A stretch of DNA of 64,000 bases, taken from positions 62,001 through 126,000 of the forward strand of contig NZ_CP073577.1 in assembly GCF_018205975.1 (NCBI RefSeq). Reading direction: 5' to 3'. The notes below the pieces were generated by a model. That model was not told where the DNA came from. It did no database searches and saw nothing but the letters and a program-made list of their open reading frames with translations. Positions within the stretch are counted from its first letter, which is position 1; each line of letters begins with the position of its first letter. The position numbers and the translations under genes were made by a program. Shown piece by piece: positions 1-64,000 of the stretch. The stretch comes from Erythrobacter sp. JK5 (GTDB taxonomy: Bacteria > Pseudomonadota > Alphaproteobacteria > Sphingomonadales > Sphingomonadaceae).

Positions 1-823
1 TGCCTCCGCGCCGCAACGAAGCGACCGCAAGATCGGCGGAGGCCTGGCGCCCGACCGCTTCGATCGCCCAATCAACCCCGCCGTCCGAAAGGGCGAAGAT
101 CTGCTTGATCACATCGTCTGCCAGCGCATCGACGGTGTGCGTCGCACCGAGTGTTTCAGCCAGCGCACGCTTTTCCGGCAGCGGATCGGCGGCGATCACC
201 TTGCCCGCGCCGGCAATCTTGGCGGCGTTGATCGTCGCGAGGCCAACGCCTCCGCAGCCGACCACGAGCACCGTTTCGCCCGGCGTCACCTTGCAGGCAT
301 TGAAGATCGTGCCGGCACCGGTCGTCACCGCGCAGCCGATAACGGCCGCCCGGTCGAGCGGCATGTCCTTGTCGATCGCGACGCAGGCGTTTTCGTGGAT
401 CAGCATCTGTTCGGAAAGCGCCGAGAGGTTGAGCATCTGATTCACCGGTTCCCCGCCCGCACGCGTAATGCGCGGGGGATCGTCCTTGCCGCGCCGCGTC
501 GCTCCGCCAAGGCACAGCGCCATCCGGCCGGTGACGCAGAATTCGCACTGGCCGCAAAAGGCGCTCAGGCACGTGACGACATGGTCGCCCGGCTTGACTG
601 TCCGCACTTCCGAACCCACCGCACGCACCACGCCTGCCGCCTCGTGCCCCGGAATGCAGGGCAGGGGATGCGGATAGGCGCCGTCGATGAAGTGCAGGTC
701 CGAATGGCACAGCCCGCAGGCCTTGGTATCGATCAAGACCTCATGCGGGGCCGGATCGGAATACTCGACGTCTCCGATCACGAGCCCTTGGCCCGGGGTC
801 TCCAGGATTGCCGCTTTCGCCAT
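1..823 (-). CDS. Zinc-dependent alcohol dehydrogenase, MDR family (3' end outside window)
   Basis: Reading leftward from the ATG at 823, about 274 residues are visible before the window edge. The protein is a medium-chain zinc alcohol dehydrogenase that oxidises an alcohol with NAD(P). A GLCHSD segment near residue 37 and GHEAAG near 59 carry the catalytic-zinc ligands. A C-x2-C-x2-C-x7-C lobe near residue 96 is the structural-zinc site, and a GCGGVGL turn starts the nucleotide-binding fold. It lies 26 bases after the acyl-CoA dehydrogenase gene on the same strand, so both probably belong to one catabolic operon. The substrate cannot be read from the sequence; class III-like enzymes are the closest pattern. 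Only the C-terminal part is missing, through truncation by the window. Confidence 0.93.
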   Translation of the reverse strand, partial: MAKAAILETPGQGLVIGDVEYSDPAPHEVLIDTKACGLCHSDLHFIDGAYPHPLPCIPGHEAAGVVRAVGSEVRTVKPGDHVVTCLSAFCGQCEFCVTGRMALCLGGATRRGKDDPPRITRAGGEPVNQMLNLSALSEQMLIHENACVAIDKDMPLDRAAVIGCAVTTGAGTIFNACKVTPGETVLVVGCGGVGLATINAAKIAGAGKVIAADPLPEKRALAETLGATHTVDALADDVIKQIFALSDGGVDWAIEAVGRQASADLAVASLRRGG

Positions 824-849
824 GTTTGGCCTCTCCCCCTGGTGTGCGC

Positions 850-2187
850 CTAGCGCGCGACGCCCATGTCGCCCGAACTGAACGCGCCGCCATCGTTGGC
901 CGCGCGACCGGCACCGCCACGCAGGGCGTTGGCGGTCGGGCCTTCTTCGGGCACATGCTTGCCGAACTCCATCCGCGCGATCGAGCGGGCGTGGACTTCG
1001 TCGGGGCCATCGGCGAGCCGCAGCGTGCGCTGATGGGCATAGGCCGAAGCGAGGCCGTAATCCTCCGACACGCCGCCGCCGCCATGCGCCTGGATCGCAT
1101 CGTCGATGATCCGCAGCGCCATGTTGGGCGCCTGCACCTTGATCATCGCGATTTCCTGCTTGGCAGACTTGTTGCCGACCTTGTCCATCATGTCGGCCGC
1201 CTTGAGGCAAAGCAGGCGGGTCATGTCGATATCGATGCGGGCGCGCGCGACGCGCTCTTCCCAGACCGAATGCTTGTAGATCGGCTTGCCGAACGCCTCG
1301 CGCTCCTGCAGGCGGCGGCACATCTTGGCGAGCGCCTCTTCGGCGACGCCGATGGTACGCATGCAGTGGTGGATGCGGCCCGGGCCGAGGCGGCCCTGCG
1401 CGATCTCGAAGCCGCGTCCTTCGCCAAGCAGCATGTTGGTGACGGGGACGCGCACGTCCTTCATCTCGACCTCCATATGGCCGTGCGGCGCGTCGTCGTA
1501 TCCGAACACGGGCAGGTGACGGATGATGTTCACACCCGGCGTTTCGATCGGCATCAGCACCATCGATTGCTGCGCGTGGCGCTTGGCTTCGAAATCGGTC
1601 TTGCCCATCACGATCGCGACCTTGCAGCGCGGATCGCCGAGGCCCGAAGACCACCACTTGCGCCCGTTGATGACGTATTCGTCGCCATCGCGCTCGATCC
1701 GGGTCTCGATATTGGTCGCGTCGGACGAGGCGGTGTAGGGCTCGGTCATCAGGAAGGCGCTGCGGATCTCGCCGTTCATCAGCGGTTTGAGCCATTCTTC
1801 CTTCTGTTCGCGCGTGCCGTAGCGGTGAAACACTTCCATGTTGCCGGTGTCCGGAGCGGAGCAGTTGAACACCTCGCTGGCCCAGCCGATCCGGCCCATT
1901 TCCTCGGCACACAGCGCGTATTCGAGGTTGGTCAGGCCCGGCCCGTCGAATTCGAACGTGTCGTCGACATGGTGGTGGCTGTCATTGCGCGGCGGCATGA
2001 ACAGGTTCCAGATGCCCGCTTCCTTGGCGAGCTTCTTCTTGTCCTCGATGATCTGGATGACCTTCCAGCGATCGCCCTCGGCGTCCTGAGACTTGTAGGT
2101 GTCCATGTTGGGGCGGACATGCGCTTCGATGAAGTCGCGCACGCGGTCGCGCCAATAGGCCTGGCGTTCTGTGGGTTCGAAATCCAT
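850..2187 (-). CDS. Acyl-CoA dehydrogenase family protein (ACAD10/11-like)
   Basis: A 445-residue flavoprotein that introduces an alpha,beta double bond into an acyl-CoA. The chosen ATG at 2187 follows a clear GAGAGGA ribosome site; an earlier in-frame ATG at 2253 would add 22 unlike residues and has no such site. The middle of the protein has the FAD-binding pattern of the family (FLMTEP, then the RKWWSSG strand). The end has [11 protein letters not shown] followed by the ADGPDEVH motif typical of ACAD10/11-like enzymes. The MFS gene lies upstream on the same strand with a 95-base gap, and the alcohol dehydrogenase follows downstream. The chain length or structure of the substrate is not evident. 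Confidence 0.93.
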
Positions 2188-2282
2188 GGGGGCGTTCCTC
2201 TCGTCGGTCCTGAATTGCAATCGAATCTGTTGCGCGCGACCGTGGCAGAGCACGGATGGCGCGCCAAGCTCTCATTTGTGCG

Positions 2283-3746
2283 CTAGCCCATGCCCGGAGC
2301 ATGCGTTTCGGCTGCCAGGGCGGCGGCACGCGCGGCGATGCGAGCTTCGTGGTCTTCGCGGCTGATCGGAAAGCGACCGAGCCAGTAGGCGGCGATCAGT
2401 GCGAGGACGACGACCGCAATTCCGAAGGTAACGATCATGGTCGCCAGGACCTCGAACGGAACGGTTGCGGGATCGGCTCCCGTTTCGAGTTGCGAAAAAG
2501 CGATGATCTGCCCCGTCAGCGCCGCGCCCAGCCCGGTCGCGCATTTCTGCACCAGCCAGTTGCCCGAGTAGAACGCCGCTTCCGCCCGACGACCCGTGCG
2601 ATCCTCGAACGCTTCGACGATTTCCGCGATCATGGACGATGCCGAGATCATGATGACCACCCCGAACATGTTCGAAAAGATCGTGAACCCGAAATACAGC
2701 GCGGTCGATGCAATCGTCCCGGTAGCGGGCCAGAAGCCGAGCACGAACATCGCGTAGGGTGCCAGCCCGATGACGAGCGCGGCGATTGCGCTGATTGCGG
2801 CGCTCTTCGGCTTGCCGAACCGGTGATGCATCGGTCCGACGATCAGAAACATGCCGATCACCGAAATCGCCAGTACTAAGGGGTATGCGGTCAGACCGTT
2901 GAGCCATTCGGGTGCCCGCTCAAATGTGACGCTGTCCAGCCGCCACACGAAGATGTTGAGATAGTTCGAGATCGAAAACGTCATTCCCTGGCTGATGTAG
3001 GCGGCGAGCCCACCGGCGGCGAAAACCAGAAATGCCTTTTCGCTGAAGGCTTCGTAGATTTCCGCGAAGGCATCCTTCAGATTGAACGGCGGGGGTTTAG
3101 TATCGGGCAGATGAGCCACGATGTGATGCTGCCCGATCGCCGAACCGAGCACAGCGATCGCCATCAGGATCGCGCCGAACGTACCGAACGCGGGATAGCC
3201 TTCTTGCTGGAGCAACCCGTTCTCGCCCGGCATGAAGACCGTATAGGCCAGCACCATCATCAGGATACCGCCCATCCAGCCCGAAAGGTAGCGATAGCGG
3301 AACAGCGTGGTGCGTTCGTGATAGTCGGATGTCAGTTCCGGGACGAGGCTGACCGATGGCACTTCGCAGGCGGACAGCAGGACGCGCACTGCGACCATAA
3401 TGCCGAGCAAGCCGAGGGCAGTGGGTGCCTCTCCGCCCGGAGGAGACCACAGAACGACCCATGCGAACGCCAGTGGAATGGGCGCGGCGTAGAGCCACGG
3501 CAATCGTCGGCCCCAGCGCGTGTAGGTCCGGTCAGACATGTATCCGATGATGGGATCGACGAATGCATCGATCAGCAGTGCCGCAAGCAGGATCAGGCCG
3601 ACGAGCCCTGCATCCATCCCGAGTACCTGGCTGTAATAGAACAGCAGGAAGAACAGAAAGCCGCCATCCTTCACGCCGAAAGCCACGGCTCCGAAGCCGT
3701 GAATCAGTTTGAGGCGCATCGGCAGTTTGCCCTCGATACGGCTCAT
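2283..3746 (-). CDS. MFS transporter, GPH (glycoside/cation symporter) type
   Basis: A 487-residue inner-membrane carrier with about twelve hydrophobic segments. The N-terminus (FGAVAFGVKDGGFLFFLLFY) and the SDRTYTRWGRRLPW loop after helix 2 are characteristic of the GPH branch, whose members take up sugars or other solutes with a cation. Many alphaproteobacterial members sit in catabolic operons like this one, so the substrate may not be a sugar. The start at 3746 gives the usual short N-terminus; a second ATG ten codons later is possible. It is divergent from the acyl-CoA dehydrogenase at 3960 across 213 bases that should hold both promoters. Confidence 0.88.
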   Translation of the reverse strand: MSRIEGKLPMRLKLIHGFGAVAFGVKDGGFLFFLLFYYSQVLGMDAGLVGLILLAALLIDAFVDPIIGYMSDRTYTRWGRRLPWLYAAPIPLAFAWVVLWSPPGGEAPTALGLLGIMVAVRVLLSACEVPSVSLVPELTSDYHERTTLFRYRYLSGWMGGILMMVLAYTVFMPGENGLLQQEGYPAFGTFGAILMAIAVLGSAIGQHHIVAHLPDTKPPPFNLKDAFAEIYEAFSEKAFLVFAAGGLAAYISQGMTFSISNYLNIFVWRLDSVTFERAPEWLNGLTAYPLVLAISVIGMFLIVGPMHHRFGKPKSAAISAIAALVIGLAPYAMFVLGFWPATGTIASTALYFGFTIFSNMFGVVIMISASSMIAEIVEAFEDRTGRRAEAAFYSGNWLVQKCATGLGAALTGQIIAFSQLETGADPATVPFEVLATMIVTFGIAVVVLALIAAYWLGRFPISREDHEARIAARAAALAAETHAPGMG

Positions 3747-3959
3747 AGGGCGTGACCGTGAATGACCACGCCAGCATCGAATCCCGGCACAAATCTCTCC
3801 TCAGCTCCCGTCCCGAACGTAAACGGCGAACGTTTCGCGTCAACGGAAACCGGGTGACGCTACGGAACGCTGCGCTCGTATTTCTGCGCTTGCAGGCACC
3901 CCGACTCATCCCATAACGTGAACGTCAAGTGGGAGCTTATCGAGAGGAGAGTCGGCATT

Positions 3960-5153
3960 ATGTCCGATCTGGAAACATTCCGCACTGAAACCCGCGCGTG
4001 GCTGGAAGCGAATTGCCCGCCCGAGATGCGCGAGCCGGTGCGCGACGAGGAAGACGTCTACTGGGGCGGCCGCAACGCCAGCTTCAAGAGCGACGCCCAA
4101 AAGGCATGGTTCGAAGCCTGCCTCGCCAAGGGCTACACCGTCCCGGCCTGGCCCAAGGATTATGGCGGCGCAGGCCTGAACCCGGCCGAAGCCAAGGTGC
4201 TGCGGCAGGAAATGAGCCGCATCAATGCGCGCCCGCCGCTGTCGAGCTTCGGCATCTGGATGCTCGGCCCCGCGCTGCTGCATTTCGGCACCGAAGGCCA
4301 GAAGCAGCGCTTCCTGAACGAAATCGCGCGCGGCGAAATCCGCTGGTGCCAGGGCTATTCCGAACCGGGTTCGGGGAGCGATCTCGTCTCGCTTCAGACC
4401 TACGGCGAGGACAAGGGCGATCACTGGGTGGTCAACGGCCAGAAGGTGTGGACCTCTTACGCCGACAAGTGCGACTGGATCTTCTGCCTCGTCCGCACCG
4501 ACAAGACCAACAAGTACCAGGGCATCACCTTCATGCTGTTCGACATGGCGAGCGAAGGCGTGTCGACCAAGCCGATCAAGCTGATAAGCGGCAATTCGCC
4601 GTTCTGCGAGACCTTCATGGAAGACGTCTCGGTGCCAAAGTCCTACGGTGAGGATGTTCCGGCCTATGTCGGTGAGATCAATCGCGGCTGGGACGTTGCC
4701 AAATATCTGCTCGGTCATGAGCGCGAGATGATCTCGGGCGCGGGCGGCGGCGATCGCACTGCGGCAATCGGTGCGGCGATGAAGCGTCACGCAGCAAAAG
4801 CCGGCGACGAGATCGACCCGGTGCTGCGTGCCGAGCTCGCGATGTTCGATGTCGACGCTCTGGCTTATGCCGCAATGGGCGAGAAGTTCCTCGACGAGAT
4901 CAAGGTCGGCAAGGCGCATCCCGCTCAACCGAACATGATGAAATATGTCGGGACCGAGCTCAACAAGCGCCGCCACGAGCTGATGATGGCAACCGGAGGT
5001 TCGCGCGCGCTCGAATGGGAAAGCGACGAAACCGATGGTGGCAAGCCCTCGCGCAACTGGCTGCGGACCAAGGCGAACTCGATCGAGGGCGGAACGTCGG
5101 AAGTCATGCTCAACGTGATCTCGAAGCGCATTCTCGACCTGCCGGGATCGTAA
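3960..5153 (+). CDS. Acyl-CoA dehydrogenase, probable subunit of a heteromeric pair
   Basis: A 397-residue acyl-CoA dehydrogenase. The ATG at 3960 is preceded by GAGAGGAG at a good distance, while the earlier ATG at 3918 lacks one. The YSEPGSGSD and VNGQKVWTS segments are the flavin and substrate region, and the C-terminal EGGTSEV motif carries the expected catalytic glutamate. The next gene encodes a shorter, divergent acyl-CoA dehydrogenase with which it may form a heterotetramer, as in adjacent FadE pairs of steroid side-chain breakdown. The pairing is an inference from gene order and family pattern. A palindromic repeat of about 83 bases separates the two genes. Confidence 0.93.
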   Translation: MSDLETFRTETRAWLEANCPPEMREPVRDEEDVYWGGRNASFKSDAQKAWFEACLAKGYTVPAWPKDYGGAGLNPAEAKVLRQEMSRINARPPLSSFGIWMLGPALLHFGTEGQKQRFLNEIARGEIRWCQGYSEPGSGSDLVSLQTYGEDKGDHWVVNGQKVWTSYADKCDWIFCLVRTDKTNKYQGITFMLFDMASEGVSTKPIKLISGNSPFCETFMEDVSVPKSYGEDVPAYVGEINRGWDVAKYLLGHEREMISGAGGGDRTAAIGAAMKRHAAKAGDEIDPVLRAELAMFDVDALAYAAMGEKFLDEIKVGKAHPAQPNMMKYVGTELNKRRHELMMATGGSRALEWESDETDGGKPSRNWLRTKANSIEGGTSEVMLNVISKRILDLPGS

Positions 5154-5171
5154 CAAATACAAAAGAAACCC

Positions 5172-5254
5172 TCGTCACCCCGGCGGAAGCTGGGGTCTAG
5201 AGCCACCAGCCCAGCGCCTGGCTGTCTGAGATCCCAGCTTTCGCTGGGATGACG
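5172..5254. repeat. Palindromic intergenic repeat (type R2)
   Basis: Two inverted arms face each other across the gap between the acyl-CoA dehydrogenase genes. The left arm begins TCGTCACCCCGGCGGAAGC and the right arm ends GCTTTCGCTGGGATGACGA. Each arm also folds on itself. It resembles REP-like elements common in alphaproteobacterial intergenic DNA. No second copy was recognised in this window. Confidence 0.75.
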
Positions 5255-5276
5255 AGATGGGAGAGGAAAAGAGCCA

Positions 5277-6416
5277 ATGCCCCTTTATCACGACGACGAT
5301 CAGGCCATGCTGGCCGACACGGCCACCAGCTTCATGGCCGAAGAAGGCAGCATTGCGAAACAGCTGCGCCACTGGCGCGATCGCGATTGCAAGGACGGTT
5401 TTGGCCACGAGCTGTGGAAGCAGATGGCCGAAATGGGCTTTACCGGGATGCTGGTGGGCGAGGATGATGGCGGGCTCGGCATGGGCCATGTCGAAGCCGG
5501 GATCGTACTCGAGGAAATCGGGCGCAACCTTACCCCGTCTCCGTTCCTGACTTCGTCGGTGCTGGCCGCGACCGCGCTCAAGCATGGCAGCAACGATCTC
5601 AAGGGTCGCTACCTGCCGGGCCTGATCGAGGGTGAAAGCGTGTTCGCCGTCGCGATCGACGAAACCGCCAAGCACCGCCCAAGCCGCATCGCCTGCCGGG
5701 CCGAAAAGTCTGGCAACGGGTTCAAGCTGACCGGCTCGAAGAGCTTCGTCATCCACGGCGCGAGTGCGGACATGATCGTGGTGGCGGCGCGCACCAGCGG
5801 TTCGGACGAGGACGCGGACGGGATCACGCTATTCGCCGTGCCGAAGGACGCCGCGAATATGAGCCATAACGCGGTGCGCCTCGTCGACAGCTCGGTCGCA
5901 ACGCACACCAAGTTCGACGGGGTCGAACTCGATGGCGACGCGGTGATCGGCGAGGTCGATGGCGGTCGCGAAATTCTCAACGCTGTCCTCACCGCAGGCC
6001 GGGTCGGCGCTGCCGCCGAAGGCGTTGGCGTCGCGCGGGGCGCGATGGACATGACCATCGATTACCTCAAGCAGCGCAAACAGTTCGGCAAGCTGATCGG
6101 CGAATTCCAGGCGTTGCAGCACCGCGCCAGCCACCTCTATTCCGAAGTCGAGATCGCCCGCGCTGTCGTGATCAAGACCCAGCAGCTGCTCGACGGCGGC
6201 AGCGAACAGGCTGAACTGATGAGCTCGGTCGCCAAGGCCAAGGTCGCCAAGGCCGCCGGCCTTGCGGTCAAGGAAGGCGTGCAGATGCATGGCGGCATCG
6301 GCATGACCGACGAATACGATATCGGCCTCTACATGAAACGCGACCGGGCGCTGCAGGAATTCCTCGGCGATGCGTATTTCCACGCCAACCGGGTCGCCGA
6401 AATGAGCGGGTATTGA
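5277..6416 (+). CDS. Acyl-CoA dehydrogenase, second member of the pair
   Basis: A 379-residue acyl-CoA dehydrogenase homologue. GAGAGGAAAAG precedes the ATG at 5277. The C-terminal region reads MHGGIGMTDEYDIGLYMKR and lacks the EGGTSEV-type glutamate motif of its neighbour. This is what one expects of the non-catalytic or differently catalytic partner in heteromeric acyl-CoA dehydrogenases. It is followed by an SDR gene after only two bases, so the three genes form one transcription unit. Function in degradation of a fatty acid or polycyclic acyl-CoA is inferred from context. Confidence 0.92.
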   Translation: MPLYHDDDQAMLADTATSFMAEEGSIAKQLRHWRDRDCKDGFGHELWKQMAEMGFTGMLVGEDDGGLGMGHVEAGIVLEEIGRNLTPSPFLTSSVLAATALKHGSNDLKGRYLPGLIEGESVFAVAIDETAKHRPSRIACRAEKSGNGFKLTGSKSFVIHGASADMIVVAARTSGSDEDADGITLFAVPKDAANMSHNAVRLVDSSVATHTKFDGVELDGDAVIGEVDGGREILNAVLTAGRVGAAAEGVGVARGAMDMTIDYLKQRKQFGKLIGEFQALQHRASHLYSEVEIARAVVIKTQQLLDGGSEQAELMSSVAKAKVAKAAGLAVKEGVQMHGGIGMTDEYDIGLYMKRDRALQEFLGDAYFHANRVAEMSGY

Positions 6417-6418
6417 TC

Positions 6419-7225
6419 ATGGACCTTCAATCGCTCTTCAGCCTCGATGGCCGCGTCGCCCTCGTCACCGGCGGTTCGCGCGGGATCGGCAAGATGTTCG
6501 TCGAGGGCCTGCTCGCGGCCGGTTGCGCCAGAGTCTACATCTCGGCCCGCAAGGTCGAGCAGATGGACGAGACCATCGCCGAGTTCGGAGAGGACAAGGT
6601 AATCGGCATCCCCGCCGACCTGTCGCAGATGGAGGGTATCCAGCATCTCGCCGACGAGATGGCGAAGCGCGAGAAAAAGCTCGACATCCTGATCAACAAT
6701 GCCGGGGCCGCATGGGGCCAGCCCTATCTCGAATTCAACGAGGCCGGCTGGCACCGGACCATGGACCTCAACGTCAAGACGCCGTTCTTCCTCACCCAGA
6801 AGCTGCACGACCTGCTGGTCGCGGCGGGCAAGGGCGACCACCCGGCCAAGGTGATCCACGTCTCCTCGATCGACGGGCAGCGGATCAATCCGTGGGAAAC
6901 CTACGCCTACCAGGCATCGAAGGCGGGTGTGATCCAGCTGACCCGGCGAATGGCCGCGCGGCTGATCCAGGACAATATCGTCGTCACCACCATCGCGCCG
7001 GGCGCGTTTGCCAGCGAGATGAACAAGGCTGCCAAGAACGCGCCCGACGCCAGCGCTTCGATGATCCCCGCCAAGCGGATCGGCTCGGCCGAGGACATGG
7101 CAGCGGCTGCGATCTACCTGTGCAGCCGCGCGGGGGATTATGTCGTCGGCGAAACGCTCACCGTGGATGGCGGGGTGGTCAATGCCGCGCTGCCCAACAT
7201 GTTCAACGATCCCTCCGGCGGCTGA
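6419..7225 (+). CDS. Short-chain dehydrogenase/reductase
   Basis: A 268-residue classical SDR that oxidises or reduces a hydroxyl/keto group with NAD(P). All family marks are present: TGGSRGIG at the cofactor loop, NNAG in the core strand, VSS as the catalytic serine strand, and a Y-x3-K motif (YQASK). A C-terminal GETLTVDGG strand closes the fold. The ATG at 6419 lies two bases after the preceding stop; an upstream TTG at 6413 would overlap it. It probably acts on the product of the acyl-CoA dehydrogenase pair, for example as a 3-hydroxyacyl-CoA dehydrogenase, but this is not proven by sequence. Confidence 0.9.
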   Translation: MDLQSLFSLDGRVALVTGGSRGIGKMFVEGLLAAGCARVYISARKVEQMDETIAEFGEDKVIGIPADLSQMEGIQHLADEMAKREKKLDILINNAGAAWGQPYLEFNEAGWHRTMDLNVKTPFFLTQKLHDLLVAAGKGDHPAKVIHVSSIDGQRINPWETYAYQASKAGVIQLTRRMAARLIQDNIVVTTIAPGAFASEMNKAAKNAPDASASMIPAKRIGSAEDMAAAAIYLCSRAGDYVVGETLTVDGGVVNAALPNMFNDPSGG

Positions 7226-7241
7226 GTCTCTCCCGCATGGG

Positions 7242-7268
7242 CTGGCACTCTCGCAGCGAGAGTGCCAG
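7242..7268. promoter_or_regulatory. CIRCE-like inverted repeat
   Basis: CTGGCACTC and GAGTGCCAG are separated by exactly nine bases (7251-7259). The core GCACTC-N9-GAGTGC has the half-sites and spacing of the HrcA operator CIRCE. It lies between the SDR stop and usg. The spacer also pairs, so the element could equally be a transcript-ending hairpin, though no T tract follows. Confidence 0.45.
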
Positions 7269-7366
7269 ATTATCCTGTTGAATCAGGGCTTTGACAATAT
7301 TGACCGCGTTTAAGCGTTTTGACAGCTTTTCCATGGTTTCATGATCGTTGAAGGAGCGAAGCGTTT

Positions 7367-7636
7367 ATGGCGGATCGTGATTTCGAACTTCAGCTGAAGG
7401 GCTACGGCCTGCTGACGGCGGAAATCTTCTACTTCCTGCCGGACTACCCGTCGCTGTTGCAACAGTATGTCTGGCAGGAATACGACGAAGCACCTGATTA
7501 CCCGGTTCTTTTCGGGTTTCTCGATCACTGGCGGCGTGAAATCGAGGCGGCGATCCACTCGGTCCGCATCGCGCACGACCGCTCGCTCGGAGCGCGAGAA
7601 ATCCGCAAGGTCGATGGAGTGTTCACGCTGCAGTAG
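7367..7636 (+). CDS. usg: Usg family protein
   Basis: An 89-residue cytoplasmic protein that matches the small Usg family, known from the DNA next to trpF in Caulobacter and other alphaproteobacteria. Family-like stretches include GYGLLTAEIFYFLPD near the start and VWQEYDEAPDYPVL in the middle. Its biochemical role is unknown. AAGGAG lies about ten bases before the ATG. No trp gene is adjacent here. A 7-bp hairpin directly follows the stop. Confidence 0.85.
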   Translation: MADRDFELQLKGYGLLTAEIFYFLPDYPSLLQQYVWQEYDEAPDYPVLFGFLDHWRREIEAAIHSVRIAHDRSLGAREIRKVDGVFTLQ

Positions 7637-7654
7637 CGGCAGAAGCCCTGCCGC
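7636..7654 (+). terminator. Hairpin after usg
   Basis: GCGGCAG and CTGCCGC flank a five-base loop beginning at the last base of the usg stop codon. No T run follows, so termination strength is uncertain. Confidence 0.4.
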
Positions 7655-7774
7655 AGCGGTTCACGCCGCGTTGATCGGACATCGCCGAACTGATATCCGT
7701 TCGGCTATCGGGCGCAGAACATGTGCGGAGCCTCAAACAGGGCCCGTCGTTTTGGCGCGAGAGGCCCGATCGAC

Positions 7775-8566
7775 ATGCCATTCACCTTCACACCCGGCAA
7801 CATCATCGTGGACGAGACGTCCGATTTCGCGGCGCGCGCGCACAGCGGATCGGGCACGGGCAACTGGCCGGACAGCCGCCAATGGCTCGACGCAATGCGA
7901 TCGCTGCTGAATCTCGCGAACCGGAGCGTCGGTGCGAGCCAAAGCGTCGGCCATATTCTCCTTCGGCAGATCCAGCGGCATCGACCGGCAAACCACGAAG
8001 TGCGAATAGTCCGCAGCCCGGCAACGAGCTTTGAGGTCTGGACCGATGGCCCGATCCAAACGTCGACCCGGCCACCGCGATGGACGACCTACGTTACCTT
8101 CTCGCCGCACTCGGCCCGGACGCAAGGGATACCCCTGGGACCGAACGACAATGGCGTGTCGATCCTGGTTCACGAACTGACGCATGTGTACATGAACATG
8201 AACGGCGTGGGTGGGGTGCAAAGGCGGCGCGACGGAAGTCTGTCGGAAGTCGGTGCCTACGGCACGTCGGCCTATCCCAACCACAACGAATTCTGCGCCA
8301 CGACGGTCCAGAACATGCACCTGTCCCAGCACGGGGTGGTCCTGATGGACGGCTATGGTGACACGGCCGACGATCCGCACATCGAATCGACGCCGGCGCA
8401 GACCAGCAGGCTCAGCAGCATGGGCAGGAGTGCGGTGACGCAATTCGACCGGGCCGGGTTTCTGGCCGCCAATCGCGTGCCGCTGGATTTCCTGCGGCGC
8501 AGGCTGCCGGACTTCACCCGGGCGCTCGGCCGACTGCCGATCCAGTTCAATCCGTTCGCGCCGTAG
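7775..8566 (+). CDS. M91-like zinc metallopeptidase (effector-type)
   Basis: A 263-residue protein with the zinc-protease motif HELTH at residues 133-137. It is followed by a methionine/asparagine-rich turn (VYMNMNG) and, about 36 residues further on, a PNHNEF segment. This spacing resembles the M91 family, whose best known member is the type III effector NleD. The start at 7775 is preferred because GAGAGG precedes it; an ATG at 7721 would add 18 residues. No signal peptide or membrane helix is seen. It stands alone between usg and the oppositely oriented gmk. The family call is from motif pattern, and the target is unknown. Confidence 0.6.
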   Translation: MPFTFTPGNIIVDETSDFAARAHSGSGTGNWPDSRQWLDAMRSLLNLANRSVGASQSVGHILLRQIQRHRPANHEVRIVRSPATSFEVWTDGPIQTSTRPPRWTTYVTFSPHSARTQGIPLGPNDNGVSILVHELTHVYMNMNGVGGVQRRRDGSLSEVGAYGTSAYPNHNEFCATTVQNMHLSQHGVVLMDGYGDTADDPHIESTPAQTSRLSSMGRSAVTQFDRAGFLAANRVPLDFLRRRLPDFTRALGRLPIQFNPFAP

Positions 8567-8706
8567 GATCTGTTTCTCTCGGGACGAGAGCCGTACGGTC
8601 GAGAAAACCGCGCCAGAGCGTTCGGGAGTGTTTCGGGGTGGGGGGCAGCGAATTTCGCAAGACTTTACCTGCCCCAGGCCCTGCCTCAGGGGCGTTACGC
8701 TCGCCT

Positions 8707-9369
8707 CTACCCGCCCATCAGCTCCCGTACGAACGGGATCAGCCCGGTCTGGCGCGTGCGCCGCATCCGTTCGGCATCGAGAATTTCGCACACACGTTCG
8801 AAGCACTCATCGACGTCGTCGTTGATCACGACGTAGTCGTATTCCGCCCAGTGGCTGATTTCCGCCCGGGCGCGTTCCATGCGGCTGTCGATCACGTCGT
8901 CGCTGTCCTGCGCGCGCTCTTCGAGCCGGCGGCGCAATTCGGTGAGGCTCGGCGGCAGGATGAAGACGCTGACCACGTCCTGCTGGTCCTTCTGGTAGAG
9001 TTGCTGAGTTCCCTGCCAGTCGATGTCGAACAGGTAATCCTGCCCGTCCTTGAGCCCGGCGCGGATATGCCCCTTGGGGGTGCCGTAGCGGTGGCCGAAC
9101 ACCTCGGCCCATTCGTAAAACTCGTCTTCGTCGATCATCCGGTCGAATTCGGAATCGTCCACGAAATGATAATGCACGCCGTCTTCCTCGCCCGGACGCG
9201 GCGGCCGGGTGGTCGCGGAAACCGACAGTTTGATATCGGGATCGGCGGCGAGCAGCATGCGGGACAGCGTCGTCTTGCCCGCGCCCGAGGGCGAAGACAG
9301 GATGAACAGCAAGCCGCGACGATGCAGCTTGTCGGTGGATTTGAAATCGGTGGTTCTGGCGTCGCCCAT
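8707..9369 (-). CDS. gmk: Guanylate kinase
   Basis: A 220-residue cytoplasmic kinase that converts GMP to GDP with ATP. The P-loop SSPSGAGKTT lies at residues 25-34. SATTRPPRPGE and the VHYHFV segment after it bind GMP, and the lid with RRRLEERAQDS follows. Length and motif order match the family. A small conserved gene begins 56 bases upstream on the same strand. Confidence 0.97.
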   Translation of the reverse strand: MGDARTTDFKSTDKLHRRGLLFILSSPSGAGKTTLSRMLLAADPDIKLSVSATTRPPRPGEEDGVHYHFVDDSEFDRMIDEDEFYEWAEVFGHRYGTPKGHIRAGLKDGQDYLFDIDWQGTQQLYQKDQQDVVSVFILPPSLTELRRRLEERAQDSDDVIDSRMERARAEISHWAEYDYVVINDDVDECFERVCEILDAERMRRTRQTGLIPFVRELMGG

Positions 9370-9425
9370 GGGCCCCGATGCCGCAAAGCGTGGGCGAAAA
9401 TCAAGGGCGCGACATCGGTCCGCCC

Positions 9426-9818
9426 TCAGTCTTCCGCGATTTCCTTGCGCCGTCGGCGCAGCTGGAGCGCCCTGCCGCGATCGTACAGCGCCTTGAGAAC
9501 GAGCCCTCCAGCCACCACGCCGAGGCCAACGGGTGACCGGGTGGCGAGCTTGCTCGCGCTGTAGAGCCCCAGCGTCGTGATGAGCGTGCGACCGTCGAGA
9601 AGCTCCTGCGCCTGTTCTTCGTTGTCGGCGCTGGCCTTGGCGACCCGCTGTTCGATCTTGCGGCGAAACAGCGTCGATGCACCGCGGATCACGATGTCGG
9701 CGATCAGCAGGTTGGTCGCGGGATTGGGGCTGGGGACGGTCAGGTTGCCGCGCGTGTCGTTCGCTTCGGCCTGCTTCACGAGCTGCTTCGAAAGGCGATC
9801 GGGGCGATGCTTGGCCAT
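9426..9818 (-). CDS. Conserved hypothetical protein, 130 aa
   Basis: I do not recognise a family. The protein is basic at both ends. The centre (residues 80-110, including LYSASKLATRSPVGLGVVAGGLVLKAL) is moderately hydrophobic and rich in Gly and Ala, which could be a peripheral membrane segment. AGGAACG precedes the ATG at 9818. It lies upstream of gmk on the same strand and may be co-transcribed with it. Confidence 0.75.
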   Translation of the reverse strand: MAKHRPDRLSKQLVKQAEANDTRGNLTVPSPNPATNLLIADIVIRGASTLFRRKIEQRVAKASADNEEQAQELLDGRTLITTLGLYSASKLATRSPVGLGVVAGGLVLKALYDRGRALQLRRRRKEIAED

Positions 9819-9867
9819 ATCGTTCCTGACACGTTCGGGACCGGGGAGCGATCCGAAACGCTCGTCG

Positions 9868-10377
9868 TCACTTTTTCCGGCCGAAATCGACGGTTACGAC
9901 GTTCGAACCGTCGCCGTCGTCTTCGGGATCGTCACCGTTCGAGACCGGGCGATCGCTCAAATCGTTCTCGGCGTCCTCGTGTTCCTCGGGTGCCAATTCC
10001 ACGACTGAGGCCTGGAATTGCAGTCCGAAATCGACTGCCGGATCGACGAAGGCCGTGATCGCCGCGAACGGGATCGAAAGCTTGGCAGGGATCTGGTTGA
10101 ACGACAGCCCGACCGAAAACCCGTCGTCCCGCACTTCGAGCTCCCAGAACTTGTTCTGCAGCACGATCGTCATCTCGTCGGGGAAGCGTTCGCGCAGGTG
10201 CGGCGGGATCGAGACGCCCTGCGCCCCGGTCTTGAAGGTGATGTAGAAGTGGTGATTGCCGGGCAGCTCGCTGCCGCCCTGCTCGATTTCCCCGAGCACG
10301 CGGCCGACCACGGCGCGCAGCGCCTCCTGAACGATCTCGTCATACGGGATCAGGCTATCGGGGGTCTCGTCGGTCAT
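9868..10377 (-). CDS. sspB: SspB-family ClpXP adaptor (alphaproteobacterial type)
   Basis: A 169-residue protein matching the alpha-type SspB adaptor, which delivers ssrA-tagged proteins to ClpXP. The globular part (residues about 5-130) contains HHFYITFKTGAQGVSIP, which forms the peptide-binding sheet. A long acidic, flexible linker follows. The end, NVVTVDFGRKK, is the short tail that docks on ClpX. The start at 10377 is chosen because the 13 residues upstream look unlike the family. No strong ribosome site is visible. The gene is divergent from hisB. Confidence 0.88.
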   Translation of the reverse strand: MTDETPDSLIPYDEIVQEALRAVVGRVLGEIEQGGSELPGNHHFYITFKTGAQGVSIPPHLRERFPDEMTIVLQNKFWELEVRDDGFSVGLSFNQIPAKLSIPFAAITAFVDPAVDFGLQFQASVVELAPEEHEDAENDLSDRPVSNGDDPEDDGDGSNVVTVDFGRKK

Positions 10378-10487
10378 GACGCTGTGAATCGTGGCGAGGG
10401 TCGGGGCGCTGGTCAAGCGTTTCGTGATGCAGCTTGCATATTGTGCACCGGCTTGCGTCAGTGCACGACAGGCCTATAGCGCGGGAC

Positions 10488-11105
10488 ATGTCAACGAGCC
10501 CTGATATCGCCCCCCGTACGGGCACGATCGAGCGCAAGACCGCCGAGACCGCAATCGCGATCGCGGTCAACCTGGATGGCACCGGCGCTTATGAGGTTTC
10601 GACCGGGATCGGCTTCCTCGATCACATGGTCGAACAGTTCTCCAAACACTCGCTGATCGACGTAAAGATGACCGTGAAGGGAGACCTTCACGTCGACCAG
10701 CACCACACGACCGAGGATTCGGCGATCGCGCTGGGTCAGGCGCTGTCGGAGGCGCTTGGCGACAAGGCCGGGATCGGGCGCTACGGCAGCGCCTATTCGC
10801 CGATGGACGAGACGTTGAGCCGCGTCTCGCTCGACATTTCCGGGCGGCCGTTTCTGGTGTGGAAAGCGGGCTTCACGCAGGAAAGACTGGGCGAATGGGA
10901 CACCGAGCTGATCGAGCACTGGTTCCACTCGGTCGCGCAGACCGCCGGGCTGACGCTGCATTGCGAATTGCTCTACGGCACCAACAATCACCACATCTGC
11001 GAGAGCCTTTACAAGGGGTTCGCCCGTGCGATGCGGATCGCGGTCGAACGCGACCCGCGCAAGCGCGGCGCGATCCCGAGCACGAAAGGGCAGCTCGGTG
11101 GCTGA
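10488..11105 (+). CDS. hisB: Imidazoleglycerol-phosphate dehydratase
   Basis: A 205-residue enzyme of histidine synthesis that dehydrates imidazoleglycerol phosphate. The metal-binding signatures are visible: [14 protein letters not shown], and near the C-terminus NNHHICES. The ATG at 10488 fits the family N-terminus; the ATG at 10434 would add 18 unlike residues. It opens the cluster hisB-hisH-hisA-hisF-hisE. hisH starts with a GTG inside its last codons, giving an eight-base overlap that points to translational coupling. Confidence 0.97.
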
Positions 11106-11724
11106 AGTCGTCGCTCTCGTCGATTACGGCGCGGGTAACCTGCAATCGGTCTGCAACGCGCTGAAAACGGTCGGGGCCGAGGTCACCGTCACTTCCGATC
11201 CCAACATCGTACGCGCCGCGGATCGGATCGTGCTGCCCGGGGTCGGCTCGTTCAAGGCGTGCGCCAGGGGTCTGAGGGCGGTCCCGCACATGATCGAGGC
11301 GATGACCGAGCGGGTGCACATCGGCGGCGCACCTTTTCTCGGCATCTGTGTGGGCATGCAACTGCTGGCGGATCGCGGGCTCGAACACGGCACAACGAGC
11401 GGGCTTGGCTGGATTGCCGGCGAGGTGCACCGCATCCGACCCAGCGATCCCGCGATCAAGATCCCGCATATGGGCTGGAACGACGTCGCGATCATGCCGC
11501 ATGCGCGGCGTCATCCGGTGTTCGAGAATGGCGAAGCGTATTTTCTCCATTCGTATCACTTCGCGGCGGACAATCCTGCCGACGTCGCAGCCATGACCGA
11601 TCACGGCGAGGGGTTGGTCGCCGCAGTCGCGCGCGGCAATGTGCTCGGCGTGCAGTTTCACCCGGAAAAGAGTCAGGCCTTTGGCCTGGGAACGCTCGAA
11701 CGGTTTCTGGAGTGGCAGCCGTGA
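11098..11724 (+). CDS. hisH: Imidazole glycerol phosphate synthase, glutaminase subunit
   Basis: A 208-residue class I glutamine amidotransferase that supplies ammonia to HisF. The nucleophile is C84 in GICVGMQ, and the C-terminal QFHPEKS carries the His/Glu partners. The N-terminal [10 protein letters not shown] is typical of HisH. It starts with GTG at 11098, overlapping hisB by eight bases, and ends in a GTGA overlap with hisA. The longer reading frame from 11026 runs inside hisB and is not needed. Confidence 0.96.
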
Positions 11725-12449
11725 TCGTCTTCCCCGCCATCGACCTGAAGGGCGGCGACGTCGTGCGTCTGGCCGAAGGCGACATGGACCGCGCGACGAT
11801 CTATGGAGACGATCCGGCGGCGCAGGCGATGCTGTTTGCCGATGCGGGGGCGGAGCATCTGCATGTCGTCGATCTCGACGGCAGCTTCGCGGGCGAGGGG
11901 CGGAATATTGAGGCGGTCAAAGCGATCGTCGAGCGTTTTCCCGGTCACGTCCAGCTCGGCGGCGGTATTCGCGACGCCAGGGCAGTCGAAGGCTGGTTCA
12001 ACCTTGGCGTATCGCGCGTGGTGATGGGCTCGGCTGCGCTCAAGGACCCCGAATTCGTGAAGGACATGGCGAAGCACTGGGAAGGCGGGATCGTCGTCGC
12101 GGTCGACGCAAAGGACGGCATGGTCGCGACCGAGGGCTGGGCCGAAGTGTCCGACGTGCCGGTTGTGGATCTTGCCCGCCGGTTCGAGGATGCGGGCGTC
12201 GCCGCGCTGCTGTTCACCGATATCGGCCGCGACGGGCTGCTGAAGGGGGTGAACATCGACGCCACGGTCGAACTCGCGCGTAAGGTCGATATCCCGGTGA
12301 TCGCCAGCGGCGGGGTGAAGGGCCTGGACGACATCCACGTCCTGTCGCTCCACGCGCACGAGGGGATCGAAGGCGTGATTACCGGGCGCGCGCTTTACGA
12401 GGGCAAGCTCGATCTCGCGGCGGCGATTGCGATGGGGGCGCGGGGGTGA
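11721..12449 (+). CDS. hisA: ProFAR isomerase (phosphoribosylformimino-5-aminoimidazole carboxamide ribotide isomerase)
   Basis: A 242-residue TIM-barrel isomerase of histidine synthesis. The FPAIDLKGGDVVRL start carries the first catalytic aspartate. VQLGGGIRD and FTDIGRDG are the two phosphate/catalytic regions, and ASGGVKGLDD closes the barrel. The GTG start at 11721 overlaps the hisH stop by four bases. A palindromic repeat lies directly after the gene. Confidence 0.97.
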   Translation: MIVFPAIDLKGGDVVRLAEGDMDRATIYGDDPAAQAMLFADAGAEHLHVVDLDGSFAGEGRNIEAVKAIVERFPGHVQLGGGIRDARAVEGWFNLGVSRVVMGSAALKDPEFVKDMAKHWEGGIVVAVDAKDGMVATEGWAEVSDVPVVDLARRFEDAGVAALLFTDIGRDGLLKGVNIDATVELARKVDIPVIASGGVKGLDDIHVLSLHAHEGIEGVITGRALYEGKLDLAAAIAMGARG

Positions 12450-12460
12450 CTACAAAATCT

Positions 12461-12560
12461 CGTCATTGCGAGCGGAGCGAAGCAATCCATGGACCAATCG
12501 CGTCGACTCAGATCAACGGGCCATGGATTGCCGCGTCGCCTGCGGCTCCTCGCAATGACG
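12461..12560. repeat. Palindromic repeat R1, copy 1
   Basis: It starts CGTCATTGCGAGCGGAGCG and ends CTCCTCGCAATGACG, with nested arms reading AAGCAATCCATGG and CCATGGATTGCC. Related copies lie at 13665-13766 and 34488-34579. It separates hisA from the small membrane protein gene. Confidence 0.88.
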
Positions 12561-12591
12561 AAATGAGTGAGATCGGAGCAGTGAACGCCAC

Positions 12592-12882
12592 ATGCGCCTG
12601 ATGGGATTCCTCTTTCTCGGCCTGACCTTCCTCGCGGGGATCACGGTCGGCACGATCGAATACGCGATGATCAATGTCGTGGTGTTCCTCGCGCTGGCGC
12701 TGCTGGTGGTGAAGTTCGTGGAGCCGCGCTTCGGCACCAACGGACTGGTCTACGGGATGGCGGGCGCGTTCTTCGCGAGTTTCCTGTGGCCCCATGCGAT
12801 GATTGCCTTTGCCGACGATTGCGAGGGCGATGAATGCCTCGCTCCCGAAGGAGAAGTGACTGTGGTACTGATGCCGGTATGA
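12592..12882 (+). CDS. Small membrane protein within the his cluster, 96 aa
   Basis: I do not recognise this protein. Residues 1-45 form two closely spaced hydrophobic segments, and residues 54-74 form a third that ends in a short acidic, cysteine-containing tail (DDCEGDEC). The topology suggests a small inner-membrane protein. It sits between hisA and hisF, and its last codon overlaps the hisF ATG by four bases, so it must be read from the his transcript. No link to histidine synthesis is known to me. Confidence 0.75.
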
Positions 12883-13643
12883 CAGTCCGTATCCGCGTCA
12901 TTCCCTGTCTCGACGTCGCCGATGGGCGCGTGGTGAAGGGCGTCAATTTCGTCGATCTGAAGGATGCGGGCGATCCGGTCGAGCAGGCGCGCGCCTATGA
13001 CGCGGCGGGGGCGGACGAGCTGTGTTTCCTCGACATCTCCGCCACGCATGAGGGGCGCGGGACCTTGCTCGATATCGTCCGGCGCACGGCAGAGGTGTGC
13101 TTCATGCCGCTGACCGTGGGCGGCGGGGTCGCGTCGGTCGCAGATGCGCGCGCGCTGCTGCTCGCCGGGGCGGACAAGGTCGCGGTCAACAGTGCGGCGG
13201 TGAAGCGGCCCGAGCTGGTCGCGGAAATCGCGAAGAAATTCGGTAGTCAGTGCGTCGTGGCGAGCGTCGATGCGCGGCGCCAGGATGCAGGTTCTTGGGA
13301 AATCTTCACCCATGGCGGACGCAAACCGACCGGGATCGACGCGGTCGAACATGCGGTGAAGCTGGCCGACCTCGGCGCAGGCGAATTGCTGGTCACCAGC
13401 ATGGACGGCGACGGGACCAAGGCCGGCTACGATCTCGAGCTCACCCGCACCATTGCCGACGCGGTCGGCGTCCCTGTGGTCGCCAGCGGCGGGGTCGGCA
13501 CGCTCGATCATCTGGTCGAAGGCGTGCGCGACGGCCATGCCAGCGCGGTGCTGGCTGCCTCGATTTTCCATTTTGGCGAATACTCGATCGCCGACGCACA
13601 CCAGGCGCTGCGCGATGCAGGCCTGCCCGCGCGCGGCGATTGA
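12879..13643 (+). CDS. hisF: Imidazole glycerol phosphate synthase, cyclase subunit
   Basis: A 254-residue TIM-barrel cyclase that forms IGP and AICAR from PRFAR with ammonia delivered by His[18 protein letters not shown] carries the first catalytic aspartate. [13 protein letters not shown] carries the second, and [10 protein letters not shown] binds phosphate. The ATG at 12879 overlaps the preceding stop in ATGA. Copy 2 of repeat R1 follows 21 bases after the stop. Confidence 0.97.
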
Positions 13644-13664
13644 AGGTTTCAATTATTGAAACTT

Positions 13665-13766
13665 CGTCATTGCGAGCGTAGCGAAGCAATCCATCACCTG
13701 ACGTTTGCACCAAGCACCTCGCATCGGTCGATGGATTGCCGCGTCGCTTCGCTCCTCGCAATGACG
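13665..13766. repeat. Palindromic repeat R1, copy 2
   Basis: The same outer arms as the copy at 12461 are present (CGTCATTGCGAG and CTCCTCGCAATGACG), with inner arms AAGCAATCCAT and ATGGATTGCC. The ATG of its right terminal arm, at 13761, is the most likely start codon of hisE. Confidence 0.88.
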
Positions 13767-14093
13767 AGACTTCAAGTGTCCGAAATATTAGCGCGCCTTG
13801 AAAAGACGATAGCCCATCGGGCCGCATCCTCGCCTGACGAAAGCTATGTTGCGCGGCTCAACGCGAAGGGCCTGCCCAAGATCGCACAGAAGCTCGGCGA
13901 GGAAGCCACCGAAGCGGTGATCGCGGCGGTCTCCGGCAGCAACGAGGAACTGGTGGGCGAAAGCGCCGACCTGCTGTTCCACCTGCTCGTGCTGCTCGAC
14001 GCCAAGGGGGTGTCACTCGATCATGTCCTCGCCGAACTCGAGCGGCGCGAAGGGCTGTCGGGCATCGAGGAAAAGGCCAGCAGGAGCGAATAG
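13761..14093 (+). CDS. hisE: Phosphoribosyl-ATP diphosphatase
   Basis: A 110-residue MazG-fold enzyme that cleaves phosphoribosyl-ATP, the second step of histidine synthesis. KIAQKLGEEATEAVIAA carries the helix with the metal-binding glutamates, and GESADLLFHLLVLL the second metal helix. The family begins near LQVSEILARLEKTI, so the ATG at 13761, which lies inside repeat R1, is the natural start. A frame from 13656 would translate the whole repeat and is unlikely. No ribosome site is visible before the ATG, because the repeat occupies that position. The HIT gene starts three bases after the stop. Confidence 0.94.
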   Translation: MTRLQVSEILARLEKTIAHRAASSPDESYVARLNAKGLPKIAQKLGEEATEAVIAAVSGSNEELVGESADLLFHLLVLLDAKGVSLDHVLAELERREGLSGIEEKASRSE

Positions 14094-14096
14094 ACC

Positions 14097-14477
14097 ATGC
14101 CGATCGATCCGACGCTTCCCTATGACGACGACAATATTTTCGCCAAGATCCTGCGCGGGGAAATTCCGTCTAAGACAGTCTACGAGGACGACTGGGCTTT
14201 CGCGTTCGAGGATATCAACCCGCAGGCCGAAGTCCACACGCTGGTGATCCCCAAGGGCAGATATGTCAGCTGGGACGATTTCTCGACCAAGGCTTCGGAT
14301 GCGGAAATCGGCGGTTTCGTGCGTGCGGTGGGCGAAGTGGCGCGGATGAAGGGCCTGGTCGAGCCGGGATACCGACTGCTCGCCAATGTCGGCGCGCACG
14401 GCGGGCAGGAAGTGCCGCATTTGCACGTCCACATCTTCGGCGGGCAGCCCCTTGGTCCGATGATCATGCGGCTTTAG
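14097..14477 (+). CDS. HIT family nucleotide hydrolase (HinT-like)
   Basis: A 126-residue histidine-triad protein that hydrolyses purine nucleoside phosphoramidates or related substrates. The triad reads HLHVHIFGG near residue 112, and DDNIFAKILRGEIPSK at the N-terminus is typical of the HinT branch. It follows hisE after three bases. A position behind hisE is common in alphaproteobacteria and suggests co-transcription rather than a shared pathway. Confidence 0.95.
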   Translation: MPIDPTLPYDDDNIFAKILRGEIPSKTVYEDDWAFAFEDINPQAEVHTLVIPKGRYVSWDDFSTKASDAEIGGFVRAVGEVARMKGLVEPGYRLLANVGAHGGQEVPHLHVHIFGGQPLGPMIMRL

Positions 14478-14488
14478 TTTGTTTTTCC

Positions 14489-14506
14489 GCACGCCATCCG
14501 GCGTGC
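14489..14506. terminator. Hairpin after the HIT gene
   Basis: GCACGCC and GGCGTGC face each other across a four-base loop, 11 bases after the HIT stop. A T-rich stretch precedes rather than follows the stem, so strength and orientation are unclear. Confidence 0.4.
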
Positions 14507-14510
14507 GAAA

Positions 14511-14570
14511 TCCTCGCTCATGCGACCTGAGGGTCGCGTCGCTGCGGGCGGGCGGTCGCCCTTGCGGTCG
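14511..14570 (-). repeat. Dispersed repeat R4, copy a
   Basis: Read on the minus strand, this 60-base stretch matches 35669-35727 through most of its length. Both copies contain GACC-T-CAGGTCGC and end in GAGCGAGGA. A poorer third copy lies at 28736-28811. It fills most of the 213-base gap between the HIT gene and ybgC. Confidence 0.65.
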
Positions 14571-14690
14571 CTGTGCGACCGATTTTTCGCTTCAGATCGA
14601 CTCGGAAACCGCTCGTTTCGCCGCCGTTCAGGATATTGATGGAAATGGCGGCTTTGCAGCGATTCCTCGCTGCGCTAGGTGGCTCTCGCA

Positions 14691-15143
14691 ATGGTTAACC
14701 CCAACCCTCCCGGTGGCGTTTTCGACGGTTCGCGGCATCTCTATGCCGTGCGCGTCTATTACGAAGACACCGACCTGTCGGGCATCACCTACCACGCGAA
14801 TTACTTGCGCTGGTTCGAGCGCGCCCGATCCGACCTGCTGCGCATGCTCGATATCGACCAGCGCGCCGCGATCGAAGCCGGTGAGGGCGCCTATGCGGTC
14901 ACCGAGATCCACATCAAGTATCTGGTCCCGGCCAAGCTCGACGACGATATCGTGATCGAGACCACCTGCCACGACCTGGGCGCGGCGAGCGTGCGGATGG
15001 AGCAGGTCTCGCGCCGGGGCGACGAGGTGCTGGCGAGTGCGCAGGTGCGCGCGGCGTTCCTGACGCCCGACGGCCGGCCGCGCCGCCAACCCGCCGACTG
15101 GCGCTCATCCTTTCGCAACTTCATGAACCACGGGAATTCCTGA
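14691..15143 (+). CDS. ybgC: Tol-Pal associated acyl-CoA thioesterase
   Basis: A 150-residue hotdog-fold thioesterase that hydrolyses acyl-CoAs. VRVYYEDTDLSGITYHANYL contains the catalytic aspartate and the signature of the YbgC group, and RWFERARSD follows. It heads the ybgC-tolQ-tolR-tolA-tolB-pal cluster, its usual place, and tolQ begins five bases after its stop. The ATG at 14691 is preferred over a GTG four codons upstream. Confidence 0.94.
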   Translation: MVNPNPPGGVFDGSRHLYAVRVYYEDTDLSGITYHANYLRWFERARSDLLRMLDIDQRAAIEAGEGAYAVTEIHIKYLVPAKLDDDIVIETTCHDLGAASVRMEQVSRRGDEVLASAQVRAAFLTPDGRPRRQPADWRSSFRNFMNHGNS

Positions 15144-15147
15144 ACCC

Positions 15148-15843
15148 ATGCCTTTCGATCTCCTGGCCGCCGCAGCCCCCACCCGGCTCGACCCGGTCGA
15201 ACTGTTCCTCGACGCCGATATCGTCGTGCAGGCGGTGATGGCGGGGCTGATCCTCGCCAGTATCTGGGTGTGGACGATCATCGTCGCGTTCACGTTGCGG
15301 ATCGGCGGTCTCGAGCGGCGCTCGCGCCATTATGAAGCCGATTTCTGGGAAACCACCGACCGCGACGCGGTGTTGACCAAACAGCAGCGGCGGGAGGTTC
15401 CGGCTGCACGGGTGGCCGCTGCCGGTCTCGACGAGTGGAAGCGGTCCAAGGCCGGGCCGTCGATCGACCGTGCCGCCGCGCGCGACCGGATCAACGCGGC
15501 GATGGAAAGCCAGGTCGCACTGGAAGCCGACGAGCTTGCCGACCGGCTGGGCTTTCTCGCGACCACCGGTTCGATCGCGCCGTTCGTTGGCCTGTTCGGC
15601 ACGGTTTGGGGCATCATGAACAGCTTCTTCCAGATCGGATCGCAGGAAAGCTCGTCGCTCGCGGTGGTCGCTCCGGGGATTTCCGAGGCGCTGTTTGCGA
15701 CCGCGATCGGTCTGTTCGCGGCCATTCCGGCGGTGATCGGATACAACCGTTTCTCGGGCCGGGTGAACCGTTATGAGGCCCGTCTTCAGCGCTTCGCAGA
15801 CAAGGTTCATGCGGGCCTGAGCCGGGATCTGGATAGAGCGTGA
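15148..15843 (+). CDS. tolQ: Tol-Pal system protein TolQ
   Basis: A 231-residue inner-membrane protein with helices near residues 28-50, 135-157 and 170-192, matching the MotA/TolQ/ExbB fold. The segment GFLATTGSIAPFVGLFGTVW is the conserved channel-forming region. With TolR it uses the proton gradient to energise TolA during outer-membrane constriction. The N-terminus is on the periplasmic side. A small overlapping frame and a palindromic repeat separate it from tolR. Confidence 0.96.
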   Translation: MPFDLLAAAAPTRLDPVELFLDADIVVQAVMAGLILASIWVWTIIVAFTLRIGGLERRSRHYEADFWETTDRDAVLTKQQRREVPAARVAAAGLDEWKRSKAGPSIDRAAARDRINAAMESQVALEADELADRLGFLATTGSIAPFVGLFGTVWGIMNSFFQIGSQESSSLAVVAPGISEALFATAIGLFAAIPAVIGYNRFSGRVNRYEARLQRFADKVHAGLSRDLDRA

Positions 15844-15860
15844 TGAGCAAGTCGCCACAT

Positions 15861-15928
15861 CCGTTCGTGTCGCGCGAAGTCGAAACACGCTCGCGCCAAC
15901 GGTTCTCGACTTCGCGCGAACCGAACGG
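15861..15928. repeat. Palindromic repeat R3 between tolQ and tolR
   Basis: Two 23-base arms, starting CCGTTCGTGTCGCGCGAAG and ending CTTCGCGCGAACCGAACGG, are inverted with two mismatches across a loop of about 22 bases. The right edge runs into the GGAGG ribosome site of tolR, so the repeat could affect tolR translation. Confidence 0.8.
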
Positions 15929-15940
15929 AGGGTTTGGCTG

Positions 15941-16390
<450 letters not shown>

Positions 16391-16402
16391 CGCTTGCACA
16401 GC

Positions 16403-17209
16403 ATGGGAGAGACCGCGACATTTCGCCCTGAGGACAAGGCCGGCCTGCTGGTCGCGCTGGTGCTGCACGTCGCAGTGGTGGCCCTGTTGCTGTTCCAGCC
16501 CGCTCGTGACGAGATCGTCTTGATCCCGGAGCGCATGACCGTCAGCCTGGCCAGCGACGTCAGCCTCGAATCGACTGCGCCCGACCCGGTGCCGGAAAGC
16601 CGCGCCGCGATTGCCCCGACGCTGGGCGAGGAAGTGGCCCCCGATCCTGTTTCAGAGCTGCGTGAAGCGACCCCCGAAGCGCCACCGCCCTTGCCCCCGC
16701 GCACCGCCGCGACCGCGCCGCGCACGCAACCGACGACCTCGCCGCGGCAGCCGGCCCGCACGCCGCCACGTGCAACGCCGACCCAGCGCGCGGCCAATTC
16801 CGGCGGCAGCCGCATCGGCGAGGATTTCCTGCCCGGACAGGGCGGATCGACCACCACCACCGAAACCCGTATCCCGGCCTCGCAGATCGGTTCGAGCGCC
16901 AAGGCAAGTATCCAGCAGGCTTTGGCCCGGCAGGTGAAGCCGCACTGGTCTGCACCGCAGGGTGTCGATGTCGATCAGCTGGTTACACTTCTCGATTTCG
17001 ACCTGAACGAAGATGGCAGCCTGAAGGGTCGACCGCGACTGCGTGCACAGTCGGGTGTCTCCGATTCCAATCGTCCCCAGGCAAGCCGACATGTCGAGAA
17101 CGCCATCCGCGCCGTGCAACTCGCCGCGCCGTTTGACCTGCCCGACGAATATTATAACGCGTGGAAGTCGATCCGCGGCGCCCGCTTCGATAGGAACCTG
17201 TCACGATGA
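16403..17209 (+). CDS. tolA: TolA-like energy-transducing protein
   Basis: A 268-residue protein with one membrane helix near residues 15-35, followed by a long Pro/Ala/Thr-rich linker (about residues 60-150) and a globular C-terminal domain from about 165. This is the TolA plan, with a shorter linker than in enterobacteria and without their long Lys/Ala helix. It spans the periplasm from TolQR to TolB and Pal. The ATG at 16403 is chosen over a TTG at 16394. The gene ends in an ATGA overlap with tolB. Confidence 0.88.
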   Translation: MGETATFRPEDKAGLLVALVLHVAVVALLLFQPARDEIVLIPERMTVSLASDVSLESTAPDPVPESRAAIAPTLGEEVAPDPVSELREATPEAPPPLPPRTAATAPRTQPTTSPRQPARTPPRATPTQRAANSGGSRIGEDFLPGQGGSTTTTETRIPASQIGSSAKASIQQALARQVKPHWSAPQGVDVDQLVTLLDFDLNEDGSLKGRPRLRAQSGVSDSNRPQASRHVENAIRAVQLAAPFDLPDEYYNAWKSIRGARFDRNLSR

Positions 17210-18624
17210 AAGTCAGTCTGATCGCCCTAACCCTGCTAACCACGGCGTTTTCGAGCGCGGCGCTGGCGCAGAACCAGGATCTCGGTGGCCCGGTAGGCGA
17301 GGGCGGCGAGGTCGAAACGACCGGCACGGCGGCGTCCGGCGAACAGGGTGAGGAGGAAGGGCTCAGCTTCACCGTCACCGACGAAAGCGCGTGGTCGGAT
17401 ATCGGCATCGCAATCCCCGCCTTTGCGACCGATCGCGATCGCCCAACTCCGGCGAATTCGGGAGGGACGGGCGCATTGGGCCGCGAAGTGGCGCGCGTCA
17501 TCACCGCCAACCTCCAGAACAACGGCCTGTTCAAGCCGACCGGCCCGGACAGTCTGCCGAGCCCCAACTTCCCGCAGATCACCGCGCCTTCGTGGACCAC
17601 CTGGAGCGGGCGCGGCGCCGAGATGCTGGTCCACGGCTATGTCAGCTCTCGCGACGACGATCGCCTGGTGGTCGGCTGCTATCTCTACGACGTCGCGCTC
17701 AAGAACGAGCTGATCCGCGAAGGCTGGGTCGTGCGCCCGGCCGACTGGCGCCGCGCTGCGCACAAATGCTCCGACCTGATCTACGCGCGGCTGACCGGCG
17801 AAAGCCCGTTCTTCGACAGCCGTATCGCCTATATCGCGGAGACCGGTCCGAAGGACAAGCGAGTCAAGCGGCTCGCGGTGATGGACAGTGACGGCGCGAA
17901 TCACCGGTTCCTGACGCTCGGCAGCGCGACCGCGCTGACGCCGCGCTATTCGCCGGACTATTCGAAAATCCTCTACCTCTCCTATGTCGACGGCAACCCG
18001 CGCATCTATGTCTACGACATTGGCAGCGGGCAGCAGACGCTGGTGACCGAGAATCGCAACCCCACGCTGGCACCGCGCTGGTCTCCCGATGGACGTCACA
18101 TCCTCTATTCGATGGCGGTGGCGGGCAACACCGACATCTACCGTGTCCCGGTTACCGGCGGGCAGAGCGTGCGGCTGACCGATACGCCGGGGATCGATAT
18201 CGGCGGGTCCTATTCGCCCGACGGCAGCAAGATCGTATTCGAAAGCGACCGCTCCGGCTCGCAGCAGTGCTATGTCATGGATGCCAACGGCACCAATCAG
18301 CGCCGGATCAGCTTTTTCGGCGGGCGTTGCGCGACACCCGAATGGAGCCCGCGCGGAGACCAGATCGCCTTCACCCGCATCGCCGGCGATTTCAACGTGG
18401 CGGTGATGACCCCGGGCGGCGGGGGCGTGCGCGTGCTCACCAATGGCTGGCAGGATGAGGCCCCGACTTGGGCGCCCAACGGCCGCATCATCCAGTTCTT
18501 CCGGACCGAACGAAATTCGGGCCGGTCATCCCTGTGGCAAGTCGACCTGACCGGTCGCAATGAGAGGAGACTGCCGACGCCGGTGGACGCGTCGGATCCG
18601 GCATGGGGCCCGATCCGGCCCTGA
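17206..18624 (+). CDS. tolB: Tol-Pal system beta-propeller protein TolB
   Basis: A 472-residue periplasmic protein with an N-terminal signal peptide (residues 1-21, ending in ALAQ). An amino-terminal TolB domain covers about residues 60-210. The C-terminal six-bladed propeller has repeated motifs such as PRYSPDYSKILYLSY, PRWSPDGRHILYS and PEWSPRGDQIAFT. It binds Pal and TolA. The ATGA overlap with tolA and the pal gene 70 bases on confirm the operon. Confidence 0.97.
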   Translation: MKVSLIALTLLTTAFSSAALAQNQDLGGPVGEGGEVETTGTAASGEQGEEEGLSFTVTDESAWSDIGIAIPAFATDRDRPTPANSGGTGALGREVARVITANLQNNGLFKPTGPDSLPSPNFPQITAPSWTTWSGRGAEMLVHGYVSSRDDDRLVVGCYLYDVALKNELIREGWVVRPADWRRAAHKCSDLIYARLTGESPFFDSRIAYIAETGPKDKRVKRLAVMDSDGANHRFLTLGSATALTPRYSPDYSKILYLSYVDGNPRIYVYDIGSGQQTLVTENRNPTLAPRWSPDGRHILYSMAVAGNTDIYRVPVTGGQSVRLTDTPGIDIGGSYSPDGSKIVFESDRSGSQQCYVMDANGTNQRRISFFGGRCATPEWSPRGDQIAFTRIAGDFNVAVMTPGGGGVRVLTNGWQDEAPTWAPNGRIIQFFRTERNSGRSSLWQVDLTGRNERRLPTPVDASDPAWGPIRP

Positions 18625-18694
18625 ACAGCGTTCAATCATTCAACCGGACCGGCAAATCCTTCTCGCACATCCGGTCCGTTTAGGGAGTAGCACC

Positions 18695-19222
18695 ATGACC
18701 AACCGATTTTCCCGCAAGGCCGCTTTCGTGGTCGCAGCCTCGGCGCTTGCGCTCGGGGCTTGCGCAAAGAAGCCCCCCGAAGAGCTCCCGCCGGCACCGG
18801 TCGATACGATGCCGACCCCGGCTCCGACGCAGACGCAGACCCAGTCGGGGCCGGTCGTCGGCAGTCAGGCGCATTTCGAAAACGCCGTCGGCAGCGCGAC
18901 GGTGATCTATTTCGATACCGACCGCTTCAATATCGACAGTCAGGATGCCGCCGCGCTGCAGGCACAGGCGCAATATTTCGCGCGCTTCCCGCAGCTGACA
19001 TTCACCGTCGAAGGCCATGCCGACGAGCGCGGGACGCGCGAATACAACCTCGCGCTGGGCGAGCGTCGGGCCAATGCAGCCAAGAACTATCTTGTCAGTC
19101 TGGGCGTGTCGGCCGACCGTATTCGCACGGTCAGCTACGGCAAGGAGCGGCCCGTGGCGCTCGCATCGAACGAAAGCGCTTGGGCGCAGAACCGCCGCGC
19201 AGCGAGTGTGATGATCAACTGA
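18695..19222 (+). CDS. pal: Peptidoglycan-associated lipoprotein Pal
   Basis: A 175-residue outer-membrane lipoprotein. The signal peptide ends in the lipobox LGAC with C23 as the lipidated residue. A Pro/Thr-rich linker follows. The OmpA-like domain from about residue 60 has the peptidoglycan-binding motif TVEGHADERGTREYN and LGERRANAAKNYL. GGGAG lies about ten bases before the ATG. No cpoB gene follows, unlike in many Tol clusters. Confidence 0.97.
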   Translation: MTNRFSRKAAFVVAASALALGACAKKPPEELPPAPVDTMPTPAPTQTQTQSGPVVGSQAHFENAVGSATVIYFDTDRFNIDSQDAAALQAQAQYFARFPQLTFTVEGHADERGTREYNLALGERRANAAKNYLVSLGVSADRIRTVSYGKERPVALASNESAWAQNRRAASVMIN

Positions 19223-19237
19223 CGGGTTGAGAGGAGA

Positions 19238-19390
19238 TCAGCCGGGCAGGCCGGGCGCGAGCTCGGTCTGCACCACGGCTACGGGCGTGGATTCGGCGCT
19301 GTCGAAATCATCCGACACGGTCACCAACACGCACAGGCCCGCCAGCGCAATCACTGAAAAGACGCTTGAAATGGCAAGTTGCTGGCTCAT
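19238..19390 (-). CDS. Small single-pass membrane protein, 50 aa
   Basis: Fifty residues starting MSQQLAISSVFSVIAL, with one hydrophobic helix at about residues 5-23 and an acidic, periplasm-like tail. GGGAGCGAC directly precedes the ATG. It faces pal tail to tail. No family is recognised and no function is proposed. A 15-base palindrome lies about 50 bases upstream of the start. Confidence 0.65.
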   Translation of the reverse strand: MSQQLAISSVFSVIALAGLCVLVTVSDDFDSAESTPVAVVQTELAPGLPG

Positions 19391-19437
19391 GTCGCTCCCT
19401 TTGTGCGGTCGCCGGTAACGGCAATATGTGAACAGTC

Positions 19438-19452
19438 TGTTGCAATGCAACA
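19438..19452. promoter_or_regulatory. Perfect 15-base palindrome upstream of the small membrane protein gene
   Basis: TGTTGCAATGCAACA is symmetric around its central base and lies in the divergent region between the 50-aa gene and the J-domain gene. It could be a repressor site for either gene. No regulator is identified. Confidence 0.35.
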
Positions 19453-19564
19453 TTTCAACGCGAAACCTGTTCCCATTTCTTTGCATTCGCTGCCAGGTCG
19501 CCTAGATTAGCGATGCTATGCGCTCGACCAACGTCATTCCTGCTGTACGCCACGGCGAATTCCG

Positions 19565-20098
19565 GTGAGCCGGGTGAAACGCTCGAACGACTGGGGCTTC
19601 CCGCGCTGGCGGGGCTACGATGCCTCGCGTGAAGCCACCACGGTGCGGCTGTGCGACCGGCACGGCTGCGAAGAACGGGGCGATTGCCCGGCACCCAAAT
19701 CCCCCAACAACCCCGAGCGCTGGCACTTCTGTCAGAAGCACGCCGCCGAATACAATTCGAAGTGGGACTATTTCGAAGGGCTGGAAAAGGCCGAGGCGGA
19801 AGAGCGCGCCAAGGCCGAACGGGCCGAGAATGCCGGCTATGCCGAAAGCGCGCACTACGGCTGGGCCGGATCGGGCGACGGGTCGCGCAGCGCGGATGAA
19901 ATGCGCGCGCTCGAACTGCTGGAGCTTGAGGCGGACGCCGATTTCCCGACGATCAAGCGGGCGTATCGCGCCAAGGCCAAGGAAGTGCACCCCGACGTGA
20001 AGCCCGGCGACGAGAAAGCCGCCAAGCAGTTCCAGGCGCTCCAGGTATCCTACGAAGTGCTCCGCGCTGCCGAGGAACGGCGTGAGTGGAAGGGGTAG
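19565..20098 (+). CDS. J-domain protein with N-terminal Cys/His cluster
   Basis: A 177-residue protein ending in a J domain (about residues 115-175) with the essential HPD motif in KEVHPDVKPGD, so it should stimulate an Hsp70. The first 60 residues hold cysteines and histidines (C30, H33, C35, C41, C56, H59) that could bind a metal. A charged Ala/Glu-rich helix (residues 70-95) joins the two parts. The start is a GTG without a clear ribosome site, so the exact N-terminus is uncertain. Confidence 0.85.
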   Translation: MSRVKRSNDWGFPRWRGYDASREATTVRLCDRHGCEERGDCPAPKSPNNPERWHFCQKHAAEYNSKWDYFEGLEKAEAEERAKAERAENAGYAESAHYGWAGSGDGSRSADEMRALELLELEADADFPTIKRAYRAKAKEVHPDVKPGDEKAAKQFQALQVSYEVLRAAEERREWKG

Positions 20099-20110
20099 GG
20101 CGCGAGGCTG

Positions 20111-20935
20111 CTATTTGGAGCCCGGCCCGGCAAATCCCTTCCCTGCCGAATTGATCTCCGGCGCCGGGTTGTCGTTCCACCACGCCACATCGGTCCATGG
20201 CCGCGCGTCGACTTCGTGAGTCCAGCAATTGCGTGGCTGCTGTGCGAGGTGCCAGTAGGTTTCGGCCAGCGCGCCGGGATCGATCACGCCGTCCTCGCCC
20301 TTCGCCGCCTTGAACGGCTCGAACTTATCGCCGAGCAGCTTGCCGAGCGTATCGGGCGCATCGACCGCGCCGTCGACCACGATATGCGCGACATGGATGC
20401 CTTGCGGACCGAATTCGGCGTTCAATGTCTGGCACAGCATCCGCCGCCCGCCCATCGCGGCGGCGTGGCTGTGCTGGCCGGCATTGCCGCGCACGGCTGA
20501 CGTTGCGGAAGTGACAAGCAGCGATCCCTTGCCGCGCTCCACCATTGCCGAGAAGGCGGCATGGGCCAGACGGAACACGCCGTAGCAGCCGAGCCGCCAG
20601 CCCAGTTCGAACGTCCGGTGCGGGGTGTCGTGCAGTGTGCGGTTCCCGATCTGCGCGCCGAGATTGTAGAGCGCGACCTCGATCGGGCCGATGTCGCGCT
20701 CGACCCGCTCGACCAGTTCTTCGATCGTGCCGTCTTCCGCGGCGTTGAGGAGCGTGCCGCTTGCACTCCCGCCCGCAGCGTCGATCTCGCCGACCAGCCG
20801 GGCCAACCCGTCTTCATCGGAGCGCCTTGCGAGGACTGCGTGATATCCGCCCGCCGCGAACCGGGCGGCGGCATGGCCGCCAATCCCCGCTCCTGCACCG
20901 ATGACGAGAAAGACAGGTTTGCGCTTATCGGTCAT
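20111..20935 (-). CDS. Atypical short-chain dehydrogenase/reductase lacking the active-site pair
   Basis: A 274-residue Rossmann protein with the cofactor loop IGAGAGIGG at the N-terminus and the SDR strand order. At the usual active site the serine strand is present (VTSATSA), but the following Y-x3-K is replaced by a His/Ala/Met stretch (QHSHAAAMGGRR). The NNAG motif is YNLGA. It may therefore be a non-redox or regulatory SDR. The start at 20935 follows AAGGAG and GGAG; six residues upstream are excluded. It faces the J-domain gene tail to tail. Confidence 0.8.
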   Translation of the reverse strand: MTDKRKPVFLVIGAGAGIGGHAAARFAAGGYHAVLARRSDEDGLARLVGEIDAAGGSASGTLLNAAEDGTIEELVERVERDIGPIEVALYNLGAQIGNRTLHDTPHRTFELGWRLGCYGVFRLAHAAFSAMVERGKGSLLVTSATSAVRGNAGQHSHAAAMGGRRMLCQTLNAEFGPQGIHVAHIVVDGAVDAPDTLGKLLGDKFEPFKAAKGEDGVIDPGALAETYWHLAQQPRNCWTHEVDARPWTDVAWWNDNPAPEINSAGKGFAGPGSK

Positions 20936-21027
20936 CTCCGGAACTCCTTGCATGATTGCGCTGCGCCACCGTGGCCTTTTGGGAATAAGCGATTGAACGT
21001 GCTATCACAAATCGAAGGCCATCCGCG

Positions 21028-21059
21028 TTGTTCATAAAAGTATACGTAAAGATGAACAA
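21028..21059. promoter_or_regulatory. Inverted repeat TTGTTCAT-N16-ATGAACAA
   Basis: Two perfect 8-base arms in a locally AT-rich stretch of the 267-base divergent region between the atypical SDR gene and the DUF1036 gene. This is a plausible repressor or activator site. No matching regulator is visible nearby. Confidence 0.4.
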
Positions 21060-21202
21060 ATACTGCCGATGCTATTCAGCGTCGGGGCACGGATGATCCG
21101 GCATAGCCGTGTGCGTCGTCGGCGATAGGGCAAATCAATCACCCGCCGGGTCAGGCAGGGGTCGCATCCTTATCCATCCCCAAGGGGGACGATGGAGGAA
21201 GT

Positions 21203-22159
21203 ATGCGCAATTCAACGCTGGCAGCAGCGCTCTGCACCGGCCTGATGGCCACGGCGATCGCGCTTCCGGCACCCGCGCTGGTTCAATATGCAATCGGAAT
21301 GGACCGCGACGACCGCAATCAGGTCGAACCGCGTGAATGGGACGAAGGCGACGTGGTCTTCGTCAATCGCAAGGGCGATGACTGGTGGTACGCCGCCAAG
21401 ATCACAGGCCGCGCCGGTCCCGACTACACCGTCCAGTTCCAGCACGGCGAAACCGGTCAGGCCAGTGCGGTCCACATCGCATCGGTGCGGCTCGAGATCG
21501 GCGACCGCATCGAGATCCGCGGCTTCGGCAACCGGTTCGTGCCGGCCACTGTCGGCGGGCGAGCCGACCTCAGGTACGGCTTGGTCATCGGCCCGCACGA
21601 ACGCGGCAAGCGCTACGCGATGGTTCCGGGCAGCTACCGGGTGACGACCCAGCAATTGCTCTCGCCACCCCCACCGCCCCCTCCGTCGATCGAGAACACG
21701 GTCAAGGTCTGCAACCAGAACAGCGAGACCGTGCATTTCGCGCTGCATTACTACCTGTTCGACTACGCAGGCTTTTCGGAAGGCTTGTGGAGCGTCGCTC
21801 CGGATCGCTGCATGGTCGTCGACCTGGGCGAGCGGCGCAGCGCGCTGGGTTTCGATGGCTCCTATTTGGGCGGTACCGTCCACATCTATGGCGAGACCGA
21901 CGGCATCCTCGGCAGAGCGATCAAGAAATCCTGGCCGCGCAACGACACCGGCGTCGACGGACGTGCAAGAGATATCGATCGTCACTGCATCGGCACCGAT
22001 CCTGATCTCAAATTCGCCCATCGCAGCGGGCCGAGATCACCCGACGATCGTATCCGGGTGAATTCGCCGGGCTGCGTCGGGAGTTTCCAGATCGAAGGGA
22101 TGGTTAAGCTGCGCGCGAATGCGCAGGGCCAGCACTACTACGCTTTTGAGGGCTTCTGA
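21203..22159 (+). CDS. Exported DUF1036 protein with N-terminal SH3/Tudor-like repeats
   Basis: A 318-residue protein with a signal peptide (about residues 1-25). Residues 40-150 contain two similar barrel-like units (WDEGDVVFVNRKGDDWWYAA and IGDRIEIRGFGNRFVPATV), followed by a proline run. Residues 165-240 match the DUF1036 pattern: a VCNQNSETVHFALHYY strand, a GLWSVAPDRCMVVDL strand and further aromatic strands. GGAGGAAGT precedes the ATG. Function is unknown; an envelope location is likely. The lipoprotein gene follows after 47 bases. Confidence 0.75.
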   Translation: MRNSTLAAALCTGLMATAIALPAPALVQYAIGMDRDDRNQVEPREWDEGDVVFVNRKGDDWWYAAKITGRAGPDYTVQFQHGETGQASAVHIASVRLEIGDRIEIRGFGNRFVPATVGGRADLRYGLVIGPHERGKRYAMVPGSYRVTTQQLLSPPPPPPPSIENTVKVCNQNSETVHFALHYYLFDYAGFSEGLWSVAPDRCMVVDLGERRSALGFDGSYLGGTVHIYGETDGILGRAIKKSWPRNDTGVDGRARDIDRHCIGTDPDLKFAHRSGPRSPDDRIRVNSPGCVGSFQIEGMVKLRANAQGQHYYAFEGF

Positions 22160-22206
22160 TGCCCGAACTTCGGCCACCAGGACACAACTGCAAGAGGGGA
22201 CTGTCA

Positions 22207-22686
22207 ATGAACATCAAGGACCTGAAAATCGCCGGATCGCTTGTTGCTGCCATCGCATTCACTGCCTGCGCACCGCCATCGCCCGATATGCCGGTCGGCG
22301 ACACGATCGAGAGCGCCGGCAGGGACGAGCCCGATCCGATTCAGGTCTTCGATCCGGAACGCGTGGTGGTCGGTGGTCTCGGTTTCGACGGTGGCGAATA
22401 TTCCGCAATCAAGCTCGGGCTCTATTCGCCCGGACCCGGCCCCGTCTACCTGATCGATTCGCAAACCGGGACGGTGATCGAGGAGCTTGGCGAAAGCTGG
22501 TTCTTCGACCGGGTCATATCGATCAAATGGACCCAGGGCGAGGAACCCGAATATTGTCCGTCGATCGAAGTCCGCGCCGAATTCTACGTCGGGGCAGGCC
22601 CGACCGCAGCGCAGAATTTCGAGGTCGCCTACCTTATCCAGCCCAGCAGATCCGGTATCGTCGACGTGCGCATGATTGAGGAATAG
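22207..22686 (+). CDS. Hypothetical lipoprotein, 159 aa
   Basis: The signal peptide ends in the lipobox FTAC with C21 as lipid anchor, followed by a flexible Pro/Asp-rich stretch. The remaining 110 residues alternate in a beta-rich pattern without a family I recognise. AGAGGGG lies before the ATG at 22207. It is probably co-transcribed with the DUF1036 gene, so the two may act together in the envelope. Confidence 0.72.
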   Translation: MNIKDLKIAGSLVAAIAFTACAPPSPDMPVGDTIESAGRDEPDPIQVFDPERVVVGGLGFDGGEYSAIKLGLYSPGPGPVYLIDSQTGTVIEELGESWFFDRVISIKWTQGEEPEYCPSIEVRAEFYVGAGPTAAQNFEVAYLIQPSRSGIVDVRMIEE

Positions 22687-22721
22687 CGCGGGTCTCTGAC
22701 GGGGGGTGGAGGCGGTCTGGT

Positions 22722-24041
22722 TCAGACCGCCTCCAATGCCAGTTCGAAATCGGCGATCAGATCGTCGGCGTCCTCGATCCCGATGCTGATCCGCACCAGA
22801 TTGTCGGTAATGCCGAGCGCTGCCTTGCGCGCGTGCGGAACCGACAGGTGCGTCATCGATGCCGGGTGGCTCGCGAGCGTCTCCGTACCGCCGAGGCTGA
22901 CCGCGAGCTTGGCGATTTTGAGGTTGTCGAGGAACCGGAAGCATTCCGCCTCGCCGCCCTTGATGAAGACGCTGAAGGTCGATCCTGCGCCGAGGCAGTG
23001 CCGGTCATAGATGTCCTGCTGGCGCGCATCCTCGATCATGCCGAGATAGCCCAGCCCTTCGACCTTTGGGTGGCGCTTCAGGAAGGCGCAGACCTTCGCC
23101 GCGTTCTCGCCCGCGCGCTGCATGCGCAACTCGACCGTTTCGAGCGAGCGCAGCAACATCCAGGCGGTGTTGGGGTCGGTGATCCCGCCCATCGTGTTGC
23201 GCAGCGCGCGGATCGCGTCGATAAACCGCTTCTTGCCCGATACGCTTCCCGCGACGAGGTCGGAGTGGCCGCCGACATACTTGGTCAGCGAATACACGAC
23301 GAGGTCCGCGCCGTGCTCCAGCGGGCGCTGCCACAGCGGGCCGAGGAAGGTGTTGTCGATCGCGATCGGGCAGCGATCCGCATCGAAGTGCTTGTCGCGC
23401 GCCGCTGCGACCGCCTCGACATCGACCAGCGCGTTGGTCGGGTTGCCAGGGCTTTCGAGGTAGATCAGCGGCACTTCGCCGCCCTGCGCCTCGGCCTGCG
23501 CCTTGGCCTTCTCCATGACTTCGTTGAGCTGCTCCGGCGTCGCGCCGGCGGGGAAATCGACATAGGTGACGCCGTATTTGCTCATCGTCTTGGCGACGAA
23601 ACCCTCGCTCGCGGCGTAGAGCGGGCCGGAGTGGACGATCACGTCGCCCGCCTTGCACGCAGCCAGCATCAGGATCGCGATCGCAGTCATCCCGCTGGAA
23701 AAGCTCAGCGCCTCTTCCGCCCCGTCCCATATCGCGAGCCGGTCTTCGAGGATTTCTTGGTTCGGCGCATTGAAGCGCGAGTAGACAAGCCCTTCCGCGC
23801 CGCCTTCCCGCTGGCCGGTGATGCCTTCGAAATGCCGCTTACCCGCCGCCGCATTCTCGAACGCGAAGGTCGAGGTGAGGAAGATCGGGACCTTGAGCGA
23901 TCCTTCGGACAGGGTCGGGTCGAAGCCGTAGCCCATCATCAACGTGCTGGGCTTCATCGGCCGCCCGTTGATTGTGGTGACGGGATCCTTGGGCTTGCGG
24001 CGAGGCGTGGGAGTGTCGGTCGCGTCGATAGCGTCGGTCAT
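22722..24041 (-). CDS. Cystathionine gamma-synthase family PLP enzyme
   Basis: A 439-residue enzyme of the Cys/Met metabolism PLP family. YSRFNAPNQEILEDRLA and SSGMTAI bind the cofactor phosphate, IAIDNTFLGPLWQRP carries the aspartate, and VYSLTKYVGGHSD carries the Schiff-base lysine. LGGTETLASHPASMTH is the C-terminal signature. Whether it is a synthase, a beta/gamma lyase or a methionine gamma-lyase cannot be decided from these motifs. The first 30 residues are a non-family extension. The leader upstream folds its ribosome site into a hairpin, which suggests control of translation. Confidence 0.92.
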   Translation of the reverse strand: MTDAIDATDTPTPRRKPKDPVTTINGRPMKPSTLMMGYGFDPTLSEGSLKVPIFLTSTFAFENAAAGKRHFEGITGQREGGAEGLVYSRFNAPNQEILEDRLAIWDGAEEALSFSSGMTAIAILMLAACKAGDVIVHSGPLYAASEGFVAKTMSKYGVTYVDFPAGATPEQLNEVMEKAKAQAEAQGGEVPLIYLESPGNPTNALVDVEAVAAARDKHFDADRCPIAIDNTFLGPLWQRPLEHGADLVVYSLTKYVGGHSDLVAGSVSGKKRFIDAIRALRNTMGGITDPNTAWMLLRSLETVELRMQRAGENAAKVCAFLKRHPKVEGLGYLGMIEDARQQDIYDRHCLGAGSTFSVFIKGGEAECFRFLDNLKIAKLAVSLGGTETLASHPASMTHLSVPHARKAALGITDNLVRISIGIEDADDLIADFELALEAV

Positions 24042-24180
24042 GTGCCGAATACCTTCCTATGCATGCGCTCCCAGGAAGGCAGGAGCCGTTTGGGTCCGGG
24101 CGGGGCGCCCGCTTCTAACCTCCGCAGAAGCGCCTCTCCCCACCGGCCCGTGCAATGGCGCGTGAATAAAGCAGGGTAGT
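24042..24180 (-). promoter_or_regulatory. Structured leader RNA of the cystathionine gamma-synthase family gene
   Basis: On the minus strand the leader can form GCTTCT/AGAAGC (24131-24111) and GGGCG/CGCCC (24110-24098). It can also form a third hairpin pairing CCTTCCT (24079-24073) with AGGAAGG (24058-24052), which is the ribosome site of the downstream gene ten bases before its ATG. An open reading frame ends with TAG at 24059-24057, overlapping that site. It does not match the SAM-II pattern as I know it. The assignment is an inference from base pairing only. Confidence 0.45.
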
Positions 24181-24223
24181 TTCAGGTGCAACCTGTCTGG
24201 ACGCCGATCTGCACGGAGCAATC

Positions 24224-25636
24224 TCAGAATGCCGCAATTGCCCACACCATCCCGACGATCAGCCCGATCCCGATCAGGTCGAGCACCAGCCCGGCGCTTA
24301 CGAGCCGCTCGATCCTGAGCCGTCCGGTCGACCACGCAATCGCATTGGGCCCGGTTCCGGCTGGGAGGATGAAGCCCCAACTCGCGGCGAGCGCGGCGGG
24401 CATCGCAATCAGGATTGCATTCTCGCCCAGGCCCAGCGCGGCGGCCAGGCTCGCGACCACCGGAATGATCGCGCTGGCGGTTGCCACGTTGCTGGCGAAT
24501 TCGGTCACCAGCACCACCATCGCGACGATCGCGAGCGCCATGAGGATCAGCGGCACCGCCTCGAGCGGAAGCAGTGCATTGCCAAGCCATGCTGCGAGGC
24601 CGCTCGCCTGCATCCCGGCAGCCAGCGCGAGCCCGCCGCCGAACATCAGGATGACGCCCCACGGCGCGCGGTCGGCCTCTCTCCAGATCAGCAGCGGCCG
24701 GCCCGTGCCGTCGGGCAGCAGGAACAGCGCCAGGGCGGCGAGCACGGCGATGGTCCCGTCGGTCCAGCTGTCTTCGGGCAGCAGCGGCGCGACCCAGCGC
24801 TGGCTCATCCACAGGATAAAGGTGATGGCGATGATCGGCACCAGCCGCTTTTCGGCGCTCGACCACGGGGCGTGATCGTCGATCGCCTCACGCGCGGCGC
24901 GCACGTCGAACGGGTGGGCCGCGACGCGCTGGACCCGCGCGATGATGAATGCGGCGAGCGGAACGCCGACCAGCACAATGGGCGCGCCAAACGCCATCCA
25001 GCCCGCAAAGGTAATCTGCAATCCGATCATGTCGTCGAGCAGCGCGACCGCGATCCCGTTGGTGGGCGAACCGACGATGGTGCCGAGCCCGCCGATGGTC
25101 GCGGCGAAGGCGATGCCCATGGGGAGCGCGCCTGCCAGTCCGTCTTGCTGGTCGCCGTCGAGGCCACCACCCGACAAAACAGCCAGCGCCATCGGCATCA
25201 TGATGAGCGCGGTCGACGTGTTGGAAATCAGGTTCGATAGCAGCGCCGCCGAGATCATGAAGGCGAGCAGCAGCCGCGTCGGTCCCCCGGTGGTGCCGAT
25301 CGCCTTGAGGATCGCCAGGCTCAGCCGCCGGTGCAGCCCGGTGCGCTCGATCGCCAGCGCGATGAACGCCCCGCCCAGCAGCAGGAACAGGATCGGCGCG
25401 TAATAGGCGCTCGCCGCCTCGCGCGCACTCATCACTCCGCACAGCGGCAGGATCAGGAACGGCAACAGGGCGGTGGCGGTGAGCGGGATCGCCTCGGTCA
25501 TCCACCAGGCCGCCATCCAGACCACCAGTCCGGCGACGAGCCATGCTTCACCATCCATCCCGGCAGGAGGCGATGTCAGCGCGGTGATCGCAAAGGCAAG
25601 CGGACCGAGGATCAGCCCGATCCGGCGGGCAGTCAT
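24224..25636 (-). CDS. DASS family anion (dicarboxylate) symporter
   Basis: A 470-residue inner-membrane carrier with about eleven to twelve hydrophobic segments, matching the SLC13/DASS family of sodium-coupled di- and tricarboxylate or sulfate transporters. Two Ser-Asn-Thr type binding motifs are visible: SNLISNTSTALIMMP and EFASNVATASAIIP. The IGGLGTIVGSPTN and PAGTGPNAIAW loops are the two hairpin motifs. AGGGGGA precedes the ATG at 25636. The substrate is not determined. Confidence 0.92.
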   Translation of the reverse strand: MTARRIGLILGPLAFAITALTSPPAGMDGEAWLVAGLVVWMAAWWMTEAIPLTATALLPFLILPLCGVMSAREAASAYYAPILFLLLGGAFIALAIERTGLHRRLSLAILKAIGTTGGPTRLLLAFMISAALLSNLISNTSTALIMMPMALAVLSGGGLDGDQQDGLAGALPMGIAFAATIGGLGTIVGSPTNGIAVALLDDMIGLQITFAGWMAFGAPIVLVGVPLAAFIIARVQRVAAHPFDVRAAREAIDDHAPWSSAEKRLVPIIAITFILWMSQRWVAPLLPEDSWTDGTIAVLAALALFLLPDGTGRPLLIWREADRAPWGVILMFGGGLALAAGMQASGLAAWLGNALLPLEAVPLILMALAIVAMVVLVTEFASNVATASAIIPVVASLAAALGLGENAILIAMPAALAASWGFILPAGTGPNAIAWSTGRLRIERLVSAGLVLDLIGIGLIVGMVWAIAAF

Positions 25637-25776
25637 GACGGGATTCCCCCTAGGCGTGAATGCCGTATGGGTTACCAACCCGGCGGGCGGATCGACAAGG
25701 GCGCGGCAGGCACCACCCCCGGAAGATTATTCCACTCCCTTCGTCTCGCCTCGATCGTAAGCGCCCTCGCCATTGA

Positions 25777-26019
25777 TCACATGCAGGTGCGTACGCCGTG
25801 CCCGCTTTGCCGGTCGATCTTCTGCGCGCACTTCTTGATCAGGCGCTGAGTCGCCGGATTGATGCGGATTCGCTGCGGAAGGCAGCTCCGGACGTCTGGC
25901 GTGACAAAGTTCTGGTCCGAGCATTCCACGCAAAGAGCGTCGAATCCCGGATTGCGCTCGCCGCGCGCGAGATCGGCTCCTCCGGGTTCGAGCACGCGAC
26001 CCAACGATCGCCGTGCCAT
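25777..26019 (-). CDS. Possible small cysteine-containing protein, 80 aa
   Basis: A short frame starting ATG at 26019, 25 bases after the DUF547 gene, with a GGGGG-like ribosome site. Residues 30-64 contain CVEC and two further cysteines, which could bind a metal, and the end is basic (TCM). Codon use looks like the neighbours. I recognise no family, so it may be only a chance frame. The remaining DNA up to the DASS gene (25637-25776) shows nothing I can name. Confidence 0.35.
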   Translation of the reverse strand: MARRSLGRVLEPGGADLARGERNPGFDALCVECSDQNFVTPDVRSCLPQRIRINPATQRLIKKCAQKIDRQSGHGVRTCM

Positions 26020-26044
26020 ATTCGACCCCCGGACTTTTGCAGCC

Positions 26045-27232
26045 CTATTCGACCTCTCCCTTGTCCCGGGAGTCGCCGGGCAGATTGATATTGCTGAACG
26101 TGACCGTGCCGGTGCGCAGACCTTCGCGCTCCATATACTCGAATTTCTGCTGCCGCTGCGCCAGCAGCGCCGAGACCCCGCGGCCAAGCTGCCCGTTGGA
26201 GAACCACGCATTGGCGCGCGCTCCGCCCGACAGGTCGGCGATGTCATGTTCGTAAACGCTCGCATCGACCCGGTCGGTCCGGTCGAGAATTTCGGCTACG
26301 TCCTGATTGGCGTAGTCGCCGATATGGCTGCGAAGGTCGCGCTCGAAATCGCCGAAGTAGAACGGCGCCGCTTCGGCAAACACGGTCGAAACCTGCATCG
26401 TCCCGCCATATTTCTGCACGCCGCGCAGCGAATTCACGAATTCGCGCGCGCTGCGATCGAGCAGGTTCGAGATTTCAGCGGCCTGGAACGCCTTGCGCTG
26501 CAACGCAGGGCCGCCGATTTCGCCGCGCCAGAAGCCGTAAATCACCTTTGGATTGCGCCAGTTGGGATAAACTATCCGCGTGCGAATGTCCCTGGGGCTC
26601 AACGCGATGCCGCGCACGGTGATGAATTTCGCCTCGTCCAGCGGTACGCCGTCGAGCAGGATTTCGCGCGGCTGGCGGATCGGCCATGCGCGCGCGATCT
26701 GTTCGACCATCGCGACATTGTGCAGGTTCATCCAGTAGGCGAGCTGTTCGTTGCGTGGCAGCGACTGGATGTCGAGAGTGTCGGCTACGCTTTCGAGATC
26801 GCGGCGATACTCGGTGAAACTCGCCTTTACCTCGTCGTTCATGAATGTGAAACCGACCAGCGACCCTTCGAGGCGATAGCGCGAATTGTGCCCGAACCGC
26901 CGCCGGGTACCAAGCGCGTTGTCGAACTCCTGCGGCTTCTTGCGCAAGGATGGGCCCATCGAGACCACGAGATAACTGAGCGCTTCGCTCCAGATCGAAT
27001 AATCGATCGTATGGTCGATGGGATTGCGGCCCGGAGCGAACATCGCGAGCGGTTCGGTGCTGTTGGCCAGGGTGTCCTGCGACGATGGTTCCGAGTTCGG
27101 CGCTTGTGTGGACGGAGCAAGCAGCCCGCTCTGAACTGCGGAATCACGGGCCCCTGCCGGACCGGTCACCAGAGCAATTGCGGCGGCAATTCCTGAAGCC
27201 CTGACCATGCAGGCGCGCAGCTGTACGTGCAT
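26045..27232 (-). CDS. DUF547 domain protein, exported
   Basis: A 395-residue protein with a signal peptide (hydrophobic stretch at about residues 12-25). The DUF547 domain includes NEQLAYWMNLHNVAMVEQI, GIALSPRDIRTRIVYPNW and VIYGFWRGEIGGPALQ. The start at 27232 follows GGAG; the frame upstream to 27313 is unlike the family. It is a paralogue of the gene at 27379-28518, from which it is separated by 146 bases. The two are similar from residue about 85 to the end, including the closing TGTVTFSNINLP. Function is unknown. Confidence 0.85.
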   Translation of the reverse strand: MHVQLRACMVRASGIAAAIALVTGPAGARDSAVQSGLLAPSTQAPNSEPSSQDTLANSTEPLAMFAPGRNPIDHTIDYSIWSEALSYLVVSMGPSLRKKPQEFDNALGTRRRFGHNSRYRLEGSLVGFTFMNDEVKASFTEYRRDLESVADTLDIQSLPRNEQLAYWMNLHNVAMVEQIARAWPIRQPREILLDGVPLDEAKFITVRGIALSPRDIRTRIVYPNWRNPKVIYGFWRGEIGGPALQRKAFQAAEISNLLDRSAREFVNSLRGVQKYGGTMQVSTVFAEAAPFYFGDFERDLRSHIGDYANQDVAEILDRTDRVDASVYEHDIADLSGGARANAWFSNGQLGRGVSALLAQRQQKFEYMEREGLRTGTVTFSNINLPGDSRDKGEVE

Positions 27233-27378
27233 TCGATATCTCCACCGACCGATAAGCCCTTGTCGCGCAAGGATTGTGTCGGGGCAAGTTGTAACATCAG
27301 ATGAACGCCACATGAAAAGCGGGCCGCCGACTCGTGGTCGGCAGCCCGCACCAGGTTTCAGTCGTCGAAGGCGCCGGT

Positions 27379-28518
27379 CTATTCGACCTGGCCGTCATTT
27401 TCGCCTTCGTCGGGCAGTTTGATGTTGCTGAAGGTCACAGTCCCGGTCCGCCCTTCGCGGATGATCTTCCTGAACTTTTCTTCGCGCTGGGCCAGCAGCC
27501 GGGCCATGCTCTGCGGAATACGGAAGCTGGCCGAAACGCCTTCCGCGGACTGGATGTTCTGGTAGGTCGGCTCGCGCAAACCGCCCGCCAGATCGGCGAT
27601 GTCGTATTCGCTGATCGAAGCGCGGGTCGCGGTTGTGGCGGCGAGAATCCCCCGTACTTCCTCTTCAGCGAACTCGGCGAGATGCGCGCGCACGTCAGCT
27701 TCGAAATTCGGGAAGAAAAAAGGTGCGGACTCCTGGTAGATGGTCGACACCTCGAGAGTGTCGCCAGCCTTTTCGGTTCCACGCAGGGAGTTGACGAACT
27801 CGCGCGCCCCGCGATCGAGCAGCCGCACAACGTTTTCGGCGTTGAAGGCTTCGCGCTGGATCGACGGGCCGCCGATGTCGCCGCGCCAGAAGCCGTAGAT
27901 GACCTTGGGGTTCTTCCAGTGGGTGTAGACGATCTTCTCGCGGATATCGCGCGGGCTCAACGCGATCCCTTCGACCGTGATGAACTTGGCGTCATCGAGC
28001 GGCACGCCATCGACCATGATCTCGCGCGGCTGGCGCACCGGCCATGCATTGGCGATCTGTTCGACCATCGCGACATTGTGCAGGTTTATCCAGTAGGCCA
28101 GCTGCTCATTGCGCGACAGCGCCTGGATGTCGATCTGGCTCGCGGTGGATTCGAGATCCTTGCGGTACTCGGTGAAACTCGAGCGGATTTCCGGGTTGAG
28201 GAACGAGAACATCACCCGCGAACCTTCGAGCCGGTAGCGCGAAACGTGCCCGTACTGACGCCGCGTGCCGTAGCTCGGATCGGGGCGGCCCGCACTTTCG
28301 CGCAATGACGGGCCCATCGATACCACCAGGTTCTTCATCGCCTCGTCCCAGATCGAGTAGTCGACCGTGTCGTTGTTGGGATTGGCGCTGGGGGTGAAGG
28401 TTGCGAATTGCGGGTCCACCGCAGCCTCGGCGATCGCGGGCGTAGCCATCGCGAGCGTGCTGGCGCCGAGGATCGCGGCAAGCTTGGGGAGTGTCGAACG
28501 CGGGAGAAGTGTCGTCAT
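27379..28518 (-). CDS. DUF547 domain protein, exported (tandem paralogue)
   Basis: A 379-residue protein with a signal peptide ending near AIAEA. It shares with its downstream neighbour the core NEQLAYWINLHNVAMVEQI, SPRDIREKIVYTHW and VIYGFWRGDIGGPSIQ, and ends TGTVTFSNIKLP. The tandem arrangement points to a local duplication. AGGAAGG lies 9 bases before the ATG at 28518. DUF547 proteins are often envelope proteins of unknown role; no catalytic residues can be named. Confidence 0.86.
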   Translation of the reverse strand: MTTLLPRSTLPKLAAILGASTLAMATPAIAEAAVDPQFATFTPSANPNNDTVDYSIWDEAMKNLVVSMGPSLRESAGRPDPSYGTRRQYGHVSRYRLEGSRVMFSFLNPEIRSSFTEYRKDLESTASQIDIQALSRNEQLAYWINLHNVAMVEQIANAWPVRQPREIMVDGVPLDDAKFITVEGIALSPRDIREKIVYTHWKNPKVIYGFWRGDIGGPSIQREAFNAENVVRLLDRGAREFVNSLRGTEKAGDTLEVSTIYQESAPFFFPNFEADVRAHLAEFAEEEVRGILAATTATRASISEYDIADLAGGLREPTYQNIQSAEGVSASFRIPQSMARLLAQREEKFRKIIREGRTGTVTFSNIKLPDEGENDGQVE

Positions 28519-28735
28519 CGCGGGGGGCCTTCCTGATCGTGCGGGCCCTTCTTGCCGGGGCCATCGCGGCGGGTGAACGGTCAAAAGGTGCAGGGCGCGA
28601 TCGGCGCAATCGGGGGTATGCCGACCTGCGCCCTGTGGAATAGTCTATAGCTCACAACATAATACGCGTGTCGCCGCCAATCGGTTGCAGTGTGTTATTC
28701 ATCGAATACACTTGCTTCTTGCCGACGCCCTGAGG

Positions 28736-28811
28736 CGCCGGGCGGCGGACGTCCGTCCGCCCTGGCTACGCGGCATGAGCCACGACGCACCTTCAGGGCG
28801 CATCAGCGAGG
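28736..28811 (+). repeat. Dispersed repeat R4, copy c (divergent)
   Basis: It shares the end ACCTTCAGG-GCGCAT-AGCGAGGA and a GC-rich front with the copies at 14511 and 35669. The similarity is clear only in the last 30 bases. Confidence 0.45.
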
Positions 28812-28815
28812 ACAT

Positions 28816-28835
28816 CGCAGCCCCGACGGGCTGCG
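28816..28835 (-). terminator. Hairpin after infC
   Basis: GCAGCCC and GGGCTGC (28817-28834) form a tight stem about 15 bases behind the infC stop on the minus strand. No U run follows. Confidence 0.4.
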
Positions 28836-28849
28836 TAACACAGCGATTC

Positions 28850-29392
28850 CTATTTCGGAGCGAGCACCATCAGCATCTGGCGGCCTTCGAGCCGCGGGAA
28901 GGCTTCGACCTTGGCGATCTCCTGCACGTCGTCCTGCACCCGCTTGAGCAAGTCCATGCCGAGATGCTGGTGCGCCATTTCGCGCCCGCGAAAACGCAGG
29001 GTGACCTTTACCTTGTCGCCGTTCTCGATGAACTTGTTCACGTTCCGCATCTTCACGTCGTAATCGTGCGTGTCGATGTTGGGACGCATCTTCACCTCCT
29101 TGATGTCCTGCGTCTTCTGCGTCTTGCGCGCCGCATTGGCCTTTTTCTGGGCTTCGTAGCGGTATTTGCCGACATCGAGGAACTTGCACACCGGCGGGTC
29201 CGCATTGGGGGACACTTCGACGAGGTTCAGGCCCTTTTCGTTGGCCTGCTCCATCGCTTCGCGGGTGAACATCACGCCAAGGTTTTCGCCTTCGTCGTCG
29301 ATGACGCGGACCTTGGGGACCTGAATGAAATTGTCGTAGCGAGGGCCGCTTTTAACGGGCGGGGCCATCGAACGCCTAGGTGGACGGGCTAT
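28850..29392 (-). CDS. infC: Translation initiation factor IF-3 (apparent ATA start)
   Basis: A 180-residue IF-3. The N-terminal domain carries [20 protein letters not shown] and [17 protein letters not shown], and the C-terminal domain ends with [12 protein letters not shown]. The start is taken as ATA at 29392, since AGGAGA lies six to seven bases before it and the length then equals that of the E. coli protein. An ATG eight codons downstream has only a weak site, and an ATG 14 codons upstream is unlike the family. Rare starts such as AUU or AUA in infC are known to allow IF-3 to control its own synthesis. The function is certain and the start is probable. Confidence 0.95.
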
Positions 29393-29468
29393 GTGTGTTC
29401 TCCTGTTGCTGCCTGAATCTTGAGTGACGCCCATGTAGGAGCAAATCTGCGGGAATTCTAGCGGAGTC

Positions 29469-30176
29469 TCATGCTGCTTCGCGCCACAGGGGAAAGCTCA
29501 CCAGTTTGCCTTTGGCCGGCAGTACCGCGTCGATCGAATTTGCCGGCTGCAGCGCCCTGAGGATTTCGGGTGCGCCAGCATCCATCCCGCCGGTATAGGC
29601 CCCGAAGGCGGGCAGGATCATGCGGTCCGCGCCGTACGTGGAGCGGCTCACCACGCCGCATGGCCGCGCAATATGGCGGTCGCGCACTTTTACGCGCATC
29701 TTGGGGTGATAGTGGCCAGACAATTCGGGTCGCGTCTCCCCCCGCTTCGCCTCATGCCGCAGCATGATGCCGGACAGCTCCAGCTCCTCCACCAGCGTCG
29801 CCCCGAAGGCGCGGTGCATTTCGCCGTCATGATTGCCGGTGATCCACACCCAGTCGAGCGCGCGGGTCAGCACGTCGAGCATTCCGGCGGCATAGGGATC
29901 GAGTCTGCTCGCGCCCGCATCGTCGTGGAAATTGTCGCCCAGCGTGATCACCCGCCGCGCGCCGGTGGCCTTCACTGCATCGGCCAGCCGCTCCAGCGTT
30001 TCGCGGCTGTCGTAGGGCGGCAGCATCTGACCCGTCTGCGCATACCAGCTGCCCTTTTCGAGATGCAGGTCGGCGACCAGCAAAGCGCCCTCGCGCGGCC
30101 AGTAGAGCGCATTGCTCCTGAGCAGGACGAGCTCTTCTCCGGCTAATTCCAAGGGTGCGAACGAAACGGGAACCAT
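29469..30176 (-). CDS. pdeM: Metallophosphoesterase PdeM (ligase-associated DNA repair type)
   Basis: A 235-residue calcineurin-like phosphoesterase. The metal ligands appear in order as [24 protein letters not shown] and SGHYHPKM. The pattern fits the PdeM family found with ligase-associated exonuclease, helicase and ligase genes, though none of those lies here. The ATG at 30176 gives the family N-terminus; the much longer frame to 30914 runs antisense through hemF. The gene is divergent from hemF with 45 bases between starts and an inverted repeat in that space. Confidence 0.87.
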
Positions 30177-30182
30177 GGCTTT

Positions 30183-30214
30183 CACTTGCCGCGCCGGACC
30201 GGCTTTGGCAAGTG
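30183..30214. promoter_or_regulatory. Inverted repeat CACTTGCC-N16-GGCAAGTG between pdeM and hemF
   Basis: Two perfect 8-base arms with a 16-base spacer fill most of the 45 bases between the divergent starts. A protein bound here would affect both genes. It is not an FNR site, which would be TTGAT-N4-ATCAA. Confidence 0.45.
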
Positions 30215-30221
30215 TTCGCGC

Positions 30222-31076
30222 ATGGATTGGGAACCAAAGACACAACGAGCGCGCGAATGGTTCGAGAGCCTGCGCGACCAGATCTGCGCCGCTTTCGAGA
30301 GCATCGAGCGCGAAGCGGGCTCCGATGCAAGCTTCGCCTACACCCCGTGGCAACGCGAAGAGGACGGCAACGATGGTCCCGGCGGCGGGGTGCAGGGCCT
30401 GATGAAGGGCACAGTGTTCGAAAAGGTCGGGGTCAACGTCTCGACCGTGCGCGGCAACTTTCCCAAGGAATTCGCCGCCAGCGTCAACGGAGCCGATCCC
30501 GACAATCCCGGTTTCACTGCAACGGGAATCAGCCTCGTCGCGCATATGGCCAACCCGCATGTGCCCGCCGTGCACATGAACACCCGGTTCCTCACCACCG
30601 GAAAGGCGTGGTTCGGGGGCGGCGCGGATCTCAACCCGCCGATCCCGTACGAGGACGACACCGCGGAATTTCACGCCAGCATGCGCGCCGCCTGCATGGC
30701 GCACAACCCGACCTACTACGAACGCTTCAGCAAGTGGGCGGACGAATATTTCTATCTTCCCCACCGCGAGGTCCATCGCGGGGTGGGGGGAATCTTCTAC
30801 GATCACCTCGAATGCGACGATGACCCCAGCTGGGACCGCAACTTCGCGTTTACGCAGGATGTCGGGAAGGCGTTTCTCGACATCTACCCCAGGCTGGTGA
30901 GAAAGCGAATGCACAGCGATTTCACCGCTGAAGACGAAGCGCAGCAGCTCGAATATCGCGGCCGCTATGCCGAGTTCAACCTGGTCTATGATCGCGGCAC
31001 GATCTTCGGCCTCAAGACCGGCGGCAATATCGACGCGATCCTGATGAGCCTGCCGCCTCGGGCCACGTGGAGTTGA
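30222..31076 (+). CDS. hemF: Oxygen-dependent coproporphyrinogen-III oxidase
   Basis: A 284-residue enzyme of heme synthesis that decarboxylates coproporphyrinogen III with oxygen. Typical segments are GGGVQGLMKGTVFEKVGVN, SLVAHMANPHVPAVHMNTRF, WFGGGADLNPP and LEYRGRYAEFNLVYDRGT. The ATG at 30222 fits the family; a TTG at 30186 would add 12 residues. The divergent palindrome upstream may regulate it. Confidence 0.97.
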   Translation: MDWEPKTQRAREWFESLRDQICAAFESIEREAGSDASFAYTPWQREEDGNDGPGGGVQGLMKGTVFEKVGVNVSTVRGNFPKEFAASVNGADPDNPGFTATGISLVAHMANPHVPAVHMNTRFLTTGKAWFGGGADLNPPIPYEDDTAEFHASMRAACMAHNPTYYERFSKWADEYFYLPHREVHRGVGGIFYDHLECDDDPSWDRNFAFTQDVGKAFLDIYPRLVRKRMHSDFTAEDEAQQLEYRGRYAEFNLVYDRGTIFGLKTGGNIDAILMSLPPRATWS

Positions 31077-31131
31077 CGCGCAGCGCGCTTAGCTCTTGCA
31101 GGCACGAACGGGCGAGCGCACATTGCTGTCA

Positions 31132-33222
31132 ATGCTGCGCCAGTACGAGCTTGTAGAAAAGGTCAAGGAATACGACCCCGACGCCGATGAGGCGGCGCTC
31201 AATCGCGCCTATGTCTATACGGTGCAGAAGCACGGGACGCAGAAGCGCGCCAGCGGCGATCCCTATTTCAGCCATCCGGTCGAAGTCGCCGGGCTGATGA
31301 CCGATCTCCAGCTCGACGTGCAGACCATCATCACCGCACTGCTGCACGACACGGTCGAGGATACGCTGGCAACGATCGAGGATATCGAAGCCAATTTCGG
31401 ATCCGACGTCGCGCGATTGGTCGACGGCGTGACCAAGCTTTCGAAGATCGAGGCCATGCCGGAGAACGAGCGCGCGGCCGAGAACCTGCGCAAGTTCCTG
31501 CTTGCCATGTCCGAGGATATCCGGGTGCTGCTGGTCAAGCTGGCCGACCGGCTGCACAACATGCGCACGCTGCATTTCATCAAGTCGCCCGACAAGCGCC
31601 AGCGGATAGCGCGCGAAACGATGGACATCTACGCGCCGCTCGCCGAGCGCGTCGGCATGTACGAATATATGCGCGAGATGCAGGAACTGGCATTCAGCGA
31701 GCTGGAACCCGAAGCCTATTCGACCATCACCAAGCGGCTCGAACAGCTGCGCGGGCAGGATGGCGGGCAGGTCGATGCGATCGCGCTCAAGATCAAGCAG
31801 GCGCTGGCCGAAGCGGGTCTCATGGTCGAAGTGTCGGGCCGCGAGAAGCACCCCTATTCGATTTGGAAGAAGATGGCCGAGCGGCACGTCAGCTTCGAAC
31901 AGGTCACCGATATCATGGCGTTCCGCGTGCTAACCGACAGCGATGCCGATTGCTACCGTGCAATGGGCGTGCTGCACACCACCTGGCAATTCCTGCCCGG
32001 CCGGTTCAAGGACTATATCTCGACCCCCAAGTCGAACGGTTATCGTTCGCTCCACACATCGCTGATGTACGAGAATTCGATGCGGGTTGAAGTGCAGATC
32101 CGCACCCGCGAAATGCATCGCCGCAACGAATTCGGGCTCGCCGCGCACTGGGCCTACAAGCAGCACGACGAGGCCGATGGCGAAGTCGGCTGGCTGCGCG
32201 ACCTGATCGAAATCGTCGATGCCAGCCACGACGCCGAGGAACTGCTCGAGCACGCCCGGCTGGCAATCTACCAGGACCGCATTTTCGCCTTTACCCCCAA
32301 GGGCGGGCTGTTCCAGCTGCCCAAGGGCGCGACTGCGGTCGATTTCGCCTTCGCGGTGCACACCGATCTCGGGCTGGCTACGGTCGGGGCGAAGATCAAC
32401 GGGCGGCACATGCCGCTGCGCACCCGGCTCGAAAACGGCGACGTGGTCGAGATCATCAAGGGCAGGAACGCCGAGCCGCAGCTGTCATGGCTCGGTTTCG
32501 TCGTTACCGGCAAGGCGCGGGCCGCGATCCGCCGCTCGGTGCGGCTCAAGGAACGCGCCGAGGTCGCCGAAATCGGCTCGAAACTGTTCGACGAAATCGC
32601 CTCCAAGGTTCCGGCGCGGATCGGAAAGAAGGCGATCCGCGTGGCGGTCGAACGGCTCGGTATGGAAGAGCCAGAAGATCTGATGTTCGCGATCGGCGCG
32701 GCCAAGCTGACCGATCGCGAGGTGATGGAAGCGCTGGTGCCGGGCTGTACCGCAGAGTTCGAAGACGATTACGACTGGTCCAAGCGCGAACGCGCGATCT
32801 CGATCCGCGGGCTCACGCCCGATGTCGGCTACACGCTCGCCACTTGCTGCCATCCGGTGCCGGGCGACCGGATCGTCGGGCTGCGACGCAAGCAGGAGCG
32901 GGTGGAGGTGCATGCGATAGACTGCCTCGAACTGGCCAGCGGGATCGATGCCGATTGGCTCGACCTGTCATGGGGTCGGCGCTCGCACGGTGCGGTCGGG
33001 CGGCTCAGCGTGACGCTCTACGACCGGCCGGGGACACTGGCGGAAATGGCGGGTATCTTCGCGCAGAACATCGCCAACGTGACCAGCCTCGAACAGACCC
33101 AGCTCGATCATCCGTTCACCACTTATGAGATCGATGCCGAAGTGCAGGATCTGGCGCACCTTATGCGCATCTTGAGCGCGCTTCGCGCCAGCGACGCGGT
33201 TGCGCAGGCGGAACGGATCTGA
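31132..33222 (+). CDS. rsh: Bifunctional (p)ppGpp synthetase/hydrolase (RSH)
   Basis: A 696-residue enzyme that makes and breaks the alarmone (p)ppGpp. The HD hydrolase domain (about residues 20-200) carries LLHDTVEDT and KLADRLHNMRTL. The synthetase domain (about 235-350) carries FKDYISTPKSNGYRSLHT and EVQIRTREMH. A TGS domain begins near FAFTPKGGLFQLPKGATAVD, a zinc-finger-like CCHP (ATCCHPVPGDRI) follows, and an ACT domain ends the protein. Both activities appear intact. The start at 31132 is preferred over a TTG at 31096. A VOC gene follows after 13 bases. Confidence 0.97.
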   Translation: MLRQYELVEKVKEYDPDADEAALNRAYVYTVQKHGTQKRASGDPYFSHPVEVAGLMTDLQLDVQTIITALLHDTVEDTLATIEDIEANFGSDVARLVDGVTKLSKIEAMPENERAAENLRKFLLAMSEDIRVLLVKLADRLHNMRTLHFIKSPDKRQRIARETMDIYAPLAERVGMYEYMREMQELAFSELEPEAYSTITKRLEQLRGQDGGQVDAIALKIKQALAEAGLMVEVSGREKHPYSIWKKMAERHVSFEQVTDIMAFRVLTDSDADCYRAMGVLHTTWQFLPGRFKDYISTPKSNGYRSLHTSLMYENSMRVEVQIRTREMHRRNEFGLAAHWAYKQHDEADGEVGWLRDLIEIVDASHDAEELLEHARLAIYQDRIFAFTPKGGLFQLPKGATAVDFAFAVHTDLGLATVGAKINGRHMPLRTRLENGDVVEIIKGRNAEPQLSWLGFVVTGKARAAIRRSVRLKERAEVAEIGSKLFDEIASKVPARIGKKAIRVAVERLGMEEPEDLMFAIGAAKLTDREVMEALVPGCTAEFEDDYDWSKRERAISIRGLTPDVGYTLATCCHPVPGDRIVGLRRKQERVEVHAIDCLELASGIDADWLDLSWGRRSHGAVGRLSVTLYDRPGTLAEMAGIFAQNIANVTSLEQTQLDHPFTTYEIDAEVQDLAHLMRILSALRASDAVAQAERI

Positions 33223-33235
33223 AGGGGGGCAGCTG

Positions 33236-33604
33236 ATGGCAATAATCGGGCTCGACCATATCCAGATTGCCATTCCCGAGAATGGCGAGGACAGGGCGCG
33301 GGAATTCTATGGCGACCTGCTCGGCATGCATGAAGCGCCCAAGCCTGCCAACCTTTCACCGACCGGTTGCTGGTTCGAACGCGGATCGGTGAGCCTGCAT
33401 ATCGGCGTCGACCGCGATTTCGTGCCCGCGCGCAAGGCGCATCCCGCCTTGCTGGTCGACGATCTGGAGACCTTGCGAGAGCGGCTGGAGACGGCGGGAC
33501 ACGCAACCCACGACGACAAGCCGGTCGAAGGCTACGCGCGCTTTTTCACCTTCGATCCGTTCGGCAATCGCATCGAACTGATGCAGCGGGTCCCGCCTGC
33601 CTAG
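33236..33604 (+). CDS. VOC superfamily (glyoxalase-like) protein
   Basis: A 122-residue vicinal-oxygen-chelate protein with the paired beta-alpha-beta-beta-beta plan: GLDHIQIAIPENGEDRAREFY at the start and FTFDPFGNRIELMQ at the end. The histidine of LDHI and the glutamate of RIEL would be metal ligands. AAGGGGGGC precedes the ATG. It follows rsh closely. Substrate is unknown. The last four bases overlap the convergent CBS gene. Confidence 0.88.
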   Translation: MAIIGLDHIQIAIPENGEDRAREFYGDLLGMHEAPKPANLSPTGCWFERGSVSLHIGVDRDFVPARKAHPALLVDDLETLRERLETAGHATHDDKPVEGYARFFTFDPFGNRIELMQRVPPA

Positions 33605-34122
33605 CCGCGGGCGAAATAGAGCACCACGATCACGATGATGATCGCATAGGTCAGCCCGCCGAGGATGATCGCGATCGGATTGAACGCCGGGGCCAGCGTC
33701 GCCTGCGCCATCTGGCCCAGCTGGGTCAGCATCTGCGGCCAGGTGTATGCGACGAAATCGCCCTGAGACATAACCGAGACCAGCTTCTTGTTCTCGTCGA
33801 CGATCGGCAGGCGGCGAAAGCGCTCGTTCGACATCATCTGCAGCCACGGCAGGATCTCGTCATCCTTGCTCGCCATGCGCACATCGCTGGTCATGACTTC
33901 GCTGACCGGGGTGGTCTTGGGATCGCGGCCTTCACCGATCACGCGGCGAAAGATATCGCGCTCGGTCATCACGCCCAGCACGTGGTCTTGCGCATCGGTG
34001 ATGAAGATCGAGCCGAAATTCTTCTCCGCCATCTGCGTCACCGCTTCGAATACGGTGGTTTCGGGCGGACAGGTGAGCGGCGGGGCCTTGCTGGCGAATT
34101 CGGTGCGGTCGGCAATTCTCAT
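33601..34122 (-). CDS. CBS-domain pair protein with C-terminal membrane anchor
   Basis: A 173-residue protein with two CBS domains: the first holds GSIFITDAQDHVLGVMTERDI, the second RFRRLPIVDENKKLVSVMSQGD. They are followed by one hydrophobic helix (about residues 150-171) ending in Arg-Gly. CBS pairs bind adenine nucleotides, so this may be a membrane-tethered energy sensor. It lies tail to tail with the VOC gene. Confidence 0.85.
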   Translation of the reverse strand: MRIADRTEFASKAPPLTCPPETTVFEAVTQMAEKNFGSIFITDAQDHVLGVMTERDIFRRVIGEGRDPKTTPVSEVMTSDVRMASKDDEILPWLQMMSNERFRRLPIVDENKKLVSVMSQGDFVAYTWPQMLTQLGQMAQATLAPAFNPIAIILGGLTYAIIIVIVVLYFARG

Positions 34123-34178
34123 GATGCGTATCCTCCCTCGAGTTACTTAGCTTAACGTTTGTGGAGCGCGGTCTGTTC

Positions 34179-34481
34179 CTAAAGCGTCAATGTGACGGTA
34201 ACCCGATCGTCTTCGGCGAGGTCTTCAGCCCGCATGACCTTCTTGCTGACGAGCAGGATCCATTCGGACTGCTTGTCCTGCGGGAAGACCGAGCTCTTCC
34301 ATTCGGTGTCGCCGATCCGTGCGGTGACCTTGACCGATCCAAACCCGCGCTGCTTGCCGAATTCGAGACGATGGAGGCGCGCATGCATGGCCAGCGCCTC
34401 GGCGTCCGAACCTTCGAATTGGACGAGATGATAAGTCCCGCGATCCCCCTGCCAACGGCGCAGGGGGAGGGTGGCGGTCAT
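34179..34481 (-). CDS. DUF1905 domain protein, 100 aa
   Basis: A small protein matching the DUF1905 pattern: a first strand pair with RRWQGDRGTYHLVQF, then RGFGSVKVTARIGDTEWKSS, VFPQDKQSEWILLVSKKV and a final EDDRVTVTLTL. The role is unknown. The start is ATG 34481 or 34493; the latter lies inside the terminal arm of palindromic repeat R1. Frames starting further upstream translate the whole repeat and are unlikely. Confidence 0.8.
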   Translation of the reverse strand: MTATLPLRRWQGDRGTYHLVQFEGSDAEALAMHARLHRLEFGKQRGFGSVKVTARIGDTEWKSSVFPQDKQSEWILLVSKKVMRAEDLAEDDRVTVTLTL

Positions 34482-34487
34482 CTTTTC

Positions 34488-34579
34488 CGTCATTGCGAGG
34501 AGCGAAGCGACGAAGCAATCCAGAGCCAAGCACGAGACGCTCTGGATTGCCGCGGCGACTGCGTCGCCTCGCAATGACG
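34488..34579. repeat. Palindromic repeat R1, copy 3
   Basis: It begins CGTCATTGCGAGGAGCGAAG and ends CGCCTCGCAATGACG, with inner arms AAGCAATCCAGAG and CTCTGGATTGCC. It fills the gap between the DUF1905 gene and the frameshifted peptidylprolyl isomerase. Confidence 0.88.
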
Positions 34580-34587
34580 ATTTCGGG

Positions 34588-35642
34588 TCACTGCGCTGCC
34601 ACTTCTCGGATGGGGACGGGGATGTTGCAGATATCCGCCCCGCCGGCGGGGACGATGAAGAACGGATCGCGGCGGTTGGCGCGGGCCTCGGCGTACTTGG
34701 CGAAAGTCTCGCTGTCGGTGGAGAGGTATTCGTAAGCGGGTTGTTCGCTCGCAGGCAGGTCGGAAGCGACGCGGATCGAAAGGATCGGCGTGCGCTTGTC
34801 CGCCTCCTCCTCGGTGTAGAAACCCAGCGCACCCGACCCGCGCGGCAGCGAGGAGAGGTGCTCCATCCCGCTGATGATCCGCCCGACCAGCGCGATGTTG
34901 CGATCGAGATGGCGCGGCGCGTGGCCGATCACGGTGTAAAGCTCCGCGCCCGAGCCGGTGTCGGGCGAGTAGGAGCGGCCCACGCCGACCATGCCGTAGC
35001 AGTGGACGGGCCACATAGAGCGGTCGTCATTTGAGGTGCCGACCGGCCAACCGCGAACAATGGTCGATAACTCAGCGTATCTATCGCCAAGGGTCAGCGG
35101 CTCTCCACCTATTTGCGAAAGAATATCTCCAATTGGGTTTTCAGAGTCCATTCCCCCGGCCAAGGCTGCGATCAGAAATGGAACCTCGAATTCTTCTTCG
35201 TTCGAGATGACGGATTCGGCGGGAACAGCATACTCATCCTCCCCATCACCTTCAGCTCCTCGGGCAGCGGCTTGGTCTCGGTCTCTCCGCTCTCCGGGTT
35301 GTCGTGTCCCGGATCGCCCCATTGCACGACGTAATTGTCCTGCACGCGGTTGACGCTGATCCCGTCGTACCATTCGGCGCGGGCGAGGGCGCGGATGTTA
35401 TCAACCCAGCCGTGCGAGAACGGCGCGGGCATAAGCTGGATCACCACCTTGCGCTCGTTGCCCTCGGCATCCTGAGCAAGCGTCATCACCAGCAGGTCCT
35501 CAGCCGGGATCGCGACCCATTCGCTCTGCGGCGCGGCGTCAACGATCTGGTTCGGCGAAGGAGCCCCTTCTGGTTCCTCCTGAGCGGAAGCCGGAAGGGC
35601 GATTGCGAGAGCCGTCAAGGCGGCGAGCAGTGGTTTGTTCAT
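34588..35642 (-). pseudogene. Peptidylprolyl isomerase (cyclophilin type), frameshifted
   Basis: Two frames together give one exported cyclophilin-type isomerase of about 350 residues. The first part (35642 down to about 35241) has a signal peptide ending LPASAQ and NRVQDNYVVQWGDPG. The second part (about 35240 to 34588) has WPVHCYGMVGVGRSYSPDTG and IALVGRIISGMEHLSSLP. Adding one base to the CCCC at 35241-35244 (GGGG on the coding strand) joins them exactly between VMG and EDEYAVPAE. It may be a true frameshift or a sequence error. The stretch right after the junction (about 55 residues) has lower GC and looks like an insertion in the domain. Confidence 0.85.
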
Positions 35643-35668
35643 CCGTGATGTGTGGCATTCGGCGCGAT

Positions 35669-35727
35669 GCGCCGCAAGGCCGACCGGCCGCCTGCAGCGA
35701 TGCGACCTTCAGGTCGCGCGAGCGAGG
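35669..35727 (+). repeat. Dispersed repeat R4, copy b
   Basis: Matches the reverse complement of 14511-14570 over about 60 bases, including TGCGACCTTCAGGTCGC and the end GAGCGAGGA. It lies upstream of the isomerase gene, in the gap before the TPR gene. The rest of that gap is a C- and G-run-rich stretch (35750-35790) that can form a weak stem. Confidence 0.65.
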
Positions 35728-35885
35728 AAAGAAAAGGAAACGCCCTAAACAAAAACCCCCTTCCGCGCGTTTTTGGGGGCGGAAAGGGGCTCTTGGAGAG
35801 CAGCGTTCGCAGGGAATGCCATTCCGCGCAGCGCTGTCCAATGCGACTCGTTTACCATAATCCCGTGAGGCGAACCATCGGGCAA

Positions 35886-36392
35886 ATGGCAAGCCGTCGC
35901 GCGTGGCCACCGGCCCGGAGCACAGGCGCGGTCAAGCTGCCGCTATCCCCGCATCGAACGGCGCTGTCCGAGCTGGCTGCCAATCGGCCCGCAGACGCGC
36001 TCGCGCACCTCGACCGCGGGGCCGAGCAGTTCGGCGATCACCTTGGCAGCTGGCTGGCATCCGGCTGGGCCTATTTCCTTGCCGGAGACGTTGCCACTGC
36101 ACGCGCGCGGTTCGAAAAGGCGCTGGAACTCGACGACACGTTCGGGGAAGGGCACGGCTCGCTCGCCGCGCTCGACGCGATGGCGGGGGATTTGGAAGCG
36201 GCCAGGCGCCGGATGGAAATCGCCCGGCGGCTCGACAACCAATCCTTTTCAGCCGCGCTCGCGGGGATCGTCATCGCCGAGGCGGAAGGAAACCCCGACA
36301 GGGCCAGGCGGATCTTCGAGATCGCCTCAAGCCAGCCGCTGTCGCATGACGGCAAGACGCTTGCCCAGCTGCTGACCCGCGCCGCGCTTTAG
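35886..36392 (+). CDS. TPR-repeat protein, 168 aa
   Basis: The protein consists of about three to four TPR-like helix pairs: residues 30-60 (ALAHLDRGAEQFGDHLGSWL), 62-95 (GWAYFLAGDVATARARFEKA), 96-130 (AALDAMAGDLEAARRRMEIA) and 132-160. No signal peptide or membrane helix is obvious. TPRs bind other proteins; the partner is unknown. The start is uncertain: ATG 35841 in the same frame would add 15 residues, and neither has a strong ribosome site. Confidence 0.7.
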   Translation: MASRRAWPPARSTGAVKLPLSPHRTALSELAANRPADALAHLDRGAEQFGDHLGSWLASGWAYFLAGDVATARARFEKALELDDTFGEGHGSLAALDAMAGDLEAARRRMEIARRLDNQSFSAALAGIVIAEAEGNPDRARRIFEIASSQPLSHDGKTLAQLLTRAAL

Positions 36393-36488
36393 CCTCTGTG
36401 CCACATTTCTGAACGGTCGCGGCGGGTCAAAGAATAGCAGGGTCAGGGGACTCCATCGTTGTTGTGGCGAAATATCGGGCGCAAGCAT

Positions 36489-36511
36489 GGATACTCCAGT
36501 CTTCCGTATCC
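36489..36511. promoter_or_regulatory. Inverted repeat GGATAC-N11-GTATCC
   Basis: Two perfect 6-base arms lie in the AT-richer 263-base region before the nucleotidyltransferase gene, where its promoter must lie. A candidate operator only. Confidence 0.3.
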
Positions 36512-36655
36512 AATACAGGCTAGCCATTGCGCTGCATATTTCCGGTTAGGCATTTTTAGCCAATCACGGCATGATTGTTCTTCGGCGATACCAACTTTCA
36601 CTGTGATCTCCGCGCCATTTACGCTACTGTATGACGCAAGCATCGGAGTGGTGGC

Positions 36656-37630
36656 ATGGAACAAGGGCTTCGCGGAGCGATTCTTGCAGGCGGACGCGGC
36701 ACCCGCATGGCTCCGTTGAACGAATTCTTCCCCAAACCGCTGCTCCCGATCATGAACCGGCCGCTGATCGAGTACCAGATCCTGGCGATGAAGAAGCTCG
36801 GCATCGATCAGGTCACGATCCTGATCGGACACAAGGGATATCTGATTTCGCAGGAGCTCGGCGACGGCGCGCGGCTGGGTGTGCAGATCACCTATGTCGA
36901 ACAGACCGAGGCGCTGGGTATCGCGCATGCGCTGGGCCAGCTCGCCCCGCATATCGACGGACCGTTCGTGCTGATGCTCGGCGATATCTACTTCGTCGAG
37001 GACGACCTCGGCGACATGGTGCGCATCTATCACGAATCCGCCTACAGCGCGGTGCTCGCGGCCAAGCGGGTCAGCGATCCGCGCGAAATGGCGAAGAACT
37101 ACGCGATCCTGACCGATCGCAAGGGCAGGGTGACCCGGGTCGTCGAAAAGCCGCGCGAAACGGCCAGCGAACTCAAGGGCGTGGGTCTCTACCTGTTCGA
37201 CGCCACGATTTTCGATGCGATCCGGCGAACGCCGCGCACCGCGATGCGCAACGAATACGAACTGACCGAAGCGATCCAGATCCTCGTGGAATCCGGGGCC
37301 GACGTGCGGGTTTCGGCCTGCGTCAAGGACGATCTCAATCTGACCAGCCCGGCCGACCTGCTGGCCTGCAACATGAAGGTCATGGCCAACTCCGGGATGC
37401 GGCAATGCATGGCGGAGGGCGCGCACGTCCACCCCGGTGCGGTGCTCCAGTCCTCGATTGTCGGGACCGGAGCACGGATCGCGCACCCGATCGCCATCCG
37501 CCGTTCGGTGATTTTCGCCGGCACGATCATCGATACCGACAGCGATCAGGACGGTATGGTGATCTCGCCCGGATGCGCGGTCGATGTGCGATCGCAGTTT
37601 ACCGACTGGCCATCGGCCTTGGTGGGATGA
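36656..37630 (+). CDS. Sugar-phosphate nucleotidyltransferase with C-terminal beta-helix
   Basis: A 324-residue enzyme that joins a sugar 1-phosphate to a nucleotide. GAILAGGRGTRMAPLN is the nucleotide-binding loop, FFPKPLLPIMNRPLIEYQI follows, and VLMLGDIYF carries the metal aspartate. From about residue 245 hexapeptide-like repeats (HPGAVLQSSIVGTGARIAHPI) suggest a left-handed beta-helix. The product sugar cannot be told. It opens the 36.6-47 kb island of sugar and radical SAM genes and could supply its glycosyltransferases. Confidence 0.9.
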   Translation: MEQGLRGAILAGGRGTRMAPLNEFFPKPLLPIMNRPLIEYQILAMKKLGIDQVTILIGHKGYLISQELGDGARLGVQITYVEQTEALGIAHALGQLAPHIDGPFVLMLGDIYFVEDDLGDMVRIYHESAYSAVLAAKRVSDPREMAKNYAILTDRKGRVTRVVEKPRETASELKGVGLYLFDATIFDAIRRTPRTAMRNEYELTEAIQILVESGADVRVSACVKDDLNLTSPADLLACNMKVMANSGMRQCMAEGAHVHPGAVLQSSIVGTGARIAHPIAIRRSVIFAGTIIDTDSDQDGMVISPGCAVDVRSQFTDWPSALVG

Positions 37631-37643
37631 TCGGGGCGGTGCT

Positions 37644-38315
37644 TCATCGTGTCGCGACGAGTCCGTCGATGACCCGGTTGGCAAGGAACAGCGCGTTGCC
37701 CCAGGTCCAGCGGGTCATGGCGAGGTGAGCCATGCGAAAGCCATATCCCCGCATCGCGTCGATGATCTCCTCGAGGCTGCTGTCGCCCCGGTAGAGCCCG
37801 CCCCAGCTAACCTCGATCCAGATGTAATCGATCTGTCGGAGCGTCGCGGTGGCGCCCGCCAGAACGTCGAGTTCGGCTCCCTGCACATCGAGCACCAGGG
37901 CGTTGCACCGTTCGGCCACGTCCGCACTCGCGATTTGCAACAGCCTGTCGAGCGTGCGGGTCTCGATCTTGCTGCGCGTTTCGAACTGCACTTCGGGGTG
38001 CACCGCGCGATGCCCGGACGGTTCGAGCAGCGAGGAAGACAACCCTTCGTTGCTGGCCACATGCCAATCCAGCATGGCGCCGTCCTCGCGCCAGCACGCC
38101 GCCTGAAGCGCGACGAAACCGGGCTTGCCTGCATCCGACACTTCGCGCTCGAGTGCGCGAAACACCTCCTCCTGCGGTTCGACGAGAACGGCCGACCGGA
38201 TCCCCCGCGCGGCATACTCGCTTACTTCCTGTCCGGAATTGGCCCCGACGTGGATGATACCGCGCGGCAACATGCCCATTCGTCCGAAGGTGAAATCGAG
38301 GAATTCGCAGGACAT
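37644..38315 (-). CDS. FkbM family methyltransferase
   Basis: A 223-residue SAM-dependent methyltransferase. GIIHVGANSGQEVSEY is the SAM-binding loop, VLVEPQEEVF the second strand, and NALVLDVQGAELDVLAG the FkbM hallmark with IWIEVSW after it. FkbM enzymes O-methylate sugars or polyketides. It is convergent with the nucleotidyltransferase and divergent from the GT-A-like gene, all within short gaps. Confidence 0.9.
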   Translation of the reverse strand: MSCEFLDFTFGRMGMLPRGIIHVGANSGQEVSEYAARGIRSAVLVEPQEEVFRALEREVSDAGKPGFVALQAACWREDGAMLDWHVASNEGLSSSLLEPSGHRAVHPEVQFETRSKIETRTLDRLLQIASADVAERCNALVLDVQGAELDVLAGATATLRQIDYIWIEVSWGGLYRGDSSLEEIIDAMRGYGFRMAHLAMTRWTWGNALFLANRVIDGLVATR

Positions 38316-38344
38316 CGACCTTACCTCCGGCTGGTGCGGTCGCG

Positions 38345-39103
38345 ATGACGCACGGCCCGCCTGGCACCTGGGACCGGGTCGTTATCGTCCCGACCTATGC
38401 GCGCAACACGGCGTTCCTGCGCGATTGCCTCGCCTCGCTTGCCGGTTACCGCGCGGTGCCGATCCTGCTGGTCGTGACTGCGGCCAGCCGCGAATCCGTC
38501 GCGGCGGCGACCGCGATTGCCGACGAGTTTCCCGGCACGGTTGCGCGCATCGAAACGCTCGAAGCCGACACGTCCGAATTGGGGGGCCTTCACGTCGCCT
38601 GCCGATGCACCAGCGCGCGGGAGATGTTCCTGTTGCACGACAGTTGCGAAGTGCTCGATCACGGCCTCTTCCGGATCGCATTCGACGAGCTGTGCGGATC
38701 GGCCGTCCCGATGCTGCGCAGCTACGGGCTGGTGTGGACTTCGTGCCTCGGAAAGTATCGCCGTGCGACGCTCGACCGGATCGATCCCGCGCTGCTGCTT
38801 CCCGGCGGACGTCTCGAAGCGATGGAGGCGGAGATCACCTTTACGCAGGCGTATTCGCGGGCGGAGCCGCAGCTGGTCGACTTTCCCGAGCCCATGCGCG
38901 AGACCGACGAGATCGTCGCGCGTCATGGCAGGGACAACCACCTGATGGCCAATTCCTACCTGAGGAAATGGAAGGCCAGCTGGTCGATCGATCATGTCTT
39001 TCGCTCGGCGCAGCAGGGCGCGCGGGACCCCGCCCGGATGCAGAGCGAGACACGCATGAGCCATGCGATCCTCGAAGAATTCTTCGGCAAGCCCAAAGAT
39101 TGA
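38345..39103 (+). CDS. GT-A-like putative glycosyltransferase
   Basis: A 252-residue protein starting with VVIVPTYARNTAFLRDCLASL, which matches the first strand and helix of GT2-type glycosyltransferases. The usual metal DxD is replaced by LLHDSCEV, so activity is uncertain. Later residues match no family I can name. It lies between the FkbM methyltransferase and the cupin gene, facing the latter tail to tail. Confidence 0.65.
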   Translation: MTHGPPGTWDRVVIVPTYARNTAFLRDCLASLAGYRAVPILLVVTAASRESVAAATAIADEFPGTVARIETLEADTSELGGLHVACRCTSAREMFLLHDSCEVLDHGLFRIAFDELCGSAVPMLRSYGLVWTSCLGKYRRATLDRIDPALLLPGGRLEAMEAEITFTQAYSRAEPQLVDFPEPMRETDEIVARHGRDNHLMANSYLRKWKASWSIDHVFRSAQQGARDPARMQSETRMSHAILEEFFGKPKD

Positions 39104-39122
39104 GCGGGAGGTTCGCAAGGCG

Positions 39123-40310
39123 TCATTCTTCGACGACAATTTCGATGATCCCTTCCGCGACCATCCTGATCGCGAGCGCGGCACTGGCCTCCGGATCGTT
39201 GGGATTGATCTCGTCGATCGTGAAAACCGTCTTTTCGGCGAGGTGAGCCAGTTCGGGCAGGATCGCGGCCCGGCCCGAATCCCGCATGCGCAACCGGGTA
39301 TCGCAACTGGGGCGGAGCCCCAGGACGGCTCCGGTCAGCCCGTGCGATCTGGGTTCGGGCGGGTTGATGCCGTCGCCCACCGCCATCCGGTCGAGTGGAC
39401 CATTGCCGCATCGGCCCATCATCTGCCACAGCTTGTGCGCGGCTGCGACTTCGTTCAGTTCGCCGGTTTTCGCCGAAGTCCGAGGGTCGATCCTCACGCC
39501 CCGGCGGAAATCGAGTTCGCTGGCGGCATCGCCTGCCAGCATGCGCAGCACGTCGCTCCACGTCGGTATCCTCAGGCTGATGGTCAGGTGCAGCGAGGCC
39601 TCGCGCTCGGTCGTCTCGGCGCAGTGCGGGAAGCCGCGGGGAATATACAGAACATCTCCCTGACCGAGCGTGAAGCTCTCGATGGGCTCGTGGCGATCCG
39701 ACAGATCGAGCGTTGCAAGTTGGCTTTCGGTAGGAAGCTCGATTGCGGGATAGGTCACCTGCCACGCCTTGCTGCCGACGATCTGGCAAACGAACCCGTC
39801 ATGCGGATCGCAATGCAGCGCGAGCGCGCGCGATCCCGGCGGCGTCAGATAGGCATTCGCCGCGACCGCGCCGCCGATCGCGCTGGCGAGCCGGCTGCAA
39901 TACGACCGCACGCGGGGATGCCAGACCTGCAATCCCTGAAACAGGATCGATGCCCCGGTTTCGTACAGCGCCACCACGTTGTCGGGCAGAATTCGGGTCG
40001 CTAGCCGCGCATTGGTGCTACCCAGGTCACCGCAGAAGGCCTCCTTCGCCACGGCCGCGCCATCGCGCATCACGCGCACCTGCGGATAGGCCAGCAGATA
40101 GTTTTCGAGCGCCTCCTCGAGCTCGGTCAGAGTCACCAGTTCCTGCGGCTTTCGGACATCGGGGCGGTCGGCAGCCGGGAGATGGAAATATTGCTTCTCC
40201 CAGAATTCGTCGAAAAACCGGTCTTCGCCGAGCGGTGCAATCAGCGAACGGAGCGGATCATCCTCCGGCGCGGCTTTCACTTCTCTAGAGGTCGATCGGA
40301 ACTCCACCAT
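39123..40310 (-). CDS. JmjC/cupin_4-type Fe(II) oxygenase
   Basis: A 395-residue protein matching the cupin_4/JmjC ribosomal-oxygenase-like group. The iron triad is visible as H166 and D168 (ALHCDPHDGFVCQI) and H229 (IPRGFPHC). VGSKAWQVTYP between them is a typical strand. The C-terminal part (from about 290) resembles the winged-helix extension of such enzymes. Family members hydroxylate protein side chains with 2-oxoglutarate and oxygen. It is the last gene of the minus-strand operon and overlaps the GT2 gene by 34 bases. Confidence 0.82.
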   Translation of the reverse strand: MVEFRSTSREVKAAPEDDPLRSLIAPLGEDRFFDEFWEKQYFHLPAADRPDVRKPQELVTLTELEEALENYLLAYPQVRVMRDGAAVAKEAFCGDLGSTNARLATRILPDNVVALYETGASILFQGLQVWHPRVRSYCSRLASAIGGAVAANAYLTPPGSRALALHCDPHDGFVCQIVGSKAWQVTYPAIELPTESQLATLDLSDRHEPIESFTLGQGDVLYIPRGFPHCAETTEREASLHLTISLRIPTWSDVLRMLAGDAASELDFRRGVRIDPRTSAKTGELNEVAAAHKLWQMMGRCGNGPLDRMAVGDGINPPEPRSHGLTGAVLGLRPSCDTRLRMRDSGRAAILPELAHLAEKTVFTIDEINPNDPEASAALAIRMVAEGIIEIVVEE

Positions 40311-41152
40311 TTGCCGTCATCCCCACCCGCCGGTGCCGCCATCCGCTCGATCTTTCGCCGCGCGTCGGTCTCGCTCGCGCATCCGACCAGATTGGGTGCG
40401 CACGCCAGCCGATCGTGGATCGTCCTGACCTCGTCGAGAAATGCGCTCTCGCTTCGCATCCGCTGGAACTCGTTCGCCCCATGCAGGCGATACCGCACGA
40501 GCGGGTCGGCCATCAGCGCGATCCGCCGTCCGAAGGATAATCTGAGCCACGCCTCCCAGTCCGATGTCCATCGCAGGTCGGACGAAAACCCGCCCGCTTC
40601 GACCAGCGCATCGCGCCGCACCATGGCGCTGGACAGGCAAATCGGCGCGCTGCTCAGGATATCCTGCGTGGTGAGCTCGACGACGGGGTCTGTGGCCAGC
40701 GCTTCGATCATCGCATGCCAGAGGATGAGGCTGGGGTCGGGCTGCCCGGTCTGCACGAGCAATTCCGGGACCGTCGCAATCAGATCGAAATGCGGAGACG
40801 CGCGGACGGTCTCGATCTGCCGGGCGAGCTTTTCCGGGTGCCAGATGTCGTCCTGATCGCAAAAGGCGAGCCAGCGTCTGTTCGTGTTCGCGATCGCGAG
40901 ATTGCGTGCCGCCGCAACGCCCTGCGCGCCCGAGCCCGGCGTATCCAGCTGTCGGCGACATTGGGGGCTGCGACGGACCCATTCTTCGATGATCGCGCGC
41001 GAGCGATCCTGCGATCCGTCATCGACAATCACGGTTTCGAACCCGGCGAAGGTCTGGTCGTCCAACCCCGCCAGCGCCTCGTGCAGGAACGGTTCGCCGT
41101 CGTGCACGGGGACGATCACGCATACTTCGGTATGGGAGCGTCCGTCAGGCAT
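40277..41152 (-). CDS. Family 2 glycosyltransferase
   Basis: A 291-residue GT2 enzyme. EVCVIVPVHDGEPFLHEALA begins the GT-A fold, TVIVDDGSQDRS binds the nucleotide, WLAFCDQDDIWHPEKL contains the DxD, and WTSDWEAWLRL carries the presumed catalytic acid. No membrane helix is present. The ATG at 41152 overlaps the end of the radical SAM gene by eight bases; the longer frame to 41356 is antifamily sequence. Confidence 0.9.
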   Translation of the reverse strand: MPDGRSHTEVCVIVPVHDGEPFLHEALAGLDDQTFAGFETVIVDDGSQDRSRAIIEEWVRRSPQCRRQLDTPGSGAQGVAAARNLAIANTNRRWLAFCDQDDIWHPEKLARQIETVRASPHFDLIATVPELLVQTGQPDPSLILWHAMIEALATDPVVELTTQDILSSAPICLSSAMVRRDALVEAGGFSSDLRWTSDWEAWLRLSFGRRIALMADPLVRYRLHGANEFQRMRSESAFLDEVRTIHDRLACAPNLVGCASETDARRKIERMAAPAGGDDGKWWSSDRPLEK

Positions 41153-42077
41153 CGACAGGTGCCTCCGCCGCGAAAATCCCCGATGCCGTATCTGACATGG
41201 CCAGCAGGCACAGGTCGCATTCGGTGGCGAACCTGCGGTCGCGGGCGAGCTCGGCCAGGCGAGCCTTCTGCGCCTCGTCCAGAGTATCGATGAATCCGCC
41301 ACCGACCATGCGCACAAAGGCCTCGTTGCCCTCGAGCGCGCCGAAGCGGCGGGCAAGGTCGCCTACCGGCCCCTTGATCGAGATCGGGCTGTCTTCGACC
41401 GACGAAGCCCAGCAGCAGCCGTGCAGGTCTCCCGACTCATCGATGAAGGCGTTGCCTGCAACGCAGCTTCGCTTGATCGCTTCGAGGTCGCCGGGCGAGT
41501 TAACCGGCGGCGACAGTTCAAGGCTTTCCTCCAGCAACGCATTTCCAACGCCGACCACCGGCATGACATTGATCATTTCTCGCGCGAGATGGGGTGCCAT
41601 GTCCTCGATCGCCGCCCGGCCCTCGGCCTCGGACGCGGCGGATACCTGCAGAACCGGGGTGAAGCCGCGCGCCTTCGCCATCCGGATCGCGCGCAGGTAA
41701 TCTTCGCGCTTGAGAAACTCGAGGTGATACTTGTCGTAGCTCAGGATCAGCAGCCGCACCGGGCCGATGCTCGACAAGAGCCGCTCCGCCGTGCGCTCGG
41801 CGCGCGCCCAGATCGGTGCAGTCACCACCGCCGGGATCAATCCGCGAGCGGCCGCGGCCTGCGCGCCGACCGCGATCAGATCGGCGTTCAGCGTCGGCTC
41901 TCCGCCCGCGAACAGCGCGATCTGGTAGCTGGCGGTATCGATCGCCTCGATCATCTCGGTCAGGCGCGCGGGTGACAGCGCCGTACCCCGGCTGTGGTCG
42001 CCGTCCGAAAACCCCAGCGAGCAGTGCCGGCATTTGAGCGGGCACGTCTGGTTGATGTTGATCGTCACGGAACGCAT
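41145..42077 (-). CDS. Radical SAM protein 1 of the operon
   Basis: A 310-residue radical SAM enzyme. The cluster motif C-x3-C-x2-C is C12, C16, C19 (TCPLKCRHC). GGEPTLN binds the SAM amino group. C-terminal cysteines (SCVAGN, HGCCW, CDLC) could bind a further iron-sulfur cluster as in SPASM/twitch enzymes. AAGGAGC precedes the ATG at 42077, which overlaps the upstream gene by 13 bases. The target is presumably made by the same operon. Confidence 0.9.
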   Translation of the reverse strand: MRSVTININQTCPLKCRHCSLGFSDGDHSRGTALSPARLTEMIEAIDTASYQIALFAGGEPTLNADLIAVGAQAAAARGLIPAVVTAPIWARAERTAERLLSSIGPVRLLILSYDKYHLEFLKREDYLRAIRMAKARGFTPVLQVSAASEAEGRAAIEDMAPHLAREMINVMPVVGVGNALLEESLELSPPVNSPGDLEAIKRSCVAGNAFIDESGDLHGCCWASSVEDSPISIKGPVGDLARRFGALEGNEAFVRMVGGGFIDTLDEAQKARLAELARDRRFATECDLCLLAMSDTASGIFAAEAPVDA

Positions 42078-43204
42078 GCGGGCTCCTTGTGCTGCATCGC
42101 ACGTTCGAGCGCACAGTCGATCGGCGGGAGTTCGAGCACGCGCGAGCGATACTGCCGCCGCTTGGCGGGAGCCGCGGCGAGCGCTTCCAGGATGGCTGAT
42201 GCGAGGTCCGTGTGCCGAGAAAGATCGAACAGCTGCATCGCATCGAGCAACGGATTGTCGGCGACCAGCGGGTCGAGGAACCGGCGATACCCGATCGGCC
42301 AGACCCAAAAGGGCGCAACCTCGCCGCCCGACGAAGCGATGAGGCAAACCGGGCGGTCATGCGCCAGCGCCAGCGCATTGGTGGTCGCCGAAAGATTGCA
42401 CGACAGCACCAGGTCGCAGTCCCTGATCTGCCCTATCATTGCGCTATGCTCCAACTGCCCCAGCCACTGATAATTGCTGGGCGGGTGAGGCAGGGGGGTG
42501 GGGCCGACATGGACCAGCCGGGCTTGCGCACCCAGTCGATCGAACGCTTCGCGGATGCAGCCGGTAACCCTGCGTGCCAGCTCGTTCGCCGGTTCGGCTC
42601 CGCCAAGGAATTGCGATTGCCAGTCACCGGTCGCGAACAGCACGCGCGCAGCACCGATCCGGCGGTTCGGGTCGGAAAGCGGGACCGGCTCGCCCGTTTC
42701 GAGTGCACAGAAGCGATGTCCGCCGCCATCGGGTTTCGCGATCGGCACAGGCACCAGTCGGGCCAGCTTGCGATGCCACTCCGCCAGCATCGCCGCGTGA
42801 TCCCCGCGGTAGATCGGTTGCGGCGGAAGCCCCGCCACATCCTGCACCAGACCGGTTTCCGCGCTATCCCAAACGTCCAGCGTCGCAGAAGGAATTCGGT
42901 CGAGGTAGAGATCCTGACCCTTGCCCAGCAAATGGGCGCTCGATTGCAGGTCGAAATGCGCGATTGTATCCGGATCGAACCGCCGCACGAGGTCATCGAT
43001 CGTCGCGCGATCGATCGCTGCAATCCCGGTCAGCGGGACGATCTCGGCCGCGATCCCTTCGAACAGCGGCAGCGCCTGCCGCGCGACGGCGACCACGGTT
43101 TGCTGCCCCTTGCGCGACCGGTTGCGCGCGAGCTGCGCGGCGTATCCCGCTCTGCCCCAGCTAGCCGGATGCGCCGCGACGACAAGGATGGGAGCCGCCT
43201 TCAT
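42065..43204 (-). CDS. GT-B-like protein A (paralogue pair)
   Basis: A 379-residue protein of two Rossmann-like halves. It starts ILVVAAHPASWGRAGYAAQL and ends with a segment including PFWVWPIGYRRFLDPLVADNP. The same pattern occurs in the next gene upstream, so the two are paralogues. The overall plan resembles GT-B glycosyltransferases or UDP-GlcNAc epimerase-like proteins; VHVGPTPLPH is a likely middle strand. A named family is not certain. It starts in an ATGA overlap with its paralogue. Confidence 0.72.
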   Translation of the reverse strand: MKAAPILVVAAHPASWGRAGYAAQLARNRSRKGQQTVVAVARQALPLFEGIAAEIVPLTGIAAIDRATIDDLVRRFDPDTIAHFDLQSSAHLLGKGQDLYLDRIPSATLDVWDSAETGLVQDVAGLPPQPIYRGDHAAMLAEWHRKLARLVPVPIAKPDGGGHRFCALETGEPVPLSDPNRRIGAARVLFATGDWQSQFLGGAEPANELARRVTGCIREAFDRLGAQARLVHVGPTPLPHPPSNYQWLGQLEHSAMIGQIRDCDLVLSCNLSATTNALALAHDRPVCLIASSGGEVAPFWVWPIGYRRFLDPLVADNPLLDAMQLFDLSRHTDLASAILEALAAAPAKRRQYRSRVLELPPIDCALERAMQHKEPACVP

Positions 43205-44454
43205 GCCAGAACGTCCGCAACGAGGGGTTCGGATCGCGACCTTGCCGGGGGCAACCGACCGACCGGAGGAAGTTCGTGCGCCCAGTCCGCATAGGCAGCG
43301 AGGTCCGCACGGGCATCGGCACGGGTGGCCTCGTCTAGCAGCAATGCGCCGAGCTGCTCGCGCATGCCCGCGAGATCGAGATAGTCGGCAAAGCGCAAGG
43401 CCGAGGTATAGGGATTGTCGGCCAGCACGGGGTCGACGAACCTGCGATACCCCAGCGGCCAGAGATGGAAGGGGAAGGCGGGGAGGCTGGCATCGAGCCA
43501 TTCGCGTTGTCCTTCATCAGCGTCGTGGAGAAATTCGGGTGGCATGTCATCGCGGGTCGCGGCGCGGATCGAGCCTCCGATCACGAGGATCGGCACACCG
43601 TCGGCGATGGCGCGCACATTGGTGCTGGCGCTGACATTGGCGGTCAGCAGCAGATCGACCGAAGCGACCAGGCTCTCGAACCGCTCGGGCCGCATCGTGG
43701 GGAGCCAGACCTGCTGGCGCCCGAGCCCGAAATCGAGTTTCTCGGGACCGACATGGACCAGCGCGACATCGCTGCCGAACGCCCGCAGCTGGAGGCCGAT
43801 CAGGCGCGGTAGGGCCTGCTGCAACCGTCGCGCGCTCTCGTCCTCGTAATGGGCATGCTGCCAGCCCGCCGTGCACACCAGCACGATCCTGCGATCGTCG
43901 GCGTTGAGGTCGCGGCGGATGTGACGCCTGACCTTGCGAGCGAGCTTGAGCGGTTCGGGGACGACCGAAAAGGGCACCGCGTCGCTCGATCCGGTGCCCA
44001 TCGGAACCGGTTCGAGCCGACCGGCGAAATCGGGGCGCCAGTCCGGAAACGGGCGGCGTGTGGTGCCGTACAGGTCGATCACATGCCCGGCCCTGGCCGA
44101 GCACCACGTGTCGATGGCATAGATCGGCACGTCAAAACCGCCGAACACCGCCGCGAACTCCTGACCGCTCCGTTCGAGCGCGAGGGTCGTCGTAAACCAG
44201 TCCCCCAACACGATTGCGTCCGGCCGGAAATTGCGGACCGAGCCGCTCAGGAAGAACTGCATCATCGGCAGCACATGGTCGGGGATGATCGTTGCCGGCT
44301 GCGCGGCATCCTGCAGCACTTTCGTCGCGCATTCATGCGCCAGGAAATGCGTCGTGTGCCCGGCTGCGCGCAGCTGCGACGCCAGCTCGACCGCATGGCG
44401 CGTTTCGCCAAGCCCCTTGGGCGTCAGGCACAGAAAAAGGATCCGCCCGCTCAT
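43201..44454 (-). CDS. GT-B-like protein B (paralogue pair)
   Basis: A 417-residue protein. It starts ILFLCLTPKGLGETRHAVEL, typical of the glycine-rich loop of GT-B enzymes. It contains VHVGPEKLDFG and ANVSASTNVRAIADGVPILV in the C-terminal half, and shares PFHLWPLGYRRFVDPVLADNP with protein A. It overlaps radical SAM gene 2 by four bases (ATGA) and gene A by four. A glycosyltransferase role is an inference from fold features. Confidence 0.72.
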   Translation of the reverse strand: MSGRILFLCLTPKGLGETRHAVELASQLRAAGHTTHFLAHECATKVLQDAAQPATIIPDHVLPMMQFFLSGSVRNFRPDAIVLGDWFTTTLALERSGQEFAAVFGGFDVPIYAIDTWCSARAGHVIDLYGTTRRPFPDWRPDFAGRLEPVPMGTGSSDAVPFSVVPEPLKLARKVRRHIRRDLNADDRRIVLVCTAGWQHAHYEDESARRLQQALPRLIGLQLRAFGSDVALVHVGPEKLDFGLGRQQVWLPTMRPERFESLVASVDLLLTANVSASTNVRAIADGVPILVIGGSIRAATRDDMPPEFLHDADEGQREWLDASLPAFPFHLWPLGYRRFVDPVLADNPYTSALRFADYLDLAGMREQLGALLLDEATRADARADLAAYADWAHELPPVGRLPPARSRSEPLVADVLA

Positions 44455-45494
44455 GCGCAGACGGCCTCGGTTTCGAACCACTCGTGATCCTCGACGGGCG
44501 CTTCGCGCAACGTGAGCACCAGCCTGGCATTGATCCGCGCACGAATATCCGGCTGTCGGGTGTATTGCCTGAGCGCCGCCGCGCCTTCGGGTGTCGACAG
44601 GACCGAGAAGCACATATCGCATGCGCAGGTGAAGGCTTCGCGGTCCAGGGCCCGGCGAAGATCGGGGGTGGCCTCGACGACTTCGGCGACGCCTTTCGGC
44701 CCGTGCACCCGCAGGAACTGGTAGTCGGCGCGCCGCCGCACCCGCGCCATCATCTGCCCGAAGCTTTCTTCGGCCAAGTTGCCCAGCCAGTAGGGGATTT
44801 CGCGCATGTCGCGGTGCGCGCCCGCCTTGCCGACATGGCAGGCAAATACGTTGCCGTCGGGATTGACGATCGGGGTATCGAGCCAGCAGCGCATCGCATA
44901 GTCCGATTGCGACAGGCCGAGCCGTTCGTCCTCTCCGCGCAGAAGCTTCTTGGTGAAGGGGGTGGGGATCACGCGCTCTTCGATGATGTCGAGCCGGTCG
45001 CCGTACTCGGCATACCACGATTTCACCCGCTCGAGATCGGCGGTGGACGAATAGGTGATGACGATCGACACCGTCCCGACTCCGGTCGCGAGACTGGCAT
45101 CGATGGCGTTCCGGACATTCTGGACCGGCACTTTCAGCTGGTGGTAGACATCGGTGCTGAGATAGATCTGTCCGAGCCCGCGGAGCCGGTTCATGCGATC
45201 GAGCGCGCAGTCGCGATCGCCGGCCCAGAACGAGCTGGTGAAGACTGCGGTGCCGACACCAGCGCGATGCGCTTTCCGGACCGCCGCTTCGAGCGTCTCG
45301 AACCGTTCGAAGCTTTCGCCGCCGGTGAAGATGATGGTCGGGATTCCGTAGTCGCCGATATCCCCGATCCAGCGCAGCAGCGACGCCTCGTCGGCATCCT
45401 TGTCCCGGCTCGAGCCGAGAAACCCGCAATGGGCACAGCCGACGTCGCATCCTTCGGTGGTGCTCACCAGGATCGACTTGAACCGCGTTGTCAT
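44451..45494 (-). CDS. Radical SAM protein 2 of the operon
   Basis: A 347-residue radical SAM enzyme. C16, C20 and C23 (GCDVGCAHC) bind the iron-sulfur cluster and TGGESF binds SAM. Cysteines in RCWLDTPIVNPDGNVFACHVG and CACDMC form a SPASM-like C-terminal region, found in peptide-modifying enzymes. It is separated from radical SAM gene 3 by one base and overlaps GT-B-like gene B in ATGA. Confidence 0.9.
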   Translation of the reverse strand: MTTRFKSILVSTTEGCDVGCAHCGFLGSSRDKDADEASLLRWIGDIGDYGIPTIIFTGGESFERFETLEAAVRKAHRAGVGTAVFTSSFWAGDRDCALDRMNRLRGLGQIYLSTDVYHQLKVPVQNVRNAIDASLATGVGTVSIVITYSSTADLERVKSWYAEYGDRLDIIEERVIPTPFTKKLLRGEDERLGLSQSDYAMRCWLDTPIVNPDGNVFACHVGKAGAHRDMREIPYWLGNLAEESFGQMMARVRRRADYQFLRVHGPKGVAEVVEATPDLRRALDREAFTCACDMCFSVLSTPEGAAALRQYTRQPDIRARINARLVLTLREAPVEDHEWFETEAVCA

Positions 45495-45495
45495 G

Positions 45496-46461
45496 TCAGC
45501 GCGCTTCCGCGGCCATCGGCGCGCGGACTACCGCGAGGTCCGGGTCCGCTGCGGCGACTTCGGCTTCGGTCAGCGGACGGATTTCGTCCCAACCGAAGAA
45601 TTCGACGTATTCGCCATAGACCCCGCCGCAGATCGATTTCCCGGGGCACTTGCTGCATTTCTCGCCCTGGATGCGCATCTCGAACCGCATGAAATCGTCG
45701 TAGTCTTCCAGCACCTCTCCGCGCATCAGCATCCTGATCGCGCGATATTCGTTGTGGAGGTGCAGTTCGTCGCGGCCGTTTCCGGTGACGACGCAGTGCG
45801 GGAACCCTTCGAGCGTGACGGTGCGTTCGGCTCCGCGTACGATGTCGATCGCGTCGTCGAGCGGCGGGAGGATCTCGGTGAGCATTGGCATCATCGTCGC
45901 GCGGGCGATGCGCGCGCTGCCGACCGGGTGCATGTTGGAAATGTTCACGTGATCGACGCCGATGTCGCAGGCGAGCCGCGCAATGTCGGGCAATTGCAGA
46001 AGGTTCTGATATGTCACGACCGTGTTGGTGCGAATGTGAATGCCCTCGGCATGCGCCATGCGCATTCCGGTAACGATCCGGTCGAACGAGCGGCGATGGA
46101 AGGTCTGCGCCTCCTGGGTCTCTGCATCCGCGCCGTGCAGAGACACGATCAGCTTCGAGACATTGGCGGCCTTCAGCCGATCGAGCATTCCCGGTTCGGC
46201 AAGTCGCACTCCGTTGGTCTGAAGGTGAATCTCGCGATATCCGAGCTGGCGGATCAGTTCGATCGTCTCGAAGAACCGCGGATAGATCGTCGGCTCACCC
46301 CCGTGCAGGTTCACCACGTCGAACTTGCCCGCATTCTCGTGCAGGAAGCCCTCGATGTCGGCGCGGCGGATGGTGTCCTTGGTGTAGAGCGGAGACCCCA
46401 CCACGCAGAACGAGCATTCGCTGTTGCACAGGTCGGTCAGGTGAATGCTGATACACTTCAT
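45496..46461 (-). CDS. Radical SAM protein 3 of the operon
   Basis: A 321-residue radical SAM enzyme. C12, C16 and C19 (LCNSECSFC) carry the cluster, and HGGEPTIYPRF follows. The C-terminal KCSKCPGKSICGGVYGEY has the CxxC and later cysteine expected of a SPASM/twitch auxiliary cluster. The start at 46461 is chosen because the cluster motif then lies near the N-terminus; 31 upstream residues in the same frame look like untranslated leader. It follows the small protein gene after 163 bases of hairpin-rich DNA. Confidence 0.9.
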   Translation of the reverse strand: MKCISIHLTDLCNSECSFCVVGSPLYTKDTIRRADIEGFLHENAGKFDVVNLHGGEPTIYPRFFETIELIRQLGYREIHLQTNGVRLAEPGMLDRLKAANVSKLIVSLHGADAETQEAQTFHRRSFDRIVTGMRMAHAEGIHIRTNTVVTYQNLLQLPDIARLACDIGVDHVNISNMHPVGSARIARATMMPMLTEILPPLDDAIDIVRGAERTVTLEGFPHCVVTGNGRDELHLHNEYRAIRMLMRGEVLEDYDDFMRFEMRIQGEKCSKCPGKSICGGVYGEYVEFFGWDEIRPLTEAEVAAADPDLAVVRAPMAAEAR

Positions 46462-46502
46462 TGCTGGATCCCGGAATTGCGGCGCGGCATGGTCCGGGGC
46501 GC

Positions 46503-46541
46503 GGGGAAGACGGGGTGCTGTCACACCCGCGCCTCTTCCCC
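46503..46541 (-). terminator. Strong hairpin between the small protein gene and radical SAM 3
   Basis: GGGGAAGA (46503-46510) pairs with TCTTCCCC (46534-46541), and inside it GGGTG pairs with CACCC. It lies in the transcript between the first and second genes of the operon and could stop part of the transcription or protect the first message. Confidence 0.55.
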
Positions 46542-46599
46542 GGCGCCCGGCCATCCGGCCCGACCGTTGCGGCAGTCGTCACCGGCGAGGGTAGTCGGC

Positions 46600-46616
46600 C
46601 CGTCACCGGGTGACGG
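46600..46616 (-). terminator. Short hairpin just after the small protein gene
   Basis: CCGTCACC-G-GGTGACGG is a perfect stem of eight bases beginning eight bases behind the stop of the small protein gene. Together with the larger stem at 46503 it forms two hairpins before the next gene. Confidence 0.5.
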
Positions 46617-46624
46617 ATCGGCGA

Positions 46625-46942
46625 TCAGGCGTCGTAGGAAAACGAGTTCGCGAGATCGGCCTTGCCCGGGATCGTCAAGATCGCGCCGATTTCGGCATCG
46701 CTGAAATTGAACGTACCGCGGAAACGTTCCGGATCCTTCATCAGGGCCTTGGCAAAGGTTTCGTTTTTCGAAGCGATGCGCATCGCGTCGCTCATGCCCA
46801 GGCGCTCGGTGTCCCGCTCGGGCTCGTCGGCATCGATGAGATCGCGGATCAGCGACGGTTGGCGAATGATCGCCCGCGCCAGCCGTTCGTCCGTATTCAC
46901 CAGCTTCACGGCATCGGAGAAAGTCAGTTTAGCCTTGGACAT
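46625..46942 (-). CDS. Small repeated protein, candidate substrate of the radical SAM operon
   Basis: A 105-residue protein that heads the operon; AAGGAGCG lies before the ATG at 46942. It has no cysteine, signal peptide or membrane helix. Residues 9-35 and 51-77 are similar (SDAVKLVNTDERLARAI against SDAMRIASKNETFAKAL, each followed by a proline and Arg), and a third SDA starts at residue 81. The C-terminal 20 residues are small and polar, ending SFSYDA. Its size, position and strong ribosome site fit a peptide precursor or carrier of the modifying enzymes behind it, but no known leader family is recognised. Confidence 0.75.
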   Translation of the reverse strand: MSKAKLTFSDAVKLVNTDERLARAIIRQPSLIRDLIDADEPERDTERLGMSDAMRIASKNETFAKALMKDPERFRGTFNFSDAEIGAILTIPGKADLANSFSYDA

Positions 46943-47456
46943 GGGGTCGCTCCTTCTTTGAAAGGGAAAGTAAGGTGATTTGTGCGACCCTTGGGGTTCA
47001 GTGTTAGCTAATTTGTGTTTACCCAATATTTCGTTCTACTGCGATTCCTATACAGTACTGAATAATATAGTTGAGTCAAACAGAGTCTAGAAGAATTTCC
47101 GTTTCAGACAGATCATGAATAGAAACGAGAAACAAAATTTCGTGACTCTGGATTCAAATATCCGGTTATTGATCGCAATATCTTGGCCTAGTATAGAAAT
47201 CCTTGATGTGGTGAAGATATTTTCAGGCACTGAAGAAGAGTCGCTGCACCTGCGGCGCATTCCACGACCAGACCGGGTGAGGCCATCTGCCACGTCCGGG
47301 TGCGAGATAGCGCGTCGAATGGCGGCCATGGCTGAGCGCCAAGATGTTCGGGGCGCTGCGCATCTTGCCAGCCTCAGCCGTTGCTGCGAGTGTGGCCATT
47401 ACCGAGACTGCGGGCGAACGGGCCGCGCTCGCGAAACGGGTCTGCGTGGGGGGCTA
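46943..47456. other. AT-rich region upstream of the operon
   Basis: The 514 bases between the small protein gene and the channel gene carry no gene I can support. From about 46980 to 47240 the base composition is much lower in GC than the rest of the window. It must hold the promoter of the minus-strand operon. Frames of about 80 to 115 codons on both strands show no family, and their codon use is not like the neighbours. It may be a remnant of transferred DNA. Confidence 0.6.
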
Positions 47457-47900
47457 ATGCATCAGGTCATTGCCGGCATTGCGATCTCTGCCGTGCTGGT
47501 CGCGGCCAGCCTGTACCTGCATTTCAGCGTCTTGCGGGCGATGAGCGGGCATTTTGCCCGGGCCAAGACAGCAATCAAGCGTCCGATGATGACGGTGATG
47601 ACCGTCATTTTCTTCACCCATCTGGTCGAGATCACGCTGTTTGCCGCCGCGTTCAACATCATGGGCCACGTCGGCCTGGGCAAGCTGTCGGGCGCCTACA
47701 ACTCGACCGCGGTCGACTACTTCTATTTCTCGATCGCGACATATTCGACCCTGGGTATCGGAGACATCGCTCCCGATGGTGCCATGCGAATGGTTGCCGG
47801 TGTCGAGGCACTGGCAGGCCTGTTGCTGATCGCGTGGAGCGCGTCTTTCACCTACCTGATGATGGAACGGCTGTGGGCGAGTGGAGAGGACCGCGAATAG
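47457..47900 (+). CDS. Two-TM ion channel family protein (potassium-channel-like)
   Basis: A 147-residue membrane protein with hydrophobic segments at about residues 5-25, 48-70 and 112-135. Between the last two lies a pore-like loop, YFYFSIATYSTLGIGDIAPDG. The filter reads TLGIGD instead of the potassium TVGYG, so ion selectivity is unclear. The start at 47457 follows a G run; the frame from 47115 would add an unrelated 114 residues. It faces the protease gene tail to tail. Confidence 0.78.
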   Translation: MHQVIAGIAISAVLVAASLYLHFSVLRAMSGHFARAKTAIKRPMMTVMTVIFFTHLVEITLFAAAFNIMGHVGLGKLSGAYNSTAVDYFYFSIATYSTLGIGDIAPDGAMRMVAGVEALAGLLLIAWSASFTYLMMERLWASGEDRE

Positions 47901-47914
47901 CCTTCCCGGCGGCC

Positions 47915-49018
47915 CTATCGCCGCCAAACACCCGGTTCGATGCCCACTTTCGCCGTTTCGATCCACAGCGAGTAGTGGGACACATCGACATAGACGCCCG
48001 GCATGTCGGGCATACCGCATCCCTTGCCCCACGATACGAGGCCTACAAGCCGCTCGGTCCCGTCCGAGCGCTTGGTGATCAGCGGGCCTCCGCTGTCTCC
48101 CCGGCATGAATCGCTGAAGACGTCGTCTTCGCCGTCGCGAGCGCGGCCCAGACCGCAAATCATCCCGCGCGCAAGGCTGCCCTTGAGCGCCGAATACTTC
48201 CTGCATTCCCGGTAAGAGAGGTATGTCACCCCGACATAGTGCAGGCTTGACGGAGAACGCTGGAGTTTGCCGTCCTTGTCCAGCCGCAGGTTCTCCGCGC
48301 CATGAACGAGCGGACCCGTCACCCCCCAGCCATACACTTCGAGCGGCCGGGCTCTGAGGCTTGCCTCTCCGTAAAGCTCGCGCTTGAACAGGCGGATGCT
48401 TTTCAATCGGCCCGACTGGATCGACCCGCGCTTGCCGCGCGTGGTTATCCGGATCAGGGCAATGTCATGGCTCTTGCCGCCGGGCTCGTATTTGCGATGG
48501 ATGACGACTGCATCGATCGGATAGGTGGCTCCTCCTCCGCTGATCGATTGCGTGCCCATCCTTACCCGGCGATCGGTGAGGACATCGTTGACCTTGTCGC
48601 CCACGAACGGTTTTCCGGCAACGCAATGCGCCGCGGTAACGATCCAGAGCTCGCCGAGATAGGCCCCGCCGCAGCGGTGATTGAGCTCGTAATCGTTGCG
48701 TTCGTTCAGGTATTTCTTTGCCTCGCCGCCCGGATTGCGTGAAGCGATGGGCGACAGCGTCGCGTCATGCCGTTTTTCGGCAGCGGTGTAAGGCACGGTG
48801 GAGTAGATCTGCACCTGCCAGGGCGCAGCACCCGGAGGAGCCTCCGACCCCAGGATGATCGGCTCCGCGCCCTTCGGTGGATATTCGTCGCCCTCATCCT
48901 CGGGCAGGACCTGGTAAACGGATCGGTCCTCATCTTCAGGCTCAGGCGGTTCGGGTTGGCTGGAGCCCAGCGACAGCCCGCCGATCGCAAGCAGGGCGAG
49001 AAATCTTGGCAGCGCCAT
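47915..49018 (-). CDS. Exported trypsin-like serine protease 1
   Basis: A 367-residue S1-family protease with a signal peptide (about residues 1-20) and an acidic proline-rich pro-region. The triad is H131 (TAAHC), D185 (HDIALIR) and S309 (GDSGGP). A 30-residue insertion before the histidine (PYTAAEKRHDATL to YLNERNDYELNHR) is shared with the protease at 55158. Cleavage preference is not determined. It begins five bases after the ClpP-like gene, so both form one unit divergent from the caspase operon. Confidence 0.9.
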   Translation of the reverse strand: MALPRFLALLAIGGLSLGSSQPEPPEPEDEDRSVYQVLPEDEGDEYPPKGAEPIILGSEAPPGAAPWQVQIYSTVPYTAAEKRHDATLSPIASRNPGGEAKKYLNERNDYELNHRCGGAYLGELWIVTAAHCVAGKPFVGDKVNDVLTDRRVRMGTQSISGGGATYPIDAVVIHRKYEPGGKSHDIALIRITTRGKRGSIQSGRLKSIRLFKRELYGEASLRARPLEVYGWGVTGPLVHGAENLRLDKDGKLQRSPSSLHYVGVTYLSYRECRKYSALKGSLARGMICGLGRARDGEDDVFSDSCRGDSGGPLITKRSDGTERLVGLVSWGKGCGMPDMPGVYVDVSHYSLWIETAKVGIEPGVWRR

Positions 49019-49023
49019 CCCGC

Positions 49024-49671
49024 CTAGTCCCCTTCCGCCCTGCTGCTGCATCTGGCGGCGCGCTGGGCGGCGGTTTCACCGCTGTCTGGGACAGGTGTCG
49101 AGCTCATCTGGAAACGGTTGATTTCGGCTGGCGACATCCAGTGCATGCGATCGGCGGGTGCCGCCGCGATGGTGAACCAGTAGAATTCGGGCGAAATCCC
49201 GATCGCCTTGAAATAATCCAGGAAATCCTCGTGATCTTCGTGATCGCGAGGCACATCGGTTGCCTGATAGGCCGGCGGTCCGGCGTCTTCCCAGCTGTGC
49301 ACGCCGATGCAGGCGCCCGGCTCGATGATCCGGTGCCGCCCGGCGAGAAAGAAATCGGTCCCGCCCGAGGCGACCAGTCCATCACCCGGCACCACGGTGG
49401 TAAAGCCGTCTCGATGCAGCTTCCATGCCGTCCCCAGGTATTCGTTGTCGTCGTCGGACCCGGGTACGAATTCCATCACCAGTACCCTGATGGCGGGATG
49501 ATCGCGGCGGACGCGATCGATATGGGCTCCGGTTTCCGGAACCAGCGTCCCCTCCGCGACGAAGTAGCCGTCCTGCGGCGTCAGTTCGAACGGCTCGAGT
49601 TCGTCCTGAGACGCACTGGCGGTGAGCAGTGCGGCGACCGGCAGCAAGGCCAGAGCGTGTCGAAAAAGCAT
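49024..49671 (-). CDS. Periplasmic ClpP/crotonase-fold protein (COG3904-like)
   Basis: A 215-residue protein with a signal peptide (residues 1-20). The central segment GLVASGGTDFFLAGRHRII is the place where such proteins carry the serine, and GACIGVHSWED the histidine. The likeness to COG3904 is moderate, so activity is uncertain. It is directly followed by trypsin-like protease 1, and its start lies 88 bases from that of the caspase 1 gene in the other direction. Confidence 0.65.
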   Translation of the reverse strand: MLFRHALALLPVAALLTASASQDELEPFELTPQDGYFVAEGTLVPETGAHIDRVRRDHPAIRVLVMEFVPGSDDDNEYLGTAWKLHRDGFTTVVPGDGLVASGGTDFFLAGRHRIIEPGACIGVHSWEDAGPPAYQATDVPRDHEDHEDFLDYFKAIGISPEFYWFTIAAAPADRMHWMSPAEINRFQMSSTPVPDSGETAAQRAARCSSRAEGD

Positions 49672-49702
49672 TGTCCCCCGGAATGCGAGCGCCTTCGTGC
49701 CC

Positions 49703-49708
49703 TTGACA
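49703..49708 (+). promoter_or_regulatory. Possible -35 element in the divergent promoter region
   Basis: TTGACA occurs in the 88 bases between the divergent ClpP-like and caspase 1 genes. A convincing -10 at the right distance is not seen, so this is only a hint at where transcription of the caspase operon begins. Confidence 0.25.
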
Positions 49709-49759
49709 GGCTATAGCAGGTTTGAAAGCGTGTAAAACGGCACGTGGAGGGCGGGCCTT

Positions 49760-52700
49760 ATGGCAATTTTTTCAGTTGCTTGCCGGAATATCCTCCGATC
49801 ACCAGCGGTGATTGGCGTGTCTTTTCTCGTCCTCCTCACTTCGTGCAACCTGTTCGATGAACTGGAAGCGGTAGCCGAATACGGGCCGACGCCGGTCGAC
49901 CTGCAGCCAAAGATCGTGCTGCAAAGCCTGCCGACCAAGGGCATCGAAGTCGCAGCGTGGACCCCGAACAGCGACTATATCATCACCGCCGTCGGCCCAA
50001 CCCGATCGATTGCGATCTGGGAAGTGGAAACCGGTCATATTATCGATCGGCTCAGAATGCCGGCCGAACCGGGGCGAACAGGTGCGCTGCTGCGTTTGAG
50101 CGGCATGGAGGTCACCCCGGACGGCAATACCGCCGTGATCGAAGGGCTGTCTGCGCGATACGTTCGGGAAGGCGAATATGTCGATCCGCGAACGATGCGA
50201 TACGAACTGGATCTGAAAACGCACACGGTCACCATCGCCGCTTCGGATCCGGAGCCAGGCGTCGATCTACAAGAAATCGAGCTGGCCGCCGATGCGCTCG
50301 AGGCGATATTCGAGAACGACGAAGAGGAATTCGACACCCTCGACGAGGCGTTTGACGAACTCCCGAGCCTGCCGGACTCGCCTGATGGCACATGGACGCT
50401 GACGCGGCTACCGGTCCCGACCGAGCTCGAAGAGGACGAAATTCCGGAAGGTGGCCTCCTGCTTGTCAACACCGTTGATGGGTCGGAGAGGGAATTGCTT
50501 CACTCGCCGATGCAGAAGTACGACGCGGCGACGCTTTCGCCCACCGGTCGCTGGCTCGCGATGACCAATGACAAGCTGGACGGAGGCGGGGATGAAGAGG
50601 GCGGGCTCGAATATTCGATTATCGAAATCTACGACATTCAGACCGCGGCCTTCGAACCGCAAGTCAGGATCTTGGGCGATTACAGTCATATCCAGTGGCT
50701 GTCCGACGATCACTTCGTCGTTACCGAAACCTCGGTGCGACATGACGGGATGCGCGACGGTGCGCCAGACACGGGGCCGCCGCCCGATGCCGTTATCGTC
50801 AATGCGCGCGGCGGTGAAATCGAGCTGCGGATCGAGGCAAGGTGTTACATGCTGGCGGTGGCCGAAGAGACCTTCGTGGGCGCCGGGGCGAAAACCTGCC
50901 GGGCGTTTCCGCAGGGCTCTTATGGCCTCCAGAAATTTGATGTGGAGACCGACGAATGGGTCGGCTTCGGCCCGAGCGAACTCCAGGAAAACCCGCTGAT
51001 CGATCTGATCGCCGTCTCCCCTGACGGCTCGCTACTGGCGGTGACCGAAGCGACGTCGGCTGATATCGATGACGGCGCGCTGGTCGGTCACATCATCGAT
51101 GCGGCAACGGGCGAATTGTTGATAAGCCGGGTGTTCGAAGAACTGTCGTTCAGCGACATGATCGCATTCTCGCGGGACGGTGAAGACCTTTTTGTCTCCG
51201 GCAACGGGCAGATATTTCGCTGGAAATTCGAATCCGACGAATGGGGCCCGATGGCGATCTCCTCGCTCGATACGACGCTGTTGCACCAGCATGGAGATCT
51301 GTTTGCGGTTGCAGGCGAGGCCGACGATGCAATCGGATTGCTCGATTTCGCCAGCGGAAAATCCTTGCCCTCGCTGCACTTCGGCAATGTTTCGTCGGGC
51401 GGGTTCTTCCCCGACAAACCGTTGTTCTGGGCGTTCTCTGCCGAAGAGGGGCTGCGCCTGTGGGACACGCGCGACTGGTCGGTCGTGCTGACCACCTTCT
51501 TCTTCGATCATCAGGGCTTCCTCGCGGTCACGCCCGATGGCCGCTACGACAGCAACGTCCATCCCTACGATGCCCGATTCCGCTGGCTAGTCCCGGACCA
51601 GCCGAATGTGTCGCTGAACCCCGATGCCTTCAGCCGGGATTACTATACGCCCGGACTGACCGAGCGCTGGATCGATTGCACCGTCGACGACGATTGCGAC
51701 AGTGCCTTTGCCCCGATCAAGCCGCTCGCGTTTCTCAACCGCGACTTGCCCAAGGTGGAGATCGTCGACGTCGTGCCGGGAGAGAGTGCGAGCGAGGCCA
51801 TCGTAACCGTCGAGATCAGCCGTCCGCAGGGCTCGGGAACCGACGAAAGTCTTCCGTGGGCTTACGACCCGCGCGTGTTCCGCAACCACCAGCTCGTCTT
51901 CCGCCAGTCCGGCTCCGCGAATCAGGACGGCGACGACCTGCTGGAGTGGCGTCATTCCAACGCATTGGCATCAGAGGATGCAGACGAAACGGGGACCATT
52001 CGGCTGACCAGCGTGGTCTCGCTCGGCACGAGCGATCGACCCGAAGATCAGGTCCCTGTATTCACCGCCTATGCCTTCAATGAAGACCGGATCAAATCGG
52101 AAACCGCGTTTCTCGACTATACCCGGCCCGAAGTCGAGCCGCGCACTCCCAGGGCTTTCGTAATCGCGATCGGCATCGATCACTACCAGGAACCGCGCCT
52201 CAATCTCAATTTCGCCGGAAACGATGCGACCTTGATGGCCGAAAGTCTGGGCCAGATTCCCGGCCATGAAATACGCACGCTCTCGCTTCGCACCACAGGG
52301 ACTGGCGCTGACACTGCACTTGCTGACCCGGGGGCGGATACAGGCAGGGTCGCCAGTGCGTCTGCATTCATCTCTCCTGCGATCATCAGCGATATTCTCG
52401 CCATTCTCTCCCAACCGCAGGCTCCCGAGGCGCGCCTGCGGCTGAGTGCGCTGGGCATCGACGCCTCGATGCTCGAGCAGGCGACACCCGACGATCTGGT
52501 GATCCTCTCATACGCGGGCCACGGCTGGACCGACAGCAGAGGCGAGTTCTACCTCGTGACTTCGGACGCCGTCTGGTCGGAGGACGAGGGCGCGCCCGAC
52601 GAAGGCGGGCTCGTGTCTTCCGTCGACCTGGCCAACTGGATGAGCGCTATCGACGCCGGCACGATGGCGCTGATCATCGATGCCTGCCATTCGGCAGCGA

Positions 52701-53008
52701 GCGTCGAAAACGGCAGCTTCAAGCCCGGGCCGCTCGGCGATCCCGGCCTTGGCCAACTGGCTTTCGACAATGGCGTGCTCATCCTCACCGCGACCCAGGC
52801 CGATGACGTTGCGCTCGAAGATGCCAATCTCAATCACGGCCTGTTGACCTATGTCCTGGCTGGAGAAGGGCTCAATTCGGAAGGGGGCGAAGCCGACTAC
52901 GATCGCGACAAGCAGATCACGCTGACCGAATGGCTCGACTATGCGGTCGAGCGATTGCCCGCCATGCAATCCGACCCAAGGGTCGGGGGCTGGCAGCGCG
53001 GACGGTGA
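49760..53008 (+). CDS. Lipoprotein caspase homologue with N-terminal beta-propeller (C-terminus probably frameshifted)
   Basis: A 1082-residue protein. The lipobox LTSC puts the lipid on C29. Residues about 55-620 contain WD40/propeller-like strands (GIEVAAWTPNSDYIITAVG, ATLSPTGRWLAMT, IAVSPDGSLLAV). The caspase (C14) domain from about 795 has FVIAIGIDHYQEPRLNL, the dyad histidine H921 in SYAGHG and cysteine C976 in IDACHS. Both dyad residues are intact. A missing base in GGGGG at 52985-52989 probably cuts the end: the other frame continues to 53118 with PSLFDFTVIPRPIVLRQ, which would overlap the next ATG by four bases. The lipoprotein signal means that it acts outside the cytoplasm. Confidence 0.87.
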   Translation: MAIFSVACRNILRSPAVIGVSFLVLLTSCNLFDELEAVAEYGPTPVDLQPKIVLQSLPTKGIEVAAWTPNSDYIITAVGPTRSIAIWEVETGHIIDRLRMPAEPGRTGALLRLSGMEVTPDGNTAVIEGLSARYVREGEYVDPRTMRYELDLKTHTVTIAASDPEPGVDLQEIELAADALEAIFENDEEEFDTLDEAFDELPSLPDSPDGTWTLTRLPVPTELEEDEIPEGGLLLVNTVDGSERELLHSPMQKYDAATLSPTGRWLAMTNDKLDGGGDEEGGLEYSIIEIYDIQTAAFEPQVRILGDYSHIQWLSDDHFVVTETSVRHDGMRDGAPDTGPPPDAVIVNARGGEIELRIEARCYMLAVAEETFVGAGAKTCRAFPQGSYGLQKFDVETDEWVGFGPSELQENPLIDLIAVSPDGSLLAVTEATSADIDDGALVGHIIDAATGELLISRVFEELSFSDMIAFSRDGEDLFVSGNGQIFRWKFESDEWGPMAISSLDTTLLHQHGDLFAVAGEADDAIGLLDFASGKSLPSLHFGNVSSGGFFPDKPLFWAFSAEEGLRLWDTRDWSVVLTTFFFDHQGFLAVTPDGRYDSNVHPYDARFRWLVPDQPNVSLNPDAFSRDYYTPGLTERWIDCTVDDDCDSAFAPIKPLAFLNRDLPKVEIVDVVPGESASEAIVTVEISRPQGSGTDESLPWAYDPRVFRNHQLVFRQSGSANQDGDDLLEWRHSNALASEDADETGTIRLTSVVSLGTSDRPEDQVPVFTAYAFNEDRIKSETAFLDYTRPEVEPRTPRAFVIAIGIDHYQEPRLNLNFAGNDATLMAESLGQIPGHEIRTLSLRTTGTGADTALADPGADTGRVASASAFISPAIISDILAILSQPQAPEARLRLSALGIDASMLEQATPDDLVILSYAGHGWTDSRGEFYLVTSDAVWSEDEGAPDEGGLVSSVDLANWMSAIDAGTMALIIDACHSAASVENGSFKPGPLGDPGLGQLAFDNGVLILTATQADDVALEDANLNHGLLTYVLAGEGLNSEGGEADYDRDKQITLTEWLDYAVERLPAMQSDPRVGGWQRGR

Positions 53009-53114
53009 TTTTCCACGATCAACCCGAAGGTTTCGTCGAAAAGCGCATTCAGGAACCTTCGCTGTTCGACTTCACGGTGATCCCGCGCCCGATCGTCTTG
53101 CGACAGGCGGCGCG

Positions 53115-55154
53115 ATGAAGCCGGGATGGGCCTTGACCTGCACGCTGGCGTTGGCGGCATTCCTATCGTCGTGCACCGATGAGGCGCCGGTCGAAGCCGA
53201 TCAGGTGCGCAGCGCGCTCTTGAGCGCTGCTGGGGGAGACGAGGAGACGCTCGAAAACGTCTACGGCCTGTTCGTCGGCATCGACCGATACCAGTTTTCG
53301 CGAGCGCAGCTGAGCTCCGCTGAGTTTGAGGATCTGCGCGGAGCTGTCGGCGATACAAGGCGGTTCAAGGCCGCGCTGCGCGATGTCTACGGACTGGAGC
53401 TGGACGAGGTCCCGCAGGACGATTGCCGGTCGGAAAACGCGCTGTCATCGACCTTGCTCGATGCCTGTGCGACGCGCGATGAAATCCTGTCTGCGCTTGA
53501 TCAGCGTATCGAGGCGCTGGGCCCAGGAGATACGCTGCTGTTCTATTTCGCCGGACACGGCTCGCAGTATCGCGACGACGAAAATTTCGATCAGGATTCC
53601 GGCTATAACGGGACGATCCTGCCCTACGATGCGCGCAATCCCGATGGCTCGCCGGGCGAGATCTTCGACATCGAGCTGAAGCGGCGCAAGGATCGCGCAA
53701 CGGCAAAGGGCATCTATTTCGTTTCGGTCTTCGACAGCTGCAATTCCGGCACGGCGACGCGCGATGGAGCAAGCGGCCAATCGCGCAGCGTTCCGGTATC
53801 GACCACCCCCCCTCCTGTCACTCAGGAGCCGGTACAGGAGCCGGTTACCGTCGCCGCTGACGAGGGGTACTGGGTGCATCTGGCTGCGGCGCAGGATGGC
53901 CAGGAGGCGCAGGAAGCCGTCAGCGGCGAGATCGGCGAGCGCGCAGGGGTCTTTACCAATGCGCTGATCGAAACTTTGCATATGCCGGCCATGCGCCATG
54001 CAAGCTTCGGCGACATTATCAGCGAGGTGCAGCTGCGCGTTTCGCGCATGGGCCACACCGCGCAGGTTCCCTCAGCAGAGGGCGAATTGACCGCTGCCCT
54101 CGGGTCGCGCGCGGGATCAGCGATCGTCTTCAACGCGCAGGCTCAGGGTGACGCGGTGACACTCGAGGCCGGATCGCTCTCCGGGATGACGATCGGTTCG
54201 CGATTTGCCCTGTATCATTCGCAGACCGACGCAATCGCGCGCGAAAATTCGCTCGGGACGGCAGCGATCGCCGCGCTCACGCCCACGTCGGCACGGCTGG
54301 AACTGGAAAGCGAACCCGGCGATCCGTTGCCCCAACAGCTCTTTGCCGAAGAAATTGCGCATTTCTTCGCTCCGGAGAGCCTGCAGGTGAGCAATCGCAT
54401 CAGCGGCGGCGTGAGCCGGGGCGAGGTTTCGGATGCACTCGCCGAGATTGCATTTGTCGCAGTCGTCCCCAGCGGCGCAATCCAGATCACGTCTGCGCCC
54501 GACAATCCCGCCTCGGTGCGCCTGCAGGCCAGCGACGGAACCTTGCTGGCCGAACTGGGCGATGCCGGGGCGCCGACCTTCGTCGCCCGGCTCGAAGCGG
54601 AGCTGACCAAGATCGCGCGGGTCAATCAGCTACTGTCGCTGAGAACCACGACCCGCTCCGGCGATCCCGAGAGCGAGGTCGGGCCGGTCGAATTCTGCAT
54701 CGCCCAAGAGGGCTACCGGGCCTCGAGTTGTCCGGCACCGGATGCAGGCGGGATACGCCAGATCGCGCTTGGCGACATGACCTTTGCGACCGTCATCAAC
54801 CGGGGACGCGAACCGCTGTTTGTCTACGTGCTCGCGATCGATCCCCTCAACGGCGTCATCCAGGTGTTGCCGCAAACGGGAGAGATCGACGCCAAGCTGG
54901 AGCCGGATCGCCCGTATCAGCGCGGCCCCATCTCGTTCGCCGAGCCCGGAGCCTATCGCTTCGTCACGATCGCCAGCGATCAGCGCATCCGGGTCGATGC
55001 GCTCAGGCAAAGCGGCAGTGGCATGCGCGACATCGCGGCGTGCCGAAGTCCGCTTGAACGGCTGTTGTGCTCGGCCAGCAAGGGCACGCGCGATCCGTCG
55101 GTCGGGGCGGTCGGCAACTGGCTGGCCAACGTTTCATCGGCGGTGGTGAGCTAG
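53115..55154 (+). CDS. Lipoprotein caspase homologue 2
   Basis: A 679-residue protein with lipobox LSSC (C20). The caspase domain lies near the N-terminus: YGLFVGIDRYQFSRAQL, H148 in YFAGHGSQY and C209 in FDSCNSG. The C-terminal two thirds are a beta-rich region with LSGMTIGSRFALYHSQ, and later a DUF4384-like set of strands (PLFVYVLAIDPLNGVIQVL). Both caspase dyad residues are present. Its ATG would lie in an ATGA overlap with the frame-corrected caspase 1. The trypsin-like gene follows after three bases. Confidence 0.87.
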   Translation: MKPGWALTCTLALAAFLSSCTDEAPVEADQVRSALLSAAGGDEETLENVYGLFVGIDRYQFSRAQLSSAEFEDLRGAVGDTRRFKAALRDVYGLELDEVPQDDCRSENALSSTLLDACATRDEILSALDQRIEALGPGDTLLFYFAGHGSQYRDDENFDQDSGYNGTILPYDARNPDGSPGEIFDIELKRRKDRATAKGIYFVSVFDSCNSGTATRDGASGQSRSVPVSTTPPPVTQEPVQEPVTVAADEGYWVHLAAAQDGQEAQEAVSGEIGERAGVFTNALIETLHMPAMRHASFGDIISEVQLRVSRMGHTAQVPSAEGELTAALGSRAGSAIVFNAQAQGDAVTLEAGSLSGMTIGSRFALYHSQTDAIARENSLGTAAIAALTPTSARLELESEPGDPLPQQLFAEEIAHFFAPESLQVSNRISGGVSRGEVSDALAEIAFVAVVPSGAIQITSAPDNPASVRLQASDGTLLAELGDAGAPTFVARLEAELTKIARVNQLLSLRTTTRSGDPESEVGPVEFCIAQEGYRASSCPAPDAGGIRQIALGDMTFATVINRGREPLFVYVLAIDPLNGVIQVLPQTGEIDAKLEPDRPYQRGPISFAEPGAYRFVTIASDQRIRVDALRQSGSGMRDIAACRSPLERLLCSASKGTRDPSVGAVGNWLANVSSAVVS

Positions 55155-55157
55155 GTC

Positions 55158-56300
55158 ATGGTGCGTACGACGCTTGCCGCGCCATTGGCCGTCCTGATCT
55201 TTGCAACAGGCGCGCTCACGGCGTGCCAGCAGAGCCAGCCTGCCAGCGAACGAGCCGAGGACGCAGCGCCTGTGGCTTCGGCCGAAGGCTCGTCGCGGAG
55301 CGAGCGGTGCAGGGCGCGGCTTGAAAGCAACAGCGGCGGCCGGATCGTCGGGGGCGAACCGGCGCGCCCGCGCTCGGCCCCATGGCAGATCGCGATCATG
55401 TCCGATCCCGGATATTCCGATGCCGAGCGCCGGTTCGATGCGACGCTGCAGGATGGCGACGAGTGCAAGAGCTACTTGGCGGAGCGCGAGGAGTTCGAGC
55501 TCGCGCACAAATGCGGTGGTTCGTATCTCGGCGACGGGTGGATCGTCACCGCGGCACATTGCGTGCTTTCGATCAAGGCGCCCGACGGGAGCGCGAGCGA
55601 TGCGATCACACATCGCCACGTGCTGCTCGGCACCCAGAACCTGACCATCCAGGACGGCACATTCGAAATCGCCGCAGTGGTGGTTCATTCGGGCTATTCG
55701 AAACGCAACAAGATGGACGATATAGCGCTGATCCGACTGCGCGATGATGCAGCAACGAAGCGGCGACTGGACGCGCTGATCGCCGAAAAACGCCTCGCCG
55801 CGATCGAGCCGATGCAACCCGATGATCGCGATTTCGACGAGAAAGAAGAGCTGCGGGTCACCGGCTGGGGATACATGGGCCAGCGCAACGCCAATCGCGA
55901 TTGGCAGCGCCTGCGCGACAGCCAGGGTGAGCTTCAGCGTCGGCCGGCCGCCCTCCAGCAACTGTCGATCAACTATCTCGACGACAATCTGTGCGAGGAC
56001 CACTTTACCGATTTCGGCGCGGGTAGCCTTTGCGCCGGGCCAGCCATATCCGACGGCACCGTCGGCGAAGGGCGTGACAGTTGCCAGGGTGACAGCGGCG
56101 GGCCGTTGACGCGGCTCGAGGACGGCGGTCGCCGCCTGCTGGTCGGACTTGTCTCGGTCGGCAAGGGATGCGGAGCGCCGGGAGTTCCGGCGGTCTATGT
56201 GCGCGTTTCCCATTATGCAGACTGGATCGCGCAGGCCAAGAGAGCCGCGCGCATGTCAGCGGTCACCGAGTGGCCAAGGCCAGCGCAACAGGCGCGGTGA
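55158..56300 (+). CDS. Lipoprotein trypsin-like serine protease 2
   Basis: A 380-residue S1-family protease anchored by lipobox LTAC (C23). RIVGGEPARPRSAPWQIAI is the usual mature start. The triad is H134 (TAAHC), D188 (DDIALIR) and S313 (GDSGGP). It shares with protease 1 an insertion of the type GYSDAERRFDATL to YLAEREEFELAHK before the histidine. It follows caspase 2 in the same operon, so the caspases may activate it or be activated by it. This is inference. Confidence 0.92.
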   Translation: MVRTTLAAPLAVLIFATGALTACQQSQPASERAEDAAPVASAEGSSRSERCRARLESNSGGRIVGGEPARPRSAPWQIAIMSDPGYSDAERRFDATLQDGDECKSYLAEREEFELAHKCGGSYLGDGWIVTAAHCVLSIKAPDGSASDAITHRHVLLGTQNLTIQDGTFEIAAVVVHSGYSKRNKMDDIALIRLRDDAATKRRLDALIAEKRLAAIEPMQPDDRDFDEKEELRVTGWGYMGQRNANRDWQRLRDSQGELQRRPAALQQLSINYLDDNLCEDHFTDFGAGSLCAGPAISDGTVGEGRDSCQGDSGGPLTRLEDGGRRLLVGLVSVGKGCGAPGVPAVYVRVSHYADWIAQAKRAARMSAVTEWPRPAQQAR

Positions 56301-56344
56301 GGGGAGCCATTGCTCCCCTCAAATCGTTCTGAGCGAGATCGGCC

Positions 56345-56605
56345 CTAGCGGTCGTCTTCGCCGGTGCGATCATCCTCGCCGGTGCGGTCGTCCTCGCCGG
56401 TACGATCGTCCTCGCCGGTGCGGTCGTCCTCGCCGGTGCGATCGTCCTCTCCGGTCCGGTCATCTTCGCCGGTGCGATCGTCCTCGCCGGTGCGATCATC
56501 CTGTGCGGTTGCGGCACCATCGTCGCCTTCGGCTGCAGGCTGCCCACATGCGGCCAGTCCCAGGGACGTCGAAACCAGGCATGCAGCAAGAATTGTCTTT
56601 TTCAT
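56345..56605 (-). CDS. Lipoprotein made of DDRTGE repeats
   Basis: An 86-residue lipoprotein: signal peptide, lipobox GLAAC with C20, a short linker, then eight copies of DDRTGE and a final DDR to the stop. GAGGGGG precedes the ATG. The repeat region is acidic and Arg-rich, with no known fold; it might bind a metal or a surface partner. It lies 31 bases after the TIR gene on the same strand and probably shares its transcript. Confidence 0.78.
   Translation of the reverse strand: MKKTILAACLVSTSLGLAACGQPAAEGDDGAATAQDDRTGEDDRTGEDDRTGEDDRTGEDDRTGEDDRTGEDDRTGEDDRTGEDDR
56348..56500. repeat. 18-base in-frame tandem repeat
   Basis: The unit GTCCTCGCCGGTGCGATC and close variants recur about 8.5 times with no spacer, encoding the DDRTGE array. 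Copies differ at a few third positions (for example GATCATC against GTCGTC), so the array is not freshly amplified throughout. Confidence 0.92.
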
Positions 56606-56636
56606 TGTTTTTCCCCCTCAATCGAGAAATGATTTT

Positions 56637-58574
56637 TTACACGAATCCCATCGCACTTGCCAACTGCGCGTATTGGGGTTCCTGCCGGACGGGGTCGAGA
56701 AGCGGATCGACGTAGAGCGCGATCAGACCGCCATCGCGCAGATTCCACGCTGTCTCGAGAGCCTCGACGGCTTTCGCGACATCTCCCCACTGGGCGTAGA
56801 CCTGTGCGTACTGATAATGGCTCTTGTCGCCATATTCCTCGATCAATGCGGCGAGATGCGACGCGGCTTCCGCCTGGTTGCCGCGCTTGTGCGCGATAAT
56901 CGCGTAGCCCGGCAACTGCCTCACGCTGCTCATTTCTTGCGAGAATGAAGCATACGCGCCGTCGAGATCGCCCAGCATCAATTGCGCATAGCCGAGAAGC
57001 GAATGATAATTCCCGATGTCCGGATTGAGAGCGATCGCGCGCCGATACTGGGTGATCGCCAGCTCATACTGGCGCCCGAAGAAGTGAACATCGCCGCTGG
57101 AACGGAAAACGCGCGAATTGAGCGGGTCGAGCTTGGCGGCGCGTGCAATCGCGTCGCTGGCGACCCGGTATTCACCGACCCGCGATTGAAAGTTCGCATA
57201 GCGGCTGACCGTATCGGCATCGCCCGATCCCAGCTCATAGGATGTCTGGAACGCCTTTCGGCCCGATTTCATATCGAGTTTGCCGGACGCAAAGGCAAAT
57301 CCCAGCGCGGAGTAGCCATCGGCAAATTTCGGAGCCAGTTCGGTCGCTTGCTGCGCGGACTGGACGGCCTCGTCGTACAGCTGTGTCCGCTCCTCGAACG
57401 CCGAATAGAGGTTCGCGATCACGACCAGTATTCGTGATCGCGATGCGGCGGCCGCGGCGTAGCCCGGATCGATCGCAAGCGCTTCATCGAACTTGGCAAG
57501 CGCCAGCCGGTCGGAGGTTTCGTCGGCGCTGGATTCGTACAGCTCCTTGCCCCGCAGGTAGGCGTCGAAGGCTGCGATGCTGTCCGTTCCGCCAAGCTGA
57601 GCCGGGCCGTCGCCGTCACCGTCTTCTTCCATCGCCGCGGAAAGCGCCGAAGCGACCGCCTGCGCGATCTCCGATTGTACCGCAAAGATGTCCGTCAGGG
57701 GCCGCTCGAAACTCTCGCTCCAGCGGCTCGATCCGTCGCGCCCGTCGCTGAGGTCGGTCGTGACCTTCACGATGTCGCCTGCCTTCTGCACATTGCCGTC
57801 CAGCAGGAAGGCAACGCCGAGGCTGGAGGCGATTTCGCGCGCGCTGCCTTCGAAATCGCGAAACTCGTTCGACGACGTCTGCCCCACGACTTCCAGCAGA
57901 GCGTTACGGGAAAGATGACTCCTGATTTCGGAAGTCAGCCCTTCGGAAAAATAGGTCTGGTCCGCTTCGCCGCTGAGGTTCTTGAACGGAAGCACGGCCA
58001 CACCGTTGGGGCTCTTGCCCGGTCCGAAGAGCCCGCTTCTCCACGCTGCCAGCCCGGCGACGGCGGTCGCCGCGACGCCGCCCCCGATAATCGCCGCGCG
58101 GCGCGTGATCCGGGGAGATGATGGCGGTGCCGGAATTTCCGGCGCAGCCTCCTCGCCGTGCAATGCCGCCACTGCCCGCACCAGCTTGACCATTTCGGGA
58201 TCGGTCGCAGTAAAGCTCGCATGCGACAGATCGAGGCATTGGAACTGCCCGAAGCCAAGTGGCGGATTCGATCCGTCGAGCGAGAGTGGGACCAGACGCC
58301 CGCTGTCGCGCCCGCGAGTGGATTCGTCGTGCACCCAATGCGAATTCACCGAAGTCCTGGACCACAGGACAACGACCGCACGCGCGCGGTCCAGAGCAGC
58401 CTCCGTGATGTGGGCGAAGCGTTCTCCGCCCTCGAGCAGGCCGTCCCACCAGACCGAGAATCCCGCCTTCTCCAACACGTCGATGATCGGTTTGGCCTTG
58501 GCCTGATCGGCCCGCGAGTAGCTGAAGAAGACGGTCGTCTCGCGTCCCTTTGCAGGATCGTCTTGTTCTGACAT
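56637..58574 (-). CDS. TIR-domain membrane protein with TolB-like and TPR domains
   Basis: A 644-residue protein. Residues 12-110 form a TIR domain (TVFFSYSRADQAKAKPIIDVL; W80 and E84 in SHWVHDE occupy the place of the NADase glutamate). A membrane helix lies at about 158-178. The next domain, from GVAVLPFKNLSGEADQTYFSEGL, is the FlgO/adenylate-cyclase-associated TolB-like type. About six TPRs follow to the end, including ALAKFDEALAIDPGYAAAA and YELAITQYRRAIALNPDIG. TIR domains bind or cleave NAD; activity here is not proven. The start at 58574 is preferred over a TTG at 58604. Confidence 0.87.
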   Translation of the reverse strand: MSEQDDPAKGRETTVFFSYSRADQAKAKPIIDVLEKAGFSVWWDGLLEGGERFAHITEAALDRARAVVVLWSRTSVNSHWVHDESTRGRDSGRLVPLSLDGSNPPLGFGQFQCLDLSHASFTATDPEMVKLVRAVAALHGEEAAPEIPAPPSSPRITRRAAIIGGGVAATAVAGLAAWRSGLFGPGKSPNGVAVLPFKNLSGEADQTYFSEGLTSEIRSHLSRNALLEVVGQTSSNEFRDFEGSAREIASSLGVAFLLDGNVQKAGDIVKVTTDLSDGRDGSSRWSESFERPLTDIFAVQSEIAQAVASALSAAMEEDGDGDGPAQLGGTDSIAAFDAYLRGKELYESSADETSDRLALAKFDEALAIDPGYAAAAASRSRILVVIANLYSAFEERTQLYDEAVQSAQQATELAPKFADGYSALGFAFASGKLDMKSGRKAFQTSYELGSGDADTVSRYANFQSRVGEYRVASDAIARAAKLDPLNSRVFRSSGDVHFFGRQYELAITQYRRAIALNPDIGNYHSLLGYAQLMLGDLDGAYASFSQEMSSVRQLPGYAIIAHKRGNQAEAASHLAALIEEYGDKSHYQYAQVYAQWGDVAKAVEALETAWNLRDGGLIALYVDPLLDPVRQEPQYAQLASAMGFV

Positions 58575-58658
58575 GCCCCAGGCCCACCTCTTGCCGATAC
58601 TCAAGATATTGCAATTGCGACCGAACCGTCACGTCATGCACGATATTGACCGTGCTCG

Positions 58659-60575
58659 CTAGACCGGGATCGTGATGTGCTTGCCTCCGAATACGGCCTG
58701 CCAGTTCTCGATCTCGGCGAAGACCACGTCATCGGCCGCGTGGGCGAGCTCGCGCACCGAGGCGTAGCTCAGGCGCTGGTCGGGTGCCTGGAGGAGCACG
58801 TCAATGCGGCGGGCGATCGCATCGAGCTGTTCTGCCGTCACTTCCGAGATCGCGGCGAACCTTTCGAAATCGCCGAAATACCGGATACCGGCGATCGCCG
58901 CGCCCAGGGTTGGGAACAGCACCCCCAGAACGGTGAAGGTTTTGGACAGCTTCGTCACCAGCCCCGAACTCCACAGGTCGAGCGCCGCGCCGCCCTTGAG
59001 CACCAGGTAGGTCGCAACCGAAATGAGGGCCAGCTTGAACAGGAATTCCGAAAAGCCATCGAGGTTGGCGTGGATGTTTTCGAGCCGCCGCGCCTTGACC
59101 TGATGATAGTCCCGCTGCGGGGTGACGTGGAACTTGTCCAGCATCTCCAGCACCGATCGCAGGTAGGATGCGGTCACCTTCGCGCGTGGCAGGCCGATAT
59201 CGCGCAGCGCCTGGCGAACATACCATTCCGGCCACGAGGTTTCGGCGCCGCGCGGCCAGTGACCGGCGGGCCGCGCAACCCCGAGGATCAGCAGCAGCGG
59301 GCTATGCCGGAAATACTCCGCGATCCGGCGCGTTTCGAACCAGCGCGCGTGCCAGCGATACTTCCGGCCCCGGTAGGTGATGATGACGATCGCCACCAGA
59401 ACCAGAAATTCGAACAGCGCAAAGCCCCATTTATGTTCCGGGCTGACGAGCGGCAGGTAAAGAACCCCGCCGACGATCGCGAGCGCCGACAACAGGAAAT
59501 TGACGATCATGCCCGAGCGGTAGTGGTCGGACAGACGCGACGACACGCCGTCGGCCCATGCAAAGGGGCGCAACGCATGGCTCCTTATCTTCCGGGCAAG
59601 CTCGGCATCCCCGCCGGGGAGCCGATCGATGGCGCCGACCAGCCCGGCCCCGCTGCCCTGGGCGATCTCGCCGGGCTTCTCGTATTCGACCACCAGCGAT
59701 CGGAAGCGCGATCCCTCGCCGGAGAACAGCGCTTCGATCCGGCGATAGGCGTGCACCCACCGCGAGCTCTTGTCGCGCCAGCTTTCCGATTGCAGACCTG
59801 CAAGACCGCTGCCCGCCGTATCGCCGTCTCCTTCGGCCAGATCGGCGGGGAACACCACGCCCCTTACCTGAGCCGCGAGCGCGGCAATCCGGTCTTCGTG
59901 CACGATCTTCGAATGCAGCGCGACGAGCGATTCCGAGGAATGGCGAATGCACCAGTCTTCGGGCTCCGCCGGATCGATCCAGATCACCGGCGTGCCGAGT
60001 TTGAGGGCTTCGAACACGGTGTGACCCGTGCCGCCGACATTGGCGGTGCTGGCACCGTCCCAGACCGCAATCAGGATGTCGGACTGCTCGATCAACACTG
60101 TGCCGGCCAGTTCCGCCCGCCTTGCGCCTTCCAGTGCAAAAGCCTCTGCCTTGGCGAAATCGTCGGGGGATTCGAGCTTGGCCAGGTACAGGTCGGCGAT
60201 CGCTTCGTCCCGGTCCGCCAGCTCGAACAGGCGCGCATTCCTGGCCACGGTCGAGATGCTGTCCGCACGGTCTCTGGTGGCCGCGTCCAGCGGCGCTTCG
60301 CCCCGCAGCAACCGCCGTGCATCGTCACTGCTCTGCGGCAAGGCGTTGATCGCAAGGTTGAGCGCCTGCCCGAATGGCAGCGGGCTGATCAAGTCCCAGC
60401 CGCGCTCGTCGGCAAGGCTGGCGGCCAGCTGGTCGGTCCCGTCGACCAGCAGCGTGTGCAGCCGCGTGATCGTGGGATCCTGTTCAGGAAATGCGTCGGG
60501 AGCCGCGAGAACGGCCGCGTCGATCTGGTCGAACAGTTCGGCCATGACGGCGCGAATGCGGTCCACGTTCGCCAT
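58659..60575 (-). CDS. Nucleotide-sensor-like (SLOG-type) protein with four membrane helices
   Basis: A 638-residue protein. Residues about 35-235 form a Rossmann-like domain with GWDLISPLPFG, SDILIAVWDGASTANVGG and GGTGHT at 181-186, followed by PVIWIDPAEPEDW. This resembles SLOG/TIR-like domains that bind nucleotides. Helices lie near residues 356-376, 384-401 and as a pair at about 515-570. The membrane part resembles SLATT-type effectors but is not a safe match. It lies 84 bases before the TIR gene on the same strand. Confidence 0.65.
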   Translation of the reverse strand: MANVDRIRAVMAELFDQIDAAVLAAPDAFPEQDPTITRLHTLLVDGTDQLAASLADERGWDLISPLPFGQALNLAINALPQSSDDARRLLRGEAPLDAATRDRADSISTVARNARLFELADRDEAIADLYLAKLESPDDFAKAEAFALEGARRAELAGTVLIEQSDILIAVWDGASTANVGGTGHTVFEALKLGTPVIWIDPAEPEDWCIRHSSESLVALHSKIVHEDRIAALAAQVRGVVFPADLAEGDGDTAGSGLAGLQSESWRDKSSRWVHAYRRIEALFSGEGSRFRSLVVEYEKPGEIAQGSGAGLVGAIDRLPGGDAELARKIRSHALRPFAWADGVSSRLSDHYRSGMIVNFLLSALAIVGGVLYLPLVSPEHKWGFALFEFLVLVAIVIITYRGRKYRWHARWFETRRIAEYFRHSPLLLILGVARPAGHWPRGAETSWPEWYVRQALRDIGLPRAKVTASYLRSVLEMLDKFHVTPQRDYHQVKARRLENIHANLDGFSEFLFKLALISVATYLVLKGGAALDLWSSGLVTKLSKTFTVLGVLFPTLGAAIAGIRYFGDFERFAAISEVTAEQLDAIARRIDVLLQAPDQRLSYASVRELAHAADDVVFAEIENWQAVFGGKHITIPV

Positions 60576-60812
60576 GTAGACGGGATGCTTTGCGCGATGA
60601 CCGGTTACGCCGACGCTCAGACAGACGCGAGGCGATGCGGGAAGGGCGGTATCTGTCGATGATACGGAACTAGTTTCGATGAGCCCAATCCCTGCCCTGA
60701 ATCATGGGCCATTTATATGGCCAGCGGAAAGATAGAGGAACGCGGGGCGCGATACAAACGCTGGCAACCATAGTTATCCGACCGCTCATCCGGGTCCGCG
60801 ATTGCGATGTGG

Positions 60813-60903
60813 TGGCGGAGCAGGAGGGATTCGAACCCTCGATACGGGGTTGCCGTATACACACTTTCCAGGCGTGCGCCTTCGACCACTCGGCCACTGC
60901 TCC
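60813..60903 (-). tRNA. tRNA-Ser (anticodon GGA)
   Basis: On the minus strand the acceptor arm GGAGCAG pairs with CTGCTCC. The D-arm GGCCGAGTGG, anticodon loop CTGGAAA, a long variable arm and GGTTCGAATCC follow, and CCA is encoded. The long variable arm and the GGA anticodon identify serine. Confidence 0.96.
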
Positions 60904-60964
60904 GCATGCCCTGGGGCAGGCCGCGCGCTCTAGCTTCGAACCCATGCCATAGCAACCTCCTCGG

Positions 60965-62527
60965 TCAGGTGCCGTGACGCATCTTTCCATCGACCAACTG
61001 GGGCATCCCCGGAGCACCGTCTTGGAGCTGTGCGGGCAACAGTGCGTCGGGCATGTCCTGATAGGCCACCGGGCGCAGGAACCGGTCGATCGCGAGCGTG
61101 CCGACCGAGGTGCTGCGACCGTCCGAAGTCGCCGGGAACGGGCCGCCATGAACCATCGCATGGGTGACGTCGACGCCGGTCGGCCAGCCATTGGCGATGA
61201 TCCGTCCGGCCAGTCGCTCGAGCGTCGGCAGGAGCTGCCGGGCGGCTTCGTGATCGCCGTGCGTCAGGTGCAGCGTCGCCGTCAGCTGGCCTTCCATTCC
61301 AGACAGGATCTGATCGACCTGGTCGAGATCGTCGCACTGGATGAGGATCGAGCTTGGCCCGAACATCTCGGCGGCAAATTCGGGGTCCGAAAGGAACGCC
61401 TTTCCGGACGTTGTGTAGAGCTGCGCGCGACCGCACGATCCTTCGCCTTCCGCTCCGATCGCCACCCGTTCGGCCTTGTCCGCCAGACCGCCCACCAGCC
61501 GCTCGAAATTGTCGCGGATGCCGCCGGAAAGCATGGTTTGGGCGGGGACCGATTCGAGTGCCGCCTTTGCGGCGGCGAGGAATCGGTCCAGCGCCTCGCC
61601 GCGTACCCCCAGCACGATGCCGGGATTGGTGCAGAACTGGCCCGCGCCTAGCGACAGCGACGCGACATAAGCGGTGCCGAGGTCCTCTGCGGCCTGCTCA
61701 AGCCGTTGCGGCATCAACACCACCGGATTGACGCTGCTCATCTCGGCATAGACGGGGATCGGCACCGGGCGCGCCTGCGCGTGCCGCATCAGCGCCAGGC
61801 CACCGGCGCGCGAGCCGGTAAAGCCGACGGCGGCGATGTTCGAATCCTTCACCAGCGCCTCGCCGAGTTCGTGCGAGGTTCCCTGCAGCAAAGAGAACAC
61901 GCCCGCCGGAAGCCCGCTTTCCGCCACCGCCTCGACAATCGCGCGCGCGACCAGTTCGGATGTGCCCGGATGCGCCGGGTGGCCCTTCACTACGACGCAG
62001 CACCCGGCTGCGAAAGCCGACGCGGTGTCTCCCCCGGCGACTGAAAAGGCGAGCGGGAAATTGCTCGCGCCGAACACCGCGACCGGGCCGAGCGGGATCA
62101 TCCGCAGGCGCAGGTCGGGCTTGGGCGGAACGCGCGCCGGATCGGCATGATCGATCCGCACACGTTGCCAGCGGCCGGCCTCGATCTCGTCGGCGAACAG
62201 CCGCAGCTGGCCCACCGTGCGTCCGCGTTCTCCCTCGAGCCGCGCCTGCGGCAGGCCGGTCTCGCGCATCGCGCGCTGGGTTAGCGTGTCGCCCAGAGCA
62301 TCGATCTTGGCCGCAGCGAGGCGGATGAATGCCGCCCGCTTTGCCGGGGCCAGATTGCCGAACACGGCCTGCGCCTCTGCTGCCTGCGAACACGCGAGCG
62401 CAACCTCGGCCTCTCCCGCTTCGTTGAAGGCTGGGTCGAGTGTCTCGCCGGTGCCGGCATCGACAGCGTGGAAGAAGGTGTCTCCGACATGCTTCTGGCC
62501 GGCAATGAAATTCGTTCCTTCAAGCAT
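60965..62527 (-). CDS. 2,5-dioxovalerate (alpha-ketoglutarate semialdehyde) dehydrogenase
   Basis: A 520-residue aldehyde dehydrogenase. The family pattern is clear: GPVAVFGASNFPLAFS at the NAD site, FTGSRAGGLAL, the general-base glutamate in YAEMSSVNPVV and the catalytic cysteine in GAGQFCTNPG. This group oxidises 2-oxoglutarate semialdehyde to 2-oxoglutarate in pentose, hexarate or hydroxyproline breakdown. AAGGA precedes the ATG at 62527; the TTG at 62548 would add seven residues. Its divergent neighbour is a sugar porter, which agrees with a sugar-acid or pentose pathway. Confidence 0.93.
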   Translation of the reverse strand: MLEGTNFIAGQKHVGDTFFHAVDAGTGETLDPAFNEAGEAEVALACSQAAEAQAVFGNLAPAKRAAFIRLAAAKIDALGDTLTQRAMRETGLPQARLEGERGRTVGQLRLFADEIEAGRWQRVRIDHADPARVPPKPDLRLRMIPLGPVAVFGASNFPLAFSVAGGDTASAFAAGCCVVVKGHPAHPGTSELVARAIVEAVAESGLPAGVFSLLQGTSHELGEALVKDSNIAAVGFTGSRAGGLALMRHAQARPVPIPVYAEMSSVNPVVLMPQRLEQAAEDLGTAYVASLSLGAGQFCTNPGIVLGVRGEALDRFLAAAKAALESVPAQTMLSGGIRDNFERLVGGLADKAERVAIGAEGEGSCGRAQLYTTSGKAFLSDPEFAAEMFGPSSILIQCDDLDQVDQILSGMEGQLTATLHLTHGDHEAARQLLPTLERLAGRIIANGWPTGVDVTHAMVHGGPFPATSDGRSTSVGTLAIDRFLRPVAYQDMPDALLPAQLQDGAPGMPQLVDGKMRHGT

Positions 62528-62651
62528 GGAGCGATTATCCTTTCGCAATCGGAGCGGGAAAAAATACCGGCTTGCCTAGTGCCGGATTTCCGTCGTAGGT
62601 AGCGCTAACATTTGCGAGGCGCAACGGTGACCTCGCTCGGGGAGGGGATCG

Positions 62652-64000
62652 ATGGAAGACACGCGAGACAGTGCCAACATGGCGCTGATTTCCGCGATTG
62701 TGGCAGTGGCAACGATCGGCGGGTTCCTGTTCGGGTTCGACAGCGGAGTGATCAACGGGACGGTCGACGGGCTGCGCGCCGCGTTCGATTCGGACGACGT
62801 TGGGACCGGCTTCAATGTGGCATCGATGCTGCTCGGCTGCGCTATCGGCGCCTTCATCGCCGGCCGTCTGGCCGACGTGCTGGGGCGCAAGCGCACGCTG
62901 ATGATCGCGGCGGTGTTCTTCATCGTCAGCGCCTATGGGTCAGGGATCGCCGGTTCGTCGACCGAATTCGTGATCTACCGGATTATCGGCGGGCTGGCGG
63001 TGGGCGCGGCAAGCGTGCTCGCGCCGGCTTATGTCAGCGAAGTTACCCCGGCGCATTTGCGCGGGCGACTTTCGAGCATTCAGCAGATCATGATCATCAT
63101 CGGTCTCACCGCCGCCTTCGTTTCCAACTACCTTCTGGCCGAATATGCCGGAGCATCGACCAACCAGTTCTGGTGGGGGTTCGAGGCATGGCGCTGGATG
63201 TTCTGGATAGAGCTCGTCCCTGCAGCGGTTTTTCTCGCGGCGCTGGCATTGATTCCGGAAAGTCCGCGCTACCTCGTAGCCCGCGCGCGGACCGAGGAGG
63301 CGAAATCGGTGCTGACCGAGCTGTTCGGGCCGACCTTTGCCGCGCGCAAGGTCGAGGAGATCCAGACTTCGATCGCATCCGACCACGCGCCGCGCCTGTC
63401 TGACCTGATTGACCGCAACAGCGGCAAGGTCCGCGCGATCGTGTGGACCGGAATCGGGCTCGCGGTGTTTCAGCAGCTCGTCGGGATCAACGTGGTGTTC
63501 TATTACGGTGCGGTGCTGTGGCAGGCGGTGGGATTCAGCGAATCCGACGCGCTCAAGATCAATGTGCTCAGCGGATCGATCTCGATTGCCTCGTGCCTGG
63601 TTGCGATCGCGCTGATTGACAAGGTCGGACGCAAGCCGCTGCTGCTGATCGGATCGGTGGGGATGGCGGTCACGCTCGCGATCATGGCCTTCGCGTTCCT
63701 CAGCGGAGAGCTGGCCGACGGCGAGCTTGTGCTGTCTGACAATGCCGGGTTGGCCGCTCTGATCGCAGCGAACGCCTATGTCGCGCTGTTCAATTTCAGC
63801 TGGGGCCCGGTGATGTGGGTAATGCTGGGAGAAATGTTCCCCAACCAGATCCGCGGTTCGGGCCTCGCGGTCAGCGGATTCGCGCAATGGGCCGCGAATT
63901 TCGGGATAACCATGACCTTCCCGATCATGCTCGCGACCATCGGGCTGACCGGTGCCTATGGCTTCTACGCGCTGAGCGCGGTGGTGTCGGTGCTGTTCGT
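62652..64000 (+). CDS. MFS sugar porter (3' end outside window)
   Basis: About 449 residues are visible; the window edge cuts the gene shortly before its end. It is a sugar porter of the major facilitator family with about twelve helices. Hallmarks are GFLFGFDSGVINGT in helix 1, GRLADVLGRKRTLM, RIIGGLAVGAASVLAPAY, the PESPRYLV loop, QQLVGINVVFYYG and DKVGRKPLL. GGGGAGGGG lies before the ATG. It probably brings in the sugar whose catabolism needs the divergent dehydrogenase. Confidence 0.93.
   Translation, partial: MEDTRDSANMALISAIVAVATIGGFLFGFDSGVINGTVDGLRAAFDSDDVGTGFNVASMLLGCAIGAFIAGRLADVLGRKRTLMIAAVFFIVSAYGSGIAGSSTEFVIYRIIGGLAVGAASVLAPAYVSEVTPAHLRGRLSSIQQIMIIIGLTAAFVSNYLLAEYAGASTNQFWWGFEAWRWMFWIELVPAAVFLAALALIPESPRYLVARARTEEAKSVLTELFGPTFAARKVEEIQTSIASDHAPRLSDLIDRNSGKVRAIVWTGIGLAVFQQLVGINVVFYYGAVLWQAVGFSESDALKINVLSGSISIASCLVAIALIDKVGRKPLLLIGSVGMAVTLAIMAFAFLSGELADGELVLSDNAGLAALIAANAYVALFNFSWGPVMWVMLGEMFPNQIRGSGLAVSGFAQWAANFGITMTFPIMLATIGLTGAYGFYALSAVVSVLF

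What the first reader, a model, noticed from the sequence alone, without database searches (positions are those of the whole stretch)
39123..46942. Eight-gene operon resembling a new class of modified-peptide (RiPP-like) pathway
A strongly translated 105-residue protein is followed by rSAM3, rSAM2, two GT-B-like proteins, rSAM1, a GT2 and a cupin_4 oxygenase. From rSAM3 to the cupin, neighbours are separated by one base or overlap by 4 to 34 bases. Radical SAM enzymes with SPASM-like ends, glycosyltransferases and JmjC-type hydroxylases all modify peptides or proteins in known systems. I know of no described RiPP class with this combination. No exporter or leader peptidase is seen, which leaves room for an intracellular or glycoprotein role.
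Basis: partly seen in the sequence, partly recalled or inferred. Interest (0 to 1): 0.85.

Follow-up and report, generated by a model that had tools for sequence, protein, structure and literature searches.

The report
Orphan operon for peptide modification
A bacterial operon pairs one small two-repeat protein with three radical enzymes, three likely sugar transferases and an oxygenase; it looks like an undescribed pathway that decorates a small peptide, but no second copy was found and nothing has been shown in the laboratory.

Summary
In detail: seven genes (46461-39123, minus strand) lie one base apart or overlapping behind a 105-codon gene with a good ribosome site. rSAM1 and rSAM2 are full-length relatives of the peptide epimerase EpeE/YydG (profile E 2e-24); rSAM1 keeps the hydrogen-donor cysteine, rSAM2 has histidine. 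rSAM3 is nearest to HxsC. The two 'GT-B' genes are paralogous DUF6365 proteins, which a profile comparison ties to one GT1 glycosyltransferase (E 4e-4, probability 34%; 33 controls 0.095 or worse). The last gene resembles the hydroxylase NO66. The small protein is a 38-residue module twice plus a 21-residue tail, without Cys, His or Trp. Best reading: a RiPP-type pathway that epimerises, hydroxylates and glycosylates the tail. The enzyme families are fairly secure; that the small protein is the substrate is inferred from position. The small protein was found in 1 of 150 and 1 of 133 genomes, DUF6365 in 1 of 150, 385 and 398, always the host, so no class can be claimed.

The parts
46625..46942 (-). 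small protein, 105 aa: residues 5-42 repeated at 47-84, then a 21-residue tail (IGAILTIPGKADLANSFSYDA); candidate precursor
   Evidence: translation; repeat score 56; 0 of 2000 shuffles reach it, best 42; ribosome site; no Cys, His, Trp
46462..46624 (-). structured spacer between small gene and rSAM3 (possible attenuator or mRNA stabiliser; role inferred)
   Evidence: 46462-46630 folds at -98.8 kcal/mol, z -4.19, 0 of 200 shuffles; first hairpin alone z -0.91
45496..46461 (-). rSAM3, 321 aa, HxsC/HxsC4-like radical SAM protein, CxxxCxxC at residues 12-19 and a CxxCxxxxxCGG end
   Evidence: (PF04055 1e-20; HxsC4 107 bits against a cut-off of 500; HxsC 83 against 268)
44451..45494 (-). rSAM2, 347 aa, EpeE/YydG-like, with His where EpeE has Cys223
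43201..44454 (-). GTB1, 417 aa, DUF6365, probable GT-B glycosyltransferase
   Evidence: (PF19892 8.7e-58)
42065..43204 (-). GTB2, 379 aa, DUF6365, paralogue of GTB1 (27.6% identity)
   Evidence: (2.3e-20)
41145..42077 (-). rSAM1, 310 aa, EpeE/YydG-like, keeps the EpeE donor cysteine
   Evidence: (YydG 57 bits against a cut-off of 300)
40277..41152 (-). GT2 family glycosyltransferase, 291 aa
   Evidence: (PF00535 4.5e-22)
39123..40310 (-). JmjC_2/cupin_4 oxygenase, 395 aa, NO66-like, HxD...H present
   Evidence: (PF08007 1.8e-25)
36656..39103 (.). adjacent, membership uncertain: NTP-transferase (36656-37630 +), FkbM methyltransferase (37644-38315 -), GT-A-like protein (38345-39103 +), 13, 29 and 19 bases from the next gene
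   Evidence: on the non-syntenic side of the breakpoint

Best explanation
The operon is a RiPP-type pathway. The small protein is the substrate: its two copies of a leader-like module may dock some of the enzymes, and its C-terminal tail is the core. rSAM1 probably abstracts a C-alpha hydrogen and returns one from its own cysteine, giving D-residues, as EpeE does. rSAM2 uses the same scaffold without that cysteine, so it probably starts from the same kind of radical and ends differently (oxidation, or a carbon-carbon or ether cross-link; a thioether is excluded if the small protein is the only substrate, since it has no cysteine). rSAM3 adds a further, unassigned radical step. The JmjC enzyme probably hydroxylates a residue of the tail, and GT2 and the two DUF6365 proteins probably attach sugars. 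Shown here: enzyme families, conserved residues, paralogy, internal repeat, operon layout. Inferred: that the small protein is the substrate, every reaction, their order, and the fate of the product.
For: Full-length profile match of rSAM1, rSAM2 and two relatives to EpeE/YydG chains (2e-24); CxxxCxxC and a C-terminal CxxC are kept in both, the donor cysteine in rSAM1 (role of Cys223 from passages of PMC8326336 and PMC5682303). In 6 of the 7 plasmid relatives fetched (of 11 hits) the gene just upstream encodes a protein with a 24-residue run of 19-24 residues from AVILNGF, the look of known epimerised cores (recalled). The second half of the small protein has one NCBIfam hit, a RiPP leader domain (Os17, E 0.017). 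DUF6365 aligns with one GT1 enzyme over 254 columns, 33 other sequences clearly worse. The JmjC enzyme is nearest to NO66 and MINA hydroxylases and its HxD...H aligns. A JmjC-type hydroxylase is predicted in a peptide cluster, bpm (passage of PMC12257519).
Against: No homologue of the small protein was found, so leader, core and co-occurrence rest on one sequence. The Os17 hit is 15 bits against a cut-off of 40, and with the whole protein an unrelated holo-ACP synthase model scores slightly better (E 0.034 against 0.049). A model of leader-like regions from relatives' neighbours put the small protein only 9th of 830 sequences listed (1 real, 1000 shuffles given). Its best 24-residue window has 16 AVILNGF residues, unlike the plasmid proteins. 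EpeE-type and proteusin epimerases are said to act without the leader, which weakens the docking idea. No RRE model, exporter or peptidase was hit. NCBIfam scores are far below equivalog cut-offs. PbsQ, a cupin-like relative of BpmG, gave no further modification in co-expression (passage). The hhalign probability for DUF6365 and GT1 is only 34%, with a single GT1 enzyme tested. rSAM3's nearest solved chain is cytosylglucuronate decarboxylase, BlsE.
Confidence: 0.5

Rival explanations
1. The enzymes modify some other protein or peptide (for example a cell-surface protein), and the small two-repeat protein is a docking or chaperone factor rather than the substrate.
For: The small protein is mostly two repeats of one module with a short tail; no homologue shows a conserved core; no RRE model was hit in the eight proteins, so it could be the recognition subunit.
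Against: It is the first gene, with a structured spacer behind it, the usual place of a precursor (recalled); a promoter-like site lies upstream but is weak evidence (1 found, 0.5 expected). No other candidate substrate gene stands in the operon.
Confidence: 0.2
2. The operon makes a glycosylated small molecule or a nucleoside or sugar derivative, not a peptide; the radical enzymes act on sugars.
For: DUF6365 kin stand in polyketide-type neighbourhoods (annotated, by eye); the nearest PDB chain of rSAM3 is BlsE; an NTP-transferase and an FkbM methyltransferase are adjacent.
Against: The rSAM1/rSAM2 profile matches the peptide epimerase EpeE over positions 15-311, while the other chains listed match no further than position 197 of 361; none of the eight proteins hits a polyketide or NRPS family.
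Confidence: 0.15
3. A redox-cofactor pathway analogous to mycofactocin: the C-terminal Tyr or Phe region of the small protein is processed to a small cofactor that is then oligo-glycosylated.
For: A radical SAM plus GT2 pair recalls MftC and MftF (start of the abstract of PMC7491314 in the listing); GT2 matches the MftF model weakly (53 bits); no exporter among the eight.
Against: No MftB, MftD or MftE model among the hits shown; MftC and MftF cut-offs (265 and 280) not reached (66 and 53 bits).
Confidence: 0.1

Closest known systems
Epipeptide pathway (YydF / EpeE = YydG)
   Same: rSAM1 and rSAM2 share the whole EpeE length in a profile match; rSAM1 also keeps the position of donor Cys223.
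   Different: Two such enzymes, one without the donor cysteine; a third, HxsC-like radical enzyme; glycosyltransferases and an oxygenase; a small protein without a YydF-type hit; no export genes.
Mycofactocin
   Same: Ribosomal peptide, radical SAM enzyme and a GT2 that glycosylates (PMC7491314, abstract start in the listing only).
   Different: No MftB, MftD or MftE model among the hits shown; three radical enzymes; DUF6365 pair; JmjC enzyme.
His-Xaa-Ser (HxsABCD) system
   Same: rSAM3 is nearest to HxsC4 and HxsC among NCBIfam models.
   Different: HxsC cut-off not reached; no HxsB or HxsD model among the hits shown (25 of 64 shown for rSAM3, 25 of 42 for rSAM1); the small protein has no histidine.
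JmjC-containing peptide clusters (bpm, pbs)
   Same: A JmjC-type or cupin-like gene in a RiPP cluster (passages of PMC12257519).
   Different: There: MNIO, arginase and B12-type radical SAM enzymes; the cupin-like PbsQ showed no activity in co-expression. None of those partners is among our eight proteins.

Membership tests
Epipeptide (EpeE-type) pathway | Full-length homology of the radical SAM enzyme to EpeE | tested here: met
   Four-row profile A3 against PDB chains: 8ai6 2e-24 over profile positions 15-311 of 361
Epipeptide (EpeE-type) pathway | Score above the curated YydG equivalog cut-off (300 bits) | tested here: not met
   57.2 bits (rSAM1) and 37.6 (rSAM2)
Epipeptide (EpeE-type) pathway | Hydrogen-donor cysteine (Cys223 of EpeE) | tested here: inconclusive
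   Met in rSAM1 (CC), not met in rSAM2 (CH)
Epipeptide (EpeE-type) pathway | YydF-like precursor with export and protease genes in the operon | tested here: not met
   Small protein: no Pfam hit, and in NCBIfam only weak holo-ACP synthase and Os17 hits; none of the 8 proteins hits a transporter or protease family
RiPP (any class) | Small gene beside modifying enzymes | tested here: met
RiPP (any class) | Recognised leader domain or RRE | tested here: not met
   Os17 leader 15.2 bits of 40; no PqqD or RRE model among Pfam hits up to E 1 for the 8 proteins. Pfam misses many RREs (recalled)
RiPP (any class) | Modified peptide detected | not testable with these tools
   needs mass spectrometry
Sactipeptide / ranthipeptide | Cysteine in the precursor for a thioether | tested here: not met
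   small protein has no Cys
His-Xaa-Ser system | HxsC above cut-off and His-Xaa-Ser repeats | tested here: not met
   HxsC model 83 of 268 bits; no His in the small protein
Mycofactocin | MftC and MftF above cut-off, MftB present | tested here: not met
   MftC 66 of 265 (rSAM3), MftF 53 of 280 bits (GT2), no MftB model among the hits shown
GT-B glycosyltransferase (for DUF6365) | Homology over both Rossmann domains | tested here: inconclusive
   hhalign with one GT1 enzyme: E 4.3e-4, probability 34%, 254 columns; best of 33 other sequences 0.095 over 19 columns. PDB sequence searches gave nothing useful; structure prediction could not be run
JmjC_2 hydroxylase | HxD...H metal ligands (motif recalled) | tested here: met
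   aligned with NO66 chain 4y4r

The most novel reading that the evidence does not exclude
A new RiPP class: a precursor with a duplicated leader module whose short tail is epimerised by an EpeE-type enzyme, altered by a second EpeE-type enzyme that has lost its donor cysteine and so ends the radical in another way, hydroxylated by a NO66-like oxygenase and then glycosylated by two DUF6365 enzymes and a GT2.
Probability: 0.3. Interest if true: 0.8.

Novelty: new variant of a known kind. Interest (0 to 1): 0.55.

Why it matters
If true, it would join three kinds of peptide chemistry (stereochemical change, hydroxylation, glycosylation) on one ribosomal peptide in one short operon, give DUF6365 a likely function (glycosyl transfer), and offer a natural pair of EpeE-type enzymes with and without the hydrogen-donor cysteine, which is a direct test of what that residue decides.

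Tried and rejected
(1) Orthologous clusters: PF19892 in 1 of 150 relatives, 1 of 385 genomes of the class and 1 of 398 of the phylum, each time the host itself (draws overlap). A single-sequence and a three-row scan of genome contigs gave 0 and 2 loci, the latter actinobacterial. Viral contigs gave none for DUF6365 or the small protein, and for the rSAM profile one 20-residue match (L054) that I did not follow. Plasmids gave one Streptomyces DUF6365. (2) rSAM kin in the order: 30 of 246 genomes at E 1e-10; besides the host four lie below 1e-18. Six stretches of those four were compared with the eight proteins: only radical SAM matches. My GC-based gene caller misses AT-rich genes, so L046, L047 and L050 were also read by ORF list. 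The narrower profile A3 gave 1 of 385 in the class at 1e-20, the host. (3) Idea that the tail resembles that of a 76-aa protein beside a tandem rSAM pair in L046: rejected, 235 of 2000 shuffles reach the score. (4) Idea that rSAM1/rSAM2 and the L046 pair descend from one pair: not supported; the L046 two group together (100/98) and rSAM1 and rSAM2 are unplaced. (5) Idea that all relatives keep the donor cysteine: wrong; by the motif list, 12 of 17 EpeE-like sequences show CC there; rSAM2, L046a and three in L048 do not (the L048 three judged by eye). (6) A clean insertion at tRNA-Ser: not shown.
Full report
What is there. The junctions from rSAM3 to the cupin are +1, -4, -4, -13, -8 and -34 bases. 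All eight show the codon-position GC of this high-GC genome. The 105-codon gene has AAGGAG seven bases before its ATG, with a 16S duplex of -8.0 kcal/mol; GT2 has -9.5, so 'strongly translated' is plausible but not exceptional. One sigma-70-like site is found upstream of the small gene at 47089-47062 where shuffles give 0.5 on average, so it is weak evidence. The 169 nt from the end of the small gene to rSAM3 fold far better than their shuffles (z -4.19, 0 of 200), although the first hairpin alone does not (z -0.91, 44 of 200).

The radical SAM enzymes. All three carry CxxxCxxC (sequences). A profile of rSAM1, rSAM2 and two L046 relatives finds EpeE/YydG chains first among solved structures, over positions 15-311 of 361 (2e-24); the other 11 of the 14 chains listed start at 4.7e-6 and reach position 197 at most. 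In EpeE Cys223 is the proposed hydrogen donor (passages of PMC8326336 and PMC5682303). That it is the second of two adjacent cysteines I infer from the 8ai3 chain, which has alanine there (that this is the C223A mutant is recalled). rSAM1 has CC at that place; rSAM2 has CH. Of 17 EpeE-like sequences in the motif list, 12 show CC and 5 do not (rSAM2, L046a, three of L048, the last three judged by eye). The tree leaves rSAM1 and rSAM2 unplaced. rSAM3 is another kind: nearest the HxsC4 and HxsC models, far below their cut-offs, with BlsE the nearest solved chain by single-sequence search.

The other enzymes. GTB1 and GTB2 both belong to DUF6365 (8.7e-58 and 2.3e-20) and are 27.6% identical. No paper in the library names DUF6365. 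A four-row DUF6365 profile aligns with one GT1-type glycosyltransferase of a Streptomyces plasmid over 254 columns (E 4.3e-4, probability 34%); 33 other sequences, among them the reversed enzyme, gave 0.095 or worse over at most 62 columns. Sequence searches of the PDB gave nothing useful. The three DUF6365 kin seen stand in polyketide-type neighbourhoods: annotated in the Streptomyces plasmid, read by eye from the gene starts in L013 and L014. GT2 is an ordinary family 2 enzyme. The last gene is a JmjC_2 protein nearest to NO66 and MINA, and its HxD...H aligns with NO66.

The small protein. Residues 5-42 and 47-84 are an internal repeat: ungapped BLOSUM62 score 56, with 0 of 2000 shuffles reaching it and 42 the highest. 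The tail is 21 residues. The protein lacks Cys, His and Trp, which excludes thioethers, Trp cross-links and His hydroxylation if it is the only substrate. Its second half has one NCBIfam hit, the Os17 RiPP leader domain (E 0.017, 15.2 bits of 40); with the whole protein Os17 gives 0.049 and a holo-ACP synthase model 0.034. The first half has no hit, and Pfam has none for either half or the whole. A model of leader-like regions from relatives' neighbours put it 9th of 830 sequences listed (1 real, 1000 shuffles given). These are hints, not proof. Apart from the host itself no relative was found in 150 relatives or 133 genomes of the order, nor on plasmids or viral contigs.

Relatives and context. 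rSAM2 has 11 plasmid matches; I fetched seven. In six of the seven the gene just upstream encodes a protein with a 24-residue run holding 19-24 residues of A, V, I, L, N, G or F; the seventh has 16, and so does the small protein of this window. No background control was run for that count. It fits precursors of epimerised peptides (recalled), and it also shows that our small protein is not of that look. rSAM1 found nothing on plasmids or phages. JmjC-type genes are predicted in the bpm peptide cluster, but the related PbsQ did nothing in co-expression (passages of PMC12257519).

Place in the genome. Four of four relatives fetched keep RelA/SpoT, the cyclophilin-like gene (window 35172-35642) and tRNA-Ser(GGA) together; the matched part of the gene and the tRNA are about 80 to 625 bases apart. 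In the window the tRNA lies at 60813-60903, 25 kb away and in the other orientation relative to SpoT, and DNA similarity ends between 35555 and 35657. The operon and its NTP-transferase, FkbM, GT, ion channel, protease, caspase and TIR neighbours lie in the stretch between, which those relatives lack there. The gene beyond the tRNA (aldehyde dehydrogenase) was not found in the four stretches, so a rearrangement is as likely as a plain insertion.

Verdict. I call it an orphan candidate RiPP pathway with an unusual enzyme set, at confidence 0.5, and a new variant of a known kind.

Noticed in passing
window 47915-58604: Next to the operon: two trypsin-like proteases (47915-49051, 55158-56300), two caspase-domain proteins (49760-53008 with a weak beta-propeller hit, 52941-55154) and a TIR-TPR protein (56637-58604); the 1082-aa caspase protein was in 1 of 61 genomes at E 1e-50, the host. 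Possibly a defence-like set.
   Followed up: partly
L046:9483-12567: In a relative of the same family, two EpeE-like radical SAM genes in tandem (one with CC, one with CG), then a gene that looks like a heme-oxygenase-like oxidase (by eye, not searched) and a 76-aa protein ending in GGFVW: another candidate peptide pathway.
   Followed up: partly
L048:9294-13592: Four radical SAM genes in a row, three EpeE-like without the CC donor motif (by eye), next to a gene that looks like an aldo-keto reductase (by eye).
   Followed up: no
L007:5213-5947 and L012:2599-3504: Proteins upstream of rSAM2 relatives on a Klebsiella and a Thermus plasmid carry alternating Ala-Asn or X-Asn runs, reminiscent of polytheonamide-like cores (recalled), with methyltransferase genes nearby.
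   Followed up: partly
window 52654-52747: An ARAGORN tRNA-Gly call lies inside the end of a caspase reading frame, on the other strand; probably false.
   Followed up: no
window 36656-39103: NTP-transferase, FkbM methyltransferase and GT-like genes packed on alternating strands between the operon and the conserved flank; could supply or extend sugars.
   Followed up: partly
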